Below are positions 1 to 64,000 of a stretch of DNA of 64,000 nt, one piece after another. The stretch's first letter is position 1. The number at the start of each line of letters is the position of its first letter. Made by a program: the position numbers and the translations under genes. A model generated the notes under the pieces. It searched no databases, was not told the DNA's origin, and saw only the letters and a list, made by a program, of their open reading frames with translations. Source of the DNA: Tupaia tana (Eukaryota > Chordata > Mammalia > Scandentia > Tupaiidae); the NCBI GenBank assembly GCA_026018925.1, contig JAKSZU010000009.1:78152408-78216407 (forward strand), in the 5' to 3' direction.

Positions 1-550
1 CTCAATCAAGCACATCAACATATATGTTATCATCAACAAGTAATTTTCCATTTCTGTTTCCTGTATATTTTGCCTTTTTTGCCATTCTTGATTCCCTATC
101 TCTCACCCTCTTCCGTGTCCCACTCTCCTCCCACACTGTCTCTGGTATTCATGATTGCTTTCTATGCCTTTCCCCCCCATTTTATTGATTCACTAATGAA
201 CTTAATTAATCTAAATATTTCCAATAGCAAGCACAGATGATATATACATATCCATAAACACACGTCTGTGTTTAGGCATAAACCTCAGTGAGTAGAATGA
301 ATATACTATAAAGTAGCACCTAGCTGGGGCTATAGAGCTTACTGCAGTCATCAAATATGCATTTTTTAATTTCAAAGAAAACAGTTTTTCTGGGGTTATT
401 TTCTCCTGAAACTTTTCTAAAATTAATTAATTACATTCATCCCCTAAGCATCATTACAGCATACAAAATGTGGTTTCCCATCCAGAATATACTGCATAGT
501 GTCTTAACCATGCCTGTTACCATCAATAATTTTCCATTTCTAGTTATATG
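1..550 (-). mobile_element. L1/half-L1 3'UTR fragment, cut by the left window edge
   Basis: Reads on the minus strand as the same 3'UTR seen at 37930-38640 and 16933-17880. It shares the CT-rich block around 95-150, the stretch around 300-330 (tagcacctagctggggct) and the block around 440-545 (cagcatacaaaatgtggttt). The 3' end lies left of the window. No coding capacity is visible. The 87-aa open frame at 357-620 is a chance frame in this UTR. I cannot tell from this fragment whether the parent was an L1, a half-L1 or the VNTR composite. Confidence 0.7.
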
Positions 551-554
551 TATA

Positions 555-830
555 TATATTTACCAGCTGAACTTGCTATTGAAAGTAGTTAGATTATTTA
601 AGAAATTGTGTAATCAATAAAATGTGGGGGGAAAAGGAATGGAAGACAACTGCAGACACCAGAGATAGTGTGAGAAGAGAGTGGGAAAGGGCAGAGGGTC
701 AGACATAGGGATATGTACAGTATTTAAGCTGGAAAAAAAAAATTCCATACACTATAAAGATGTACAGTGATTAAATATAAATTTAAAATGTGGAAAATAA
801 ATAATTAAATGAATATTTTAAAGTGAAAAT
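555..830 (+). mobile_element. L1/half-L1 3'UTR fragment, plus strand
   Basis: Sequence from about 560 (gaaagtagttagatta) to 830 matches, in plus orientation, the region just downstream of ORF1 in the half-L1 at 37.9-40.6 kb, and ends with an L1-type terminus (tgtacagtgattaaatataa) and an A-rich tail. It lies head-to-head with the minus-strand fragment at 1-550, so two insertions are likelier than one inverted copy. Confidence 0.6.
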
Positions 831-1379
831 AACTGAAATCTCAGTTTCAAGATTAAATTTATCTCCTCCAAAGCAGCTTATCAGCAATCATAAAACATTT
901 ACCAAAAGTTGCTAGGTTAAATCCTTGGCTAGCTGGAAATCTGATTCACATAATATAATAAAAATGGCTAGAGACATCATTGAAGTTTATCTTATAATTT
1001 ATAATCAATTGTACAAAAATATATGGACTGAAGAATATAACACAAGATAACATATAATAACTAAAATTAAGTTAAGCTTAAGTCTTTTGGTAAATGGTAG
1101 GTATTAGCTGACAGAGAATATTTCACCATTTAAGAGCAATATATTTTTTATTAAAGTAGGTTACTCTGTTGATGACTAATTCTTGGGAGTATCCCTTTTC
1201 CCATTTGACTTCAATTTGTGGTGTTCCCAGAAATAGTACAATAACCTGTGACATATTTGTCTTATACTGTTGTTCAGTGTTCATGTGGTGTTTCAAATGC
1301 AGCACAAATAGGGTTGTTACACTCAATAGGAGAGGTATTACCGGTAATATGAGCCAAGCCAGTAGAATTGGAAAGGTAA
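831..1379. other. AT-rich stretch with no recognised feature
   Basis: No credible ORF or repeat family recognised. Short overlapping frames at 1123-1492 on both strands are not conserved-looking. Confidence 0.5.
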
Positions 1380-1537
1380 GGGGCCAGCAGGTGGCGTGGC
1401 GATTGAGACAACTGACTCCCACATGGTTGATTGCGGTTTGAGTCCTGGACCTGGCGGCTTGCTTTCTCACTTTCTCTCTCTTTCTTTCTCACTTTGCCCC
1501 TCTCTGATCAAAGTAAAATAAAATAAAATAAAATAAT
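1380..1537 (+). mobile_element. tRNA-derived SINE, short type with AAAAT tail
   Basis: Starts ggggccagcaggtggcgtgg (A-box region), has a B-box-like ggtttgagtcc at about 1435, a CT-rich body and an (aaaat)n tail. It differs from the common long SINE here by lacking the cacgcgccctatagcaaaa 3' module. Possible imperfect target duplication: ggaaaggtaag before, ggaaaaggtaaag after. Confidence 0.8.
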
Positions 1538-2250
1538 TGTGAAGGAAAAGGTAAAGAAATATTTATGATTTTGTTTCCTAGTGGCATTTTAGAGAGTATT
1601 GTGTTTCTCTCTTATCAGAAGCATCAGCAAAAGTGATGCATACCTGTAAATCCAAAAGCTTGAATTTCATAAGACCAATTTCTCCCTTCCTTTTACTTAA
1701 ATTAAATTAAAGCCAATCAGCCTGCATTCAAGGGTTATTTTTAGAAGCTAAGAAAAGAAACAAGGAATATACCTTCAAAGTGTAATGAAGATGAGGTCAG
1801 ATATATTCCACTTATGCCAACATGGCCTTGTGACCAGGAACTCATCAAATACAATGTGAAATGAAATAGAAATAGAATATATTGGTAAGATGAAGCAAAG
1901 AAAAACACCCAACAAACTAAAAAATCAGGGAAAGGTATTGGTGTGTTTATAGTTGATACATACCATTGCTTGTTTCATTTTTGTCTTTTTTGATATTTTA
2001 GATTCTTATTTGGTATCAAATGGACACATCTATTTTTAAGAATGGGCACAGTTTAACTTCAAATTATTAAAAGCATTCACGGCCACCTTCAAAAAAATAA
2101 ATAAAGTAGGTTACAGTGTTTTAATTTATTACATTATTTTAAAACAAAATAATAATTAAGACAAGTCCAGTAAGCTTATACTAATATGAAATATGAATTG
2201 AAAGAAATCAGCAGTAGTCAGTGAGACCAACTGAGGCAGGAAGACTGCCT
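1538..2250. other. Unannotated AT-rich sequence
   Basis: No gene, RNA or clear repeat recognised. It may contain degenerate old interspersed repeats. Confidence 0.4.
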
Positions 2251-2854
2251 CAGAACTCTAGGTGTCTTCTGCCCATCTAGGAATATATTGAGATTTCATA
2301 ATTATCTGAAATGTGCAATGCACATAGCACACCATATGACTCCTACTCCCTCTCTCTATTGAAATTCTCCAGTTCAGCCCCAAGTGCACCTGGTCTGGAG
2401 AGACTAGGAAAGGAATCAATATCTTAAGCTGGCTAGGTATACACTTTTCTGACAGGAAGGTAAAACCCTCTACCAAGAACACATCTGGGAAGTAGAGCTC
2501 CTTCCCCCGCCCTGCGACAATATAGAATAAAGAGAAAAGTATGAAGAAATGTATAATCCATCAGACCACTAGAAACCAGTACAGGGGCACAACAAATGCT
2601 GCACACAAACAAACTTCTAAATATCTGAAATATAGGTATTCCAAAAAGTGAAGAATCAGATAAGGGCATAGAACATCTATTCCATAAATACTTGCAAAAA
2701 TTTTCCAAACCTAGAGAAACATTCAAACATTCAGACACAAGAAATGCAAAGGACCCCAAATGGAATTATTATAACAAGATCCTCTCCATGGTACATCATA
2801 GTCAGAAGGGTAAAAATCACCAACAGAGACATGATTCTAAAAATGGCAAGAGAA
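2251..2854 (+). mobile_element. L1-B part 1: 5' region and ORF1 remnant
   Basis: The stretch around 2540-2600 (gtataatccatcagacc) matches the 5' region of the half-L1 at 33.85-33.91 kb. From about 2615 to 2854 it matches the central part of L1 ORF1 (compare 4560-4790), with stops and an internal deletion. The element continues after the SINE at 2855-3102. The 5' boundary is uncertain. Confidence 0.65.
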
Positions 2855-3102
2855 GGACCAGCTATGTCACTGGACTCCCATGTAGTCAGCAATGGTTCAA
2901 GTCCTGGACCCAATGGCTTAAACTCACGCTGGGTGCATGTGCATGAGTGCCCAGTATCCCAAGAGGAGAATGGAGGAGAAGGGATTGTGGCATGGCCATC
3001 CCCCCTCAGGGGTGATTCTCACTTTATATCTCTCTGTCTCCCTCTGTCTTTCTGGAGAGCGCACACGCCTTATAGCAAAAACCTCTCCAAAAAAAAAAAA
3101 AA
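2855..3102 (+). mobile_element. Long-type tRNA-derived SINE in L1-B ORF1
   Basis: Carries the family landmarks in order: ggaccag start, tatgtcactggactcccatg, B-box ggttcaagtcctgg, ggagaatggaggagaaggga, CT-rich tract, cttatagcaaaaacctctcc and poly-A. Part of the A-box region is missing. Flanking direct repeats: atggcaagaga (left) and atgtcaagaga (right). Confidence 0.85.
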
Positions 3103-3439
3103 TGTCAAGAGAGAAATGTCAAGTTGCTTACAAAGATTACCCTATTAGGTTAACATCAGACCTCTCAAATGAAACAATGCAGGCAAGAAAAGAGAGGGAA
3201 GACATATTCAAGATACTAAAAGGAAAACAATTTCAACCAAGAATACTATACTCAGAATTATTATTCTTCAAATTGGAAGAATGAATAAAATCATTCACAG
3301 ATAAACAAAAAACTGAAAAAAAATACACCAATATTAGACCAGCTCCTCAAGAAGTACTGAAAGTAGTACTATATTAGGAAAATAAGAAAGACAGACAGAA
3401 ATAACAGAACAACAACAACAACAAAAAAAAACAAGATAG
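3103..3439 (+). mobile_element. L1-B part 2: ORF1 C-terminal remnant
   Basis: Matches the C-terminal domain of L1 ORF1 (caatttcaaccaagaatact at about 3229; aagaagtactgaaagtagta at about 3349) with stops. Interrupted at about 3430-3440 by L1-A. The sequence continues at 9319 with the start of ORF2, so L1-A landed between ORF1 and ORF2 of this copy. acaagata on the left and accaagata on the right look like the target duplication. Confidence 0.75.
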
Positions 3440-4103
3440 GACCCTTCCGAATCCCCATGCATCCCCACCGTTCCTCCTCCTTGGACCCCAGGTTGGTTGT
3501 CTGGGACTTTAAGGCGAACTCCCTCCCCACCCCACCCGCATTCCGGATCGAGCCGGCCAGCAGTTCCAGGCACAAGGCGGACTCAGTATGCAGGCCCGAC
3601 CCTTCCGAATCTCCACGCATCCCCACCGATCCTCCGACTTGGACCCCAGGTTGGTTGTCTGGGACTTTAAGGCAAACTCCCACCCCACCCCACCAGCAAT
3701 CTGGATCAAGCCGGCCAGCAGTTCCGGCACCAGGTGGACTCCGGCTGCAGGCCCAACCAACTTGGTCCTGTCACTCATCTTCTGACCCTTTCCCACCAGT
3801 CTTTGGACTCTTAATTTTGGTGATTTGAATAGCGCGCGACGCACGTTGCCCGCCGCGCAATTTCCTTTTATCATTTTGTTGTTCTTTGCTCTTGGGGTGT
3901 TCCTTATTAGGTCAATTTAAGGCTCACCTCTCCTTAGAGACAGTGAGGACTTTGGGCCATCCTGGGTAGTGGCAACAGTTAATGGTAATTGTGAGCAACA
4001 GGTAGGCCAACCATTAGGGATATCATCAATTTTCTAAGCCTGTACAACTTTTGACAATCAGAGATACCTTAAATAAGTTAGGAAGAAACATACAGATTAC
4101 CTG
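3440..4103 (+). promoter_or_regulatory. L1-A 5'UTR with two GC-rich ~158-bp promoter monomers
   Basis: Two tandem copies begin at about 3441 and 3599 with acccttccgaatc. Each includes ggaccccaggttggttgtct and ccggccagcagttcc, at much higher GC than the flanks. They are followed by a single-copy stretch (3760-4103) containing a CpG cluster at 3831-3858 and then ORF1. Position and tandem structure suggest the L1 internal promoter, as in rodent L1 monomers. The units are unrelated to the 125-bp monomers of the half-L1/satellite family. Confidence 0.7.
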
Positions 4104-5041
4104 ATGACTAGGAACAATTGCAGAGGCTCAAGAAATATGAGCAACCAACAAAAGGCCTCTCCCTCAAGGGAAATCATCAAGCCTACATCACCCACAGTCA
4201 ATACAATGGACGTCGTGGATATGTCTGATAAGGAATTCAGAATATTTGTAGTGACCAAACTAACTGAGATGGAAGAGAAAAGAGACAAGGAGCTCCAAGA
4301 GATGACTTGAAAGAAGAAATGGATACCTTAAACAAGAACCAGATGGAACTTTTAGGATTGAAGAATGTGATACAGGAAATCTAAACCTCCCTTGAAAGTA
4401 TTAAAAGTAGGTTAGACCAGGCAGAAGATCAAATCTCTAATGTAGAAGACAAAACATCTGACCTAGAAAAAAGTATCAAGAAGATTGAGAAAACAACCAT
4501 GAAAAATGAGGATAATTTACGAGGAATACTGGATACCATCAAGAGCCCCTACATCCGGATAATTGGTATTCCAGAAGAGGAAGAAAATAATAAGGGCCTA
4601 GATAATTTATTCCATGAGATCCTAGAAGAAAACTTTTCAAATCTAGAAAGGCATTCAAATATCCAGACCCAGGAAATACATAGGACCCCGGGTATCAACC
4701 CAAGAAGATCCTCTCCAAAGCACATCATAGCCAGACTGGCAAAAACAACAGACAAAGACAAGATACTAAATTTGGCAAGAGGGAAATGCCAGGTTACTTA
4801 CAAAGGTCACCCCATCAAGCTAACATCGGAAACAATGCAGGCAAGGAAAGAATGGGGAAGCATAGTCAAAGGGTTGAGTGAAAAACAATTTCAACCAAGA
4901 ATACTATACCCGTCAAAATTATCTTTCATATGGGAAAAAAAGATAAAAACATTCTCAGATAAACAAAATTTGAAGGAATTTACCAACTCCAGACCAGCTC
5001 TTCAAGAGGTTCTGAAGGGAGTACTATACCAGGAAAACTAA
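4104..5041 (+). pseudogene. L1-A ORF1 (broken)
   Basis: L1 ORF1p is an RNA-binding trimeric coiled-coil protein of the L1 RNP. The N-terminus opens at 4104 (MTRNN...MSDKEFRIF) but a stop at 4308-4310 ends it after 68 codons. Part of the coiled coil is deleted and a further in-line stop follows at about 4381. The RRM and C-terminal domain are open from 4499 to 5041 (180 codons), with IRIIGIPEEEE, RRSSPKHIIARL and FQPRILYPSKLSF. It aligns along its length with the intact 333-aa ORF1 at 38883-39884. Non-functional as read. Confidence 0.85.
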
Positions 5042-5084
5042 AAAATCAGAGACAGTTATACGAGAACAAAAAGCAACCAAGAAA

Positions 5085-8000
5085 ATGACTCACTTAATGA
5101 TACGATCAGGTACGGAAATATCGATAATCACATTGTATGTCAATGGATTAAATTCTCCAGTTAAGAGACATAGACTGGCTGAATGGATAAGAAAACAGAA
5201 ACCCTCTATCTGTTGCCTACAAGAAACTCACCTTATGGATAAAGACATACATAGACTAAAAGTCAAGGGCTGGAAAAAGATATTCCATGCAAATGGAAAT
5301 CAAAAAAAGGCTGGAGTAGCGATATTGATCTCAGACAAAATAAATTTCAAGACAAAGACTGTAAGAAGAGACAAAGAAGGGCATTATATAATAGTAAATG
5401 GGGTAATCCAGCAAGAAGACATAACCCTTATAGAATTAAACTCAAGATTAATATCAAGACACAACCCCGAAAATACACGAACACATGGAAACTGAACAAC
5501 CTACTTCTGAATGACTTCTTCACTACTGAAGAAATTAAGGCTGAAATAAAAAAAATTATGGAAACTAATGATAATGAGTACACAAGTGTCCAGAATTTAT
5601 GGGACACAGCAAAAGCAGTCATAAGAGGGAAATTCATAGCAATTAGTGCACATAAGAAAAGGATGGAAAGATGGCAAGTAGATATCTTATCATCATGCCT
5701 CAGAGAATTGGAAAAACAACAACAAGCAAACCCCCAAAATGCCAGGTGAAAAGAAATGATAAAGGTTTGAGCAGAAATAAATGAAATAGAAAATAAATGA
5801 ACCATACAGAAAATAAATGAAAGCAAAAGCTGGTTCCTTGAAAAGATTAACAAGATCGACACACCATTGGCTAGACTGATCAAGAAGAAGAAAGAAAGAA
5901 ACCAGATTAATCAAATATGTGATGAAACAGGCAATATTACCACAGACATAGCAGAAATACAAAATATCATTAGAGGATACTATGAGCAACTATACGCCAA
6001 CAAACAAGATAACCTGGAGGAGATGGACAAATTCCTGGATGCATGTAATATACCAAGATTGGATCAGGAAGACATAGAGAACCTGAATAGACCTATAACA
6101 AGCCAGGAGATTGAATCAGTAATAAATAACCTCCCAACAAAGAAAAGCCCAGGCCCAAATGGCTTCACTTGTGAATTCTACAAAACTTTTAAGGAAGAGT
6201 TAACCCCTATCCTACTAAAATTATTTCTAAAGATTCAAAAGGAAGGAAACCTTCCAAAATCATTTTATGAAGCCTCCATCATCCTCATCCCCAAAACAGA
6301 TAAGGATATGAGAAAAAAAGCAAAACTACAGACCAATGTCATTGATGAATATAGACGCGAAAATTCTTAACAAGATACTCGCAAATCGTATCCAACAACA
6401 TATAACAAAGATCATTCATCACGACTAGGTAGGCTTTATACCACGGATGCAAGGGTGGTTCAATATACGCAATACCATAAACGTAATACACCACATTAAC
6501 AGAAAGAAAGATAAAAGCCATATGATCATCTCAATTGATGCGGAGAAAGCATTTGATAAAATACAACATCCTTTTACGATTAAGACTTTCAGTAAGATTG
6601 GTGTAGAAGGGTCATTTCTGAACACAATAAAAGCAATCTATGAAAAGCATACAGTTGACATTATACTGAATGGAGAAAAGCTGAAAGTTTTTCCTCTGAA
6701 ATCAGGTACTAGGCAAGGCTGCCCACTTTCTCCACTGCTCTTTAATATACAATTGGAAGTCTTAGCTATTGCAATCAGAGAAGAGAACAATATTAAAGGC
6801 ATTAGAATAGGCAAAGAAGAGTTGAAAATATCTTTATTTGCAGATGACATGATGGTATACTTAGGAGACCCAAAGGTATCCATGAAAAAACTTCTTGAAG
6901 TAATAAGTGAATACAGTAAGGTGGCAGGATACAAAATCAATATCCAAAAATCTATAGCATTTCTATTTATGAACAACAAGTTGATTGAAGCAGAGCTGAA
7001 AAAAGGAATCCCTTTCACCGTAGCCACAAGGTGTATAAGATACCTAGAGATAAACCTAACTAAGAAAGTCAAAGACCTTTATAAAGAAAACTACGAAAAT
7101 CTTAAAAAAGACATTGAAAGTGACATAAAAAAGTGGAAGGACATCCCATGCTCCTGGATTGGAAGAATTAACATAATCAAAATGGCAATTCTATCCAAAT
7201 TAATCTACATGTTTAATGCAATTCCTATCAAAATACCAGAGATATTCTTCAGAGATCTAGAAAAGACAATCATAGAATTTGTCTGGAATCATAAAAGACC
7301 TCGTATTGCAAAAACAATCCTGCGCAAGAAGAATGGAGTAGGAGGCATATCACTCCCTGATCCCAAGATATACTATGGAGCTGTGGTCATCAAAACAGCA
7401 TGGTATTGGCATAAAAACAGACATGTGGACCAATGGAACAGAATAGAGATCCCAGAAATAACCCCCAAAGCTTACAGCCACCTGATCTTTGACAAAGGAT
7501 ATCAGTCAATCCATTGGGAAAAGGAAAACCTCTTTAGTAAATGGTGCTGGAAAAACTGGGTATCCACCTGCAGAAAGATGAAACTGAACTCCCATCTTTC
7601 ACCATTAACAACAGTTAACTCAAAATGGATCAAAGATCTGAACCTAAGACCTCAAACAATAAGACTACTTGTGGAAAATGCTGGGGAAACTCTGGGAGAC
7701 ATTGGAGTAGGCAAAGACTTTTTAAATAAGACTCCCAAAGCACAAGCAATAATCCCTAAAATAGACAAGTGGTACTATATTAGACTAAGAAGTTTCTGCA
7801 CAGCAAAGGACACAGTAACAAGTGTGAACCAACAACCCTCAGAATGGGAAAATATTTTTGTTAAATATGCCTCAGACAAGGGACTGATAACCAGAATACA
7901 TAGGGAACTCAAGTGCCTTATGCAAAAAGAAAAATGATTAACCCAATGAAGAGATGGGAAAATGAGCTGAACAAAAGTCTCTCTAAGGAAGACATATGAG

Positions 8001-8629
8001 CAGCCAAAAAGCATATGAGGAAATGCTCAACATCCCTCATCATAAGGGAGATGCAGATAAAAACCACAATGAGATAACACCTAACCCCTGTCAGAATGGC
8101 AAAGATAAAGTATATAAAAAGTGATAAGTGTTGGCGGGGATGTGGTGAAAAGGGAACCCTCCTACACTGTTGGTGGGAATGTAAACAAGTTCAACCACTG
8201 TGGAGAACAGTATGGAGGTTCCTCAAAGATCTGCAAATAGAACTACCATTTGATCCAGCAATCCCACTTCTGGGTATCTACCCAAAAGACAGGAGAATGC
8301 TCAGTCAGAAAAGTGCTTGCACATCAATGTTTATTGCAGCATTATTCACAATTGCCAAGACATGGAACCAACCTAAATGTCCACACATTGATGAATGGAT
8401 TGGAAAAGTGTGGTATATATACTCTATGGAATACTACTCAGCCATAAAAAATAACAAGACCCTGGAATTTGATAGAAAGTGGTCAGATATGGAGGATCTA
8501 TTGCTGGGTGAGGTAAGCCAGGCTATGAAAGTAAGATATTGTATGGATCCACTCAATATATACCGACTATCCGCACTCTATGATAGAGAGCAAAAAATTG
8601 GAGGACATAAAAGCAGTGAAGGTACTTAA
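5085..8629 (+). pseudogene. L1-A ORF2 (endonuclease/reverse transcriptase, broken)
   Basis: L1 ORF2p nicks target DNA and reverse-transcribes L1 RNA. Visible in order: AP-type endonuclease N-terminus (5085-5440; YVNGLNS and LQETHL), a deletion of the rest of the endonuclease at about 5440, a linker (5470-5870), N-terminal RT (5867-6330; KSPGPNGF), a small deletion/frameshift near 6335, RT core (6447-7937, 496 open codons) with [12 protein letters not shown] and the catalytic FADDM at about 6838, a frame break at about 7940, and the Cys-rich C-terminal domain (8096-8629; WWECK, SAIKNNK). Several frame breaks make it inactive. It starts 43 bp after the ORF1 stop, as is usual for L1. Confidence 0.9.
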
Positions 8630-9320
8630 TGAGAATAGGACAGTATGGAATGGGGGAAGTGAAGAGAAGAGGATAGAGAAAGATAGCAAGTGAACAATAG
8701 AGTGGCAGGATGTTAGTGAGAAACAGATATGGCTTATTAACTGTTGATGTTGACATGTATAGTATTGTCAACTGGATTGGTCTGAGAAATATTTCATGAT
8801 GGGCAAAGTATTTTTACAAGCAAAATGAGAAATAGCGATTGACTGTTTTTTTTTTTTTTTTGGAGAGGTTTTTGCTATAGGGCGCGTGCGCTCGCCAGAC
8901 AGACAGAGAGAGACAGAGAGATAGAAAGCAGGAAATCACCCCCCAGGGGGGATGGCCACGCCGCAATCCCTTCTTCTCCATTCTCCTCTCGGGATCTTGG
9001 GCACGCACGCACACGCGCCCGTCGTGAGTTTAAGCCGCCGGGTCCGGGACTCGAACCGCGGTCGACTACGTAGGAGTACAGCGACATAGCCATTACGCTA
9101 ACTGCTGGTCCCTACTGTTTTAAAAAATAATTAGAATAATAATAATGATTGGGGAAAACATAGAAAAGATATGGAATGTTGAAGCGGGGAGATTAATGTC
9201 TCTGTACTGACTGACATGCATGGCATTCCCTTTTGAAAAAGCAATGTCATACACTGTAAAGTTATATGTAATCCAATGTAATATAAAGAAGATTTTGATG
9301 ATTAAAAAAAAAAAAAACAA
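8630..9320 (+). mobile_element. L1-A 3'UTR and poly-A, split by a SINE
   Basis: Purine-rich 3'UTR start (gacagtatggaatgggggaa), then attgtcaactggattggtct, then after the SINE at 8846-9113 the terminal part and an A-run ending at about 9317. The VNTR composite at 16.93-19.03 kb ends in a close homologue of this UTR, which ties it to this L1 lineage. Confidence 0.85.
8846..9113 (-). mobile_element. Long-type SINE in L1-A 3'UTR
   Basis: Minus-strand copy with poly-T at 8845-8861, ggagaggtttttgctatagg, and the tRNA-like 5' end at 9113. The B-box reads ctcgaaccgcgg on the plus strand. Direct repeats actgttttt (8842) and actgtttta (9114) flank it. Little decayed and CpG-rich, so probably young. 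Confidence 0.9.
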
Positions 9321-10655
9321 CCAAGATATTGGCTAACAAAATGGCAGGGACATATTTGCAAATATCTATAATAACAATAAATGTTCATGTTAAATTCTCC
9401 AATCAAAAGACTTAGACTGGATGAATGGACTCTTTTTAAAGAAAGTAACCCTCTATTTGCTATGTTTGCTACCTATAAAAAACACGTCTCATGAATAAAG
9501 TCATACATAGACTGATAGTGAAGGGATGGACAAAGATATTCCACACAAATGGAAATTTTAAAAAAGGCTAGAGTCATGATACTAATATTAGATGACACAG
9601 GCTTTAAGACAAAAACTGAAAGAAGAGGAAAGAAAGGACATTATATAGTGCTAAATGGGATAGTTCACCAAAAAGATATAACATTTATATAAATATCTAT
9701 ATACCTCAATCAAGTGCACACAAATATGTGAAATAAAGACTGCAAGAATTAAAGGAAGAGATATACTACAAAACATTAATCATTGGGGATCTCAACACCC
9801 CACTATCAGATCATCTAGACAAAAATAAGCAAAGAGACACAGGATCTAAATAGTCTTGACAGACATCTATAAAACTTTCCAGCTGACAGCCACAAAATAC
9901 AAATTTTTGTCAGCCCCACATGGAACCTTTTTAAGATTGACCACACGACAGAGAACAAAACAAGCCTTTACAAAATCAAAGGCATAGAAACTGTATCCAG
10001 CATCTTTTCCAATCATAACAAAATTACACTGGAAATTAATTTCAGAAAAAATTCCTCTAAAATTCACCAATATATGGAAATTAAATAACCTATTCCTGAA
10101 CTACTTTATAACTACTGAAGAAATTAAGAATAAAATAAAAAGATTCATTAAAAATGATGAGTGCATGAGTTTTCATAATCTTTGGGGCACAGAGAAAGTA
10201 ATCATTAGAAAGAAGTTCATAGCAATTAATGCACATAAGAAAAAAGCAGAAAGGCAGCAAATAGAGAGCCTAATAACACACATCAGAGAACTGGAAAAAC
10301 AGCAACAACATACCACAAAAATACCAGGAGAAAAGAAATAATATTCAAGCAGAAATAAATGAAATAAAGAATAAACAAGCTATACAGAAAATAAGAGACC
10401 AAAAGCTGGTTCTTTGAGAAATAAAAAAAATTAATATACTGTTAGCTAGATTACTAAGAAGAGAGAAGGAATGAAATAAATCAAATTTGCAATGATGCAG
10501 GCAATAACAACAGATATAAGAGAAATACAAAAAATCATTAGAGAATATTATGAGCAAACATATTCCCACAAACCTGAAAATCTTTATGGCATGGACAAAT
10601 TCCTGGACACTTATATATACCAAGACTGAATCAGAAAGACATAGAAAGCTGAAAT
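9321..10655 (+). mobile_element. L1-B part 3: ORF2 endonuclease and linker remnant
   Basis: Resumes L1-B after L1-A. It aligns with the endonuclease start of ORF2 (9392-9700), runs through the endonuclease end that L1-A has lost, and into the linker/RT N-terminus up to about 10650 (caagactgaatcagaaagacatag). Many stops and frameshifts. Confidence 0.8.
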
Positions 10656-12690
10656 ACACCAATACTGGCTTTGGTACCCAAGTCCAGCAACAATGGCTTT
10701 CAATTTTGGGGCTCCTTCAGGTGCCTCGGACACCGCTGCAGACACCACAGCCCTTGTGGTTGGATCTGGAGGATTTGGGACAACACTGACAACTGCAGGT
10801 TCTGTCTTCAGCTTTTCCACCCCAGCGAACACAGGCACCACTGCATTAGGTGGTCTCTTCAGCCAGTCTACACAAGCTCATATCCAGTCCAACCAACTGA
10901 TAAATACTGCAAGTGCACTTTCTACTCCAAGGCTACTGGGAGATGAGAGAGATGCTATTTTGGCAAAATGGAATCAATGGCAGGCCTTTTGGGGAACAGG
11001 AAAAGGATATTCCAACAATAACATTCCACCAGTGGAATTCACACAAGAAAATCACTTTTGCCAATTTAAGGCAGTAGATTATAGCTGTATGCCCAATAAC
11101 AAGGATGAAGATGGGTTAGTCATTTTAGTTTTCAATGAAAAGGAAACAGATACTTGAAGTCAGCAACAGCATTTGGTAGAAGCGTTACATAATGTTTAGG
11201 GAGGAATCCAGACCCTCACTGTAAATGTAGAGGGTATTAAAACATTGCCAGATGACCAGACAGAAGTTGTAATTTGTGTTATTGAGCTATCTCCAAATGT
11301 TACTTCGAGAAGAGTTCCAGCTACAACACTGTATGCCCATTTTGAGCAAGCCAGCACAAAAACACAATTGCACCAACTTGAGGTAACCTTTTCTATGACT
11401 AGAACAGAACTTTCTTCTGCACAGATCTAACAACTTTTACAGAATTCTCCTGCTGGTGTTGATCCTATTATCTTGGAATAAGCCAAGGTGGATAACCCTG
11501 ATACTGTAAAGTTAATTCCTATACCAATGGTGGATTTCACAGAACTTCTCTATAGACAGAAGGTTCAAGATCAGATGACTAAGCAGCATCAGACCAGATT
11601 AGATATCATATCTGAAGATATTAGTGATCTACAAAAGAATCAAACCACAACTATGGCCAAAATTGCGCAATATAAGAGGAAACTCATGGCTTTCCCACAG
11701 AATCTTACAGGTCCTAATCAAACAGGAAATTCAAAGAAGAATGGCTATGCCATCCAGGCTGATGAGGAGCAGTTGTGAGTTTAGCTAGATACAATTCAGT
11801 GTGAACTGAATGCGCCTACCCGATTCAAGGGCCGACTAAATGAACTGATGTCCCAAATCAGGATGAAGAATCATTCTGGAGCTGTCAAATCTGAAGAAAG
11901 ATGCAGATCTGCTACAAGAAATCAAGCAGCATTTGAAGCAAGAAAATCTTAGTCACTTGATCAGCATTATAAATGATGACCTAGAAGACATAAAGTTGGT
12001 AGAGCATGGATTGAATGAGACCATCCACATGAGAGGTGCCATCTTTACTTGACAGTTCATGAACTTGTGTTAGAGATTTGTAAAATGCATCCTCTTACCA
12101 CATCGAGCCTTCCTTTAGAATGAAACTGACAGTCGGGGAAAAGAAAGAAAACAGCCCTCTAGTAGTTTGCTTCTTTGAGAAGGCTCATAACAAGTTACTT
12201 TTCATCAGATCTGAAATACACAATTACCCAAAATATATGTACTTTTGTACATTTTTACAACAGCTTTCTCAGACATAATCAGTGTTTAATGATTATTCTC
12301 CATTAAGCCTGTACATGCTTTACATAGCAAGTAAACACAAAATATGTACTTTGCACATAATGAAATAAATTGTATAATTTCTTGACTGTTAGAGATTTGT
12401 ACTTCAGAGTGTAAAAGTACTTTCATTTTTTATGTTTCAATTCATCTGTGGAAGGAGTAAAGAAAATCAAAAATAATTTAATGATTAATATGTTTTTCTT
12501 TTTATTCTTTGAGATCTGAAAACATATTTTTATATCATTTTACTTATTTGGAATTTACAGAACAAAAATAAGTAATTAGGATATAACAAAGTTACTGTTT
12601 TTCAACTTTATTATTTAAATCTTTTCATTTATATAAAAAATCAATAAATAAATGCTTAATTTGTAATTACTTTTATAAAATAAAATACCC
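10656..12690 (+). pseudogene. NUP54: NUP54 processed pseudogene
   Basis: NUP54 is an FG-nucleoporin of the central NUP62-NUP58-NUP54 channel complex. An intronless copy starts at 10693 (MAFNFGAPSGA) and can be followed to a terminal stop at about 12050 (ETIHMRG at the end). Frame one runs to a premature stop at 11155. Further open pieces lie at 11245-11430 and 11488-11778 (DQMTKQHQTRLDIISEDI) and the C-terminus is broken up. Compared with my recall of the family, most of the FG/GLFG-rich stretch of some 50-60 residues after about residue 55 is missing, joining directly to LGGLFSQ. A 3'UTR follows to about 12685 with several AATAAA motifs. It sits inside L1-B ORF2, which resumes at 12691. Imperfect flanking repeats (gaaatacacca / aaaataccca) fit L1-mediated retroposition. 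Confidence 0.93.
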
Positions 12691-12785
12691 AGCAATGAAA
12701 TTGAATATGACAAATAACCTCCCAACAATGAAAAGTCCAGGTCCGGATGGTTTCACTTCTGAATTCTACAAAAACAAAACTTTTT
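12691..12785 (+). mobile_element. L1-B part 4: short ORF2 RT segment
   Basis: Matches the RT stretch that reads [14 protein letters not shown] in L1-A. It ends in a 17-bp target duplication caaaaacaaaacttttt (12769-12785), repeated at 15212-15228 on the far side of the half-L1. Confidence 0.85.
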
Positions 12786-15211
12786 TAAGTTTATTTTATT
12801 TTATTAATATTTTTATATTTTAATTTACATATAATCACATATATCTTCACAGTGTACATTGCTTTTTCCAGCATGAGTACCATGCATTTCAGTTAAGACA
12901 AAGACATTGCTATATACATTATCATCATCAAACAACTTTTCGATTTTTGTCAATTAAAAATACTTTTTCCTTCCCATTCCCTTCCCTCTCTCCCTCTATT
13001 ATCAACCCCTATCTTTTTATATTTTATTTTATTTTTAATTTCAAGAAAAGCAGCTTTAACTTTAATAAATCATAGAAAGGCTAAATAACTTTGCTTAAAA
13101 CTTAAAGCCAGGAAACAGATTAGGATTCTGTTCAAATAGTAAGTATATGAGCCTATGGACAGCTCAAGATATGGCAAAAACACTTAAAACAGGAAAACAA
13201 AGCCTAGAAGAAAATCAGCAATGTTTTAGTCAGAAGTCATAAAATGCTATTTCACCAGTTCAGTCTCATGTACAAAATCTATCTTCTGTTGTGGTTCGAT
13301 CTTCCTGATGAAATTCTGGGATATAATATTCAACTCCAGACTTGTCCCTACAATTAAGTTGGCCATTTTCTTACTTTTGAACTCTTATTTCTGTGTGTCT
13401 GTATTTAATTCTCCTGGTGTAGCACTCCCTTGAGAACTTCTTGGAGATCTGGTCTGGTGTTGGTAAATTATTTCAGGTTTTGTTTATCTGAGAATGTTCT
13501 TGTCTTTTCTTTCCATATGAATGATAATCTTGCCAGGTACAATTTCTTGGTTGAAATTGCTTTTCCCTTAGCACCTTGAATATATTATCCCGTTTTTTCC
13601 TTGCTCGCATTGTTTCTGATGAGAGGTCTGCTGTTAGCCTGATGGGACATCCTTTGTAGGCAACTTGCCATTTTTCTCTTGCCAATATTAGTATCTTGTC
13701 TTTGTCTGTGGTTTTAGTCAATCTGGCTATAATGTGTCTTGGAGAAGATCTTCTTTGTTTGATTCTATTTGGGGTCCTTTATATTTCTTGAGACTGGAAC
13801 TTTGAGTGCCTCTCTAAGATTGCAAAGTTTTCTTGCAGGATTTCATAGAATTGATTATCAATGTCCTTATGAGTCTCTTCACCTTCTGGGATACCAATTA
13901 TATAGATATTTGGATGTTCGAAGGTATCTAGTATTTCTTGTATATTATCCTCATTTTTTGGGCAATTTTCTCAGTCTTCATGGTAGATTTTTTTAGGCCA
14001 ATGATTCTATCTCCTACGTCTGAGATACTATTTTATGTATGATCTAGTCTGCTTTTAATACTTTCAAGAGAGGTTTTGACTTCCTTTATTGTAGCTTTCT
14101 TCTCTAACAGGTCCATTTGATTCTTTTTTTATAGTGTATATTTTCTCTTTTAGATCTTGCAAGAATGTCCACACATCCTGAAACTCATCAGCTCCTTTCT
14201 CCTGCCTTTTCTGCAGTTCATTGTCTCTCTTCTATCTCTGTTAGCTTTGTCATTATGAATATTCTAAATTATTTATCAGACATTTCCATGATTTCCATTG
14301 AACTTTCTGTGGATGAAGAACAGTTATCGTTTTCCATTGGAGGAGAGATATTTTCTTGCTTTCCCATATCTCTTGTGACCTTGCAGTGATTTCTAGTTAT
14401 CTAATGGATGGCATGTTTCTTCCTAATTCTTGAAGTTCAATCTGAGCGTTCAGGAGCATGCAGAAGGAGGTGATTTAGAATCTCTTTGATGTTCTGTTTT
14501 TATCCCTTGTGCAGCAGATTCAGTGGGTATTGAGGAATATATTAACCCTAGTAGTATTCGGATGTTTGGCTATGGTTCCCTTAGATCTGTCAAGAAACAC
14601 AGTGAATGAAGATTGAGGAGCAGAGTGATGAGATAAAGGAAAAGAAAAGGAAACAGATAGAGAAAACAAACAAACATAAAAAGAAGGGAAAAAAATATAA
14701 AACAACCAAAAAATTTATTTTTAAAAAAAGAGAACCACATGGTGCATGCCATGCAAAATCACTAGTTCTCAGGAACCATGGAGAAGTCTTCTTCTGAAGG
14801 TCTGCCCCTTGTCTCTCCTGGAGGGGATGGACAGAAGGGGATTATTAGCAAGATAAAGGAGAGGCTGAAAGTCAAGAGAACACTTTACCTTAAAAAATTT
14901 TAAAGTAAAAATTACAAAAAAGGAGAAGAAAGAGACAGAAGCAGAGAGAGAGAGACAGAGACAGAGAGAAGGCTAAAGGGGCTCTGTATCACTGTGTTTG
15001 GGTACTGGAGGCTGAATTATCAGTAGAAAATCTTCATTTCTCTTTTTTCCCTGAAATCCCTAGCTCTCAGGAGCCTTCTTCTGAAGGCCTGCCTCTTGCC
15101 TTTCCACTCGAGTTTGGGGGGCTAGAGGCTGAATTATCAGTAGAAAATCTTCATTTCTCGTTTTTCCCTGAAGTCACTAGTTCTCAGGAGCTATGAACAC
15201 ATCTTCTTCTC
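12786..15211 (-). mobile_element. Half-L1 copy A (ORF1 only, no ORF2)
   Basis: Minus-strand element, complete between perfect 17-bp direct repeats (12769-12785 and 15212-15228). In its sense direction it has a 5'UTR with 125-bp-type monomers (tagaaaatcttcatttctc at about 15020 and 15140, seen as reverse complement), a decayed ORF1 (about 14400-13430), a non-coding region (13420-13040) and a 3'UTR with an A-rich end at 12786. There is no endonuclease or RT sequence. It matches the architecture of mammalian HAL1 (half-L1) elements and of copies B (37915-40641) and C (33280-37130). Confidence 0.85.
13430..14400 (-). pseudogene. Half-L1 copy A ORF1 remnant
   Basis: Minus-strand match to the 333-aa ORF1 at 38883-39884. 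The RRM/C-terminal part is open from 13721 to 13473 (KTTDKDKILILAREK, FQPRN), with frameshifts elsewhere. The plus-strand ORFs of 60-75 codons here are shadows. Confidence 0.8.
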
Positions 15212-15228
15212 CAAAAACAAAACTTTTT

Positions 15229-16498
15229 ATGAAGAGCTAATCCCCATTCTACTCGAATGATTTCTAAAGATCCAAAGGGAAGGAATTATCCCAAATTCAT
15301 TTTTATGAAGCCTCCATTACCTAGATCCCCCAAATAGTAAGGACATAAAAAGAGAAAACTACAGATAAATATCTCTGATGAATATAGATGCAAAAATAGT
15401 CAACAAGACAGTAGCAAATTGTATGTTAATGACACATTAAAAATATTGAACATCACAACAAGATAAGCTTTATTCCAGGGATATAAAAATGGTTCAACAT
15501 ATGCAAAAGTATAAATGTAATACACCATATTAAGAGAAATATAAAAGTCATATGATTATATCAATCAATACAGAAAAATCATTTGACAAAATATAACATC
15601 CCTTCATGATTAAGACCCTCAGAAAAAAATCAGCATAGAAGGACATTCCTTTACACAACAAAATCCATATGTGTAAAATGCATAGGTAACATCATACTGA
15701 ATAGGGAAAAGCTTAAAGCTTTTCCACTAAAAACTGAAACAAGACTGCCTACTTTTTCACTCAATATAGTACTGGAAGTCCTAGCCAATGCAATCAGACA
15801 ATAGACTGAAATAAAGCCATTCAAATAGGGAAAGAAGAAGTAAAATTATCTTTGTTTGCAGATGACATGATTATATACATAGAAAACATCAAAGAATCCA
15901 CAAATAAACTCCTGGAAATGAAAAAAAAATACAGTGAAATATCAGGATATAAGATCGATACACAAAAACCTATAGCATATCTATATACCAACAGTGAATA
16001 GACTGAGGTAGAATTGAAGAAAGCAATTTCATTCACAATAGCCTCAAAAGAGGTAAGATATATAGGAATAAAGCTACACAACAAAATCAAGGACCTCTAC
16101 AAAGAAAACTATAAAAAATTAGAAAAAGATATTGAAAATAAAACATAAAAGTAGGAAGACATTTATGTTCCTGGATTGGAAGTATTAACATAATCAAGAT
16201 GTTAATCCTACCCAAATAAGTCTACAAATTTAATGCAATCTCAATAAAATTATAGATGAATATCTTCTAAATCTGAGATATTCTTTAGAGATTTAGAAAA
16301 AATGGTCATAGAATTCATCTGGATGATAAAGGACCCAGTTTTGCCAAAGCAATACTGTGCAAGAACAGTGAAGTAGGAAGCATCTCATACTCCCTGATGC
16401 CAAAATGTACTACAAAGTTGTGATAATCAAAGCAGCATGGTATTGGCACAAAAACTGGCATGTGAACCAATGGAACCAAATAGAGATCCCAGGGGGAA

Positions 16499-16545
<47 letters not shown>

Positions 16546-16932
16546 CATACAGCCAACTTATTTTTGACAAAGGACATCAGGCAATACAGTGGGAAAAAGA
16601 AAATCCTTTACAAAATGGTGCTGGAAAAACTGGATATCCACCTGAAGAAAGACAAAACTGGACTCCTATTTCTCAGCATTAACATAAATCAACTGGAAAA
16701 GAATCAAGGACCTAAACCTAAGGCCCCAAATTATAAGATTACGAATGGATAATGCAAGGGAAACTCTTCAAGCTATCTGAACAAAGACTTCTTAAATAAG
16801 ACCCCATTAAGCACAAACAATAATCCTATAATAGACATGTGGTACTATATTGAATTAAAATCTTCTGCTCAGTGAAAAAAATATAATAATTAGAGTGAAT
16901 CAGCAACCCTCAGAATAGAATAATATATTTTC
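15229..16932 (+). mobile_element. L1-B part 5: ORF2 RT and post-RT remnant
   Basis: Continues the RT from the half-L1 insertion. The active-site region reads ttgcagatgacatgattata at about 15857 (the FADDM equivalent). Post-RT sequence follows through a CA microsatellite to 16932, where the 17-bp target duplication tagaataatatattttc (16916-16932) marks the next insertion. Stops and indels throughout. Confidence 0.85.
16500..16545 (+). repeat. (CA)n microsatellite in L1-B ORF2
   Basis: About 20 uninterrupted CA dinucleotides replacing an A/C-rich L1 codon stretch. The CA-encoded Thr-His frames here are artefacts. Confidence 0.95.
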
Positions 16933-17565
16933 TTTCTTTTTTTTTTATTGAATCACATATAACTTTAAAGTGTATTACATTTCTTTTTCCAGAAGTAATA
17001 CCATTCGTATCAGTCAATACAGAGACATTAAAATCCCCATCACCATCATCCAATAGCTTTTCATTTTTTTCAGATTATTATTCCAATTATTTTTTTAAAC
17101 AATCAATCACTATCTATAGTTTTTCTTGTAAAAAGACTTTACTCAACATGAAATACTTCTCTAACCTGTCCAGTTGAGAATACCATACACGTCATCATCA
17201 ACAGGTAATAAACCATATCTGAATCCCACCAATGTCATGCCTATTTGTTCTCTTGCTATCCTTCTCCATACTCTTCTCTTCTCCTGTCCCATTCCACACT
17301 GTCTTTTTCCCCCCCATCCTTGATTCCCTATCTCTCACCCTCAGTCATCTTCCATTCTCCTCCCACACTGTCTCTGGTATCTAAGCTTGCCCTCTATAAT
17401 GTTTTTCCCCCACACCTTATTGAATCGCCACTGACCCTAAGCAATCCAAATACCCTCATAGCAAACACAGGTGAAACACACATTTCCATGAACAGAAGTC
17501 CAACTCTACGTATCCTATGAAGTAGCACCTAGCTGTGGCTACACATTCCCCTACAGTCATTGAGT

Positions 17566-17568
<3 letters not shown>

Positions 17569-17611
<43 letters not shown>
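17569..17611. repeat. (AT)n microsatellite in the composite 3'UTR
   Basis: About 20 TA repeats followed by T-rich sequence. The same site in half-L1 copy B (about 38300-38314) has a short (AT)n, so the repeat is part of the shared UTR. Confidence 0.95.
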
Positions 17612-17617
<6 letters not shown>

Positions 17618-18235
17618 TCCCCTGAAACTTCTTTTTTTTTTTTTTTTTTTTTGGTAATTCAATTAACATTCCTTCCCTCAGCAACAGCATCATCACAGCA
17701 TACAAAATGTGATCTCCCATCCAGTACACACTGCACAGTGATTCAATCATGCCCATTACAAAAAAAAAATTTCCATTACTAGTTCCTACAATCACTTCCA
17801 CCTCTCTTTCTGACCCTCTGTCCCTTCCCACCCTCCTTAACAATAGGGAACATAGATTCTGTTCAGGGTTGGATTAAGGGTGGGTCTCGTGCAGTTCCGC
17901 AATTGTAGGTGAGTCTCCATGTAATACAGTTGCAAGCAGTTTTGGTAAGCAAAAATGATTATCAGTTGATGCGGCACAGCATCCATCTTGTGACCACCGG
18001 GAATGGTGTTGTGGGGATCTGCAGCATGAGTTATCCTCGGGTATCTGGCTTCCTTAAGAATGGTGGAGTAGATCTTGTTTTTCCCTGAGGTAATGTAGGG
18101 CTGGTAACCATCATCTTCTCATTGTCCATAGGTAGAGAAAATCCTCCTATACAATATATTTTTCAATTGGTTTAAGACATCTAAAGTTTCTTTTTGTTGC
18201 TTATAGTTGCAAGTTCTTAATCCTTGTTTTCGGCT

Positions 18236-18730
18236 TCAGTTTGCCGCCTGTGGCCGGTGGCCACGCTCAGGTCCAGGGGCCACACACAGGCCCTGCGGCT
18301 GCGCACAGGCGCAGGCCCGGTGGCCACGCGCAGTCCCGGCAGCCACGCGCAGGCTCGGGGGCCACGCGCAGGCCCAGCGGCCACACGCAGGCCCTATGGC
18401 CACACGCAGATGCAGGACCGGCGGCCACGCGCAGGCACCGGCCCAGCTGCCACGCTCAGGCCCGGCGGCCATGCTCAGGCCCGGTGGCCACGCGCAGGCC
18501 AGGCGGCCACATGCAGACGCAGGCCCAGCAGCCACTTGCAGGCCCGGCGGCCACACGCAGGCGCAGGCCCGGCGGCCACACTCAGGCCCGGCGGCCACGC
18601 TCAAGCCCGGCGGCCACGTGCAGGTCCAGGGGCCACGCACAGGCACAGGCCCGGCTGCCATGCTCAGGCCTGGGGGGCCATGCGCAGGCCCGGCGGCCAC
18701 GCGCAGGCACAGGCCCGGCGGCCGCGCGCC
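18236..18730 (-). repeat. GC-rich VNTR (units ~18-25 bp)
   Basis: Tandem variants of ggccacgcgcaggcccggc on the plus strand, more than twenty in register, with occasional insertion of an extra caggcg. CpG-dense, so it forms a CpG-island-like patch in AT-rich surroundings. The long open frames on both strands (up to 287 codons) come from the stop-poor repeat. Confidence 0.95.
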
Positions 18731-19027
18731 ATCGCCGGAGAGGCGGCTGGGGCCGGGCGGCCCGGGCTGCGGAATGCTAAACAGAGCCCACCCCTGGCTG
18801 GCGCCCACTCTGGGCCGGAGAGGCAGTGGGGGCCGGGCAGCCCGGGCCGCGGAACACGAAGCAGAGCCCGCCCCAGGCGCCCCACGGACCCCGTGGGCCA
18901 GCGCCTGCCCGGCAGGCCGGCGCCCCAGAGCCCCGCGCGCGCACGGCGCCCAAAGCCCCGGTGCCCCAGAGCCCCGCGCGCGTGCGGCGCCGGTAGCCCC
19001 AGAGCCCCGCACACGCACGGCGCTGGC
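18731..19027 (-). repeat. GC-rich 5' block of the composite
   Basis: Contains two copies of a ~75-bp unit (gaatgctaaacagagcccac at 18773 and its variant gaacacgaagcagagcccg at 18852), then three copies of gccccagagccccgc(g)c near 18920, 18965 and 18995. In the element's sense strand this is the extreme 5' end, where an internal promoter would be expected. Confidence 0.85.
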
Positions 19028-19629
19028 TAGAATAATATATTTTCAAATAATGCCTCAGATACGGGGCTGATAACCAAAATACATGGGGAACTCAAGTAAC
19101 TTGCCTTCCGAAAAGCAATGATGAACCGAATTAAACAATGATGAGCCCAATTAAAAGAGTGGCAAATAAGCTGAACAGACAACTCTCTAAGAAAGACATA
19201 TGAACAACCAAAAAGCATATGAAAAAATGTTCAGCGTCCCTTAACATAAGGGAGATGCAAATCAAAACCACAATGAAATACTGCCTAATTCAAGTCAGAA
19301 TGGCTTGGATAAAAAGTAAAAAGGCATATGTGATAACAAGGCTGTGATATAAAAGGAACTCTCCTATATTGTTGGTGGGAAAGTACATTAGTATAGACAC
19401 TATGGAGAATAATATGGAGGTTCCTCGAAGACCTACAAATAGAACTACCATATGATCCAACAATTCCACTCTTAAGTATCTACCAAAGGATAGGAATACA
19501 CTCAGAAAAGTACTTGCATATCCATGTTTATTGCAGCATTATTCATAATTGCTAAAACATGAAACCAACAAAATGACCATGAACAGATGAATGGGTTGAA
19601 AATTTGGGCACATATACACTATGAAATAC
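19028..19629 (+). mobile_element. L1-B part 6: ORF2 C-terminal remnant
   Basis: Resumes after the composite and matches L1-A from about 7860 to 8410 (aataccaaaatacatggggaa-type end of the post-RT region, then ttgttggtggga). Confidence 0.85.
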
Positions 19630-19877
19630 GGGACCAGCAGTTGGTATAATGGCTATGTCATTGGACTCCCATGTAGTCAACTGGACCCAGTGGCTTAAAC
19701 TCATGCCAGGCACGTGTGTGCATGTGCCCAAGATCCTGAGAGGAGACTGGAGGAGAAGGGATTGTGGTGTGGCCATACCCCCAGGGGGTGATTTCTCACT
19801 TTCTGTCTCTCTGTCTCTGTCTTTCTGGCAAGCACACGCGCCCTATAGCAAAAACCTCTCCAAAAAGAAAAAGAAAA
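19630..19877 (+). mobile_element. Long-type SINE in L1-B ORF2 C-terminus
   Basis: gggaccagcagttggtataa start, a deletion around the B-box (joins tagtcaactggacccagtgg), then the usual body and a caaaaacctctcc end. Flanking repeats of about 26 bp begin ttgggcacatatacacta at 19604 and again at 19879. Confidence 0.9.
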
Positions 19878-20335
19878 GTTGGGCACATATACACTACAAG
19901 ATACTATTCAGCTATAAAAAAATGTGGGACCTTGTCATTTGATAGAAAGTGGATGAATATGGAAGATTTACTGTTAAGGAAAGCAAGCCAGACTATGAAA
20001 GAGAAACATTGTATTTTCCCAATTAATGTATACCAAATGTCCACACTCCATGGAAGAAACTAAAAAATTGGAGAAAAATTTGTGGATACTAGAAACAGTG
20101 TGTGAGGAAGGTGGGAAATGAAGGAGGGTGAAGGGAAGAGAATCAAAGGGAAAAAGAAAAAGTGAAACATTTAAGAGTCAAAAATGGAAAATTTCCTTTT
20201 GATGATAACTTATATAATAATATCTTTAACTGAACTAATATACAGGACATTAATGCTAGGATAATTCATTTTGCAAGTTGTAATGATGTACAGCGATTGA
20301 ATGTAAAATACATAAATAAATAAATATAAATAAGT
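19878..20335 (+). mobile_element. L1-B part 7: ORF2 end, 3'UTR and tail
   Basis: Last ORF2 codons (19890-20060), a purine-rich 3'UTR (gaaggagggtgaagggaaga) and an A-rich terminus at about 20300-20335. This closes an L1 that began near 2250 and now spans about 18 kb because of nested insertions. Confidence 0.85.
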
Positions 20336-20786
20336 GTTTAAAAGATTAAGTAATTCAAGATGAATGCCACAAAATGAGAATAATATTTTATAATATTAAA
20401 GATTACTAGTAATATTCTAATTGGGCTTAAATGTGTCCTTTTATAACAACAGCTTATCACAGCAAACTATTTTAATAATGCTCAACATGACAAAAATATT
20501 AGTTCTGAGCTGAAAATCTAGCATCTGACTCCACCAAATATCCAGTGACATCAACCAAATCTCTGAGACATTCTAAATCTCAGCTTTCTCATGATGAAAT
20601 TGAAGTAAGAGAGAAAACTGGTTTATATTAAAAAAATAAAACTGGTTTATATCATGTTTAATGTGTCTGTTCTAATACCCCAGTGTCTCAAAACTTACCC
20701 ATTATAGGGTCCACTATTATTCTTTAACCCACAATTGAATTAACTGGTCTTGCCCATGACATATGAACTATATTTCCTTTACCTTA
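20336..20786. other. AT-rich sequence, nothing recognised
   Basis: No ORF or repeat family identified. Confidence 0.4.
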
Positions 20787-20986
20787 TTTTATTTTTATTT
20801 TATTGTTTTAAATAATTACTTATTTTAATTTTATTTATTTATTCATTTGTTTTAATTTGATCAGAAAAAAATAGACACAGAGAGAGAAGGAAAGTGAGAA
20901 AGCAAACCTTCAGGTCCAGACCTTGAACTGTGGTCGGCCATGTGGGAGTGTCCAATGCCTTAACCACCACAGCATCTGCCGGCCCC
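20787..20986 (-). mobile_element. Short-type tRNA-derived SINE
   Basis: Minus-strand copy with 5' end gatgctgtggtggttaaggc (reverse complement of about 20958-20977) and a tail of T-rich ATTT repeats at 20790-20850. Related to the copies at 1380 and 49597. Imperfect direct repeats atgaactatattt / atgaaccatattt flank it. Confidence 0.8.
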
Positions 20987-21024
20987 ATGAACCATATTTT
21001 TATCTATAATTTAATTTATTTTAT

Positions 21025-21230
21025 TTTGGGGGAGTGGAGATTTTTGCTACAGGGTGAGTGTGCTCACCAGAGAGACAGCAAGAAATAGCCCCTCAGGGCG
21101 ATGACCACACCACTATCCATTCTCTTCCATTTTTCTCTTCAAATTTTAGGCATACACTCTAGGTCTGGAATTCAAACCATGGTTGACCATATGGGAGTCC
21201 AGCAACTTTACCATATCACTTGCTGATTTC
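21025..21230 (-). mobile_element. Old long-type SINE
   Basis: Diverged minus-strand copy: ggagatttttgctacagggtg, gaccacaccactatccattctc, tatgggagtccagcaac. Flanked by tctataattt / cctataatttt. Confidence 0.75.
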
Positions 21231-21339
21231 ATCACCTATAATTTTAAAATTTAATTCTGAAGGTGGGTCAACTGCAAAAGATAGAATTAATATTAGTTAC
21301 ATTTTTCAATATCCAAAAAAGGACCATTTATGTATTGTA

Positions 21340-21472
21340 TTGAGCAAAGCTTAAGAAACATAAAGTAATAGAAGAAAGGAAAAGGAAATAATAAATATCA
21401 GAACAGAAATAAACAAAACAGACAACAAAAGAACAATTCAAATAATCAATAAAATGAGAAGCTGGTTCTTTT
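21340..21472 (+). mobile_element. L1-E part 1: ORF2 linker remnant
   Basis: Matches L1 ORF2 linker sequence (compare 5760-5850: agaaataaatgaaat, aagctggttcttt). Interrupted by the SINE that follows. Confidence 0.75.
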
Positions 21473-21736
21473 TTTTTTTTTTTTTTTTTTGAGAGGTTTT
21501 CGCTATATGGCGCGCGTGCTCACCAGACAGAAGAAGACATAGAGACAGAAAGTGAGAAATCATCCCCCAGGGGAGATGGTCATGCCTCAATCCCCTCTCC
21601 TCCATTCTCCTCTCGGGATCTTGGGCACACACGCACACGCGCCTGGAGTGTTTTAAGCCACCAGGTCCGGGACGCGAACCACGGTCAACTATGTGGGAGT
21701 CCAGTGACATAGCCATTATGCTAACTGCGGGTTCCC
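21473..21736 (-). mobile_element. Long-type SINE in L1-E
   Basis: Minus-strand copy with a poly-T of about 22 at its left. Flanked by a perfect repeat agaagctggttcttt (21458-21472 and 21737-21751). CpG sites are partly kept (gcgcgcgtgctc). Confidence 0.92.
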
Positions 21737-23187
21737 AGAAGCTGGTTCTTTGAGAAGACAAACAAAATTAACAAGCCATTGGCTAGACTAAGTTAAAAAG
21801 AGAAAGAGAGAATGCCAAGATAAAGTTAGAAATGGAAAAGGGAAAATTATAACAGATATCACAAAAATACCAGAAATTGTTTGAAACCACAAAACACCCC
21901 ATATTGCCAAAGCAATGCTCTTCATAAAAATGTAAAATTGGAGTCATCTCACTACCTCACTTCAAAATACATCCTAAAGACATAATAACATAAACAGTAT
22001 GGTATTGGCACAAGAACTAACACATAGACCAATGAGTTATGATAAAGAACCCAAAAATAATTCCAAAAGCATATAGCCAATTGATTTTGACAAAGGGCAT
22101 AAGACAATTCAGTGAGATAAAGGATTACCTTTGGAATAAATCGTACTGGGAAAACTGAATATCCACCTACAGAAAAATGAAACTGCTCCCCCAATCTTAC
22201 CATTTACAAAATTTAACTCAACAGGGATTAAAGTCTTAAACATAAAGCTCCAAGCCATAAAAATACTAAGAGGAAACACCACAAGATATCAGACTAAGCC
22301 AAGATTTCTTGAATACAATTCCTACACCACAGTTAATAACACCTAAAATAGACAATGGAATTAAATCAAGATATAAAAGCTTCTGCAGAGCAAGAAAACA
22401 GTAAGTAGAGAGAAAATATAATCCATAGGCTGGGAGAAAATATCTTCAAGCTATACTTCAGATAACAGATTGAAAAGCAGAACATAGAAGAAACTCAAAG
22501 CCTTCCCACTCCCTCCAAAAAGAAAACTAATACTCCAATAAAAAAAAAATGCAGTCAATCTGAGCAGGCAGCTCTCAATGGAAAATATAAACAAGACTAA
22601 AACAGCATATTTTTAAAAAGGTTTAATTTTTTTTAAATAAGGAAACTGCAAATAAATACCACATTGAGATATCTTTAAAAATATGCATTTATTTATCTAT
22701 TTGTTCTGATTTTCAAGCTGTTGGGACTGGGACTTGAATCTGCTCTCCCACATCAATATATCTTCTAATCCTGATCAGAATGATCAAAAAATAAGAAGTG
22801 CTTATGAGGGTGTAGAAAATAGGGAACCCTTCTAAACTGCTGATAGGATTGTAAATTAGTGCAACCACCGTAGAAAACAGTATGGAAGTTCCTCAATAAT
22901 CTAAAAATAGATTTACTGTATGACTCAGTAATCCTCTTATTGGGTATATACCCAAAAGATGGAGAATCACTCATTCAGAGAGATATTTGCACATCTATGC
23001 TTATTGGAGTATTACAATAAGTTATGGAATCAACCTAAGTGCCTCAAAACCAATGAAAGGTTTGGGAAAATATGGTCCATATACACCATAGAATATTACT
23101 CAGCCATAAAGAACAACTAAATTCTGTCATTTGGCACAAGGTTGACAAACTTACAAGATCTAATGCTAAGTGAAATAAACCAGACTG
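21737..23187 (+). mobile_element. L1-E part 2: ORF2 remnant with RT deleted
   Basis: The linker (21752-21880) jumps directly to post-RT sequence (21890 on: aaccacaaaacaccccatattgcc) and continues through the C-terminal domain to about 23187. The RT core is missing, so this is a deleted, long-dead copy. It carries many stops. Confidence 0.75.
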
Positions 23188-23330
23188 GGGCAGCCAGTGG
23201 TGTGATGGTTAGGGCAGCTGGATCCTACAGAGCCAACTGTGTGGTTAGAGTCCCAGACCTGTCAACTTGAAAAATCCACCAGATGCACTAACCTATTTTG
23301 AGTATGCCAAAGATCTCCAAAGAAAGTGGA
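23188..23330 (+). mobile_element. Old SINE, 5' half and partial body
   Basis: ggggcagccagtggtgtgat then gttagagtcccagacctg (degenerate B-box), fading by about 23330. It belongs to an older subfamily also seen at 32206 and 45609 (ctggatcctacagagccaac). Confidence 0.65.
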
Positions 23331-25055
23331 GAAGGTGATGTAGGAAATTGGGATGTGTGGACCAAATACCCAATGCAGGAACAGCAGTGAACCCAATTAT
23401 TTGTCTCATGCTCATGCAGAGTTACAGACACAAACACAGAGAAGGGATAGCAAAGCAGAAAGTCTATTGAAGGAGAAGGAAGCAGAGAGTGGGTCCCAGA
23501 AAATGGGCTGCCCAAGAAGAACTGAGGCAAAGAATTTTTATTTGTGTCAGAGGGGGTTTGTTCAGGATTCTTGATTTTGTTTAGGCTTCTTCAATCTTTG
23601 AGAACTTTATGTGAGAGGAGAAAAGCAGCTTGCAGAAATACTGGCTATCATATTGAGGAAAAATGCCAGCTCATTGACAAGCTTAGTACTTCCAGGTAGT
23701 GAGCCGACTGTAGGGAGTGCTGTTTACAGGATAGGGGAGTTGAGTTGCATTGTATAATATCCTTAGTTCTTCAGGTCCAGATCTCTAAGATTAGAAACCT
23801 GTATTGAGTCCCAGAGTAAAAAATCACAAACATATGTAAAGTAGGATAAGAAGTTGTAATAAGAAAGTAAAGATTTTTAATAGCAAAGAAATACATTCTC
23901 CATGCCTGAAAAGCATGTAGGTGGGCATCTGCTAGGGAAAGACAACTGTATTGAGCCTGGGACTAGGTGTTACTTTTATTTGGGGCTTTCATAATGAATA
24001 TTTAGCAGGAGAAGGTCTGTCATTTTATCTGTGTTCTTTGACTTCTCAGCCTTTTCCTGCACTTATGAATTTCTCTTGTAGGTGGACAATTTAATTATCT
24101 AATCACACATACTCAGTGTGGACTTTGAAAGTAGGAGCATCCATATTTGGATAAAATGCCCAGTTATTTATTGTCCCAATGGGAATTAGGATGTTGACTT
24201 AGCATACTATCCCTGCACCAGGAGCAAAATGGGAGAAAGGAATTTTCACAAAAGGTCTATTTCCTGATAGATTGTGATTAATAGGGGACCCCATATCTTT
24301 CAGATTCAAGAGTTAATTATTGCTAAACATCTTTTGCTCTTTTGTTTAGTAAATATTACCTCAAGCAAGCTCTACGCAGCTCTGTTTGTAAGCAGTTGAT
24401 ATTGTAAAATATGAACGATTCTTACTCCAGTTTACAACACCATGTTCCTCATTTCTGAGACTTCATCAGAATGGTGTTTAGTATCTAAATTTCTACCGAC
24501 ATTCTGATCATGACCACTGAAGTAATCTCTATGAAGATTTAGACTTTTTCAACAGCTTTTCTCTTCTGAGTCTTCATCAGAACCACCCTTAATGCCAATT
24601 TAATTTTTTCCAGCCTGCTCCTCCAAGTTCTTACAGCCTTTATCCATTATTCTAAGAGTGGGTAGTTTTGAAAGATACAGCATTTGCTAGGTTAATAGTT
24701 TTGGAGGATAGGAAGTCCAAGAATGTGGCAATAGCATCCAGCAAATTCTTCCCATGGCAACAGGTGGAAGTGAGCATGTGAGGCAGAGGGAGAAAAGCAC
24801 AAAAGTCCTACTATAACTAATCCCACTTCCACAATAATGACATTAATTCATTAATCCATCTATTATATGCCCCACCTCTTTGTACATCATAATGGCAATG
24901 ATTTATAAATTGTCAAGAAAATGGTAGCAAATCATATTCAATAGCACATCAAAAGGATTATTCACCATGAGTTGTTGGGATTTAGCTCTGGAATGTAAGG
25001 TCTTTTAAAATTATGCAAATGTTATATATCTTACATTCTAGCTTTTCAGTTCAAC
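23331..25055. other. 1.7 kb without a recognised gene or element
   Basis: No credible ORF. The texture (gagtcttcatcagaaccacc at about 24569, cagcctttatccattattc at about 24634) recalls old LTR or DNA-transposon fragments, but I cannot name a family with confidence. Confidence 0.4.
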
Positions 25056-25637
25056 CCCTATCCACATAGGGACCAGAGAAGTTTGAGTATACAGGAGCCA
25101 AACATCTGAACACACTGAGGTGCTGTAGGAATTATCTCCTCACACTCACCCCAGCAGAAAAGAGAAAAAGAAAAAGAAACTCTTCTCTGTAAAGATGATC
25201 TCCAAACTCCCAGTGTGGATAGCACACTGATACCCACAATAGAAGAGGAAAACTTTCACAGAGCTAATTAAAAGGGAAGTACCTGCACACACAGCTACAG
25301 AAACCTATTCAAAAGAAGTAGCAAAAGGTAGTTAATCAGCAGATGACTAAAAATTACATCAGAGCCTCAAGAAATATGAGAAAACCAGGAAATACTTCTT
25401 CTTAAAGAATTACAATAACTCTTCACCAACAATGGATAAAACACAAGAAATCACATAACTGTCAGAAAAATAATTCAGAATATACATAGTAAGAAAACTC
25501 AATGACATGTGAGAGAAAACAGACAACCTATTCCAGGAGATGAAAAATATCTTTCCATTACTAAAAGGAGGCATCCCAAAAGGAGATGGACACCATAAAA
25601 AAATTCATACAAAACGTCTGGAGATGAATACAATGCA
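25056..25637 (+). mobile_element. L1-C part 1: 5'UTR end and ORF1 start
   Basis: Shares agccaaacatctgaa (25088) with the half-L1 5'UTR at 33320. The segment from about 25340 (gatgactaaaaattaca, gcctcaagaaatatgag) corresponds to the ORF1 start of L1-A at 4104-4140. Heavily decayed. Confidence 0.7.
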
Positions 25638-25814
25638 GGGGACCAGAAGGCAGTGGTGTAGTGGTTAAGGCACTGGATTCCCACATAACCAAAGATTGTT
25701 TGAATCCAAGACCCAGTGGCTTGAAACTCATGCTGTACGCCTGTGCATGTATCCTCAAAATCCTGAGAGAAGAATGGAGAAGGGATTGTATCATAGCCAT
25801 CCCCCATGAAGGGA

Positions 25815-25888
<74 letters not shown>

Positions 25889-25947
25889 GTATCTGGTGAG
25901 TGCGCATGCTGTATAGCAAAAATCTCTCAAAGAAAATTTAAAAAAAG
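25638..25947 (+). mobile_element. Long-type SINE with expanded (CT)n(GT)n tract
   Basis: gggaccagaaggcagtggtg start, diverged body, then a (CT)n run at about 25819-25855 followed by (GT)n to about 25880 at the usual CT-rich position, then gcatgctgtatagcaaaaat. Flanks aatacaatgcag / aacaaaatgcag. Confidence 0.85.
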
Positions 25948-26458
25948 AACAAAATGCAGAAAATCAAACCCTTCCCCCAAAAGTATTAACAGGCGATTAG
26001 ACTATGTGGAAGAAAGACTTTCTGATCTTGAAGACAAGACTTTCAGTTTAGTCCAACCAACTGAGAAGAATATAAAAATAACCACTAAAATGAGGAAAAC
26101 ATATGAGAACTCCTAGAATTCATTAAATGGCTGAATATTCACAATTTTCGGTATTTTGGAAGGTGAAGATATGGGTAGAGCCTTAGAAAATCTCTTTCAT
26201 GATATATTAGCTGAAAACTTTCCAAATTTAGAGAAGCATACAGAAATCTAAATCCATGAAACAGAAAGAACTCCAAATAGATTTAACATAAGAAGATCTT
26301 CTCCAAGGCACATCATAGCCAAATTGGTAAAAATCAGACAAAGATAATATTCTAAAAGTTACAGGAGAAATGACAAGTTTCTTACAAAGATCACTCCATT
26401 AAACTAACATTGGATTTCTCAATGGAAACAATGAACGTAAGAAAAATATGGGAAGACT
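25948..26458 (+). mobile_element. L1-C part 2: ORF1 coiled coil and RRM remnant
   Basis: Matches ORF1 (cttctccaaggcacatcatagcc at about 26297; acaaagatcactccatt at about 26384) with stops. Confidence 0.8.
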
Positions 26459-26718
26459 TTTTTTTTTTTTTTTTTGAGGTTATTTTTTGCTATAGGGTGC
26501 ATGCGTTCGCCAGACAGACAGAGAGACAGAAAACGAGAAATAACCCCGCAGAGGGGATGGCCACGCTGCAATCCCTTCTCCCCCTTTCTCCTCTTGGGAT
26601 CTTGGGCATGCACGCATACGTGCCCGGTGTGAGTTTTAAGCCATCGGGTCCAGGACACGAACCGCGGTCAACTACATGGGAGTCCAGCAACACAGTCATT
26701 ACACTAACTGCTGGTCCC
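26459..26718 (-). mobile_element. Long-type SINE in L1-C ORF1
   Basis: Minus-strand copy with poly-T at 26459-26476, tgctatagggtgcatgcgtt and cgaaccgcggtcaactac, ending ctgctggtccc at 26718. Flanks aagactttt / aagatattt. Confidence 0.9.
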
Positions 26719-28197
26719 AAGATATTTTTAAAACTCTCCAAGAAAAGCAGATTCAGACAAGCCTACTATACCTGGCAAGATTATCCTTCAAATGGAAAGG
26801 AGAAATAAAATCATTCTCAAGTAAACAAATGCTGAAGAAATTCACCAAAACTAAACCAGCTCTTCAGGAAATACTAAAGGGAATACTACACCTAAAAACC
26901 TAAAGGGAGATAAATATAAGCAACAGAACACACACACATACCGGAAAAAAAAGGAAACCTATGAAATAAAAAAGCATAACTACATGATATGGCTGAAGGG
27001 TTAACTCCAAACATATTGATAACAAAATTGAATAGTAATGTATTAGATTTCCCAACTAAAAAAGAACAGATTGGCTCAATGGATGAAAAAAGAGGAGCCC
27101 TATATATGTTGCATACAAAAAAGTACCTCATTAACAAAAGTATACATAGACTTAAAGTGAAGGACTGGAAAACTCACTTCATAAAAACAAAAATGAGATG
27201 ACAGAAAGGGCAGGAGTTGTGATTTTGATACCAGACAAAAGAGATTTTAAAATAAAAAGTAAAAAAAGATAAAGAAGGACACTACATACTTCTAAAAGAA
27301 TTAAATCACCAAGAAGGTATAACAATCATAAATATTTGTGCACCCAATGCCAGGGCATCCAAATATGTAAGAAAAAGTCTACTAGATCTAAAAGAAGAAG
27401 TAGACTACAACACACTAATTGTTGAGGATTCCAACACCCCACTGTCACCAGTTGATAAGTCATCCAGACAAAATATAGGGACCCAGAAGCCAATTAATAC
27501 CATAAACCAAATGGACCTGACATATGTATTAAGTATCTACAAAGCAACTACAAAATATTTTTTTCTCATATCCAGATGGAACATTCTCAAAGTTGATCAC
27601 ATAATAGGCCACAAAAAAACTGTACAAATTTAAAAGTATAAAAACTATACCCAGCATCTTCTCTGATTAAAATGGAATTAAAGTTTAAATCAACCATAGA
27701 AAAAACTCTCAAAGAGACAAAAAAGCATGGAAACTGAACAACCTACTCCTGAAGGACTTTCAAATCAATGAAGAAATTAAGAATGAAATCAGAAGATTCA
27801 TTATGCCAATGATAATGAACACACCACTCTCCATATCTTTGGGACATAGAGAAAGCAGTTATAAGAGGGAAGTTCACAGCCATTTAGTGCTTACCAGAAA
27901 AAATAGAAAGATAGCAAATAAATCACATCACATCTCAAGAAACTGGAAAAACAACAACAAACACAAACAAGCAAACAAAAAACAAGAACAGAAGAAAAGA
28001 AATAGTAAAGATTAGAGATAAACAATAGAACAAAAGACCTATAATAAAGAGCTGTGGCTTTTGTTTTTGTTTTGAGAGGATAAACAAAATTGGTTGGCAA
28101 ACATTTGCTAGAGTAATCAAGAAAAACAGATAAAGAAACCAGATAGATAAAATCAATAACGAATCTGGTGATATTATAACCAATCTGTCAGAAATGC

Positions 28198-28232
<35 letters not shown>

Positions 28233-28660
28233 CTATGAGCAACTATATACCAACAGACTACAAAACCTAGATGAGATGTACAAATTTCTGGACACATACA
28301 AGTTACCTAGACTGAATCAAGATGAAATCAAAAACCTAAATAGACAAAAAGTGATTAGATTGAATCATTAATAGTCTCCCAATCAAGAAAATCCCAGGTC
28401 CTGATGGCTTCATTTCTGAATTCTACAAAACTTTAAAAGAAGAGCTAACTCCAATTTTCTTCAAGTTATTTCTAAAGATTCAAAAGACAAAAACCTTCCC
28501 AAACCATACTGTGAAGCTTCCATAAACTTAATACCAAAACCAGATCATGACATAATGGAAAAATAAAAGTACAGATCAATATCTCTGGTGAAGACTGGTG
28601 CAAAAATTCTCAACAAGATACTAGCAAACTAAAAAAAGGGAACATTTAGAATATTATTCA
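26719..28660 (+). mobile_element. L1-C part 3: ORF1 end, ORF2 endonuclease and early RT
   Basis: ORF1 C-terminus (26725-26900), ORF2 endonuclease start (about 26990-27600; the 70-codon piece at 26989 includes KSIHRLKVKDWK), linker and RT N-terminus (about 28370: aagaaaatcccaggtcctga). Frameshifts and stops throughout. Confidence 0.85.
28200..28230. repeat. (GA)n microsatellite
   Basis: About 14 AG repeats inside the L1-C linker region. Confidence 0.95.
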
Positions 28661-28752
28661 GGGACCAAGATATAACATAAATTATGTCGCTGGACCCTCA
28701 CATAGTCGACTCCAGTTCAAGTCCCAGACCTGGTGGCTTAAAACATGTGAGA

Positions 28753-28783
<31 letters not shown>

Positions 28784-28947
28784 GCACTCATGTGTGTGTG
28801 TGACCAAATTCCTGAAAGGAGAATGGAGGAGGAAAGGATTGTGGTGTGGCCATCCCCCGCGGGGATATTTCTCACTTTCTGTTTCTCTGTCTTTCTGGCA
28901 AATGTATACACCCAATAACAAAAAATCTTTTTTCAGAAAAAAAAAAT
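28661..28947 (+). mobile_element. Long-type SINE in L1-C RT, with (GT)n
   Basis: gggaccaagatataacataa start, cagttcaagtcccag B-box, (GT)n at 28753-28778, and ggagaatggaggaggaaagg. Flanking repeats are not convincing. Confidence 0.85.
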
Positions 28948-30030
28948 GAAGATTATACACCATGACCAGATAGACTTTATCCCAAGGATACAAGGATAGT
29001 ACACCATGACCAGGTAGACTTTATCCCAAGGATACAAGGATAGTTCAATTTATGCAAAAGAAGAAATGTAATACATCACATTAACAGAAAGAAAGATAAA
29101 AACCATATGATAATATCCATAGATACAGAAAAAGTATTTGATAAAAATAAAACATCTCTTCATGATCAAGACTGTCAGCAAAATAAATGTAAAGGGACAT
29201 TCTTCAACACAGTAAAAGCCATATACAACAGACTCATTACTATCATACTGAACTAGGAGAAGCTGAAAGCATTCCCACTAAGAACTGGAACAGGACAAAA
29301 AAGTTGCCTACTTTTTCCACTCCTTTTCAACATAGTGCTGGAAGTTGTAGCCAATTCCATTCAATAAGAGGTAAAAATAAAAGGCATTCAAATAGGAAAA
29401 AAAGATGCTAAACTCTTCCTATTTACAGATGATAATAATTATATACACAGAAAATATAAAGGAATTCATTAAAAAATTCCCAGAAGTGATAAATAAATTG
29501 AGTAAAGTATCAGGATACAAAATGAATATATGAAAATTTAAAGCATTTTTATACAGCAATAATGAATAGACTGAGACAGAAATGAAGAAAGAAATTCCAT
29601 TTACCATATTCACAAAATGAACAAGATACTTACAAATAAACCTAGCCAAAGAGGTGAAAGACTTCCCTATAAGCAAAAGTATGAAAAACTGAAAAAAAGA
29701 AACTGAGAATGACACAAAAATAATTAAAAGACATTCCATGTTCTTGGATTGGAACAATCAACATAATCAAAATGTCAGTTCTACCCAAATTAATTTAAAT
29801 ATTCAATGTGATTCCTATCCAATTTACCATTGACAATATGCATGGCAATTTTTAAAAAGTCTAAAATTTGTTTGGAATCATAAAAGACCCCATATCATCA
29901 AGGTAAAAAGAATAAAATAGGAGGCATATCACCACTCACCTTCAAAATATATTACAAAGCAATGATAATCAAAATAGCATAGTACTGACACAAAAACAGA
30001 CACATAGACCAATGGAAAAACTAAAGAACT
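28948..30030 (+). mobile_element. L1-C part 4: RT core remnant
   Basis: Contains the RT active-site region in decayed form (ctatttacagatgataataat at about 29418). At its 5' end a 44-bp stretch is directly duplicated (28957-29000 and 29001-29044, one or two mismatches). Confidence 0.85.
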
Positions 30031-30294
30031 CAGTTAGCGTAATGACTATGTCACTGAACTCTCATGTAGCCGACTGCAGTTCGAATCCTGGGCCCGGTGG
30101 CTTAAAATTCATGTCGGGTACGTATGTGTGCATGCCCAAGAACCCGAGAGAATGGAGGAGAAGGGATTGCAGCATGCCCATTTCCCCTGGGGGGTGATTT
30201 CTCGCTTTCTATCTCTCTATCTCTCTCTGTCTTTCTGGTGAGCACATGCGCCCAATAGCAAAAACCTCTCAAAAAAAAAAAAAAAAAAAAAAAA
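30031..30294 (+). mobile_element. Long-type SINE in L1-C, young
   Basis: Starts at gttagcgtaatgactatg, has B-box-like cagttcgaatcctgg and a poly-A of about 28. Flanked by a perfect repeat aaactaaagaactcag (30018-30033 and 30295-30310). Confidence 0.92.
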
Positions 30295-31620
30295 AAACTA
30301 AAGAACTCAGAAATAAACCTAAAATTATACAGCCACATGATCTTTGACAAAGCATACAAGACAATACAGTAGAGAAAAGAAAGTCTTTTCAACAACTGGT
30401 GTTGTAAGAACTGTATATCTACTTGCAGAAAAAAATAAAACTGGGCCCCTATCTCTTACCATTTACAAGAATAAACACAGAAATGCATCAACAATTTAAA
30501 TATAAAGCCTCAACTATAAAACTATTAGCAGAGAATTTAGGGGAAACTCTTGAAGACATTCGAGTAGACCAAAAAGCACAAGCAATAACTCCCAAAATAG
30601 GCAAGTAGGATGACATCAAGCTAAAAAGTTTCCTCACAGCAAAGAAAAGAATAATTTAAGTGAAAAGACAACCCTTGCAATGAGAGAACATTTTTCAAAT
30701 TATTCCTTAGACAAGTGATTAATAACTGGAATATATATGAACTCAAGCAATTCACCCATTAAAAAAAGAATAATTCTGAATAGATAACTGAATAGATAAT
30801 TCTCCAAGGAAGACTTATGATTGGCCAGAGGGCATATGAGAAAATGTTCAAAGTCTCTTGTCATAAGAGAAATGCAAATTAAAACCACAATAAGATACCA
30901 TTTCAACCCAGTTAGAATGGCTAGAGTCAGAAATGAAAGAACACTGAGTTCAGGCAAAACTTTGGTGAAAAAGAAATCTTCCTACAATATTGATAGGAAT
31001 GTAAATTAGTACAACCTTTGTGGAAAATAATATGGAACTTCCTCAAAAACCTTTAAATTAAACTAATATAGGACCCATAATCTTATTCTCTGGTATTTAC
31101 CAAAAGGACAGGAAAACACTTAGAAAGACACTTGCACATCCATGTTTATTGCAGTATAATTATTCACAATTACTGAAATATGGGATCAACCTAAGTGTCC
31201 AAAAATTCACAAATGGGTTGAAAAACTGGCACATATACCCTATGGAATATTGCTCAACTTATAAAACAATAAGACCCAATCGTTTGATTAAAAGTGGATG
31301 AATATAGATGAATTAATGTTGAATAAAGTGAGTTAGACATTGAAAGATCCCCCACACAATAGGTACCAAAGATCTGGACTTTATGGCACAAGTGGAAAGA
31401 TGTGAAGATATGACAGTAGAGAGGGTGAGTGTAGACACAAGACACTATAAGGAAGGTAGGGATGGTAAAGAATGAGTGATAAAGGGTCGGTATGAGGTGC
31501 AAAAAGAAGAAACATTTAACAGACAAAAAAATTTGAAAGTTATCTTTTGAAAAGAATATATTCTATACATAATGATGGGGATTTTTGTCACATATGAAAA
31601 ACATAAAAGAAAATTCAGAA
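30295..31620 (+). mobile_element. L1-C part 5: post-RT, C-terminal domain, 3'UTR
   Basis: Matches L1-A 7450-8630 (catgatctttgacaaag at about 30336; catccatgtttattgcag at about 31136), then a decayed 3'UTR to about 31620. Confidence 0.8.
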
Positions 31621-31639
31621 AAAAAATTTAAAGAAAAAA

Positions 31640-32205
31640 ATATATGTACAAATCAGTTGTGACACCCCACATTAACATAATGAACCATAAAACCACATGT
31701 TCATCTCAAAAGATTCAGAAAATGCATTTGACAAATTTCCACATACTTTCATAACTAATCTCTCAAGTTAGGTATAAAATATATATCCTCAATATAATAG
31801 CTATTTATATGTAATCCACAATTGACATCACAATCATTGAGAATTTTTTCCTGTAAGACTTGGTACATAGATAATACGAACTTAGAGGAAAGCTTATCTT
31901 CTAAGAGTTGATTCAATGTAATGATGCAACTCTTTCCATTTTTATTCAACGTAGTACTTGAAGTGCTAGTAAGAGCATCAGGAAACAAAAATAAATACAC
32001 ATCATCTAAATTGAAAAGGAAAAAAATAAAACTGTTACTAATTACAGATGATAGGACTCGATATGCAGATAACTGTAAAGACTGGCAATATAACTGCTAA
32101 AAATAATAAATAAATGTACTAAAGTTACATGACACAAACATCCAGAAACAAAAATTGATTGGATGTCTTTGCAGCAATAGTGGTCTATCTAAAATATAAA
32201 TCAAG
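31640..32205 (+). mobile_element. L1-D: RT fragment
   Basis: About 0.5 kb of ORF2 RT-like sequence (attcagaaaatgcatttgac at about 31712; attacagatgatagg at about 32040). Very decayed and separate from L1-C because it restarts at an earlier ORF2 position. Confidence 0.65.
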
Positions 32206-32335
32206 AAACAATCCCAGACCAGCCTCATAGCCTAGTTACTAAGGGAACTGGATCCTACAAAGCCAACTGCATTTTTAACCCTCACCCCAGTGGCTTGTAA
32301 AACATGCTAGGTATGAAACCTCACCTACCAGACCC
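32206..32335 (+). mobile_element. Old SINE 5' part
   Basis: gaccagcctcatagcctagtt then ctggatcctacaaagccaac and ccccagtggcttgtaaaacatg. Same older subfamily as 23188 and 45609. Confidence 0.65.
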
Positions 32336-32339
32336 CCAA

Positions 32340-33900
32340 ATATAGACAGAAGCTATCTAAATTTGAGCTGTTCCCTGCCCCTTTCAGGAACTAGGACAAC
32401 TGAAGAATCTCTGCTCTAAACCTTACCAACTATACCCCAAATCCTAGACAAGTAGGGTAATCTTTGACTTCTCTCTGTCTCTCTGTCTCTATCTTTCTCT
32501 TAAAACATTTTTATTTAATTATTATTTTTTTAATTTTAAAGTACATTTTTGATGGAACAAGCAGTTGGCATAATGGCTATGCCCCTGGACTCCTATATAG
32601 TCTACAGCAGTTCAAGTCCCAGACCTGGTGGCTTAAACTTATGCCAGGCGTGTATGCGTGCATGCCCAAGATCCAGAGAGGAGAACAGAGGAGAAGAAAT
32701 TTTTGCGTGGCCATTCCCTCTGGGGGGCGATTTCTCACTTTCTGTCTCTCTCTCTGTCTTTCTGGTGAGTGCATGTACCCTATAGCAAAGACCTCTCCAA
32801 AAAAAATTTTTTAAATAAAATAATAAATTACTTCTTTTGCTTGTGACCTCTCTTTTCTCTTGCTAATTTCAGAAGCCATTTAAATTTGAGCTGTGCTTTG
32901 CACCTTTCAGGGGCTAAGACAATTGAAGTATTTCTGCTCTAAACTTCACCCACCAGACACCAAAACCTACACAGATAGGACAATCTTTGTCTCCTCTCTG
33001 CTCCTGTCTCTCTCTCTCCTCTCTCTCTTTAAATTTATTTATTTGTTATTTTAATTTTCAAAGTACTTTTTTTTGCTTCTAACTTCTCTTTTCTCTTGCT
33101 AATTTTAAAAGCTATCTAAATCTGAGCTGTTCCCTGCTCCTTTCACTGTAGTTTTTATTTTTTGCTTTTAATTTCTTTCCCTTTTGAGTTGTTTTTGTCT
33201 TTCTTTTTTATTTTTCCCTTTTATTTTCCTTTCCTTTTATCTTTTCTTTACCCTACTTTCTAACTTCCCAGCTTAGTCTCCACACTGGGAGTGTCTACCC
33301 AGATCTAGGAGCACAGTAGCCAAACATCTGAATATGTTCAGGGTCATAGAAATCTTCAAGTCTCTCTGAACCTGCTAGCCAAAGGGAGAAACTCTTTATG
33401 AATCTGAACTCAAATTTCTTCCTGTGGATACCAAGTTGTAAAACACAGTAGAGGAGAGAAATTGGCACAGAATCACCTCACACTAAAGTGAAGCATAAGA
33501 GCATACAGTTGCAGAAACCTCAAACAAATTAGACAAAAGTGAATATGCCAGCAAATGACTAAAAATCAGAGAAGAGAGAATGCAGAGTGAGCAGCAGGGA
33601 GAAGTAAGAAGCCACAGAGAGAACACAGCTCACCTCCTCACACATACATCTGAACTCTCAGTTGAAATCCCACATCTCAGCTCAGAAACACTTGTTCCCT
33701 AGACACCGGGAGGATTTTATAATACCCAGTTTCAACAACAAAGTGTAGGTTTCTTGGTGAGCATCAGAGAAACAGAACAGCAGAGAGATTGCAGATCATC
33801 TCTTCCAGCATGCTTCTGAACACTCAGAGTTAACTCCAATAGATTAAGAAGAAGTGTATAATCCATCAGAAGACCAGAAAGCACCACAGAGGCACAAGAA
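32340..33900 (+). repeat. 5'UTR-like region of half-L1 copy C with repeated ~150-bp units
   Basis: A unit starting agctatctaaatttgagctgtt (32352) recurs at 32870 (diverged) and in part at 33113. The first two copies continue through gacaa(c/t)tgaagaatct-type sequence to a CT-rich end. From 33280 the sequence resembles the 5'UTR/ORF1 approach seen at 25056 and 2540. It probably represents tandem promoter monomers of an older L1/half-L1. A SINE splits it. Confidence 0.6.
32552..32806 (+). mobile_element. Long-type SINE
   Basis: Start tggaacaagcagttggcata, B-box-like cagttcaagtcccag, and end ctatagcaaagacctctcc with an A-run. Moderately decayed. Confidence 0.88.
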
Positions 33901-33929
33901 ACAAGAGAAACCAAAAAAAATCTCTCCCC

Positions 33930-34880
33930 ACAGGAAAAACAACAACCTTAATCATCCATAGACAGTACAATGGAACATATGGAAATATCAAATAAAGACT
34001 TCAGAATACTCATAGTGACAACACTAATTGAGATGCAAAAGAGAAACAATAAACTCCATAACATGCAAGAGAAAAGGGACATTTAAGTTCCAGAAGATGA
34101 GGATGTTCTTCCACAATTTGAAAGAAAAAATACACATGATAAGTGAGAGATGAAGGCTGTAACACAAAAAATCAAAACCTCCTTCAGAAGTATTAAAAGC
34201 AGATTAGACCATACAGAAGATCAAATCTCAGATGTAAAAGATGAAACCTCTGACCCAGAAAAAAAATCACCAAAAAGACTGAGAAAATAACCCCCCAAAA
34301 TGAGAATAATATATAAGAAATACTAGATACCATTAAGTGCTCAAATATTTGAATAATCAGTATTCCAGAAAGTGAAGAACTTATCTGGATAATCGGTATC
34401 CCAAAAAGTGAGGAAACTAATAAAGGCATTGATCATTTATTCCATGAAATCCTGGAAGAAAATTTTCCAAACCTAGAGAGATAGTCAGATATCCAGATCC
34501 AAGAAATACAAAGGACACCAAATAGAATCAACCCAAGATCACCAAAGCATATCATAGCTAGATTGGCCAAAAACACAGACAAAGGCAAAATACTAAAACT
34601 GGCAAGAGAAAACCGTCAAGTTACTAACAACAGTTATCCCATTAGACTAATATTGAACCTCTCATGGGAAACAATGTGAGCAAGGAAAAATGGGAAAATA
34701 TATTCAAAGTATTAAGTGGAAAACAATTTCAACAAAGAATACTATTCCCAGCGAGATTATCTTAGTATGGGAAGAAAAGATAAAAAACATTCTCAGATAA
34801 ACAAAACCTGATAGAATTTACCAACACCAGACCAGCTCTTCAAGAAGTTCTGAAAGGAGTGTTACACCAGGAAAACTAAA
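33930..34880 (+). pseudogene. Half-L1 copy C ORF1 remnant
   Basis: Matches ORF1 across its length: gaaatatcaaataaagactt (MSDKEF region), aagaaatacaaaggacacca, and agaccagctcttcaagaagtt at the C-terminus. Numerous stops and a local duplication at about 34355-34410, where the 'aataatcagtattcc' stretch occurs twice. Confidence 0.8.
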
Positions 34881-34976
34881 GGGAGTCAGACAGAAATAAG
34901 AGAACAAAAAACACTAAGAAAATGGCTAACCTAATGGTAGGGTCACACCTGGAAGCATCAATAATAGTGTAGAGTT

Positions 34977-35239
34977 GGGACCAGCAGTTAGCGTAATGGC
35001 TATGTTGCTGGACTCCCACATAGTCGACCGCGGTTTGAGTCTCGGACCTGGTGGCTTAAACTCACGCCGGGCACGTGTGCTTGCGTGCCCAAGATCCCAA
35101 GAGGAGAATGGAGGAGAAGGGATTGCGGTGTGGCCATCCCCCCTGGGGGGTGATTTCTCGCTTTCTGTCTCTCTGTCTCTCTCTGTCTGTCTGGCGGGTG
35201 CACGCGCCCTATAGCAAAAACCTCTCAAAAAATAATAAT
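34977..35239 (+). mobile_element. Long-type SINE in half-L1 copy C
   Basis: Complete copy with gggaccagcagttagcgtaa, ggtttgagtctcgg and cgcgccctatagcaaaaacc. Flanks gtgtagagtt / atgtagagtct. Confidence 0.92.
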
Positions 35240-35386
35240 AACAATGTAGAGTCTTAACTTCTAGGACTTAAAACCGAAAGATCAGACCACAGAAACGCTG
35301 CAAATTCAACAAAAGAGATTAATTACATGAGACTTAACTGGTGAAATAGAATTTTATGACTTTTGATTAAAACATTACTGATTTTG

Positions 35387-35640
35387 GGGACCAGCAGTTA
35401 GCGTAATGGCTATGTCACTGCACTCCTACATGGTCACCGCGGTTCGCGTCCTGGACCCAGGGGCTTAAAACTCACCCTGGGCACGTGTGCATGCATGCCC
35501 AACATCCCTAGAGGAGAAAGGAGGAGAAGGGATTGCGGTGTGGCCATCCCCCCTGGGGGGTGATTTCTCGCTTTCTGTCTCTCTGTCTGTCTGGAGAGCA
35601 CACGCGCCCTATAGCAAAAACCTCTCCAAAAAAAGAAAAA
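35387..35640 (+). mobile_element. Long-type SINE in half-L1 copy C
   Basis: Complete copy. Flanked by attactgatttt (35374-35385 and 35641-35652). Its B-box reads ggttcgcgtcc. Confidence 0.92.
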
Positions 35641-36523
35641 ATTACTGATTTTTTTTGTATGGTTTGTCTCCCAGATTTAAAAGTTTTTGTTTTCTTTGGA
35701 GTTATAGATAGGTTCAACAATTTGTTAAAATTTATTTTCTGAAATTAAAACAAAAATTTTCTTCCTTATTAACCCCTCTGGGGAAATTGAAAAATATTTA
35801 TCAGCATTCTTATTTTGTGGCAGAATTATTATTTGCATAAGTTCAATAATATCTGTTGCCTTACATCAGAAATTGGAAATACTGGCTATTGCAAGTTCTT
35901 TGACTGGAATGTCACATCTGAAGATATGACCAGAAAGCTAAGGAATTAAGGTTGATCTCAAGATAGTCAACAGAAGCTCTTGGAAAGATTGCCTGAAACC
36001 ATAACAATTCTGCCTTGCAGGAAAGTGAAGAATGTCACTTTCTGACAGGCCCCAAAATCTTTCAAGTAAAGGTATTTAAAGGCATAGTCAAGTGGTGAAT
36101 TCCTGACTTGACTAGATAGCCTTTATAAAGAGTCTAATCTGGAGTTCCCTAAAAAAGGTTCCAACAATGCCAACTAGATAAATTAAGATCGTTAAGGGGC
36201 TTTGTACAAATAACTCACAAAATTGAGACTAAATTTATTTATTTATTTATTTTTGCAAATAAATTAATTTGTACCTCTCTTTAGTTAAAGGGGGAATGGA
36301 GAGAGAAAAAAAATGTTTCAGAAGAAAAATATGATGCACTTGTTATTATATTTTAGCTTTGTCCATATCTGTTATTTGAGTTTTCAGTACCAACCTACTG
36401 TTTAAGCAGAATCTTAACCTTTTCCCTGTCTTTAAGTCTTAAGCAAATGTATCTTTACATTTTTTAATTTGATTTAATAAAGCTAAAGCTGCTTTTCATG
36501 AAATTAAAAAAAATTAAAAAACT

Positions 36524-36780
36524 GGGACCAGCAGGTAGTGTAATGTTTACATCACTTGACTCTCATGTAGTTGACTTTGGTTCAAGTCCCAGACCTGGTG
36601 GCTTAAACTCATGCCAGGCACATGTGCATGCATGCCCAAGATCTAGAAAGGAGAATGGAGGGGAAGGGATTGTGGTGTGTCCATCTCCCCTGGGAGGTGA
36701 TTTCTTGCTTTCTGTCTCTCTGTCTTTCTCTGTCTTTTTGGCAAGAGCACGTGCCCTATAGCAAAAACCTCTCCAAAAAA
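36524..36780 (+). mobile_element. Long-type SINE in half-L1 copy C
   Basis: gggaccagcaggtagtgtaa start and ctctccaaaaaaa end. Moderately diverged. It lies at the A-rich junction between the non-coding region and the 3'UTR. Confidence 0.88.
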
Positions 36781-37130
36781 ATATTTACTTTAATTAAGAT
36801 CTTTTCTGAATCAATAAAATGTGAAAAAAGCAAAAACAAACAAACAAAAAATATAGAAAGCACCTGTAGATACCTGAGATAGTGTGGGAGGTGGGTGGGA
36901 AATGGAAGAGGATTAAAAAGAGGGAATCAAGGAGAAAAATAAAAAGAATAAAATATATAAGAAACAAGAAAAGGAAAATTGTTGAAGATAACATGTATGG
37001 TACTATCCTTGATTGAGCCAATATACAGTGCATTCTGGGTGGGAAAATTTATTTTGTATGCTGTAATGATATACAGTGAATGAACATAAAATAAACAAAT
37101 TTAAAATTAAAAAATAAAAATTAAAATAAA

Positions 37131-37275
37131 ATGCTAGGTGGGTGTGCATGTATGCCCTAAATTCCAATAGGATGGAGAAATGAAGAAAAACCTGCAGTAT
37201 GACCCTATGAGGGTGCTTTCTCCCTCTTTCTTTCTTTCTCTGGTAAGAACATGTGTCCTCTGGCAACTAAAAAAG
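37131..37275 (+). mobile_element. Old SINE, 3' half
   Basis: tgctaggtgggtgtgcatgt, then a CT-rich tract and catgtgtcctctggcaactaaaa. This is the older subfamily 3' end (compare 45830-45868). Confidence 0.65.
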
Positions 37276-37586
37276 AAACTACAAAATAATCGCACTTGCA
37301 TTATCATAAAACATATAAACATTTAAATATAAATTTAACCAAGAAGATCAAAGATTTTTATACTGAAAGTTATAAAATACTCATTTAAAAAATGAAGAAT
37401 GAAATTCTGGAAAAATATCACAGTTAGGAAGACAATACTGTTAAAATGTCCATACTATCCAAAGTAATGTACATATTCTATGTAACTCCTCTCAGAATTC
37501 CAATGGCACTTTGTACTGAAACAAACAAACAAAAAGTTAAACTTTGTATATAACTGCAAGATACCCAAATGAACCAAAGCAATCTT
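37276..37586 (+). mobile_element. L1-F part 1: ancient ORF2 post-RT remnant
   Basis: Matches an old mammalian L1 ORF2 (ttgaaatctggaa-type and gtccatactatccaaagtaat at about 37449). It differs from the L1-A lineage. Confidence 0.7.
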
Positions 37587-37850
37587 TTTTTTTTTTTTTT
37601 GAGAGCTTTCTGCTATAGGGCGTGTGCGCTCGCCAGACAGACAGAGAGAGACAGAGAGACAGGAAGCAAGAAATCATCCCCGAGAGGGGCTGGCCATGCC
37701 ACAATCCCTTCTCCTCCATTCTCCTCTCGGGATCTTGGGCACGCATGCACACGTGCCCGGCGTGAGTTTAAGCCACCAGGTCTGGGACTCAAACTGTGGT
37801 CGCCTACCTGGGAGACCAGTGACACAGTCATTATGCTAACTGCTGGTCCC
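37587..37850 (-). mobile_element. Long-type SINE in L1-F, young
   Basis: Minus-strand copy with poly-T on its left. Flanked by a perfect repeat aaccaaagcaatctt (37572-37586 and 37851-37865). Confidence 0.93.
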
Positions 37851-37914
37851 AACCAAAGCAATCTTGAGGAAGAAAAACAATTAAGGACATCACATTCCCT
37901 GATTTTAATTTTTT
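37851..37914 (+). mobile_element. L1-F part 2
   Basis: Short host L1 stretch (acatcacattccctgatttt) between two insertions. It holds the left copy of the half-L1 target duplication ccctgattttaatttttt (37897-37914). Confidence 0.75.
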
Positions 37915-37934
37915 TTTTCTTTTTCATTTTATTT

Positions 37935-38640
37935 ATTTATTTATTTATTTTCCATCCAAAGTACACTATATATTGTCTCAATCAAGCACATCAACAAACA
38001 TGTTATTGTCAGTAAATGATCTTGTCTTCTGTATGTTTTGCTTTTTTCCCCCCATCCTTGATTCTCTATCTCTTACCCTCTGCCATCTCCCACTCTCCTC
38101 CCACAGTCTCTGGTATCTATGTTTGCATTCTATACTGTTTTCTCCTCACAATTATTGTATCGCCAAAGACCCTAATCAATCGGAATACCCTCATAGCAAA
38201 CACAGGTGATACCCTCATTTCCATGAACACAAGTCTTACTTTACGCATCCTATAAAGTAGCACCTAGCTGTGGCTACATATCCTACTGCAGTCATTAGGT
38301 ATATATATATATATTTTTTTTTTCTGAAACTTTTTTTCTTTTTGTAACTCAATTTACATTCCTTCCCTAAGCTTCATCACAGCATACAAAATGCAATCTC
38401 CCATCCAGTACACACTGTATAGTGATACAATCATGCACGTTACAGAAAATTTTCCATTACTAGTTCCTAGAATTACTTCCACCCCTCTTTCTGACCTTCT
38501 GTCCCTTCCCACCCTCCTCTCACACCACCTCCGGTGTCTACAATTGTCCTTCATTCCCTTCCCACCCACATTGCATTGGTCACACAATTTCCGACATAAT
38601 CTAACTACTTTCAGTGTTGAGTTCACTCATTACTACTAAG
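37935..38640 (-). other. 3'UTR of half-L1 copy B: two related modules
   Basis: Module one (38640-38340) and module two (38300-37935) each carry a GA-rich block and a later end-like block (tactggatgggagat / tactttggatggaaa on the minus strand). The same pair is present in the VNTR composite (17880-16933) and at 1-550, so the doubled UTR is a shared feature. Confidence 0.6.
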
Positions 38641-38882
38641 AAAACCAGTTTTAACTTAACTCAAAGAAGTGCCAAGGAACTTTGCTTTAAGCCAGGAAAC
38701 AAGTTAGGATTCTGTTCAAATGGTAGGTGTATGAACCTATCAGTCTCATGTACTTTTATCTTCTGTTCTGGTTCAATTTTCCTGATTAAATTCTAGGATA
38801 TAATATTCAACTCCATACTTGTCCCTATGATTAAGTTGGCCACTTTCATAGTTTTTGGACTCTTATTTCCATGTGTCTGTGT

Positions 38883-39884
38883 TTAATTTTCTTGATACAA
38901 CACACCCTTGAGAACTTCTTGGAGATCTGGTCTGGTGTTGGTAAATTCTTTCAGGTTTTGTTTATCTGAGAATGTTCTTGTCTTTTCTTCCCACCTGAAA
39001 GATAATCTTGCCGGGTACAGTATTCTTGGCTGAAATTGCTTCTCTCGTAACACTTTGAATATATTTTCCCATTCTCTCCTCGCTCGCATTGTTTCCGATG
39101 AGAGATCTGCTGTTAGCCTGATGGGATGTCCTTTGTAGGTAACTTGATGTTTCTCTCTTGCCAATCTTAGTATCTTGTCTTTGTCTGTGGTTTTGGTCAA
39201 CCTGGCTATAATGTGTCTTGGAGAAGATCTTCTTGGGTTGATTCTATTTGGAGTCCTTTGTATTTCCTGGGACTGGATCTTTGAATGCCTCTCTAGGTTT
39301 GGAAAGTTTTCTTGCAGGATTTCATGGAATAGATTATCAATGCCCTTATGGGTCTCTTCACCTTCTGGAATGCCAATTATCCGGATATTTGGACGTTTGA
39401 TGGTATCCAGTACTTCTCGCATATCATTCTCAAATTTTTGAGCCATTTTCTCAGTCTTCATGGTGGATTTTTCTAAGCCAGCCATTTTCTCTTCTACACC
39501 TGAGATTCTATTTTCTGAATGATCTAGTCTGCTTTTAATACTTTCTAGGGAGATTTTGACTTCTTGTATTATAGCCTTCATCTCTAGCAGTTCCGTTTGA
39601 GTCTTTTGTAAAGTGTGTAATTCCTCTTTTAGATCTTGCAAGAATTTCCTCATCTCCTGGAACTCGGCAACTTCTTTCTCCTTTCTCTTTAGCAGTTCAT
39701 TATCTCTCTTTTCTTCCATCTCTGTTAGCTTCGACATTACGAATGCTCTAAATTCCTTATCAGACATTTCCATGACTTTCACCGAACTGCTTGTGGATGA
39801 AGAAGAGTTACTCTTTTCCCGTGGAGGAGAGGTATTTTCTCGTTTTCCCATATTTCTCGTGATCCGGCGGTGATTTCTTGTCAT
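38883..39884 (-). CDS. Intact L1-type ORF1 protein (333 aa) of a half-L1
   Basis: ORF1p is a trimeric RNA-binding chaperone that packages L1 RNA in cytoplasmic RNPs. Visible: basic N-terminus (MTRNHRRITRNMGKR), a Ser-rich linker (residues 26-34), a long heptad coiled coil (about 45-150, rich in E/K/L), an RRM (about 160-250; IRIIGIPEGEE, RRSSPRHIIARL) and a C-terminal domain (about 255-325; YKGHPIRLTADLSSETMRAR, FQPRILYPARLSFRW). Length is close to the 338 aa usual in human L1 ORF1p. The start at 39884 matches the broken ORF1 of L1-A. No internal stops. No ORF2 follows. It may be translatable; whether it acts on its own or L1 RNA is unknown. Confidence 0.9.
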   Translation of the reverse strand: MTRNHRRITRNMGKRENTSPPREKSNSSSSTSSSVKVMEMSDKEFRAFVMSKLTEMEEKRDNELLKRKEKEVAEFQEMRKFLQDLKEELHTLQKTQTELLEMKAIIQEVKISLESIKSRLDHSENRISGVEEKMAGLEKSTMKTEKMAQKFENDMREVLDTIKRPNIRIIGIPEGEETHKGIDNLFHEILQENFPNLERHSKIQSQEIQRTPNRINPRRSSPRHIIARLTKTTDKDKILRLAREKHQVTYKGHPIRLTADLSSETMRARREWENIFKVLREKQFQPRILYPARLSFRWEEKTRTFSDKQNLKEFTNTRPDLQEVLKGVLYQEN

Positions 39885-40129
39885 CTGATGAATGGCGTGT
39901 TTCTTTCAAATTCTTGAAGTTAAGCCTCAATGTACAGGAACAAGCAGACAGAGGTGTTCTAGAATCTGCTTGCCGTTCTGTTGTGATCGCTGGTGCAGCA
40001 GATTCAGTAGATATTGGGTGGAGATACAAGAAAAAGGAAAATGAAAAAGAGAGAGAGAAACAACAACAAAAAGAGAGAAAAAAAGACAAAAAATAAAAAA
40101 ATTGTAATTACTTTTCTTTCTTGTTTTTT

Positions 40130-40641
40130 TTTTTAAAGAAAAAAATCACAAAACAGAAAACCTAGTTCCCAGTATCCATGAGGAGTCTGCTCAGAGAAGG
40201 GCTCAACTCTCCTGCCTGGGAGGAAGAAGCAGAAGGGATTATTAACAAAACAATGGGAGGAGCAGAGCGCCAGAGAAAAACTTTGCCTTTAAAAAAATCA
40301 TAAAAAGGAAAAATTACCAAAAAACAAAGATGAGGAGACAGGAGCAGAGAGAGACAGAGACCTCAGAGACACAGTGACAGAGATAGAAGGCCAGAGGGGC
40401 TCCCTACCACACTAGCTCTGCTTGCTGGAGGCTGAATTATGAGTAGAAAATCTTCATTTCTCCTGTTCCCTGAAAAATCTAGTTCCCAGTATCCATGAGG
40501 AGTCTGCTCAGAGAAGGGCTCAACTCTCCTGCCACACTAGCTCTGCTTGCTGGAGGCTGAATTATGAGTAGAAAATCTTCATTTCTCCTGTTCCCTGAAA
40601 AATCTAGTTCCCAGTATCCATGAGGAGTCTGCTCAGAGAGC
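40130..40641 (-). promoter_or_regulatory. 5'UTR of half-L1 copy B: 125-bp monomers plus spacer
   Basis: On the minus strand this reads as one and a half to two 125-bp monomers (tatccatgaggagtctgctc recurs on the plus strand at 40169, 40490 and 40615) and a 240-bp spacer (40195-40435) of GA-rich sequence on the plus strand. Monomer and spacer are the same sequences, in the same order and sense, as the satellite at 50094-64000. By position this should be the internal promoter. Confidence 0.85.
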
Positions 40642-40659
40642 CCCTGATTTTAATTTTTT

Positions 40660-40916
40660 AAAAGAGTTTTTTGCTTTAGGGCATGTACACAAGCCAGAGA
40701 GAGAGAAAGGGACAGTGAGAGAGAAAGTGAGAAATCATCTCTGAGGGGGGATGGCCATGCCACAATCCCTTCTACTCTATTTTCCTCCTGGGCCATCAGC
40801 ACACACACTCATGTGCCCAGTGTGAGTTTCTAGCCACCAGGTCCAGGACTCAAACTATGGTCACCCATGTGGGAGTCCAGCAACATAACTGCTACAACAT
40901 CTCCTGGACCCACAAT
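40660..40916 (-). mobile_element. Older long-type SINE in L1-F
   Basis: Minus-strand copy: ttttttgctttagggcatgt, gatggccatgccacaatccc, and a degenerate tRNA part to about 40916. The host motif ccctgattttaa occurs on its left (40642) and right (40917-40928), i.e. its own target duplication, later reused by half-L1 copy B. Confidence 0.85.
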
Positions 40917-41404
40917 CCCTGATTTTAAACTATACTAAAAAGTTATAATGATCAAAACAGTATGGTACTAGCATAAAAAATCAGACATAATAATCAATAA
41001 GAGAGAATGAAGAACCCAGAAATATGCCCAAATGTATATAATGAGCTAATTTTTGAAAAGGACAGCAAGATAACACAATAAAAAAAGTTTTTTTTTAATG
41101 AATGGTGTTGGGAAACTAGATTTTTACACAAAAAAGCATGAAACTGGATCCTTGCTTTACACCATGTGCACACACACAAATAAAAACTCAAAAATTTATT
41201 AAATATAGAAACATAAGACTTAAAATCATAGAAATTGTTGGAAAAAAAAAGAGAAAAATCTCCTTGACATTGGCTTTAACTATGGCTCTTTGGATATGAC
41301 CCCAAAAGCACAGGCAACAAAAGCAAAAACAGACAAGTGGGAGGATATCAAACTAAAAATCTTCATCAAAATAATACAGGCAATAAAATGAAAAACAGCC
41401 TATG
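40917..41404 (+). mobile_element. L1-F part 3: ancient ORF2 remnant
   Basis: Continues the old L1 ORF2: actatactaaaaagttataa, aaaacagtatggtactagca, ttggatatgaccccaaaagc. Ends at the SINE target repeat aaacagcctat (about 41393-41403). Confidence 0.8.
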
Positions 41405-41407
41405 GAG

Positions 41408-41639
41408 GGGACCAGCAGTTAGCGTAATGGCTATGTCACTGGATTCCCACGTAGTCGACTGCGGTTCGAGTCCCAGACCCGGTGGCTTAAACTCACGCTG
41501 GGTGTGTGTGTGTGCGTGCCCAAAATCCCGAGAGGAGAATGGAGGAGAAGGGATTGCGGCATGGCCATCCCCCCTGGGGGGTGATTTCTCGCTTTTTATC
41601 TCTCTGTCTCTCTCTGTCTTTCTTGTGAGTGCACACACC
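41408..41639 (+). mobile_element. Long-type SINE, 5' part (split by an ERV)
   Basis: Well-preserved copy with A-box tagcgtaatggcta and a perfect pol III B-box ggttcgagtcc (41463-41473). It breaks at cacacc (41634-41639), where the ERV inserted, and resumes at 44925. SINE target duplication: aaacagcctat left and right (44978-44988). Confidence 0.95.
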
Positions 41640-42222
41640 TGCGGGAGGCTGCGCACAAGCGAGTCTGCCGAGGTTTCTCAGAGAGCAAACAATTGCCATG
41701 ATTGGCCACTAGAATCCCTCAGATTTGCATATCTGGCATCTCATGATTGGTCCAAAAGCAACCAATCGTAACCCACCACTTACAACCAATCACGGCCCAC
41801 CGTTTACAACCAATCACGGCCCACCATTTGCAACCAATCATAACCCACCTTTGCGATCCACCAATGTGTATATAACCACCATGCCTGGCCCACAATAGCC
41901 AGACGACCAGGAAGACAATGAAGACAACATGGAAGACCAGGAAGATGACGACCCTGGAGAGCCTGCAGAGCTGAAACACCGCACAGTCTCCAGAAGACCC
42001 TGAAGAGCTGTAACACTACATCGTCTCCAGACGAGCCTGAAGAGCTGTGACACCGCATCGTCTCCGTGCTGTACCGTGCTGCCCACAATAAACAGACGAC
42101 ACTGTGTCGTCTCCGAGCTGTGACACTGTGCCGCTTGTTCCGGCTCTCACTCCTTCTCTCAGGAAACCTGTTCGACTGTCCCACCAGGTCGGGACACGTG
42201 GCTCCCGAACCAGGTCGGGACA
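41640..42222 (+). mobile_element. ERV 5' LTR (583 bp)
   Basis: Begins TG and ends CA, preceded by the 6-bp target duplicate cacacc. U3 has an ATTTGCAT octamer (41723-41730) and four 24-bp-spaced CCAAT boxes in direct repeats (41760, 41784, 41808, 41832), then TATATAA (41869-41875). Downstream come three ~39-bp repeats of a cctgaagagctg motif, AATAAA (42087-42092) and a U5 ending in a primer-site-like motif. I count about 17 differences from the 3' LTR over 583 bp, mostly transitions. Confidence 0.95.
41760..41855 (+). promoter_or_regulatory. ERV U3 CCAAT-repeat enhancer-like array
   Basis: Four aaccaatc motifs at exact 24-bp spacing (41760, 41784, 41808, 41832), each followed by a variant of acggcccacc or gtaaccc. 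They lie upstream of TATATAA at 41869. The 3' LTR has the same array. CCAAT boxes are bound by NF-Y-type factors in other promoters. Function here is inferred. Confidence 0.75.
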
Positions 42223-42224
42223 AG

Positions 42225-42243
42225 TGGCGCTCGAACAAGGGAC
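42225..42243 (+). promoter_or_regulatory. ERV primer-binding site, tRNA-Lys type
   Basis: tggcgctcgaacaagggac, two bases after the LTR end. It resembles the tRNA-Lys3 primer site (tggcgcccgaacagggac) with one substitution and one inserted base. Confidence 0.8.
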
Positions 42244-42269
42244 CTGAGTACGAAGGATCCAGTGAAGAG

Positions 42270-42490
42270 CACCCAAGGAGGGGACGGCAGAGAATCGTCC
42301 CGAGATAGGACGGCAGAGAATCGTCCGAGGAGGGGACAGCAGAGAATCGTCCGAGGAGGGGATGGCAGAGAATCGTCCGAGGAGAGGACGGCAGAGAATC
42401 GTCCCGAGATAGGACGGCAGAGAATCGTCCGAGGATAGGACAGCAGAGAATCGTCTGAGAGGGAACGGCAGAGAATCGTCCCGGTGAGTA
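42270..42490 (+). promoter_or_regulatory. ERV leader: eight tandem hairpin repeats and splice-donor-like site
   Basis: Eight copies of (g)gacggcagagaatcgtc(c) at 24-28 bp spacing. In most, GGACG and CGTCC can pair around a 9-nt loop. The array ends directly in cccggtgagtaac (GTGAGT at about 42484), a strong 5' splice-site match. It lies between the primer site and gag, where retroviral packaging and dimerisation signals are found. Confidence 0.7.
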
Positions 42491-42526
42491 ACAAAGATTG
42501 CTTACTTATAAGTAATAAAGGTAATA

Positions 42527-42886
42527 ATGGGACAAGTAATAAGGGTAATAATGGGACAAGAGCTTAGCCAGCACGAACAAGAGCTCAGTCAGCATGAACA
42601 AGAGCTTAGTCAGCACAAACAAGAGCTTAGTCAGCACGAACAAAAGCTTAGTCAGCACGAATTATTTGTTCAGGGCTTGAAAGAAGCCCTCAAGACACGG
42701 GGAGTTAAGATTAAGATTAAGCAGTTGCTCTCCTTTTTTGATTTCTTAAAAGAAGTTTGCCCATGGTTCCCTCAAGAAGGAACCATAGATGAGAAAATGT
42801 GGAAAAGAGTACGGGACGCTTTAAAAGATTATTATACCACATTCGGCCCAGAAAAAGTTCCCGTGACTACTTTTTTTGTACTGTAA
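42527..42886 (+). pseudogene. gag: ERV Gag matrix fragment
   Basis: 119 codons. MGQ at the start, and again nine codons later, gives a myristoylation-type N-terminus. Five tandem 7-residue repeats (ELSQHEQ type, 21-bp DNA units, about 42552-42660) precede a betaretrovirus-like matrix core (about residues 50-110; [10 protein letters not shown] is diagnostic). The frame ends at 42884-42886, just past a run of seven T (42870-42876), and the downstream Gag-like sequence lies in another frame, so a length change in that run probably separates them. Matrix normally directs Gag to membranes. Incomplete here. Confidence 0.85.
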
Positions 42887-44021
42887 CTTAATAGACGAAA
42901 TTCTCAGGCTCCACACCAGTGAACCAAAAATTGTCGCTATGGTCACTAAGGGAGAGCAGATCATGCAAAATGATCAACCCCAGGAGGAGGCTATAGCCGC
43001 CTCAGATCTAACCATGGATTCTAAAATTGAAAAAGAACAGGGAGAGGATCTTATTTCCCTAGATAGTGAGGAAGAAGTTAAAAGCCCTGAAGGTGAGACA
43101 AAACCCAAAATATCCAAAAAACTAAAAAATAAAAACAACCTTAAGTCTCTACAAGAGCCAAAGAAAAATGAGTCAAAAACTGAGTCAGTTTTTTGGACAA
43201 TGTGCTGCTGTTTATCATATTTCTATATGGTCTCTGCTTGGGGTGGTTATGTGTTTATCATCAACCTTATTCCACTGCACCTGTTTGTGTTGTTACTGAT
43301 GCAGAGATATAGCAAAAGAGTCTACATAGCATATAGCATTTTCTACATTGTGGGTTTAATATTATCCATGCAGATACTTTTTGTATCACAATTAGAGAAA
43401 CTAAAAACCAATACAGACAAAGAAACAAAACTAGTTCAGGGGTCACATATGACAGACTTTGAGACATTCCCTGTTATGGAAACTATAGATCCCCAAGAAC
43501 AGGTTTGGCGCCGTCACAGTAGGTTTATGGTAAAAGAGACTAAGGCGGCAGTTGCCCAATACGGAGCTACTGCTCCATATACCTTAGCTATAGTTGAAGC
43601 TATCACCAAGGGCTGGCTCATACCATCTGATTGGCAAACGTTAGCCCGAGCTATCCTTCTTAAATTTCAAAACTCTCAGCCTTTGTGTTTCCCTAACCGC
43701 AGCTACAGCTGCCGGCTCCACTGGCTAGGGTTATTACGCCAAGTCACTGAGGGTCTTATCTCAAACCAACTAGATTCCCCGGCTGAGGTGGTTCTTCAAA
43801 ATAGACGAGGTTTAAATCTCCTCCTGGCAGAACAGGGAGGTCTCTGTCTTGCTTTACAGGAACGCTGCTTTTACGCCAACAAGTCCGGCATCGTTCGTGA
43901 CAACATACATCAACTCCAACGATCTCTCCAACAACGTAGAAAACAACTCGCCGATGGTCTGCCTGGAACGGTCTCCTCCCTTTCCCGCTCCCCCTCCTTG
44001 GCCCATCCATTGGCTTTTTAA
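42876..44021 (+). pseudogene. ERV Gag-STT3B-capsid-Env chimeric ORF (381 codons)
   Basis: One open frame holding four unlike parts. Residues 1-103: Gag, including an acidic phosphoprotein-like stretch ([13 protein letters not shown]). Residues about 104-170: a hydrophobic segment I recognise as host STT3B ([28 protein letters not shown]). Residues about 195-270: a capsid N-terminal-like piece ([15 protein letters not shown]). Residues about 285-360: Env transmembrane ectodomain with the LQNRRGL region and a CX6C motif (C324/C331) lacking the usual following Cys. The last ~20 residues look out of frame, since the membrane-anchor-like sequence is in another frame from about 43960. No protease or polymerase. 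Translation is unproven; any product would lack most viral functions. Confidence 0.85.
43185..43385 (+). other. STT3B: Captured host segment: STT3B membrane-domain cDNA
   Basis: STT3B is a catalytic subunit of ER oligosaccharyltransferase, which N-glycosylates proteins. About 67 codons (SVFWTMCCC to SMQILFV) match, by recall, the multi-pass membrane region of STT3B nearly residue for residue, and fit STT3B better than its paralogue STT3A. The catalytic WWDYG part of the gene is not included. No intron is visible, and the segment is in frame with Gag-like sequence on both sides. Left junction is near 43180 (both sides could encode K-T-x-S), right near 43386. Near-identity to a mammalian gene implies late capture or strong similarity at capture. 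Confidence 0.87.
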
Positions 44022-44140
44022 TTGTTTGCTCACTGGGACCTGTTATATTTAATAGGCGCATGTCATTCCTCAAACAACAAATTGACTCACTTATGGAAGA
44101 TCAACACCCCTATACTGATCTTGCCTGAGACGCTGAATCA
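43690..44140 (+). pseudogene. env: ERV env transmembrane-subunit remnant
   Basis: Gamma-type Env TM signature ([29 protein letters not shown]) in the frame of the chimeric ORF up to about 43955. The membrane anchor and tail-like sequence (43960-44130) lies in other frames, so the reading frame is broken. The surface subunit, fusion peptide and start are missing. The CX6CC motif has lost its second Cys, which normally makes the surface-transmembrane disulfide. Confidence 0.8.
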
Positions 44141-44329
44141 GTTAGCCAAAGACGGGTAAGAGAGTCTGATGAACCCAATAACTCTTCAGTCCTTCCACCT
44201 AAGACAGGAGGCCCATCATAGCTATGGGACTCTCCAATGATGGGTAAGAATGGACTTATGGTTCTATAAATGACTCCAACCTAAGACAGGCACGATTCCC
44301 CCAGGCCTTTACCTCATCTCTCAAAACAG

Positions 44330-44341
44330 AGAAGGGGGATA
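44330..44341 (+). promoter_or_regulatory. ERV polypurine tract
   Basis: agaagggggata directly before the 3' LTR TG. This is the plus-strand primer position in retroviruses. Confidence 0.85.
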
Positions 44342-44924
44342 TGTGGGAGGCTGCGCACGAGCGAGTCTGCCGAGGTTTCTCAGAGAGCAAACAATTGCCA
44401 TGATTGGCCACTAGAATCCCTCAGATTTGCATATCTGGCACCTCATGATTGGTCCAAAAGCAACCAATCATAACCCACCACTTACAACCAATCACGGCCC
44501 ACCATTTACAACCAATCACGGCCCACCATTTGCAACCAATCATAACCCACCTTTGCGATCCACCAATGTGTATATAACCACCATGCCTGGCCCACAATAG
44601 CCAGACGACCAGGAAGACAACGAAGACAACACAGAAGACCAGGAAGACGACGACCCTGGAGAGCCTGCAGAGCTGAAACACCGCACAGTCTCCAGACGAC
44701 CCTGAAGAGCTGTAACACTACATTGTCTCCAGACGAGCCTGAAGAGTTGTGACACCGCGTCGTCTCCGTGCTGTACCGTGCTGCCCACAATAAACAGACG
44801 ACACTGTGTCGTCTCTGAGCTGTGACACTGTGCCGCTTGTTCCGGCTCTCACTCCTTCCCTCAGGAAACCTGTTCGACTGTCCCACCGGGTCGGGACACG
44901 TGGCGCCCGAACCAGGTCGGGACA
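44342..44924 (+). mobile_element. ERV 3' LTR (583 bp)
   Basis: Same length as the 5' LTR, starts TGTGGGAGG, ends GGGACA, followed by the target duplicate cacacc (44925-44930). TATATAA at 44571-44577 and AATAAA at 44789-44794. It keeps the intact tggcgcccgaac primer-site-like motif near its end (about 44901), where the 5' LTR has one change. Confidence 0.95.
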
Positions 44925-44980
44925 CACACCTTATAGCGAAAACCTCTCCAAAAAAAAAAAAAAAGAAAGAAAGAAAGAAA
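44925..44980 (+). mobile_element. SINE 3' part after the ERV
   Basis: cacaccttatagcgaaaacc then an A-run and (gaaa)n. It completes the SINE begun at 41408. Confidence 0.95.
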
Positions 44981-45605
44981 CAGCCTATTGATTGGAAGAA
45001 AATATTTATGAACTATAGATCTAAGGAGTTAATATTCAAAATTTATAAGGAACTCACACAACTCAACAGCAAAAAGACAAGCAATTTGATTTAAAAATAG
45101 GAAAAGAACTTGAATGAATATTTCTTCACAGAAGAAATAATGATAGCCAACAGGTATATAAAAGATGTTCACTATCACCAATCATTAGAAACATGCAGAT
45201 GAAGCCACAATAGGATATTATTTACGTCTATCAGGGTCACTATTTTCAAAAAATCAAAAGATAATAAGTGTTGGAGAAAATTTAGAGATAAAGAAATCTT
45301 TGCACACCGTTGTTTAGAAAATATTGTATATCCATTATGGAAAACAATGTGGATGTTCTTCAAAAATATCTTAAATACAACTTCCATACTGGCTATACAC
45401 CCAAAGGAAATAAAATTACTATCTCAAAGAGTTATTTTCACCTCCATGTTTATTGCAACATAAATCACATTCACCAATGATATAAAACAGCCAAAATGTG
45501 TCTATCAACAGATTAATAGATAAATAAAATATGAGAGATACACAGAAAGACACACACACAAACACACAGGAATATTATCCAGCCTCAAAAAAAAGGAAAA
45601 TCCTG
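44981..45605 (+). mobile_element. L1-F part 4: ancient ORF2 C-terminal remnant
   Basis: cagcctattgattggaagaaa onward matches an old L1 ORF2 end (gtgttggagaaaatttagag; acccaaaggaaataaaatta). Many stops. Confidence 0.8.
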
Positions 45606-45868
45606 AGACTGGCCTCATGCCTAACAATTTAGGAAATCCAGATCTGTATGACTGAGTAGAGTTCTAGTCCCACTTGGTGTCTTGAAAAACATACCAGGTA
45701 CATCTGCATACATGAACAAAATTGACAGCATAAAAAATGGAGAAGGGATTGCAACATGATCATGCCAAATTGGGAAGTGCTTTCTCATTCTATCTCTATG
45801 CATCTTTGTATCTCTCTGTCTATCTCTAGTGACCATAGACACTCTCTGGAAATTAAAAAAAAAGGGAC
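45606..45868 (+). mobile_element. Old SINE, full length
   Basis: ggcctcatgcctaacaattt start, gagttctagtcccact at the B-box, aaaaatggagaagggattgc, a CT-rich tract, and a tctctggaaatt end with an A-run. Best full-length copy of the older subfamily also seen at 23188, 32206 and 37131. Confidence 0.75.
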
Positions 45869-46225
45869 GTAGAAGAAGATTCTGACATTTGCAGCAGCCT
45901 TGATAAATTTGCATGACTTTGCATTAAACAGACACACAAAGAGAAATACTGCATTATCTAGCTTAATCTGAAATCTAAAACAAAGTCAAACGCCTAGTAA
46001 AAGAGTGAAATAGTGGTTGGGGTTGCAGAGAAAGTGGGCAACATTGATAAAAGGGCACATACTTTCCGTTGTAATTATGAATAAGTTCTAGATACCTAAA
46101 GACAACACAGTAATTACAGTCAAGTCTAATATGCACTGTATTCATGCTAAGGAAAACCATTTGTATGCCATAAAGATGGGAAATGATTAAATGTAATTAA
46201 AAAGATTTTAAAAACATAGTGATTA
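45869..46225. other. Unassigned sequence
   Basis: Probably the continuation of L1-F or another old L1 3' end (aggaatattatc before it, gtaatctgaaatctaaaac-type sequence in it). No gene seen. Confidence 0.35.
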
Positions 46226-46478
46226 GGAACTAGCAGATGGCCTAATAGCCATGTCACTTGACTCCCATGTAGTCAACAGCAGTTTGAGTCCTGGATCCGG
46301 TAGCTTAAACTCACAACGGGCACGTATGCGTGCGTGCCCAAGAGGAGAATGGAGGAGAAGGGATTGTGGAGTAGCCATCCCCCGTAGGGGGTGATTTCTC
46401 ACTTTCTGTCTCACTGTATCTCTCTGTCTTTCTGGCAAGAACATGCGCCCTATAGCAAAAACCTCTCCAAGAAACAAA
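46226..46478 (+). mobile_element. Long-type SINE
   Basis: aactagcagatggcctaata start, cagtttgagtcctgg B-box. A small deletion removes the usual 'agatcccga' piece. Flanked by aaaacatagtgatta (46211-46225) and aacatagtcatta (46481-46493). Confidence 0.9.
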
Positions 46479-46514
46479 AAAACATAGTCATTATAGATAA
46501 TATTAGTGTATTGT

Positions 46515-46780
46515 ATATTTTCTTTTTTAAAAATTTTATGTATTTATTTATTTACTTCTTTTATACATTCAATCGCATTATTTAGCTTACAAAGTGAACA
46601 TTTCAATATGTGAACATTTCTCCCCGGTCCAGTTGATCAAAATATCTTCAACAAATAACACTACCTCCCTGTTCCAACAATGCTCTGTCTCTTTATCCTT
46701 CCTCCAAATGTCCTTCCCCAGGCTCCACTCCTCCACACACACCATATCTGGCATTCACACCCATCTCTTGTGAGTATATT
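46515..46780 (-). mobile_element. Older L1-type 3'UTR fragment
   Basis: T-rich left end, then a minus-strand CT-rich UTR like those at 1-550 and 37935-38640 but more diverged (gttgatcaaaatatcttcaac; tggcattcacacccatct). Flanked by tgtattgtatattttct and tatattgcatattttct, so it is a retroposed 5'-truncated copy. Confidence 0.7.
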
Positions 46781-46789
46781 GCATATTTT

Positions 46790-47155
46790 CTAAGAAGTAG
46801 GGCTCGAGTGTTCTCACCAAAAGAAATTAATAACCATTAGTGGTGATAAATATGTTAATCAATTTGATTGCAGTATTTGTTTTGCAATATATATATCAAG
46901 AAATTAAGTTATGCACCTTAAATATATAAAATTTTTGTCAATCACACCTTAATAATGCTGGATGGAGAAAACAAATGTGTGTGGTGTTTATGTCAATTTT
47001 ATTTCAACATGCTACTACTAAAAGTCAATTAACATTTCATTATTTTAACAAACTATGAAAGAAATAATATATGCACATTCAAGGTGTATAAAGAAGCATA
47101 AGACTAAGTTCATAACCATTTATAATTAAAACTTAGTAAACAAAGCATACAAAGG
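46790..47155. other. AT-rich sequence, no feature recognised
   Basis: No ORF or clear repeat. Confidence 0.4.
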
Positions 47156-47708
47156 AATTTTTTTAATCTGACAAAAACCATCTATAGAAAACAAATTGCA
47201 ATCTTCACACTTAATGATGAAACATTGAATACTTTTCTAAAAGATGTGAAATAAGGCAAATATATTTAGACTCTCCACTCCTTTAATAACACACTAGAGG
47301 TGTGAAATAAAAAGTGCAATAATGTAAGGTAAAATAAAAGACATTGGTTTTAAAGTGAGAATCAAATTGTTTTATTAATAAAAGACATGATCATTTAAAT
47401 AGAAAAATATTAAACAATACATAAGAAAGTAATATGAAAATTAATAATTGAGTTTAATGAAGTCATAAGGTATAGGTGAATATATTAAAATTGTTTGCAT
47501 TTATACAGAAAAATAAGCATCTAAAAATAAAATAGCAAAAACTACTTATAAATAAATAGATCAAAAATTATTTTTTAAATTAAAAATTAATCTCTAAGAC
47601 CTATGCATTGACATATAAAGATCTCTAGATAAATTAAATAATATGCAAATTAATGGAGATTCTCCAGTAGTGAGTAGAAAAATCAGCATTGTTAGGATGT
47701 GAATTTTT
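47156..47708 (+). mobile_element. L1-G part 1: ancient ORF2 RT remnant
   Basis: Matches old L1 RT (aattgcaatcttcacacttaatgatg at about 47196, the 'xxILNGE' region) in very decayed form. Confidence 0.6.
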
Positions 47709-47962
47709 GGTACCAGTATGTGGCATAATGGTTACATCATTGTACTCCCTTGTAGTCAACCATGGTTTGAGTCCCAGACCTGGTGGCCTAAAACTCATGC
47801 CAGGCACATATGCGTGCATGACCAAGATCCCAAGAGGAGAATGGAAGAGAAGGAATTGCAGGATGATCATCTCCACTAGGGGTGATTTCTCACTTTCTGT
47901 CTCTCTGTCTCTGTGGTGAGCATGCATGCCCTACAGCAAAAATCTCTCTAAAAAGAAAAAGA
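47709..47962 (+). mobile_element. Long-type SINE in L1-G
   Basis: ggtaccagtatgtggcataa start, atggtttgagtcccag B-box, and a catgccctacagcaaaaatc end. Flanked by gatgtgaattttt (47696-47708) and aatgtgaatttt (47963-47974). Confidence 0.9.
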
Positions 47963-49051
47963 AATGTGAATTTTCTCCCAAATGAGTCAGTATAGTCAAT
48001 GTAATCCCAGTCAAAATGCCAGTAGGTATTTGTATAGAAAATAATTCTAAATTTATGTGGAAAAGTAAAGGATTAAATGGTAGCCAAAAGAATATTGGAA
48101 AACAAAAAATTTAGAGAATCTGGGTACCTGATTCCATAATATTTTATAAAGTTATAGTAATCAAGACAATGTGGCATATGCATAAGATCGATATATGGAT
48201 CTATAGGACCAGATGAAAATTCAAAAATAGACTTACACATATATGAGATCAATTAATTTTCAACAAAATTGGAAAACTTATTTAATTTAGGAAGAAACGT
48301 TCTTTCAACAAATCATGTCGCAACTTCAAATCTGTATGGAAATATTACATTTTGACTCATATCTCAAGTTATACACAAAATTTTCTTTAAAAAGGATCAT
48401 GTATCTAAATAAAAAAGCTAAAATTATAGAATTTTTAGAAGAAAATATATAAATATATAATATATATAATATATATATAAAGAAAATATTTATATAAGAA
48501 AATATTTATTACAAACTTGAAATATGTAAAGATTACTTAGAAATAATATTAAAAATCAGTAACCATTTTTAAAAAAAATATTAACTTGGAATTTATCAAA
48601 TTATAACCCACTCTTTATAAATCATTGTTAAAAATATTAAATAAAAAACAAAGACTGAAGAAAATATTTGCAATTCACATATATGACAAACTATATCTAG
48701 AAAATACAGAAATGCCAGAAATGCCTCATAACTTAATACACAACTTTAAAAGTAGGTAAAGGTTAGAAAATACTTCACAAAAGGAGTTGTAGAAATGCCT
48801 ATAAGCTCATAAAAAGATACTCAACATAATTAAGCATCCAGGAAATCTAAGACAAAACTACACCAAATTTCAACCATACTAACACTAAAATGGATAAAAG
48901 TCTGACAACCCCAAATGGTGATAATGTTGATTACTTAAAACTTTCTTAAACTGCTAGTGGGAATGTAAGTTAGAACCACTCTGAAAAGAATTTTAGCAAA
49001 TGCATACAAAGTTAAAGACATTATTACAATATGTCCCAACCACTCCATTCT
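47963..49051 (+). mobile_element. L1-G part 2: ancient ORF2 post-RT and C-terminal remnant
   Basis: gtcaatgtaatcccagtcaaaatgcc, atagtaatcaagacaatgtgg, and later gctagtgggaatgtaagtta match ORF2 3' of the RT in an old L1. A short AT-dinucleotide patch lies at 48448-48480. Confidence 0.75.
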
Positions 49052-49325
49052 TTTTCTTTTTTCTTTTTCTGTTTTTTGGAGAGGTCTTTGCTATAGGGCA
49101 CGTGCGCTCACCAGAAAATCAGAAAAAGACAGAGATACAGAAAGGGAGAAATCACCCCCCAGGGGGGATGGCCACGCCGCAATCCCTTCTCCTCCATTCT
49201 CTTCTCGGGATCTTGGGCACGCATGTACACGCGCCCGGCATGAGTTTAAGCCACCGGGTCAGGGACTCGAACCACGGTTGACTGCATGGGAGTCCAGCGA
49301 GACATTATACTAACTGCTGGTCCCC
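49052..49325 (-). mobile_element. Long-type SINE in L1-G, young
   Basis: Minus-strand copy: T-rich left end, gctatagggcacgtgcgctc, ctcgaaccacggttgac, ending gctggtcccc. Flanked by caaccactccattct (49037-49051) and caacaactccattct (49326-49340). Confidence 0.92.
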
Positions 49326-49375
49326 CAACAACTCCATTCTAAAATATTTACCCAAGGTATAAAAAAAAGCCTATG

Positions 49376-49500
49376 CGTGGAAGGGATTGCGGTGTGGCCA
49401 TACCCCTGAGGGGTGATTTCTTGCTTTCTGTCTCTCTGCCTCTCTCTATCTGTCCAGTGAGTGCAGGTGCCCAATAGCAAAAATCTCTTTTAAAAAAATA
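49376..49500 (+). mobile_element. SINE 3' half
   Basis: gtggaagggattgcggtgtg through ggtgcccaatagcaaaaatc and an A-run. The tRNA half is absent, so it is 5'-truncated. Confidence 0.85.
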
Positions 49501-49596
49501 ATACAAAATATGCATACATAGAGTAAAAAAAACCCAGGTCAACAAAAGCAAAAAGGGCAGAAAGGCATTAAGTAGTTCTAAGGTAAATAGGACTCT

Positions 49597-49772
49597 GGGG
49601 CCAGCAGATAGCATAGTGGTTAAGATGCTGGACACTACCGCATGGCTGAACACTGTTCAATTCCCAGGCCTGGTGGCTTGCTTTCTCACTTTCTCTCTCT
49701 GTGTCTCTCTCTGGAAAAATAAAATAAATGAATGAATAGATAAAATTAAAATAAATATTTTTTTTTAAAAAA
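49597..49772 (+). mobile_element. Short-type tRNA-derived SINE
   Basis: ggggccagcagatagcatag, actgttcaattcccagg (B-box region), a CT-rich body and an (aaat)n tail. Same type as 1380 and 20787. Confidence 0.85.
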
Positions 49773-50093
49773 AAGAGTAATAGGTTTCTGCCATTTCTGG
49801 TAGAGACTAGTAAGCCAGGGAAAATTTTTATAATCTCTAAGACAGCCAAAAATAAAAAATTAATAGGTGTTGAACAGAGTCACAGTGGTAAAATGAGCTA
49901 CTCTGCAAGATTGGCCCATATGGGTTCCAAGTTCACATTCAGAGACCTCACTGAGTATGCAGGCATGCATTTGACCATTTTCTGGGGTTGACTAAGGCTA
50001 AGAGTGTATCACGGCATTAAAACCCTGTTGGGAATTCTATCCCTGTTTCATTCATGGAAGAAATTAATTATTTTTTAAAAGATTAATATAGGA
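49773..50093. other. Unassigned sequence before the satellite
   Basis: No recognised gene or clear repeat. cattttctggggttgactaa at about 49976 may be an old SINE trace. The satellite starts abruptly at about 50094 after ttaatataggag. Confidence 0.4.
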
Positions 50094-53000
50094 GGAGCCA
50101 TTCTCTGAGAAGATTCCTCATGGAAACTGGGAACTAGATATTTCAGGGCACAGGAGAAATGAAGATTTTCTACTCATAATTCAGCCTCCAGCAAGCAAAG
50201 GCAGGAGAGTTGAGCCATTCTCTGAGAAGATTCCTCATGGAAACTGGGAACAAGATATTTCAGGGCACAGGAGAAATGAAGATTTTCTACTCATAATTCA
50301 GCCTCCAGCAAGCAAACCTAATGTGGCAGGAGAGTTGAGCCATTCTCTGAGAAGATTCCTCATGTAAACTGGGAACTAGATATTTCAGGGCACAGGAGAA
50401 ATGAAGATTTTCTACTCATAATTCAGCCTCTAGCAAGCAAAGCTAGTGTGGCAGGAGAGTTGAGCCATTCTCTGAGAAGATTCCTCATGGAAACTGGGAA
50501 CTAGATATTTCAGGGCACAGGAGAAATGAAGATTTTCTACTCATAATTCAGCCTCCAGCAAGCAAAGCTAGTGTGGCAGGAGAGATGAGCCATTCTCTGA
50601 GAAGATTCCTCATGGAAACTGGGAACTAGATATTTCAGGGCACAGGAGAAATCAAGATTTTCTACTCATAATTCAGCCTCCAGCAAGCAAACCTAGTGTG
50701 GCAGGAGAGTTGAGCCATTCTCTGAGAAGATTCCTCATGGAAACTGGGAACCAGATATTTCAGGGCACAGGAGAAATGAAGATTTTCTACTCATAATTCA
50801 GCCTCCAGCAAGCAAAGCTAGTGTGGCAGGAGAGTTGAGCCATTCTCTGAGAAGGATCCTCATGGAAACTCTGAACTAGATATTTCAGGGCACAGGAGAA
50901 ATGAAGATTTTCTAATCATAATTCAGCCTCCATCAAGCAAAGTTAGTGTGGCAGGAGAGTTGAGCCATTCTCTGAGAAGATTCCTCATGGAAACTGGGAA
51001 CAAGATATTTCAGGCCACAGGAGAAATGAAGATTTTCTACTCATAATTCAGCCTCCAGCAAGCAAAGCTAGTGTAGTAGGGAGCCAATCAGGCCTTCTAT
51101 CTCTGTCTCTTTGTCTCTGAGGTCTCTGTCTCTCTCTGATCCTGTCTCCTCATTTTTTTTTTTGGTAATTTTTCTTTTTTACGATTTTTTTAAAGGTAGA
51201 GTTTCTCTCTGGCTCTCAGCTCCATCTTGTGTTTTGTTAATAATCCCTTCTGCTCCTTTCTCGCAGGCAGGAGAGTTGAGCCATTCTCTGAGAAGATTCC
51301 TCATGGAAACTGGGAACTAGATATTTCAGGGCACAGGAGAAATGAAGATTTTCTACTCATAATTCAGCCTCCAGCAAGCAAAGCTAGTGTGGCAGGAGAG
51401 TTGAGCCATTCTCTGAGAAGATTCCTCATGGAAACTGGGAACTAGATATTTCAGGGCACAGGAGAAATGAAGATTTTCTACTCATAATTCAGCCTCCAGC
51501 AAGCAAACCTAGTGTGGCAGGAGAGTTGAGCCATTCTCTGAGAAGATTCCTCATGGAAACTGGGAACTAGATATTTCAGGGCACAGGAGAAATGAAGATT
51601 TTCTACTCATAATTCAGCCTCCAGCAAGCAAACCTAGTGTGGCAGGAGAGTTGAGCCATTCTCTGAGAAGATTCCTCATGGAAACTGGGAACTAGATATT
51701 TCAGGGCACAGGAGAAATGAAGATTTTCTACTCATAATTCAGCCTCCAGCAAGCAAACCTAGTGTGGCAGGAGAGTTGAGCCATTCTCTGAGAAGATTCC
51801 TCATGGAAACTGGGAACTAGATATTTCAGGGCACAGGAGAAATGAAGATTTTCTACTCATAATTCAGCCTCCAGCAAGCAAACCTAGTGTGGCAGGAGAG
51901 TTGAGCCACTCTCTGAGAAGATTCCTCATGGAAACTGGGAATTAGATATTTCAGGGCACAGGAGAAATCAAGATTTTCTACTCATAATTCAGCCTCCAGC
52001 AAGCAAACCTAGTGTGGCAGGAGAGTTGAGCCATTCTCTGAGAAGATTCCTCATGGAAACTGGGAACTAGATATTTCAGGGCACAGGAGAAATCAAGATT
52101 TTCTACTCATAATTCAGCCTCCAGCAAGCAAAGCTAGTGTGGCATTAGAGTTGAGCCATTCTCTGAGAAGATTCCTCATGGAAACTGGGAACTAGATATT
52201 TCAGGGCACAGGAGAAATGAAGATTTTCTACTCATAATTCAGCCCCAAGCAAGCAAAGCTAGTGTGGTAGGGAGCCCCTCTGGCCTTCTAACTCTGTCTC
52301 TTTGTCTCTGAGGTCTCTGTCTCTCTCTGCTTCTGTCTCCTCATTTTTTTTTTGGTAATTTTTCCTTTTTACGATTTTTTTAAGGTAGAGTTTCTCTCTG
52401 GATCTCAGCTCCATCTTTTGTTTTGTTAATAATCCCTTCTGCTCCTTTCTCGCAGGCAAGAGAGTTGAGCCATTCTCTGAGAAGATTCCTCATGGAAATT
52501 GGGAACTAGATATTTCAGGGCACAGGAGAAATGAAGATTTTCTACTCATAATTCAGACTCCAGCAAGCAAACCTAGTGTGGCATTAGAGTTGAGCCATTC
52601 TCTGAGAAGATTCCTCATGGAAACTGGGAACTAGATATTTCAGGGCACAGGAGAAATGAAGATTTTCTACTCATAATTCAGCCTCTAGCAAGCAAAGCTA
52701 GTGTGGTAGGGAGCCCCTCAGGCCTTCTATCTCTGTCTCTTTGTCTCTGAGGTCTCTGTCTCTCTCTGCTTCTGTCTCCTCATTTTTTTTTTGGTAATTT
52801 TTCCTATTTACGATATTTTTTTAAGGTAGAGTTTCTCTCTGGATCTCAGCTCCATCTTTTGTTTTGTTAATAATCCCTTCTGCTCCTTTCTCGCAGGCAG
52901 GAGAGTTGAGCCATTCTCTGAGAAGACTCCTCATGGAAACTGGGAACTAGATATTTCAGGGCACAGGAGAAATGAAGATTTTCTACTCATAATTCAGACT

Positions 53001-53895
53001 CCAGCAAGCAAACCTAGTGTGGCAGGAGAGTTGAGACATTCTCTGAGAAGATTCCTCATGGAAACTGGGAACTAGATATTTCAGGGCACAGGAGAAATGA
53101 AGATTTTCTACTCATAATTCAGCCTCCAGCAAGCAAACCTAGTGTGGCAGGAGAGTTGAGCCATTCTCTGAGAAGATTCCTCATGGAAACTGGGAACTAG
53201 ATATTTCAGGGCACAGGAGAAATGAAGATTTTCTACTCATAATTCAGCCTCCAGCAAGCAAAGCTAGTGTCGCAGGAGAGTTGAGCCATTCTCTGAGAAG
53301 ATTCCTCATGGAAACTGGGAACTAGATATTTCAGGGCACATGAGAAATGAAGATTTTCTACTCATAATTCAGCCTCCAGCAAGCAAACCTAGTGTGGCAG
53401 GAGAGTTGAGCCATTCTCTGAGAAGATTCCTCATGGAAACTGGGAACTAGATATTTCAGGGCACAGGAGAAATGAAGATTTTCTACTCATAATTCAGCCT
53501 CCAGCAAGCAAACCTAGAGTGGCAGGAGAGTTGAGCCATTCTCTGAGAAGATTCCTCATGGAAACTGGGAACTAGATATTTCAGGGCACAGGAGAAATGA
53601 AGATTTAATACTCATAATTCAGCCTCCAGCAAGCAAACCTAGTGTGGCAGGAGAGTTGAGCCATTCTCTGAGAAGATTCCTCATGGAAACTGGGAAGTAG
53701 ATATTTCAGGGACAGGAGAAATGAAGATTTTCTACTCATAATTCAGCCTCCAGCAAGCAAAGCTAGTGTGGCAGGAGAGTTGAGCCATTCTCTGAGAAGA
53801 TTCCTCTTGGAAACTGGGAACTAGATATTTCAGGGCACAGGAGAAATGATGATTTTCTACTCATAATTCGGCCTCCAGCAAGCAAATCTAGTGTG

Positions 53896-54085
53896 GTAGG
53901 GAGCCCCTCAGGCCTTCTATCTCTGTCTCTTTGTCTCTGAGGTCTCTGTATCTCTCTGCTTCTGTCTACTCATATATTTTTTGGTAATTTTTCCTTTTTA
54001 CGATTTTTTTTAAGGTAGAGTTTCTCTCTGGGTCTCAGCTCCATCTTTTGTTTTGTTAATAATCCCTTCTGCTCCTTTCTCGCAG
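53896..54085 (+). repeat. Representative satellite spacer (190 bp)
   Basis: gtagggagcc, a CT-rich stretch (tctctgtctctttgtctctg), a T-run, ggtaatttttccttttta, tttctctctgggtctcagct, gttttgttaataatccctt, and a pyrimidine tract ending tttctcgcag. Reverse-complement equivalent of 40195-40435 in half-L1 copy B. The 66-70-codon minus-strand frames in spacers (such as 52259-52459 and 62278-62478) arise from this sequence and are not genes. Confidence 0.9.
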
Positions 54086-55210
54086 GCAAGAGAGTTGAGC
54101 CATTCTCTGAGAAGATTCCTCATGGAAACTGGGAACTAGATATTTCAGGGCACAGGAGAAATGAAGATTTTCTACTCATAATTCAGACTCCAGCAAGCAA
54201 ACCTAGTGTGGCATTAGAGTTGAGCCATTCTCTGAGAAGATTCCTCATGGAAACTGGGAACTAGATATTTCAGGGCACAGGAGAAATGAAGATTTTCTAC
54301 TCATAATTCAGCCTCCAGCAAGCAAACCTAGGGTGGCAGGAGAGTTGAGCCATTCTCTGAGAAGATTCCTCATGGAAACTGGGAACTAGATATTTCAGGG
54401 CACAGGAGAAATGAAGATTATCTACTCATAATTCAGCCTCCAGCAAGCAAAGCTAGTGTGGCAGGAGAGTTGAGCCATTCTCTGAGAAGATTCCTCATGG
54501 AAACTGGGAACTAGATATTTCAGGGCAAATGAGAAATGAAGATTTTCTACTCATAATTCAGCCTCCAGCAAGCAAACCTAGTGTGGCAGGAGAGTTGAGC
54601 CATTCTCTGAGAAGATTCCTCATGGAAGCTGGGAACTAGATATTTCAGGGCACAGGAGAAATGAAGATTTTCTACTCATAATTCAGCCTCCAGCAAGCAA
54701 AGCTAGTGTGGCAGGAGAGTTGAGCCATTCTCTGAGAAGATTCCTCATGGAAACTGGGAACAAGATATTTCAGGGCACAGGAGAAATGAAGATTTTCTAC
54801 TCATAATTCAGCCTTCAGCAAGCAAACCTAGTGTGGCAGGAGAGTTGAGCCACTCTCTGAGAAGATTCCTCATGGAAACTGGGAACTAGATATTTCAGAG
54901 CACAGGAGAAATCAAGATTTTCTACTCATAATTCAGCCTCCAGCAAGCAAAGCTAGTGTGGCAGGAGAGTTGAGCCATTCTCTGAGAATATTCCTCATGG
55001 AAACTGGGAACTAGATATTTCAGGGCACAGGAGAAATGAAGATTTTCTACTCATAATTCAGCCTCCAGCAAGCAAACCTAGTGTGGCAGGAGAGTTGAAA
55101 CATTCTCTGAGAAGATTCCTCTTGGAAACTGGGAACTAGATATTTCAGGGCACAGGAGAAATGATGATTTTCTACTCATAATTCGGCCTCCAGCAAGCAA
55201 ATCTAGTGTG

Positions 55211-57779
55211 GTAGGGAGCCCCTCAGGCCTTCTATCTCTGTCTCTTTGTCTCTGAGGTCTCTGTATCTCTCTGCTTCTGTCTCCTCATTTTTTTTTTGGT
55301 AATTTTTCCTTTTTACGATTTTTTTTAAGGTAGAGTTTCTCTCTGGATCTCAGCTCCATCTTTTGTTTTGTTAATAATCCCTTCTGCTCCTTTCTCGCAG
55401 GCAAGAGAGTTGAGCCATTCTCTGAGAAGATTCCTCATGGAAACTGGGAACTAGATATTTCAGGGCACAGGAGAAATGAAGATTTTCTACTCATAATTCA
55501 GACTCCAGCAAGCAAACCTAGTGTGGCATTAGAGTTTAGCCATTCTCTGAGAAGATTCCTCATGGAAACTGGGAACTAGATATTTCAGGGCACAGGAGAA
55601 ATGAAGATTTTCTACTCATAATTCAGCCTCCAGCAAGCAAACCTAGGGTGGCAGGAGAGTTGAGCCATTCTCTGAGAAGATTCCTCATGGAAACTGGGAA
55701 CTAGATATTTCAGGGCACAGGAGAAATGAAGATTATCTACTCATAATTCAGCCTCCAGCAAGCAAAGCTAGTGTGGCAGGAGAGTTGAGCCATTCTCTGA
55801 GAAGATTCCTCATGGAAACTGGGAACTAGATATTTCAGGGCAAATGAGAAATGAAGATTTTCTACTCATAATTCAGCCTCCAGCAAGCAAACCTAGTGTG
55901 GCAGGAGAGTTGAGCCATTCTCTGAGAAGATTCCTCATGGAAACTGGGAACTAGATATTTCAGGGCACAGGAGAAATGAAGATTTTCTACTCATAATTCA
56001 GCCTCCAGGAAGCAAAGCTAGTGTGGTAGGGAGCCCCTCAGGCCTTCTATCTCTGTCTCTTTGTCTCTGAGGTGTCTGTCTCTCTCTGCTTCTGTCTCCT
56101 CATTTTTTTTTGGTAATTTTTCCTATTTATGATATTTTTTAAAGGTAGAGTTTCTCTCTGGATCTCAGCTCCATCTTTTGTTTTGTTAATAATCCCTTCT
56201 GATCCTTTCTCACAGGCAGGAGAGTTGAGCCATTCTCTGAGAAGACTCCTCATGGAAACTGGGAACTAGATATTTCAGGGCACAGGAGAAATGAAGATTT
56301 TCTACTCATAATTCAGACTCCAGCAAGCAAACCTAGTGTGGCAGGAGAGTTGAGCCATTCTCTGAGAAGATTCCTCATGGAAACTGGGAACTAGATATTT
56401 CAGGGCACAGGAGAAATGAAGATTTTCTACTCGTAATTCAGCCTCCAGCAAGCAAACCTAGTGTGGCAGGAGAGTTGAGCCATTCTCTGAGAAGATTCCT
56501 CATGGAAACTGGGAACTAGATATTTCAGGGCACAGGAGAAATGAAGATTTTCTACTCATAATTCAGCCTCCAGCAAGCAAAGCTAGTGTCGCAGGAGAGT
56601 TGAGCCATTCTCTGAGAAGATTCCTCATGGAAACTGGGAACTAGATATTTCAGGGCACATGAGAAATGAAGATTTTCTACTCATAATTCAGCCTCCAGCA
56701 AGCAAACCTAGTGTGGCAGGAGAGTTGAGCCATTCTCTGAGAAGATTCCTCATGGAAACTGGGAACTAGATATTTCAGGGCACAGGAGAAATGAAGATTT
56801 TCTACTCATAATTCAGCCTCCAGCAAGCAAACCTAGTGTGGCAGGAGAGTTGAGCCATTCTCTGAGAAGATTCCTCATGGAAACTGGGAACTAGATATTT
56901 CAGGGCACAGGAGAAATGAAGATTTAATACTCATAATTCAGCCTCCAGCAAGCAAACCTAGTGTGGCAGGAGAGTTGAGCCATTCTCTGAGAAGATTCCT
57001 CATGGAAACTGGGAACTAGATATTTCAGGGAACAGGAGAAATGAAGATTTTCTACTCATAATTCAGCCTCCAGCAAGCAAAGCTAGTGTGGCAGGAGAGT
57101 TGAGCCATTCTCTGAGAAGATTCCTCTTGGAAACTGGGAACTAGATATTTCAGGGCACAGGAGAAATGATGATTTTCTACTCATAATTCGGCCTCCAGCA
57201 AGCAAATCTAGTGTGGTAGGGAGCCCCTCAGGCCTTCTATCTCTGTCTCTTTGTCTCTGAGGTCTCTGTATCTCTCTGCTTCTGTCTACTCATTTTTTTT
57301 TTGGTAATTTTTCCTTTTTACGATTTTTTTTAAGGTAGAGTTTCTCTCTGGATCTCAGCTCCATCTTTTGTTTTGTTAATAATCACTTCTGCTCCTTTCT
57401 CGCAGGAAGAGAGTTGAGCCATTCTCTGAGAAGATTCCTCATGGAAACTGGGAACTAGATATTTCAGGGCACAGGAGAAATGAAGATTTTCTACTCATAA
57501 TTCAGACTCCAGCAAGCAAACCTAGTGTGGCATTAGAGTTGAGCCATTCTCTGAGAAGATTCCTCATGGAAACTGGGAACTAGATATTTCAGGGCACAGG
57601 AGAAATGAAGATTTTCTACTCATAATTCAGCCTCCAGCAAGCAAACCTAGTGTGGCAGGAGAGTTGAAACATTCTCTGAGAAGATTCCTCTTGGAAACTG
57701 GGAACTAGATATTTCAGGGCACAGGAGAAATGATGATTTTCTACTCATAATTCGGCCTCCAGCAAGCAAATCTAGTGTG
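55211..57779 (+). repeat. 2,569-bp satellite segment, first copy
   Basis: Spacer order 5-8-3 monomers. Spacers at 55211, 56026 and 57216 recur exactly 2,569 bp later at 57780, 58595 and 59785, with shared private variants (ccaggaagcaaagc, gtgtcgcagg, atttaatactc, cagggaacagg). A recent large duplication within the array. Confidence 0.9.
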
Positions 57780-60348
57780 GTAGGGAGCCCCTCAGGCCTT
57801 CTATCTCTGTCTCTTTGTCTCTGAGGTCTCTGTATCTCTCTGCTTCTGTCTCCTCATTTTTTTTTTGGTAATTTTTCCTTTTTACGATTTTTTTTAAGGT
57901 AGAGTTTCTCTCTGGATCTCAGCTCCATCTTTTGTTTTGTTAATAATCCCTTCTGCTCCTTTCTCGCAGGCAAGAGAGTTGAGCCATTCTCTGAGAAGAT
58001 TCCTCATGGAAACTGGGAACTAGATATTTCAGGGCACAGGAGAAATGAAGATTTTCTACTCATAATTCAGACTCCAGCAAGCAAACCTAGTGTGGCATTA
58101 GAGTTTAGCCATTCTCTGAGAAGATTCCTCATGGAAACTGGGAACTAGATATTTCAGGGCACAGGAGAAATGAAGATTTTCTACTCATAATTCAGCCTCC
58201 AGCAAGCAAACCTAGGGTGGCAGGAGAGTTGAGCCATTCTCTGAGAAGATTCCTCATGGAAACTGGGAACTAGATATTTCAGGGCACAGGAGAAATGAAG
58301 ATTATCTACTCATAATTCAGCCTCCAGCAAGCAAAGCTAGTGTGGCAGGAGAGTTGAGCCATTCTCTGAGAAGATTCCTCATGGAAACTGGGAACTAGAT
58401 ATTTCAGGGCAAATGAGAAATGAAGATTTTCTACTCATAATTCAGCCTCCAGCAAGCAAACCTAGTGTGGCAGGAGAGTTGAGCCATTCTCTGAGAAGAT
58501 TCCTCATGGAAACTGGGAACTAGATATTTCAGGGCACAGGAGAAATGAAGATTTTCTACTCATAATTCAGCCTCCAGGAAGCAAAGCTAGTGTGGTAGGG
58601 AGCCCCTCAGGCCTTCTATCTCTGTCTCTTTGTCTCTGAGGTGTCTGTCTCTCTCTGCTTCTGTCTCCTCATTTTTTTTTGGTAATTTTTCCTATTTATG
58701 ATATTTTTTAAAGGTAGAGTTTCTCTCTGGATCTCAGCTCCATCTTTTGTTTTGTTAATAATCCCTTCTGATCCTTTCTCACAGGCAGGAGAGTTGAGCC
58801 ATTCTCTGAGAAGACTCCTCATGGAAACTGGGAACTAGATATTTCAGGGCACAGGAGAAATGAAGATTTTCTACTCATAATTCAGACTCCAGCAAGCAAA
58901 CCTAGTGTGGCAGGAGAGTTGAGCCATTCTCTGAGAAGATTCCTCATGGAAACTGGGAACTAGATATTTCAGGGCACAGGAGAAATGAAGATTTTCTACT
59001 CGTAATTCAGCCTCCAGCAAGCAAACCTAGTGTGGCAGGAGAGTTGAGCCATTCTCTGAGAAGATTCCTCATGGAAACTGGGAACTAGATATTTCAGGGC
59101 ACAGGAGAAATGAAGATTTTCTACTCATAATTCAGCCTCCAGCAAGCAAAGCTAGTGTCGCAGGAGAGTTGAGCCATTTTCTGAGAAGATTCCTCATGGA
59201 AACTGGGAACTAGATATTTCAGGGCACATGAGAAATGAAGATTTTCTACTCATAATTCAGCCTCCAGCAAGCAAACCTAGTGTGGCAGGAGAGTTGAGCC
59301 ATTCTCTGAGAAGATTCCTCATGGAAACTGGGAACTAGATATTTCAGGGCACAGGAGAAATGAAGATTTTCTACTCATAATTCAGCCTCCAGCAAGCAAA
59401 CCTAGTGTGGCAGGAGAGTTGAGCCATTCTCTGAGAAGATTCCTCATGGAAACTGGGAACTAGATATTTCAGGGCACAGGAGAAATGAAGATTTAATACT
59501 CATAATTCAGCCTCCAGCAAGCAAACCTAGTGTGGCAGGAGAGTTGAGCCATTCTCTGAGAAGATTCCTCATGGAAACTGGGAACTAGATATTTCAGGGA
59601 ACAGGAGAAATGAAGATTTTCTACTCATAATTCAGCCTCCAGCAAGCAAAGCTAGTGTGGCAGGAGAGTTGAGCCATTCTCTGAGAAGATTCCTCTTGGA
59701 AACTGGGAACTAGATATTTCAGGGCACAGGAGAAATGATGATTTTCTACTCATAATTCGGCCTCCAGCAAGCAAATCTAGTGTGGTAGGGAGCCCCTCAG
59801 GCCTTCTATCTCTGTCTCTTTGTCTCTGAGGTCTCTGTATCTCTCTGCTTCTGTCTACTCATTTTTTTTTGGTAATTTTTCCTTTTTACGATTTTTTTTA
59901 AGGTAGAGTTTCTCTCTGGATCTCAGCTCCATCTTTTGTTTTGTTAATAATCACTTCTGCTCCTTTCTCGCAGGAAGAGAGTTGAGCCATTCTCTGAGAA
60001 GATTCCTCATGGAAACTGGGAACTAGATATTTCAGGGCACAGGAGAAATGAAGATTTTCTACTCATAATTCATACTCCAGCAAGCAAACCTAGTGTGGCA
60101 TTAGAGTTGAGCCATTCTCTGAGAAGATTCCTCATGGAAACTGGGAACTAGATATTTCAGGGCACAGGAGAAATGAAGATTTTCTACTCATAATTCAGCC
60201 TCCAGCAAGCAAACCTAGGGTGGCAGGAGAGTTGAGCCATTCTCTGAGAAGTTTCCTCATGGAAACTGGGAACTAGATATTTCAGGGCACAGGAGAAATG
60301 AAGATTATCTACTCATAAGTCAGCCTCCAGCAAGCAAAGCTAGTGTGG
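57780..60348 (+). repeat. 2,569-bp satellite segment, second copy
   Basis: Near-identical to 55211-57779. Differences I can see are few, for example cattttctg at about 59176 against cattctctg, and a shorter T-run in the spacer at 59785. After the third spacer this copy continues with 8 monomers where the first has 3, so the duplicate ends inside that block. Confidence 0.88.
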
Positions 60349-63300
60349 CAGGAGAGTTGAGCCCTTCTCTGAGAAGATTCCTCATGGAAACTGGGAACTA
60401 GATATTTCAGGGCAAATGAGAAATGAAGATTTTCTACTCATAATTCAGCCTCCAGCAAGCAAACCTAGTGTGGCAGGAGAGTTGAGCCATTCTCTGAGAA
60501 GATTCCTCATGGAAACTGGGAACTAGACATTTCAGGGCACAGGTGAAATGAAGATTTTCTACTCATAATTCAGCCTCCAGCAAGCAAACCTAGTGTGGCA
60601 GGAGAGTTGAGCCATTCTCTGAGAAGATTCCTCATGGAAACTGGGAACTAGATTTTTCAGGGCACAGGAGAAATGAAGATTTAATACTCATAATTCAGCC
60701 TCCAGCAAGCAAACCTAGTGTGGCAGGAGAGTTGAGCCATTCTCTGAGAAGATTCCTCATGGAAACTGGGAACTAGATATTTCAGGGAACAGGAGAAATG
60801 AAGATTTTCTACTCATAATTCAGCCTCCAGCAAGCAAAGCTAGTGTGGCAGGAGAGTTGAGCCATTCTCTGAGAAGATTCCTCTTGGAAACTGGGAACTA
60901 GATATTTCAGGGCACAGGAGAAATGATGATTTTCTACTCATAATTCGGCCTCCAGCAAGCAAATCTAGTGTGGTAGGGAGCCCCTCAGGCCTTCTATCTC
61001 TGTCTCTTGGTCTCTGAGGTCTCTGTATCTCTCTGCTTCTGTCTCCTCATTTTTTTTTGGTAATTTTTCCTTTTTACGATTTTTTTAAGGTAGAGTTTCT
61101 CTCTGGATCTCAGCTCCATCTTTTGTTTTGTTAATAATCCCTTCTGCTCCTTTCTCGCAGGCAAGAGAGTTGAGACATTCTCTGAGAAGATTCCTCATGG
61201 AAACTGGGAACTAGATATTTCAGGGCACAGGAGAAATGAAGATTTTCTACTCATAATTCAGACTCCAGCAAGCAAACCTAGTGTGGCATTAGAGTTGAGC
61301 CATTCTCTGAGAAGATTCCTCATGGAAACTGGGAACTAGATATTTCAGGGTACAGGAGAAATGAAGATTTTCTACTCATAATTCAGCCTCCAGCAAGCAA
61401 ACCTAGGGTGGCAGGAGAGTTGAGCCATTCTCTGAGAAGATTCCTCATGGAAACTGGGAACTAGATATTTCAGGGCACAGGAGAAATGAAGATTATCTAC
61501 TCATAATTCAGCCTCCAGCAAGCAAAGCTAGTGTGGCAGGAGAGTTGAGCCATTCTCTGAGAAGATTCCTCATGGAAACTGGGAACTAGATATTTCAGGG
61601 CAAATGAGAAATGAAGATTTTCTACTCATAATTCAGCCTCCAGCAAGCAAACCTAGTGTGGCAGGAGAGTTGAGCCATTCTCTGAGAAGATTCCTCATGG
61701 AAGCTGGGAACTAGATATTTCAGGGCACAGGAGAAATGAAGATTTTCTACTCATAATTCAGCCTCCAGCAAGCAAAGCTAGTGTGGCAGGAGAGTTGAGC
61801 CATTCTCTGAGAAGATTCCTCATGGAAACTGGGAACAAGATATTTCAGGGCACAGGAGAAATGAAGATTTTCTACTCATAATTCAGCCTCCAGCAAGCAA
61901 ACCTAGTGTGGCAGGAGAGTTGAGCCACTCTCTGAGAAGATTCCTCATGGAAACTGGGAACTAGATATTTCAGAGCACAGGAGAAATCAAGATTTTCTAC
62001 TCATAATTCAGCCTCCAGCAAGCAAAGCTAGTGTGGCAGGAGAGTTGAGCCATTCTCTGAGAATATTCCTCATGGAAACTGGGAACTAGATATTTCAGGG
62101 CACAGGAGAAATGAAGATTTTCTACTCATAATTCAGCCTCCAGCAAGCAAACCTAGTGTGGCAGGAGAGTTGAAACATTCTCTGAGAAGATTCCTCTTGG
62201 AAACTGGGAACTAGATATTTCAGGGCACAGGAGAAATGATGATTTTCTACTCATAATTCGGCCTCCAGCAAGCAAATCTAGTGTGGTAGGGAGCCCCTCA
62301 GGCCTTCTATCTCTGTCTCTTTGTCTCTGAGGTCTCTGTATCTCTCTGCTTCTGTCTCCTCATTTTTTTTTGGTAATTTTTCCTTTTTACGATTTTTTTT
62401 AAGGTAGAGTTTCTCTCTGGATCTCAGCTCCATCTTTTGTTTTGTTAATAATCCCTTCTGCTCCTTTCTCGCAGGCAAGAGAGTTGAGCCATTCTCTGAG
62501 AAGATTCCTCATGGAAACTGGGAACTAGATATTTCAGGGCACAGGAGAAATGAAGATTTTCTACTCATAATTCAGACTCCAGCAAGCAAACCTAGTGTGG
62601 CATTAGAGTTGAGCCATTCTCTGAGAAGATTCCTCATGGAAACTGGGAACTAGATATTTCAGGGCACAGGAGAAATGAAGATTTTCTACTCATAATTCAG
62701 CCTCCAGCAAGCAAACCTAGGGTGGCAGGAGAGTTGAGCCATTCTCTGAGAAGATTCCTCATGGAAACTGGGAACTAGATATTTCAGGGCACAGGAGAAA
62801 TGAAGATTATCTACTCATAATTCAGCCTCCAGCAAGCAAAGCTAGTGTGGCAGGAGAGTTGAGCCATTCTCTGAGAAGATTCCTCATGGAAACTGGGAAC
62901 TAGATATTTCAGGGCAAATGAGAAATGAAGATTTTCTACTCATAATTCAGCCTCCAGCAAGCAAACCTAGTGTGGCAGGAGAGTTGAGCCATTCTCTGAG
63001 AAGATTCCTCATGGAAACTGGGAACTAGATATTTCAGGGCACAGGTGAAATGAAGATTTTCTACTCATAATTCAGCCTCCAGCAAGCAAACCTAGTGTGG
63101 CAGGAGAGTTGAGCCATTCTCTGAGAAGTTTCCTCATGGAAACTGGGAACTAGATTTTTCAGGGCACAGGAGAAATGAAGATTTAATACTCATAATTCAG
63201 CCTCCAGCAAGCAAACCTAGTGTGGCAGGAGAGTTGAGCCATTCTCTGAGAAGATTCCTCATGGAAACTGGGAACTAGATATTTCAGGGAACAGGAGAAA

Positions 63301-64000
63301 TGAAGATTTTCTACTCATAATTCAGCCTCCAGCAAGCAAAGCTAGTGTGGCAGGAGAGTTGAGCCATTCTCTGAGAAGATTCCTCTTGGAAACTGGGAAC
63401 TAGATATTTCAGGGCACAGGAGAAATGATGATTTTCTACTCATAATTCGGCCTCCAGCAAGCAAATCTAGTGTGGTAGGGAGCCCCTCAGGCCTTCTATC
63501 TCTGTCTCTTGGTCACTGAGGTCTCTGTATCTCTCTGCTTCTGTCTCCTCATTTTTTTTTTGGTAATTTTTCCTTTTTACGATTTTTTTAAGGTAGAGTT
63601 TCTCTCTGGATCTCAGCTCCATCTTTTGTTTTGTTAATAATCCCTTCTGCTCCTTTCTCGCAGGCAAGAGAGTTGAGCCATTCTCTGAGAAGATTCCTCA
63701 TGGAAACTGGGAACTAGATATTTCAGGGCACAGGAGAAATGAAGATTTTCTACTCATAATTCAGCCTCCAGCAAGCAAACCTAGTGTGGCAGGAGAGTTG
63801 AGCCATTCTCTGAGAAGATTCCTGATGGAAGCTGGGAACTAGATATTTCAGGGCACAGGAGAAATGAAGATTTTCTACTCATAATTCAGCCTCCAGCAAG
63901 CAAAGCTAGTGTGGCAGGAGAGTTGAGCCATTCTCTGAGAAGATTCCTCATGGAAACTGGGAACAAGATATTTCAGGGCACAGGAGAAATGAAGATTTTC

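Follow-up and report, generated by a model that had tools for sequence, protein, structure and literature searches.

Structure of the provirus and its surroundings

Within the 64,000-nucleotide stretch of Tupaia tana DNA that was analysed (the window), positions 41640-44924 hold a 3285-bp defective betaretrovirus-like provirus, which is the only copy in the window. It is bounded by two LTRs of 583 bp each (41640-42222 and 44342-44924), both of which start with TG and finish with CA. The two LTRs are identical at 566 of 583 positions, leaving 17 differences. A 6-bp target-site duplication, CACACC, is found on both flanks (41634-41639 and 44925-44930). The paired TG...CA LTRs together with this duplication identify the element as an endogenous retrovirus. 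The integration site lies inside a host SINE: the joined flanks match other SINE copies in the window, the best at 90% over 266 columns, and uninterrupted copies of the same SINE are present elsewhere in the window. All features of the provirus given here and below are on the forward strand.

Directly 3' of the 5' LTR, a stretch read by eye (42223-42245) resembles a primer-binding site, which we take to be of the lysine-tRNA type. A purine-rich stretch resembling a polypurine tract, also read by eye, stands immediately 5' of the 3' LTR (44326-44341). The untranslated leader contains eight 26-bp tandem repeats (42276-42481) in a region with a strong predicted RNA fold; for 42223-42529 the computed fold has a z value of -3.5 and is better than those of 100 out of 100 shuffled sequences. 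As a guess, the repeats in this strongly folded stretch might be an expanded packaging element. A primer-binding-site-like sequence appears to be duplicated at the LTR ends (42183-42240 and 44885-44924), with 2.2 copies of a 26-bp repeat at 42183-42240, as though the border of the LTR had at some time shifted beyond the primer site.

The viral coding parts retained are the Gag matrix, the start of the capsid and part of the Env transmembrane (TM) subunit; the bulk of the viral genome is absent, and the Pfam matches in the scanned frames of the provirus include no family of protease, polymerase or integrase. The matrix (p10 family; 42554-42883) matches PF02337 with an E value of 2.4e-23 and is 73% identical to relative P0123 over 71 columns and 72% identical to the Gag of simian retrovirus 8 over 78 columns. 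Its frame stops at 42884-42886 and the homology carries on in another frame, so that the start of the matrix and the chimeric frame described next are separated in the present copy. Near the matrix start, a 21-bp repeat in five copies (42556-42661) encodes QELSQHE heptads, and just upstream of it the context of the start codon is contained in a 24-bp duplication (42510-42560).

An open frame of 384 codons (42867-44021) joins a Gag remnant, a piece of a host gene, the N-terminal capsid and part of Env TM. Open runs in 2000 first-order Markov copies of 42530-44342 reached 233 codons at most. The first part of this frame (42870-43184) is an acidic, phosphoprotein-like region of Gag that follows the matrix; it is 36% identical to the Molossus Gag P0089 over 107 columns, the match being weak beyond its first part. 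The host piece comes next (43185-43385). Gag then resumes (43386-43664) with SQLEKLKT, which is followed by the N-terminal capsid (PF00607, E value 1.3e-13; 64% identity to P0121 over 69 columns). SQLEKLKT resembles the QLExLKTG of relatives, found at about residue 238 in P0089. When 12 of the 82 Gag relatives were taken into a BLAST alignment, the capsid part was aligned with all 12 and SQLEKLKT itself with P0132 alone. The Env TM remnant (43764-43958) covers profile positions 448-513 of 560 in PF00429 (TLV_coat), with an E value of 2.1e-28. Capsid and Env TM are joined somewhere between 43665 and 43763, with the remainder of gag and the bulk of env lost.

A PF02337 matrix combined with a PF00607 capsid makes the element betaretrovirus-like. 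This matrix and capsid homology is shared with the betaretrovirus-like Gag proteins of bats and primates (Molossus, Saccopteryx and simian retroviruses), but the Tupaia copy has neither a late domain nor pol. Among named Gag proteins, those of bats come nearest. Viruses of this kind cross species.

Several other features were observed in the window. A tandem satellite with a 125-bp unit, arranged in blocks with irregular spacers, occupies 50095-64000 and extends to the right window end; an inverted piece of it, two copies long, stands alone at 40403-40639. On the reverse strand, an L1 ORF1 frame of 340 codons is open (38883-39905). Among the best 120 of 242 protein matches, its closest protein shows 97% identity over 87% and is labelled Streptomyces narbonensis; that assembly is probably contaminated with DNA of the Tupaia host or a near relative. 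A second, fragmented L1 copy (4385-7937) has matches to ORF1, endonuclease and reverse transcriptase. A GC-rich minisatellite region (18254-19023) has long open frames on both strands, and in the one frame of it that was scanned (18207-19067, forward strand) Pfam gave no match. Rfam gave no match at gathering score across the 64 kb.

A segment of STT3B in place of the Gag late-domain region

A reading made beforehand from the letters alone (the sequence-only reading) had recognised, between Gag-like sequences of an LTR-bounded provirus, an intronless in-frame stretch of about 67 codons from the oligosaccharyltransferase gene STT3B. The results bear this out. Positions 43185-43385 translate to 67 residues without a stop, in sense orientation and in frame with viral sequence on both sides, and protein searches identify it as STT3B and not as a viral family. 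PF02516 (STT3) matches the segment with an E value of 1.7e-17 and is the sole Pfam family at E values up to 0.01. The top match among sequences of solved structures is human STT3B (6s7t_A, residues 245-311; E value 1.6e-35). The segment is identical to human STT3B at 64 of 67 residues, against 42 of 67 for STT3A, and at the 23 residues that discriminate between the two paralogs it is of STT3B type 22 times and of STT3A type never. STT3A and a generic viral membrane protein are ruled out by these identities and by the Pfam result, which gives STT3 alone. The boundaries are correct to within roughly a codon: the initial serine (TCA, 43185-43187) may be of viral origin, and past 43385 the frame reads the Gag-like SQLEKLKT.

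The segment consists of membrane helices and excludes the catalytic region, as the same reading had held. In the bear STT3B P0005 it corresponds to residues 123-189, downstream of DNE (from residue 97) and upstream of SVSE (273) and WWDYG (448), presumably the catalytic motifs of the enzyme; all three fall outside the segment. Hydropathy of the chimeric frame gives two hydrophobic segments. Structure prediction, with an alignment of 17 relatives chosen by hand, places helices at segment residues 2-19, 21-42 and 44-64 (mean pLDDT 66.8). Judged by its predicted content, the segment can hardly act in glycosylation, and we consider it a fossil.

Of the 82 Gag relatives, 8 show both of the anchors that were used to compare this region, and each of these 8 has a PPPY motif 42-46 residues ahead of the second anchor. 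PPPY motifs have a late-domain role. In the provirus, the STT3B segment directly precedes the second anchor, indicating that at least the PPPY part of Gag is gone. The STT3B piece is present in none of the 82 relatives, and the reading of it as an old, established element of Gag was rejected on this ground. Host sequence has thus replaced viral sequence in sense orientation: as read from the Gag alignments, the patch is a substitute for the late-domain part rather than a simple addition. The weak upstream Gag match reaches about residue 142 of P0089. The predicted loss is at least about 44 residues and perhaps about 95 by the P0089 alignment, the upstream edge being uncertain.

The age of the patch was considered from its substitutions. 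It carries three amino-acid changes relative to the human and bear form (L33, I52 and L65), which are rare among STT3 relatives, with 0 occurrences in 119, 1 in 118 and 0 in 115, respectively. The K2P divergence of the LTRs is 0.030, from which about 3.0 substitutions are expected in 201 bp along one lineage since integration. The comparison is one of amino-acid changes against the human and bear form, synonymous changes being left aside; on that footing, the three changes fit neutral decay and a capture near the time of integration. We also considered that the patch was kept for a function: a Gag lacking its late domain and anchored in the membrane by the STT3B helices would act as a dominant negative against related betaretroviruses in the germline, and several copies or populations would carry it. 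We regard this as improbable.

A putative exon junction and the proposed route of capture

Whether the segment came from a spliced message was approached through STT3 proteins of other species. Of the 120 proteins taken in, 119 match the segment, and the one without STT3 is the Gag P0089. Two of the 119 contain a copy that ends exactly at segment residue 48 and continues with G. One is the raccoon dog STT3B model P0091, which follows the segment as far as residue 48 and from there jumps, through G-K, to a stretch further along the protein; the other is the nematode model P0001, in which the first of two STT3 copies stops at residue 48 with G next. P0001, the top match, was also considered as a chimera and rejected, as it is a duplicated STT3. 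A copy reading through residue 48 is present in 118 of the 119 proteins, as expected for spliced products. Among these are P0002 and P0003, from contigs of about 1 kb, and their reading through would argue against a junction if the source were genomic DNA and not transcript. As a separate observation, P0002 (a 988-bp contig) has two stretches of STT3B in reversed order, the later one (HILVCTFPAGLWFC) standing immediately before the earlier (IAIVPGYISR), an arrangement that a back-spliced or chimeric transcript would give.

The two models that end at residue 48 place a putative junction between exons at 43329-43330, one base into the codon of residue 49, where the provirus has no intron. Because of these models from other species, the segment probably crosses an exon junction without its intron and would hence be derived from mRNA. 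The two ends of the patch also seem to fall within exons: the models P0016 and P0027 start at VKS, and P0002 and P0003 break after AAAG. The segment would then start about six codons into one exon and end within the next.

We consider it highly likely that the locus is a defective germline betaretrovirus-like provirus in which a 201-nt patch of gag was copied from spliced host STT3B mRNA by template switching. By chance, an STT3B mRNA would have been packaged into a virion or a virus-like particle. While the minus strand was being made, reverse transcriptase would have switched, within gag, from the viral template to the STT3B mRNA, copied about 201 nt of it and gone back to viral RNA at a point further upstream in gag, so that the late-domain part of Gag was exchanged, in frame, for three membrane helices. 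Capsid and Env TM would have been joined by a separate loss. The chimeric product would then have integrated into the SINE in a germ cell, near the time of capture, and decayed since. Two template switches are the simplest explanation because the breakpoints seem to lie inside exons and inside gag, and because the patch is short, internal and in sense orientation.

The same arrangement is less readily obtained by the classical transduction known for oncogenes, in which a provirus in or next to STT3B gives a read-through, spliced chimeric RNA that is packaged and recombines again with viral RNA. That route is the textbook one, as summarised in PMC4299795, and its outcome, too, is a host piece without introns, in sense orientation and in frame, together with viral deletions. 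However, the 5' join apparently falls about six codons into an exon instead of at a splice acceptor, and the STT3B piece is a short internal patch with gag on both sides. We therefore find this route unlikely.

Alternatively, L1 activity or templated break repair could have inserted an STT3B cDNA after the provirus had integrated; in favour of this, an open L1 ORF1 frame lies nearby (38883-39905). Against such late insertion, the sequence read contains no poly(A) and no flanking duplication at the patch, and the patch is internal, replaces part of gag and keeps both reading frames; we rate it as very unlikely. A processed pseudogene made by L1 was rejected, the piece being an internal protein fragment whose 3' edge, in the sequence read, lacks a poly(A). 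A chimera of proviral sequence and STT3B cDNA formed in the library or the assembly seems least probable, to the point of being barely credible: the reading frame is kept across both joins, none of the 12 closest STT3 stretches is identical to the patch, and the provirus around it is otherwise regular, with LTRs and a target duplication.

Related elements were sought in several collections. Viral contigs searched with the capsid-Env, STT3B and matrix pieces and with two LTR patterns gave no relative, and hence no second copy or helper virus among them; one scan of a collection of genome contigs with the STT3B piece gave no match. By precomputed domain lists, no protein among the best 120 of 525 matches combined STT3 and Gag domains.

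Precedents and meaning

No report of an STT3B-carrying endogenous retrovirus was found in the openly licensed literature, which is weak evidence of absence. Acute transforming retroviruses carry gag-onc fusions. The Tupaia provirus resembles them in its in-frame fusion of host sequence to gag, in its loss of viral genes and in its presumable dependence on a helper. Unlike them, its host patch brings no growth-promoting gene and no host start, stop or catalytic part, is flanked by gag on both sides and is found in a germline copy.

Closer precedents are found among crocodilian endogenous retroviruses, where CrocERV29 (KIT-ligand) and CrocERV31 (nectin3) are germline proviruses with captured host mRNA, as is the case proposed here, and where the nectin3 lineage lost env in exchange (PMC4299795). 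With these precedents, germline capture as such is not new; the remark of the sequence-only reading that an N-glycosylation enzyme is an unusual passenger stands. The crocodilian elements carry long open reading frames, for which the authors report purifying selection (PMC4299795). The Tupaia patch, by contrast, is a 201-nt internal piece in frame within Gag, seen in one copy, in a mammal.

Maize Bs1 is likewise an LTR element holding a fragment of a membrane-protein gene, that of a plasma membrane proton ATPase, with a hybrid open reading frame formed by transduction (PMC5408686, PMC7264820). It is a plant element with several captured genes, whereas the present case is a vertebrate betaretrovirus-like provirus. 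The mechanism proposed for the STT3B patch is that of LTR-mediated retroposition, in which a co-packaged mRNA is copied by template switching, often only in limited part (Tan et al. 2016, as summarised in PMC5408686). The latter paper states that L1-linked retrotransposition dominates in mammals (PMC5408686).

Capture of host mRNA by germline retroviruses is already known, and the Tupaia provirus adds a case in which the passenger, STT3B, is an unusual one. Retroviral captures of host mRNA are known mostly from tumour viruses, in which selection for growth hides how often and in what manner capture takes place. A short, apparently neutral, in-frame patch from a housekeeping gene in the germline would come near to a record, free of selection, of how template switching joins viral RNA and a co-packaged host mRNA. 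It suggests that a search of proviruses for host fragments crossing exon junctions could give a count of such captures in mammalian genomes, and that viruses of this kind now and then take up host messages and deposit them in the germline.
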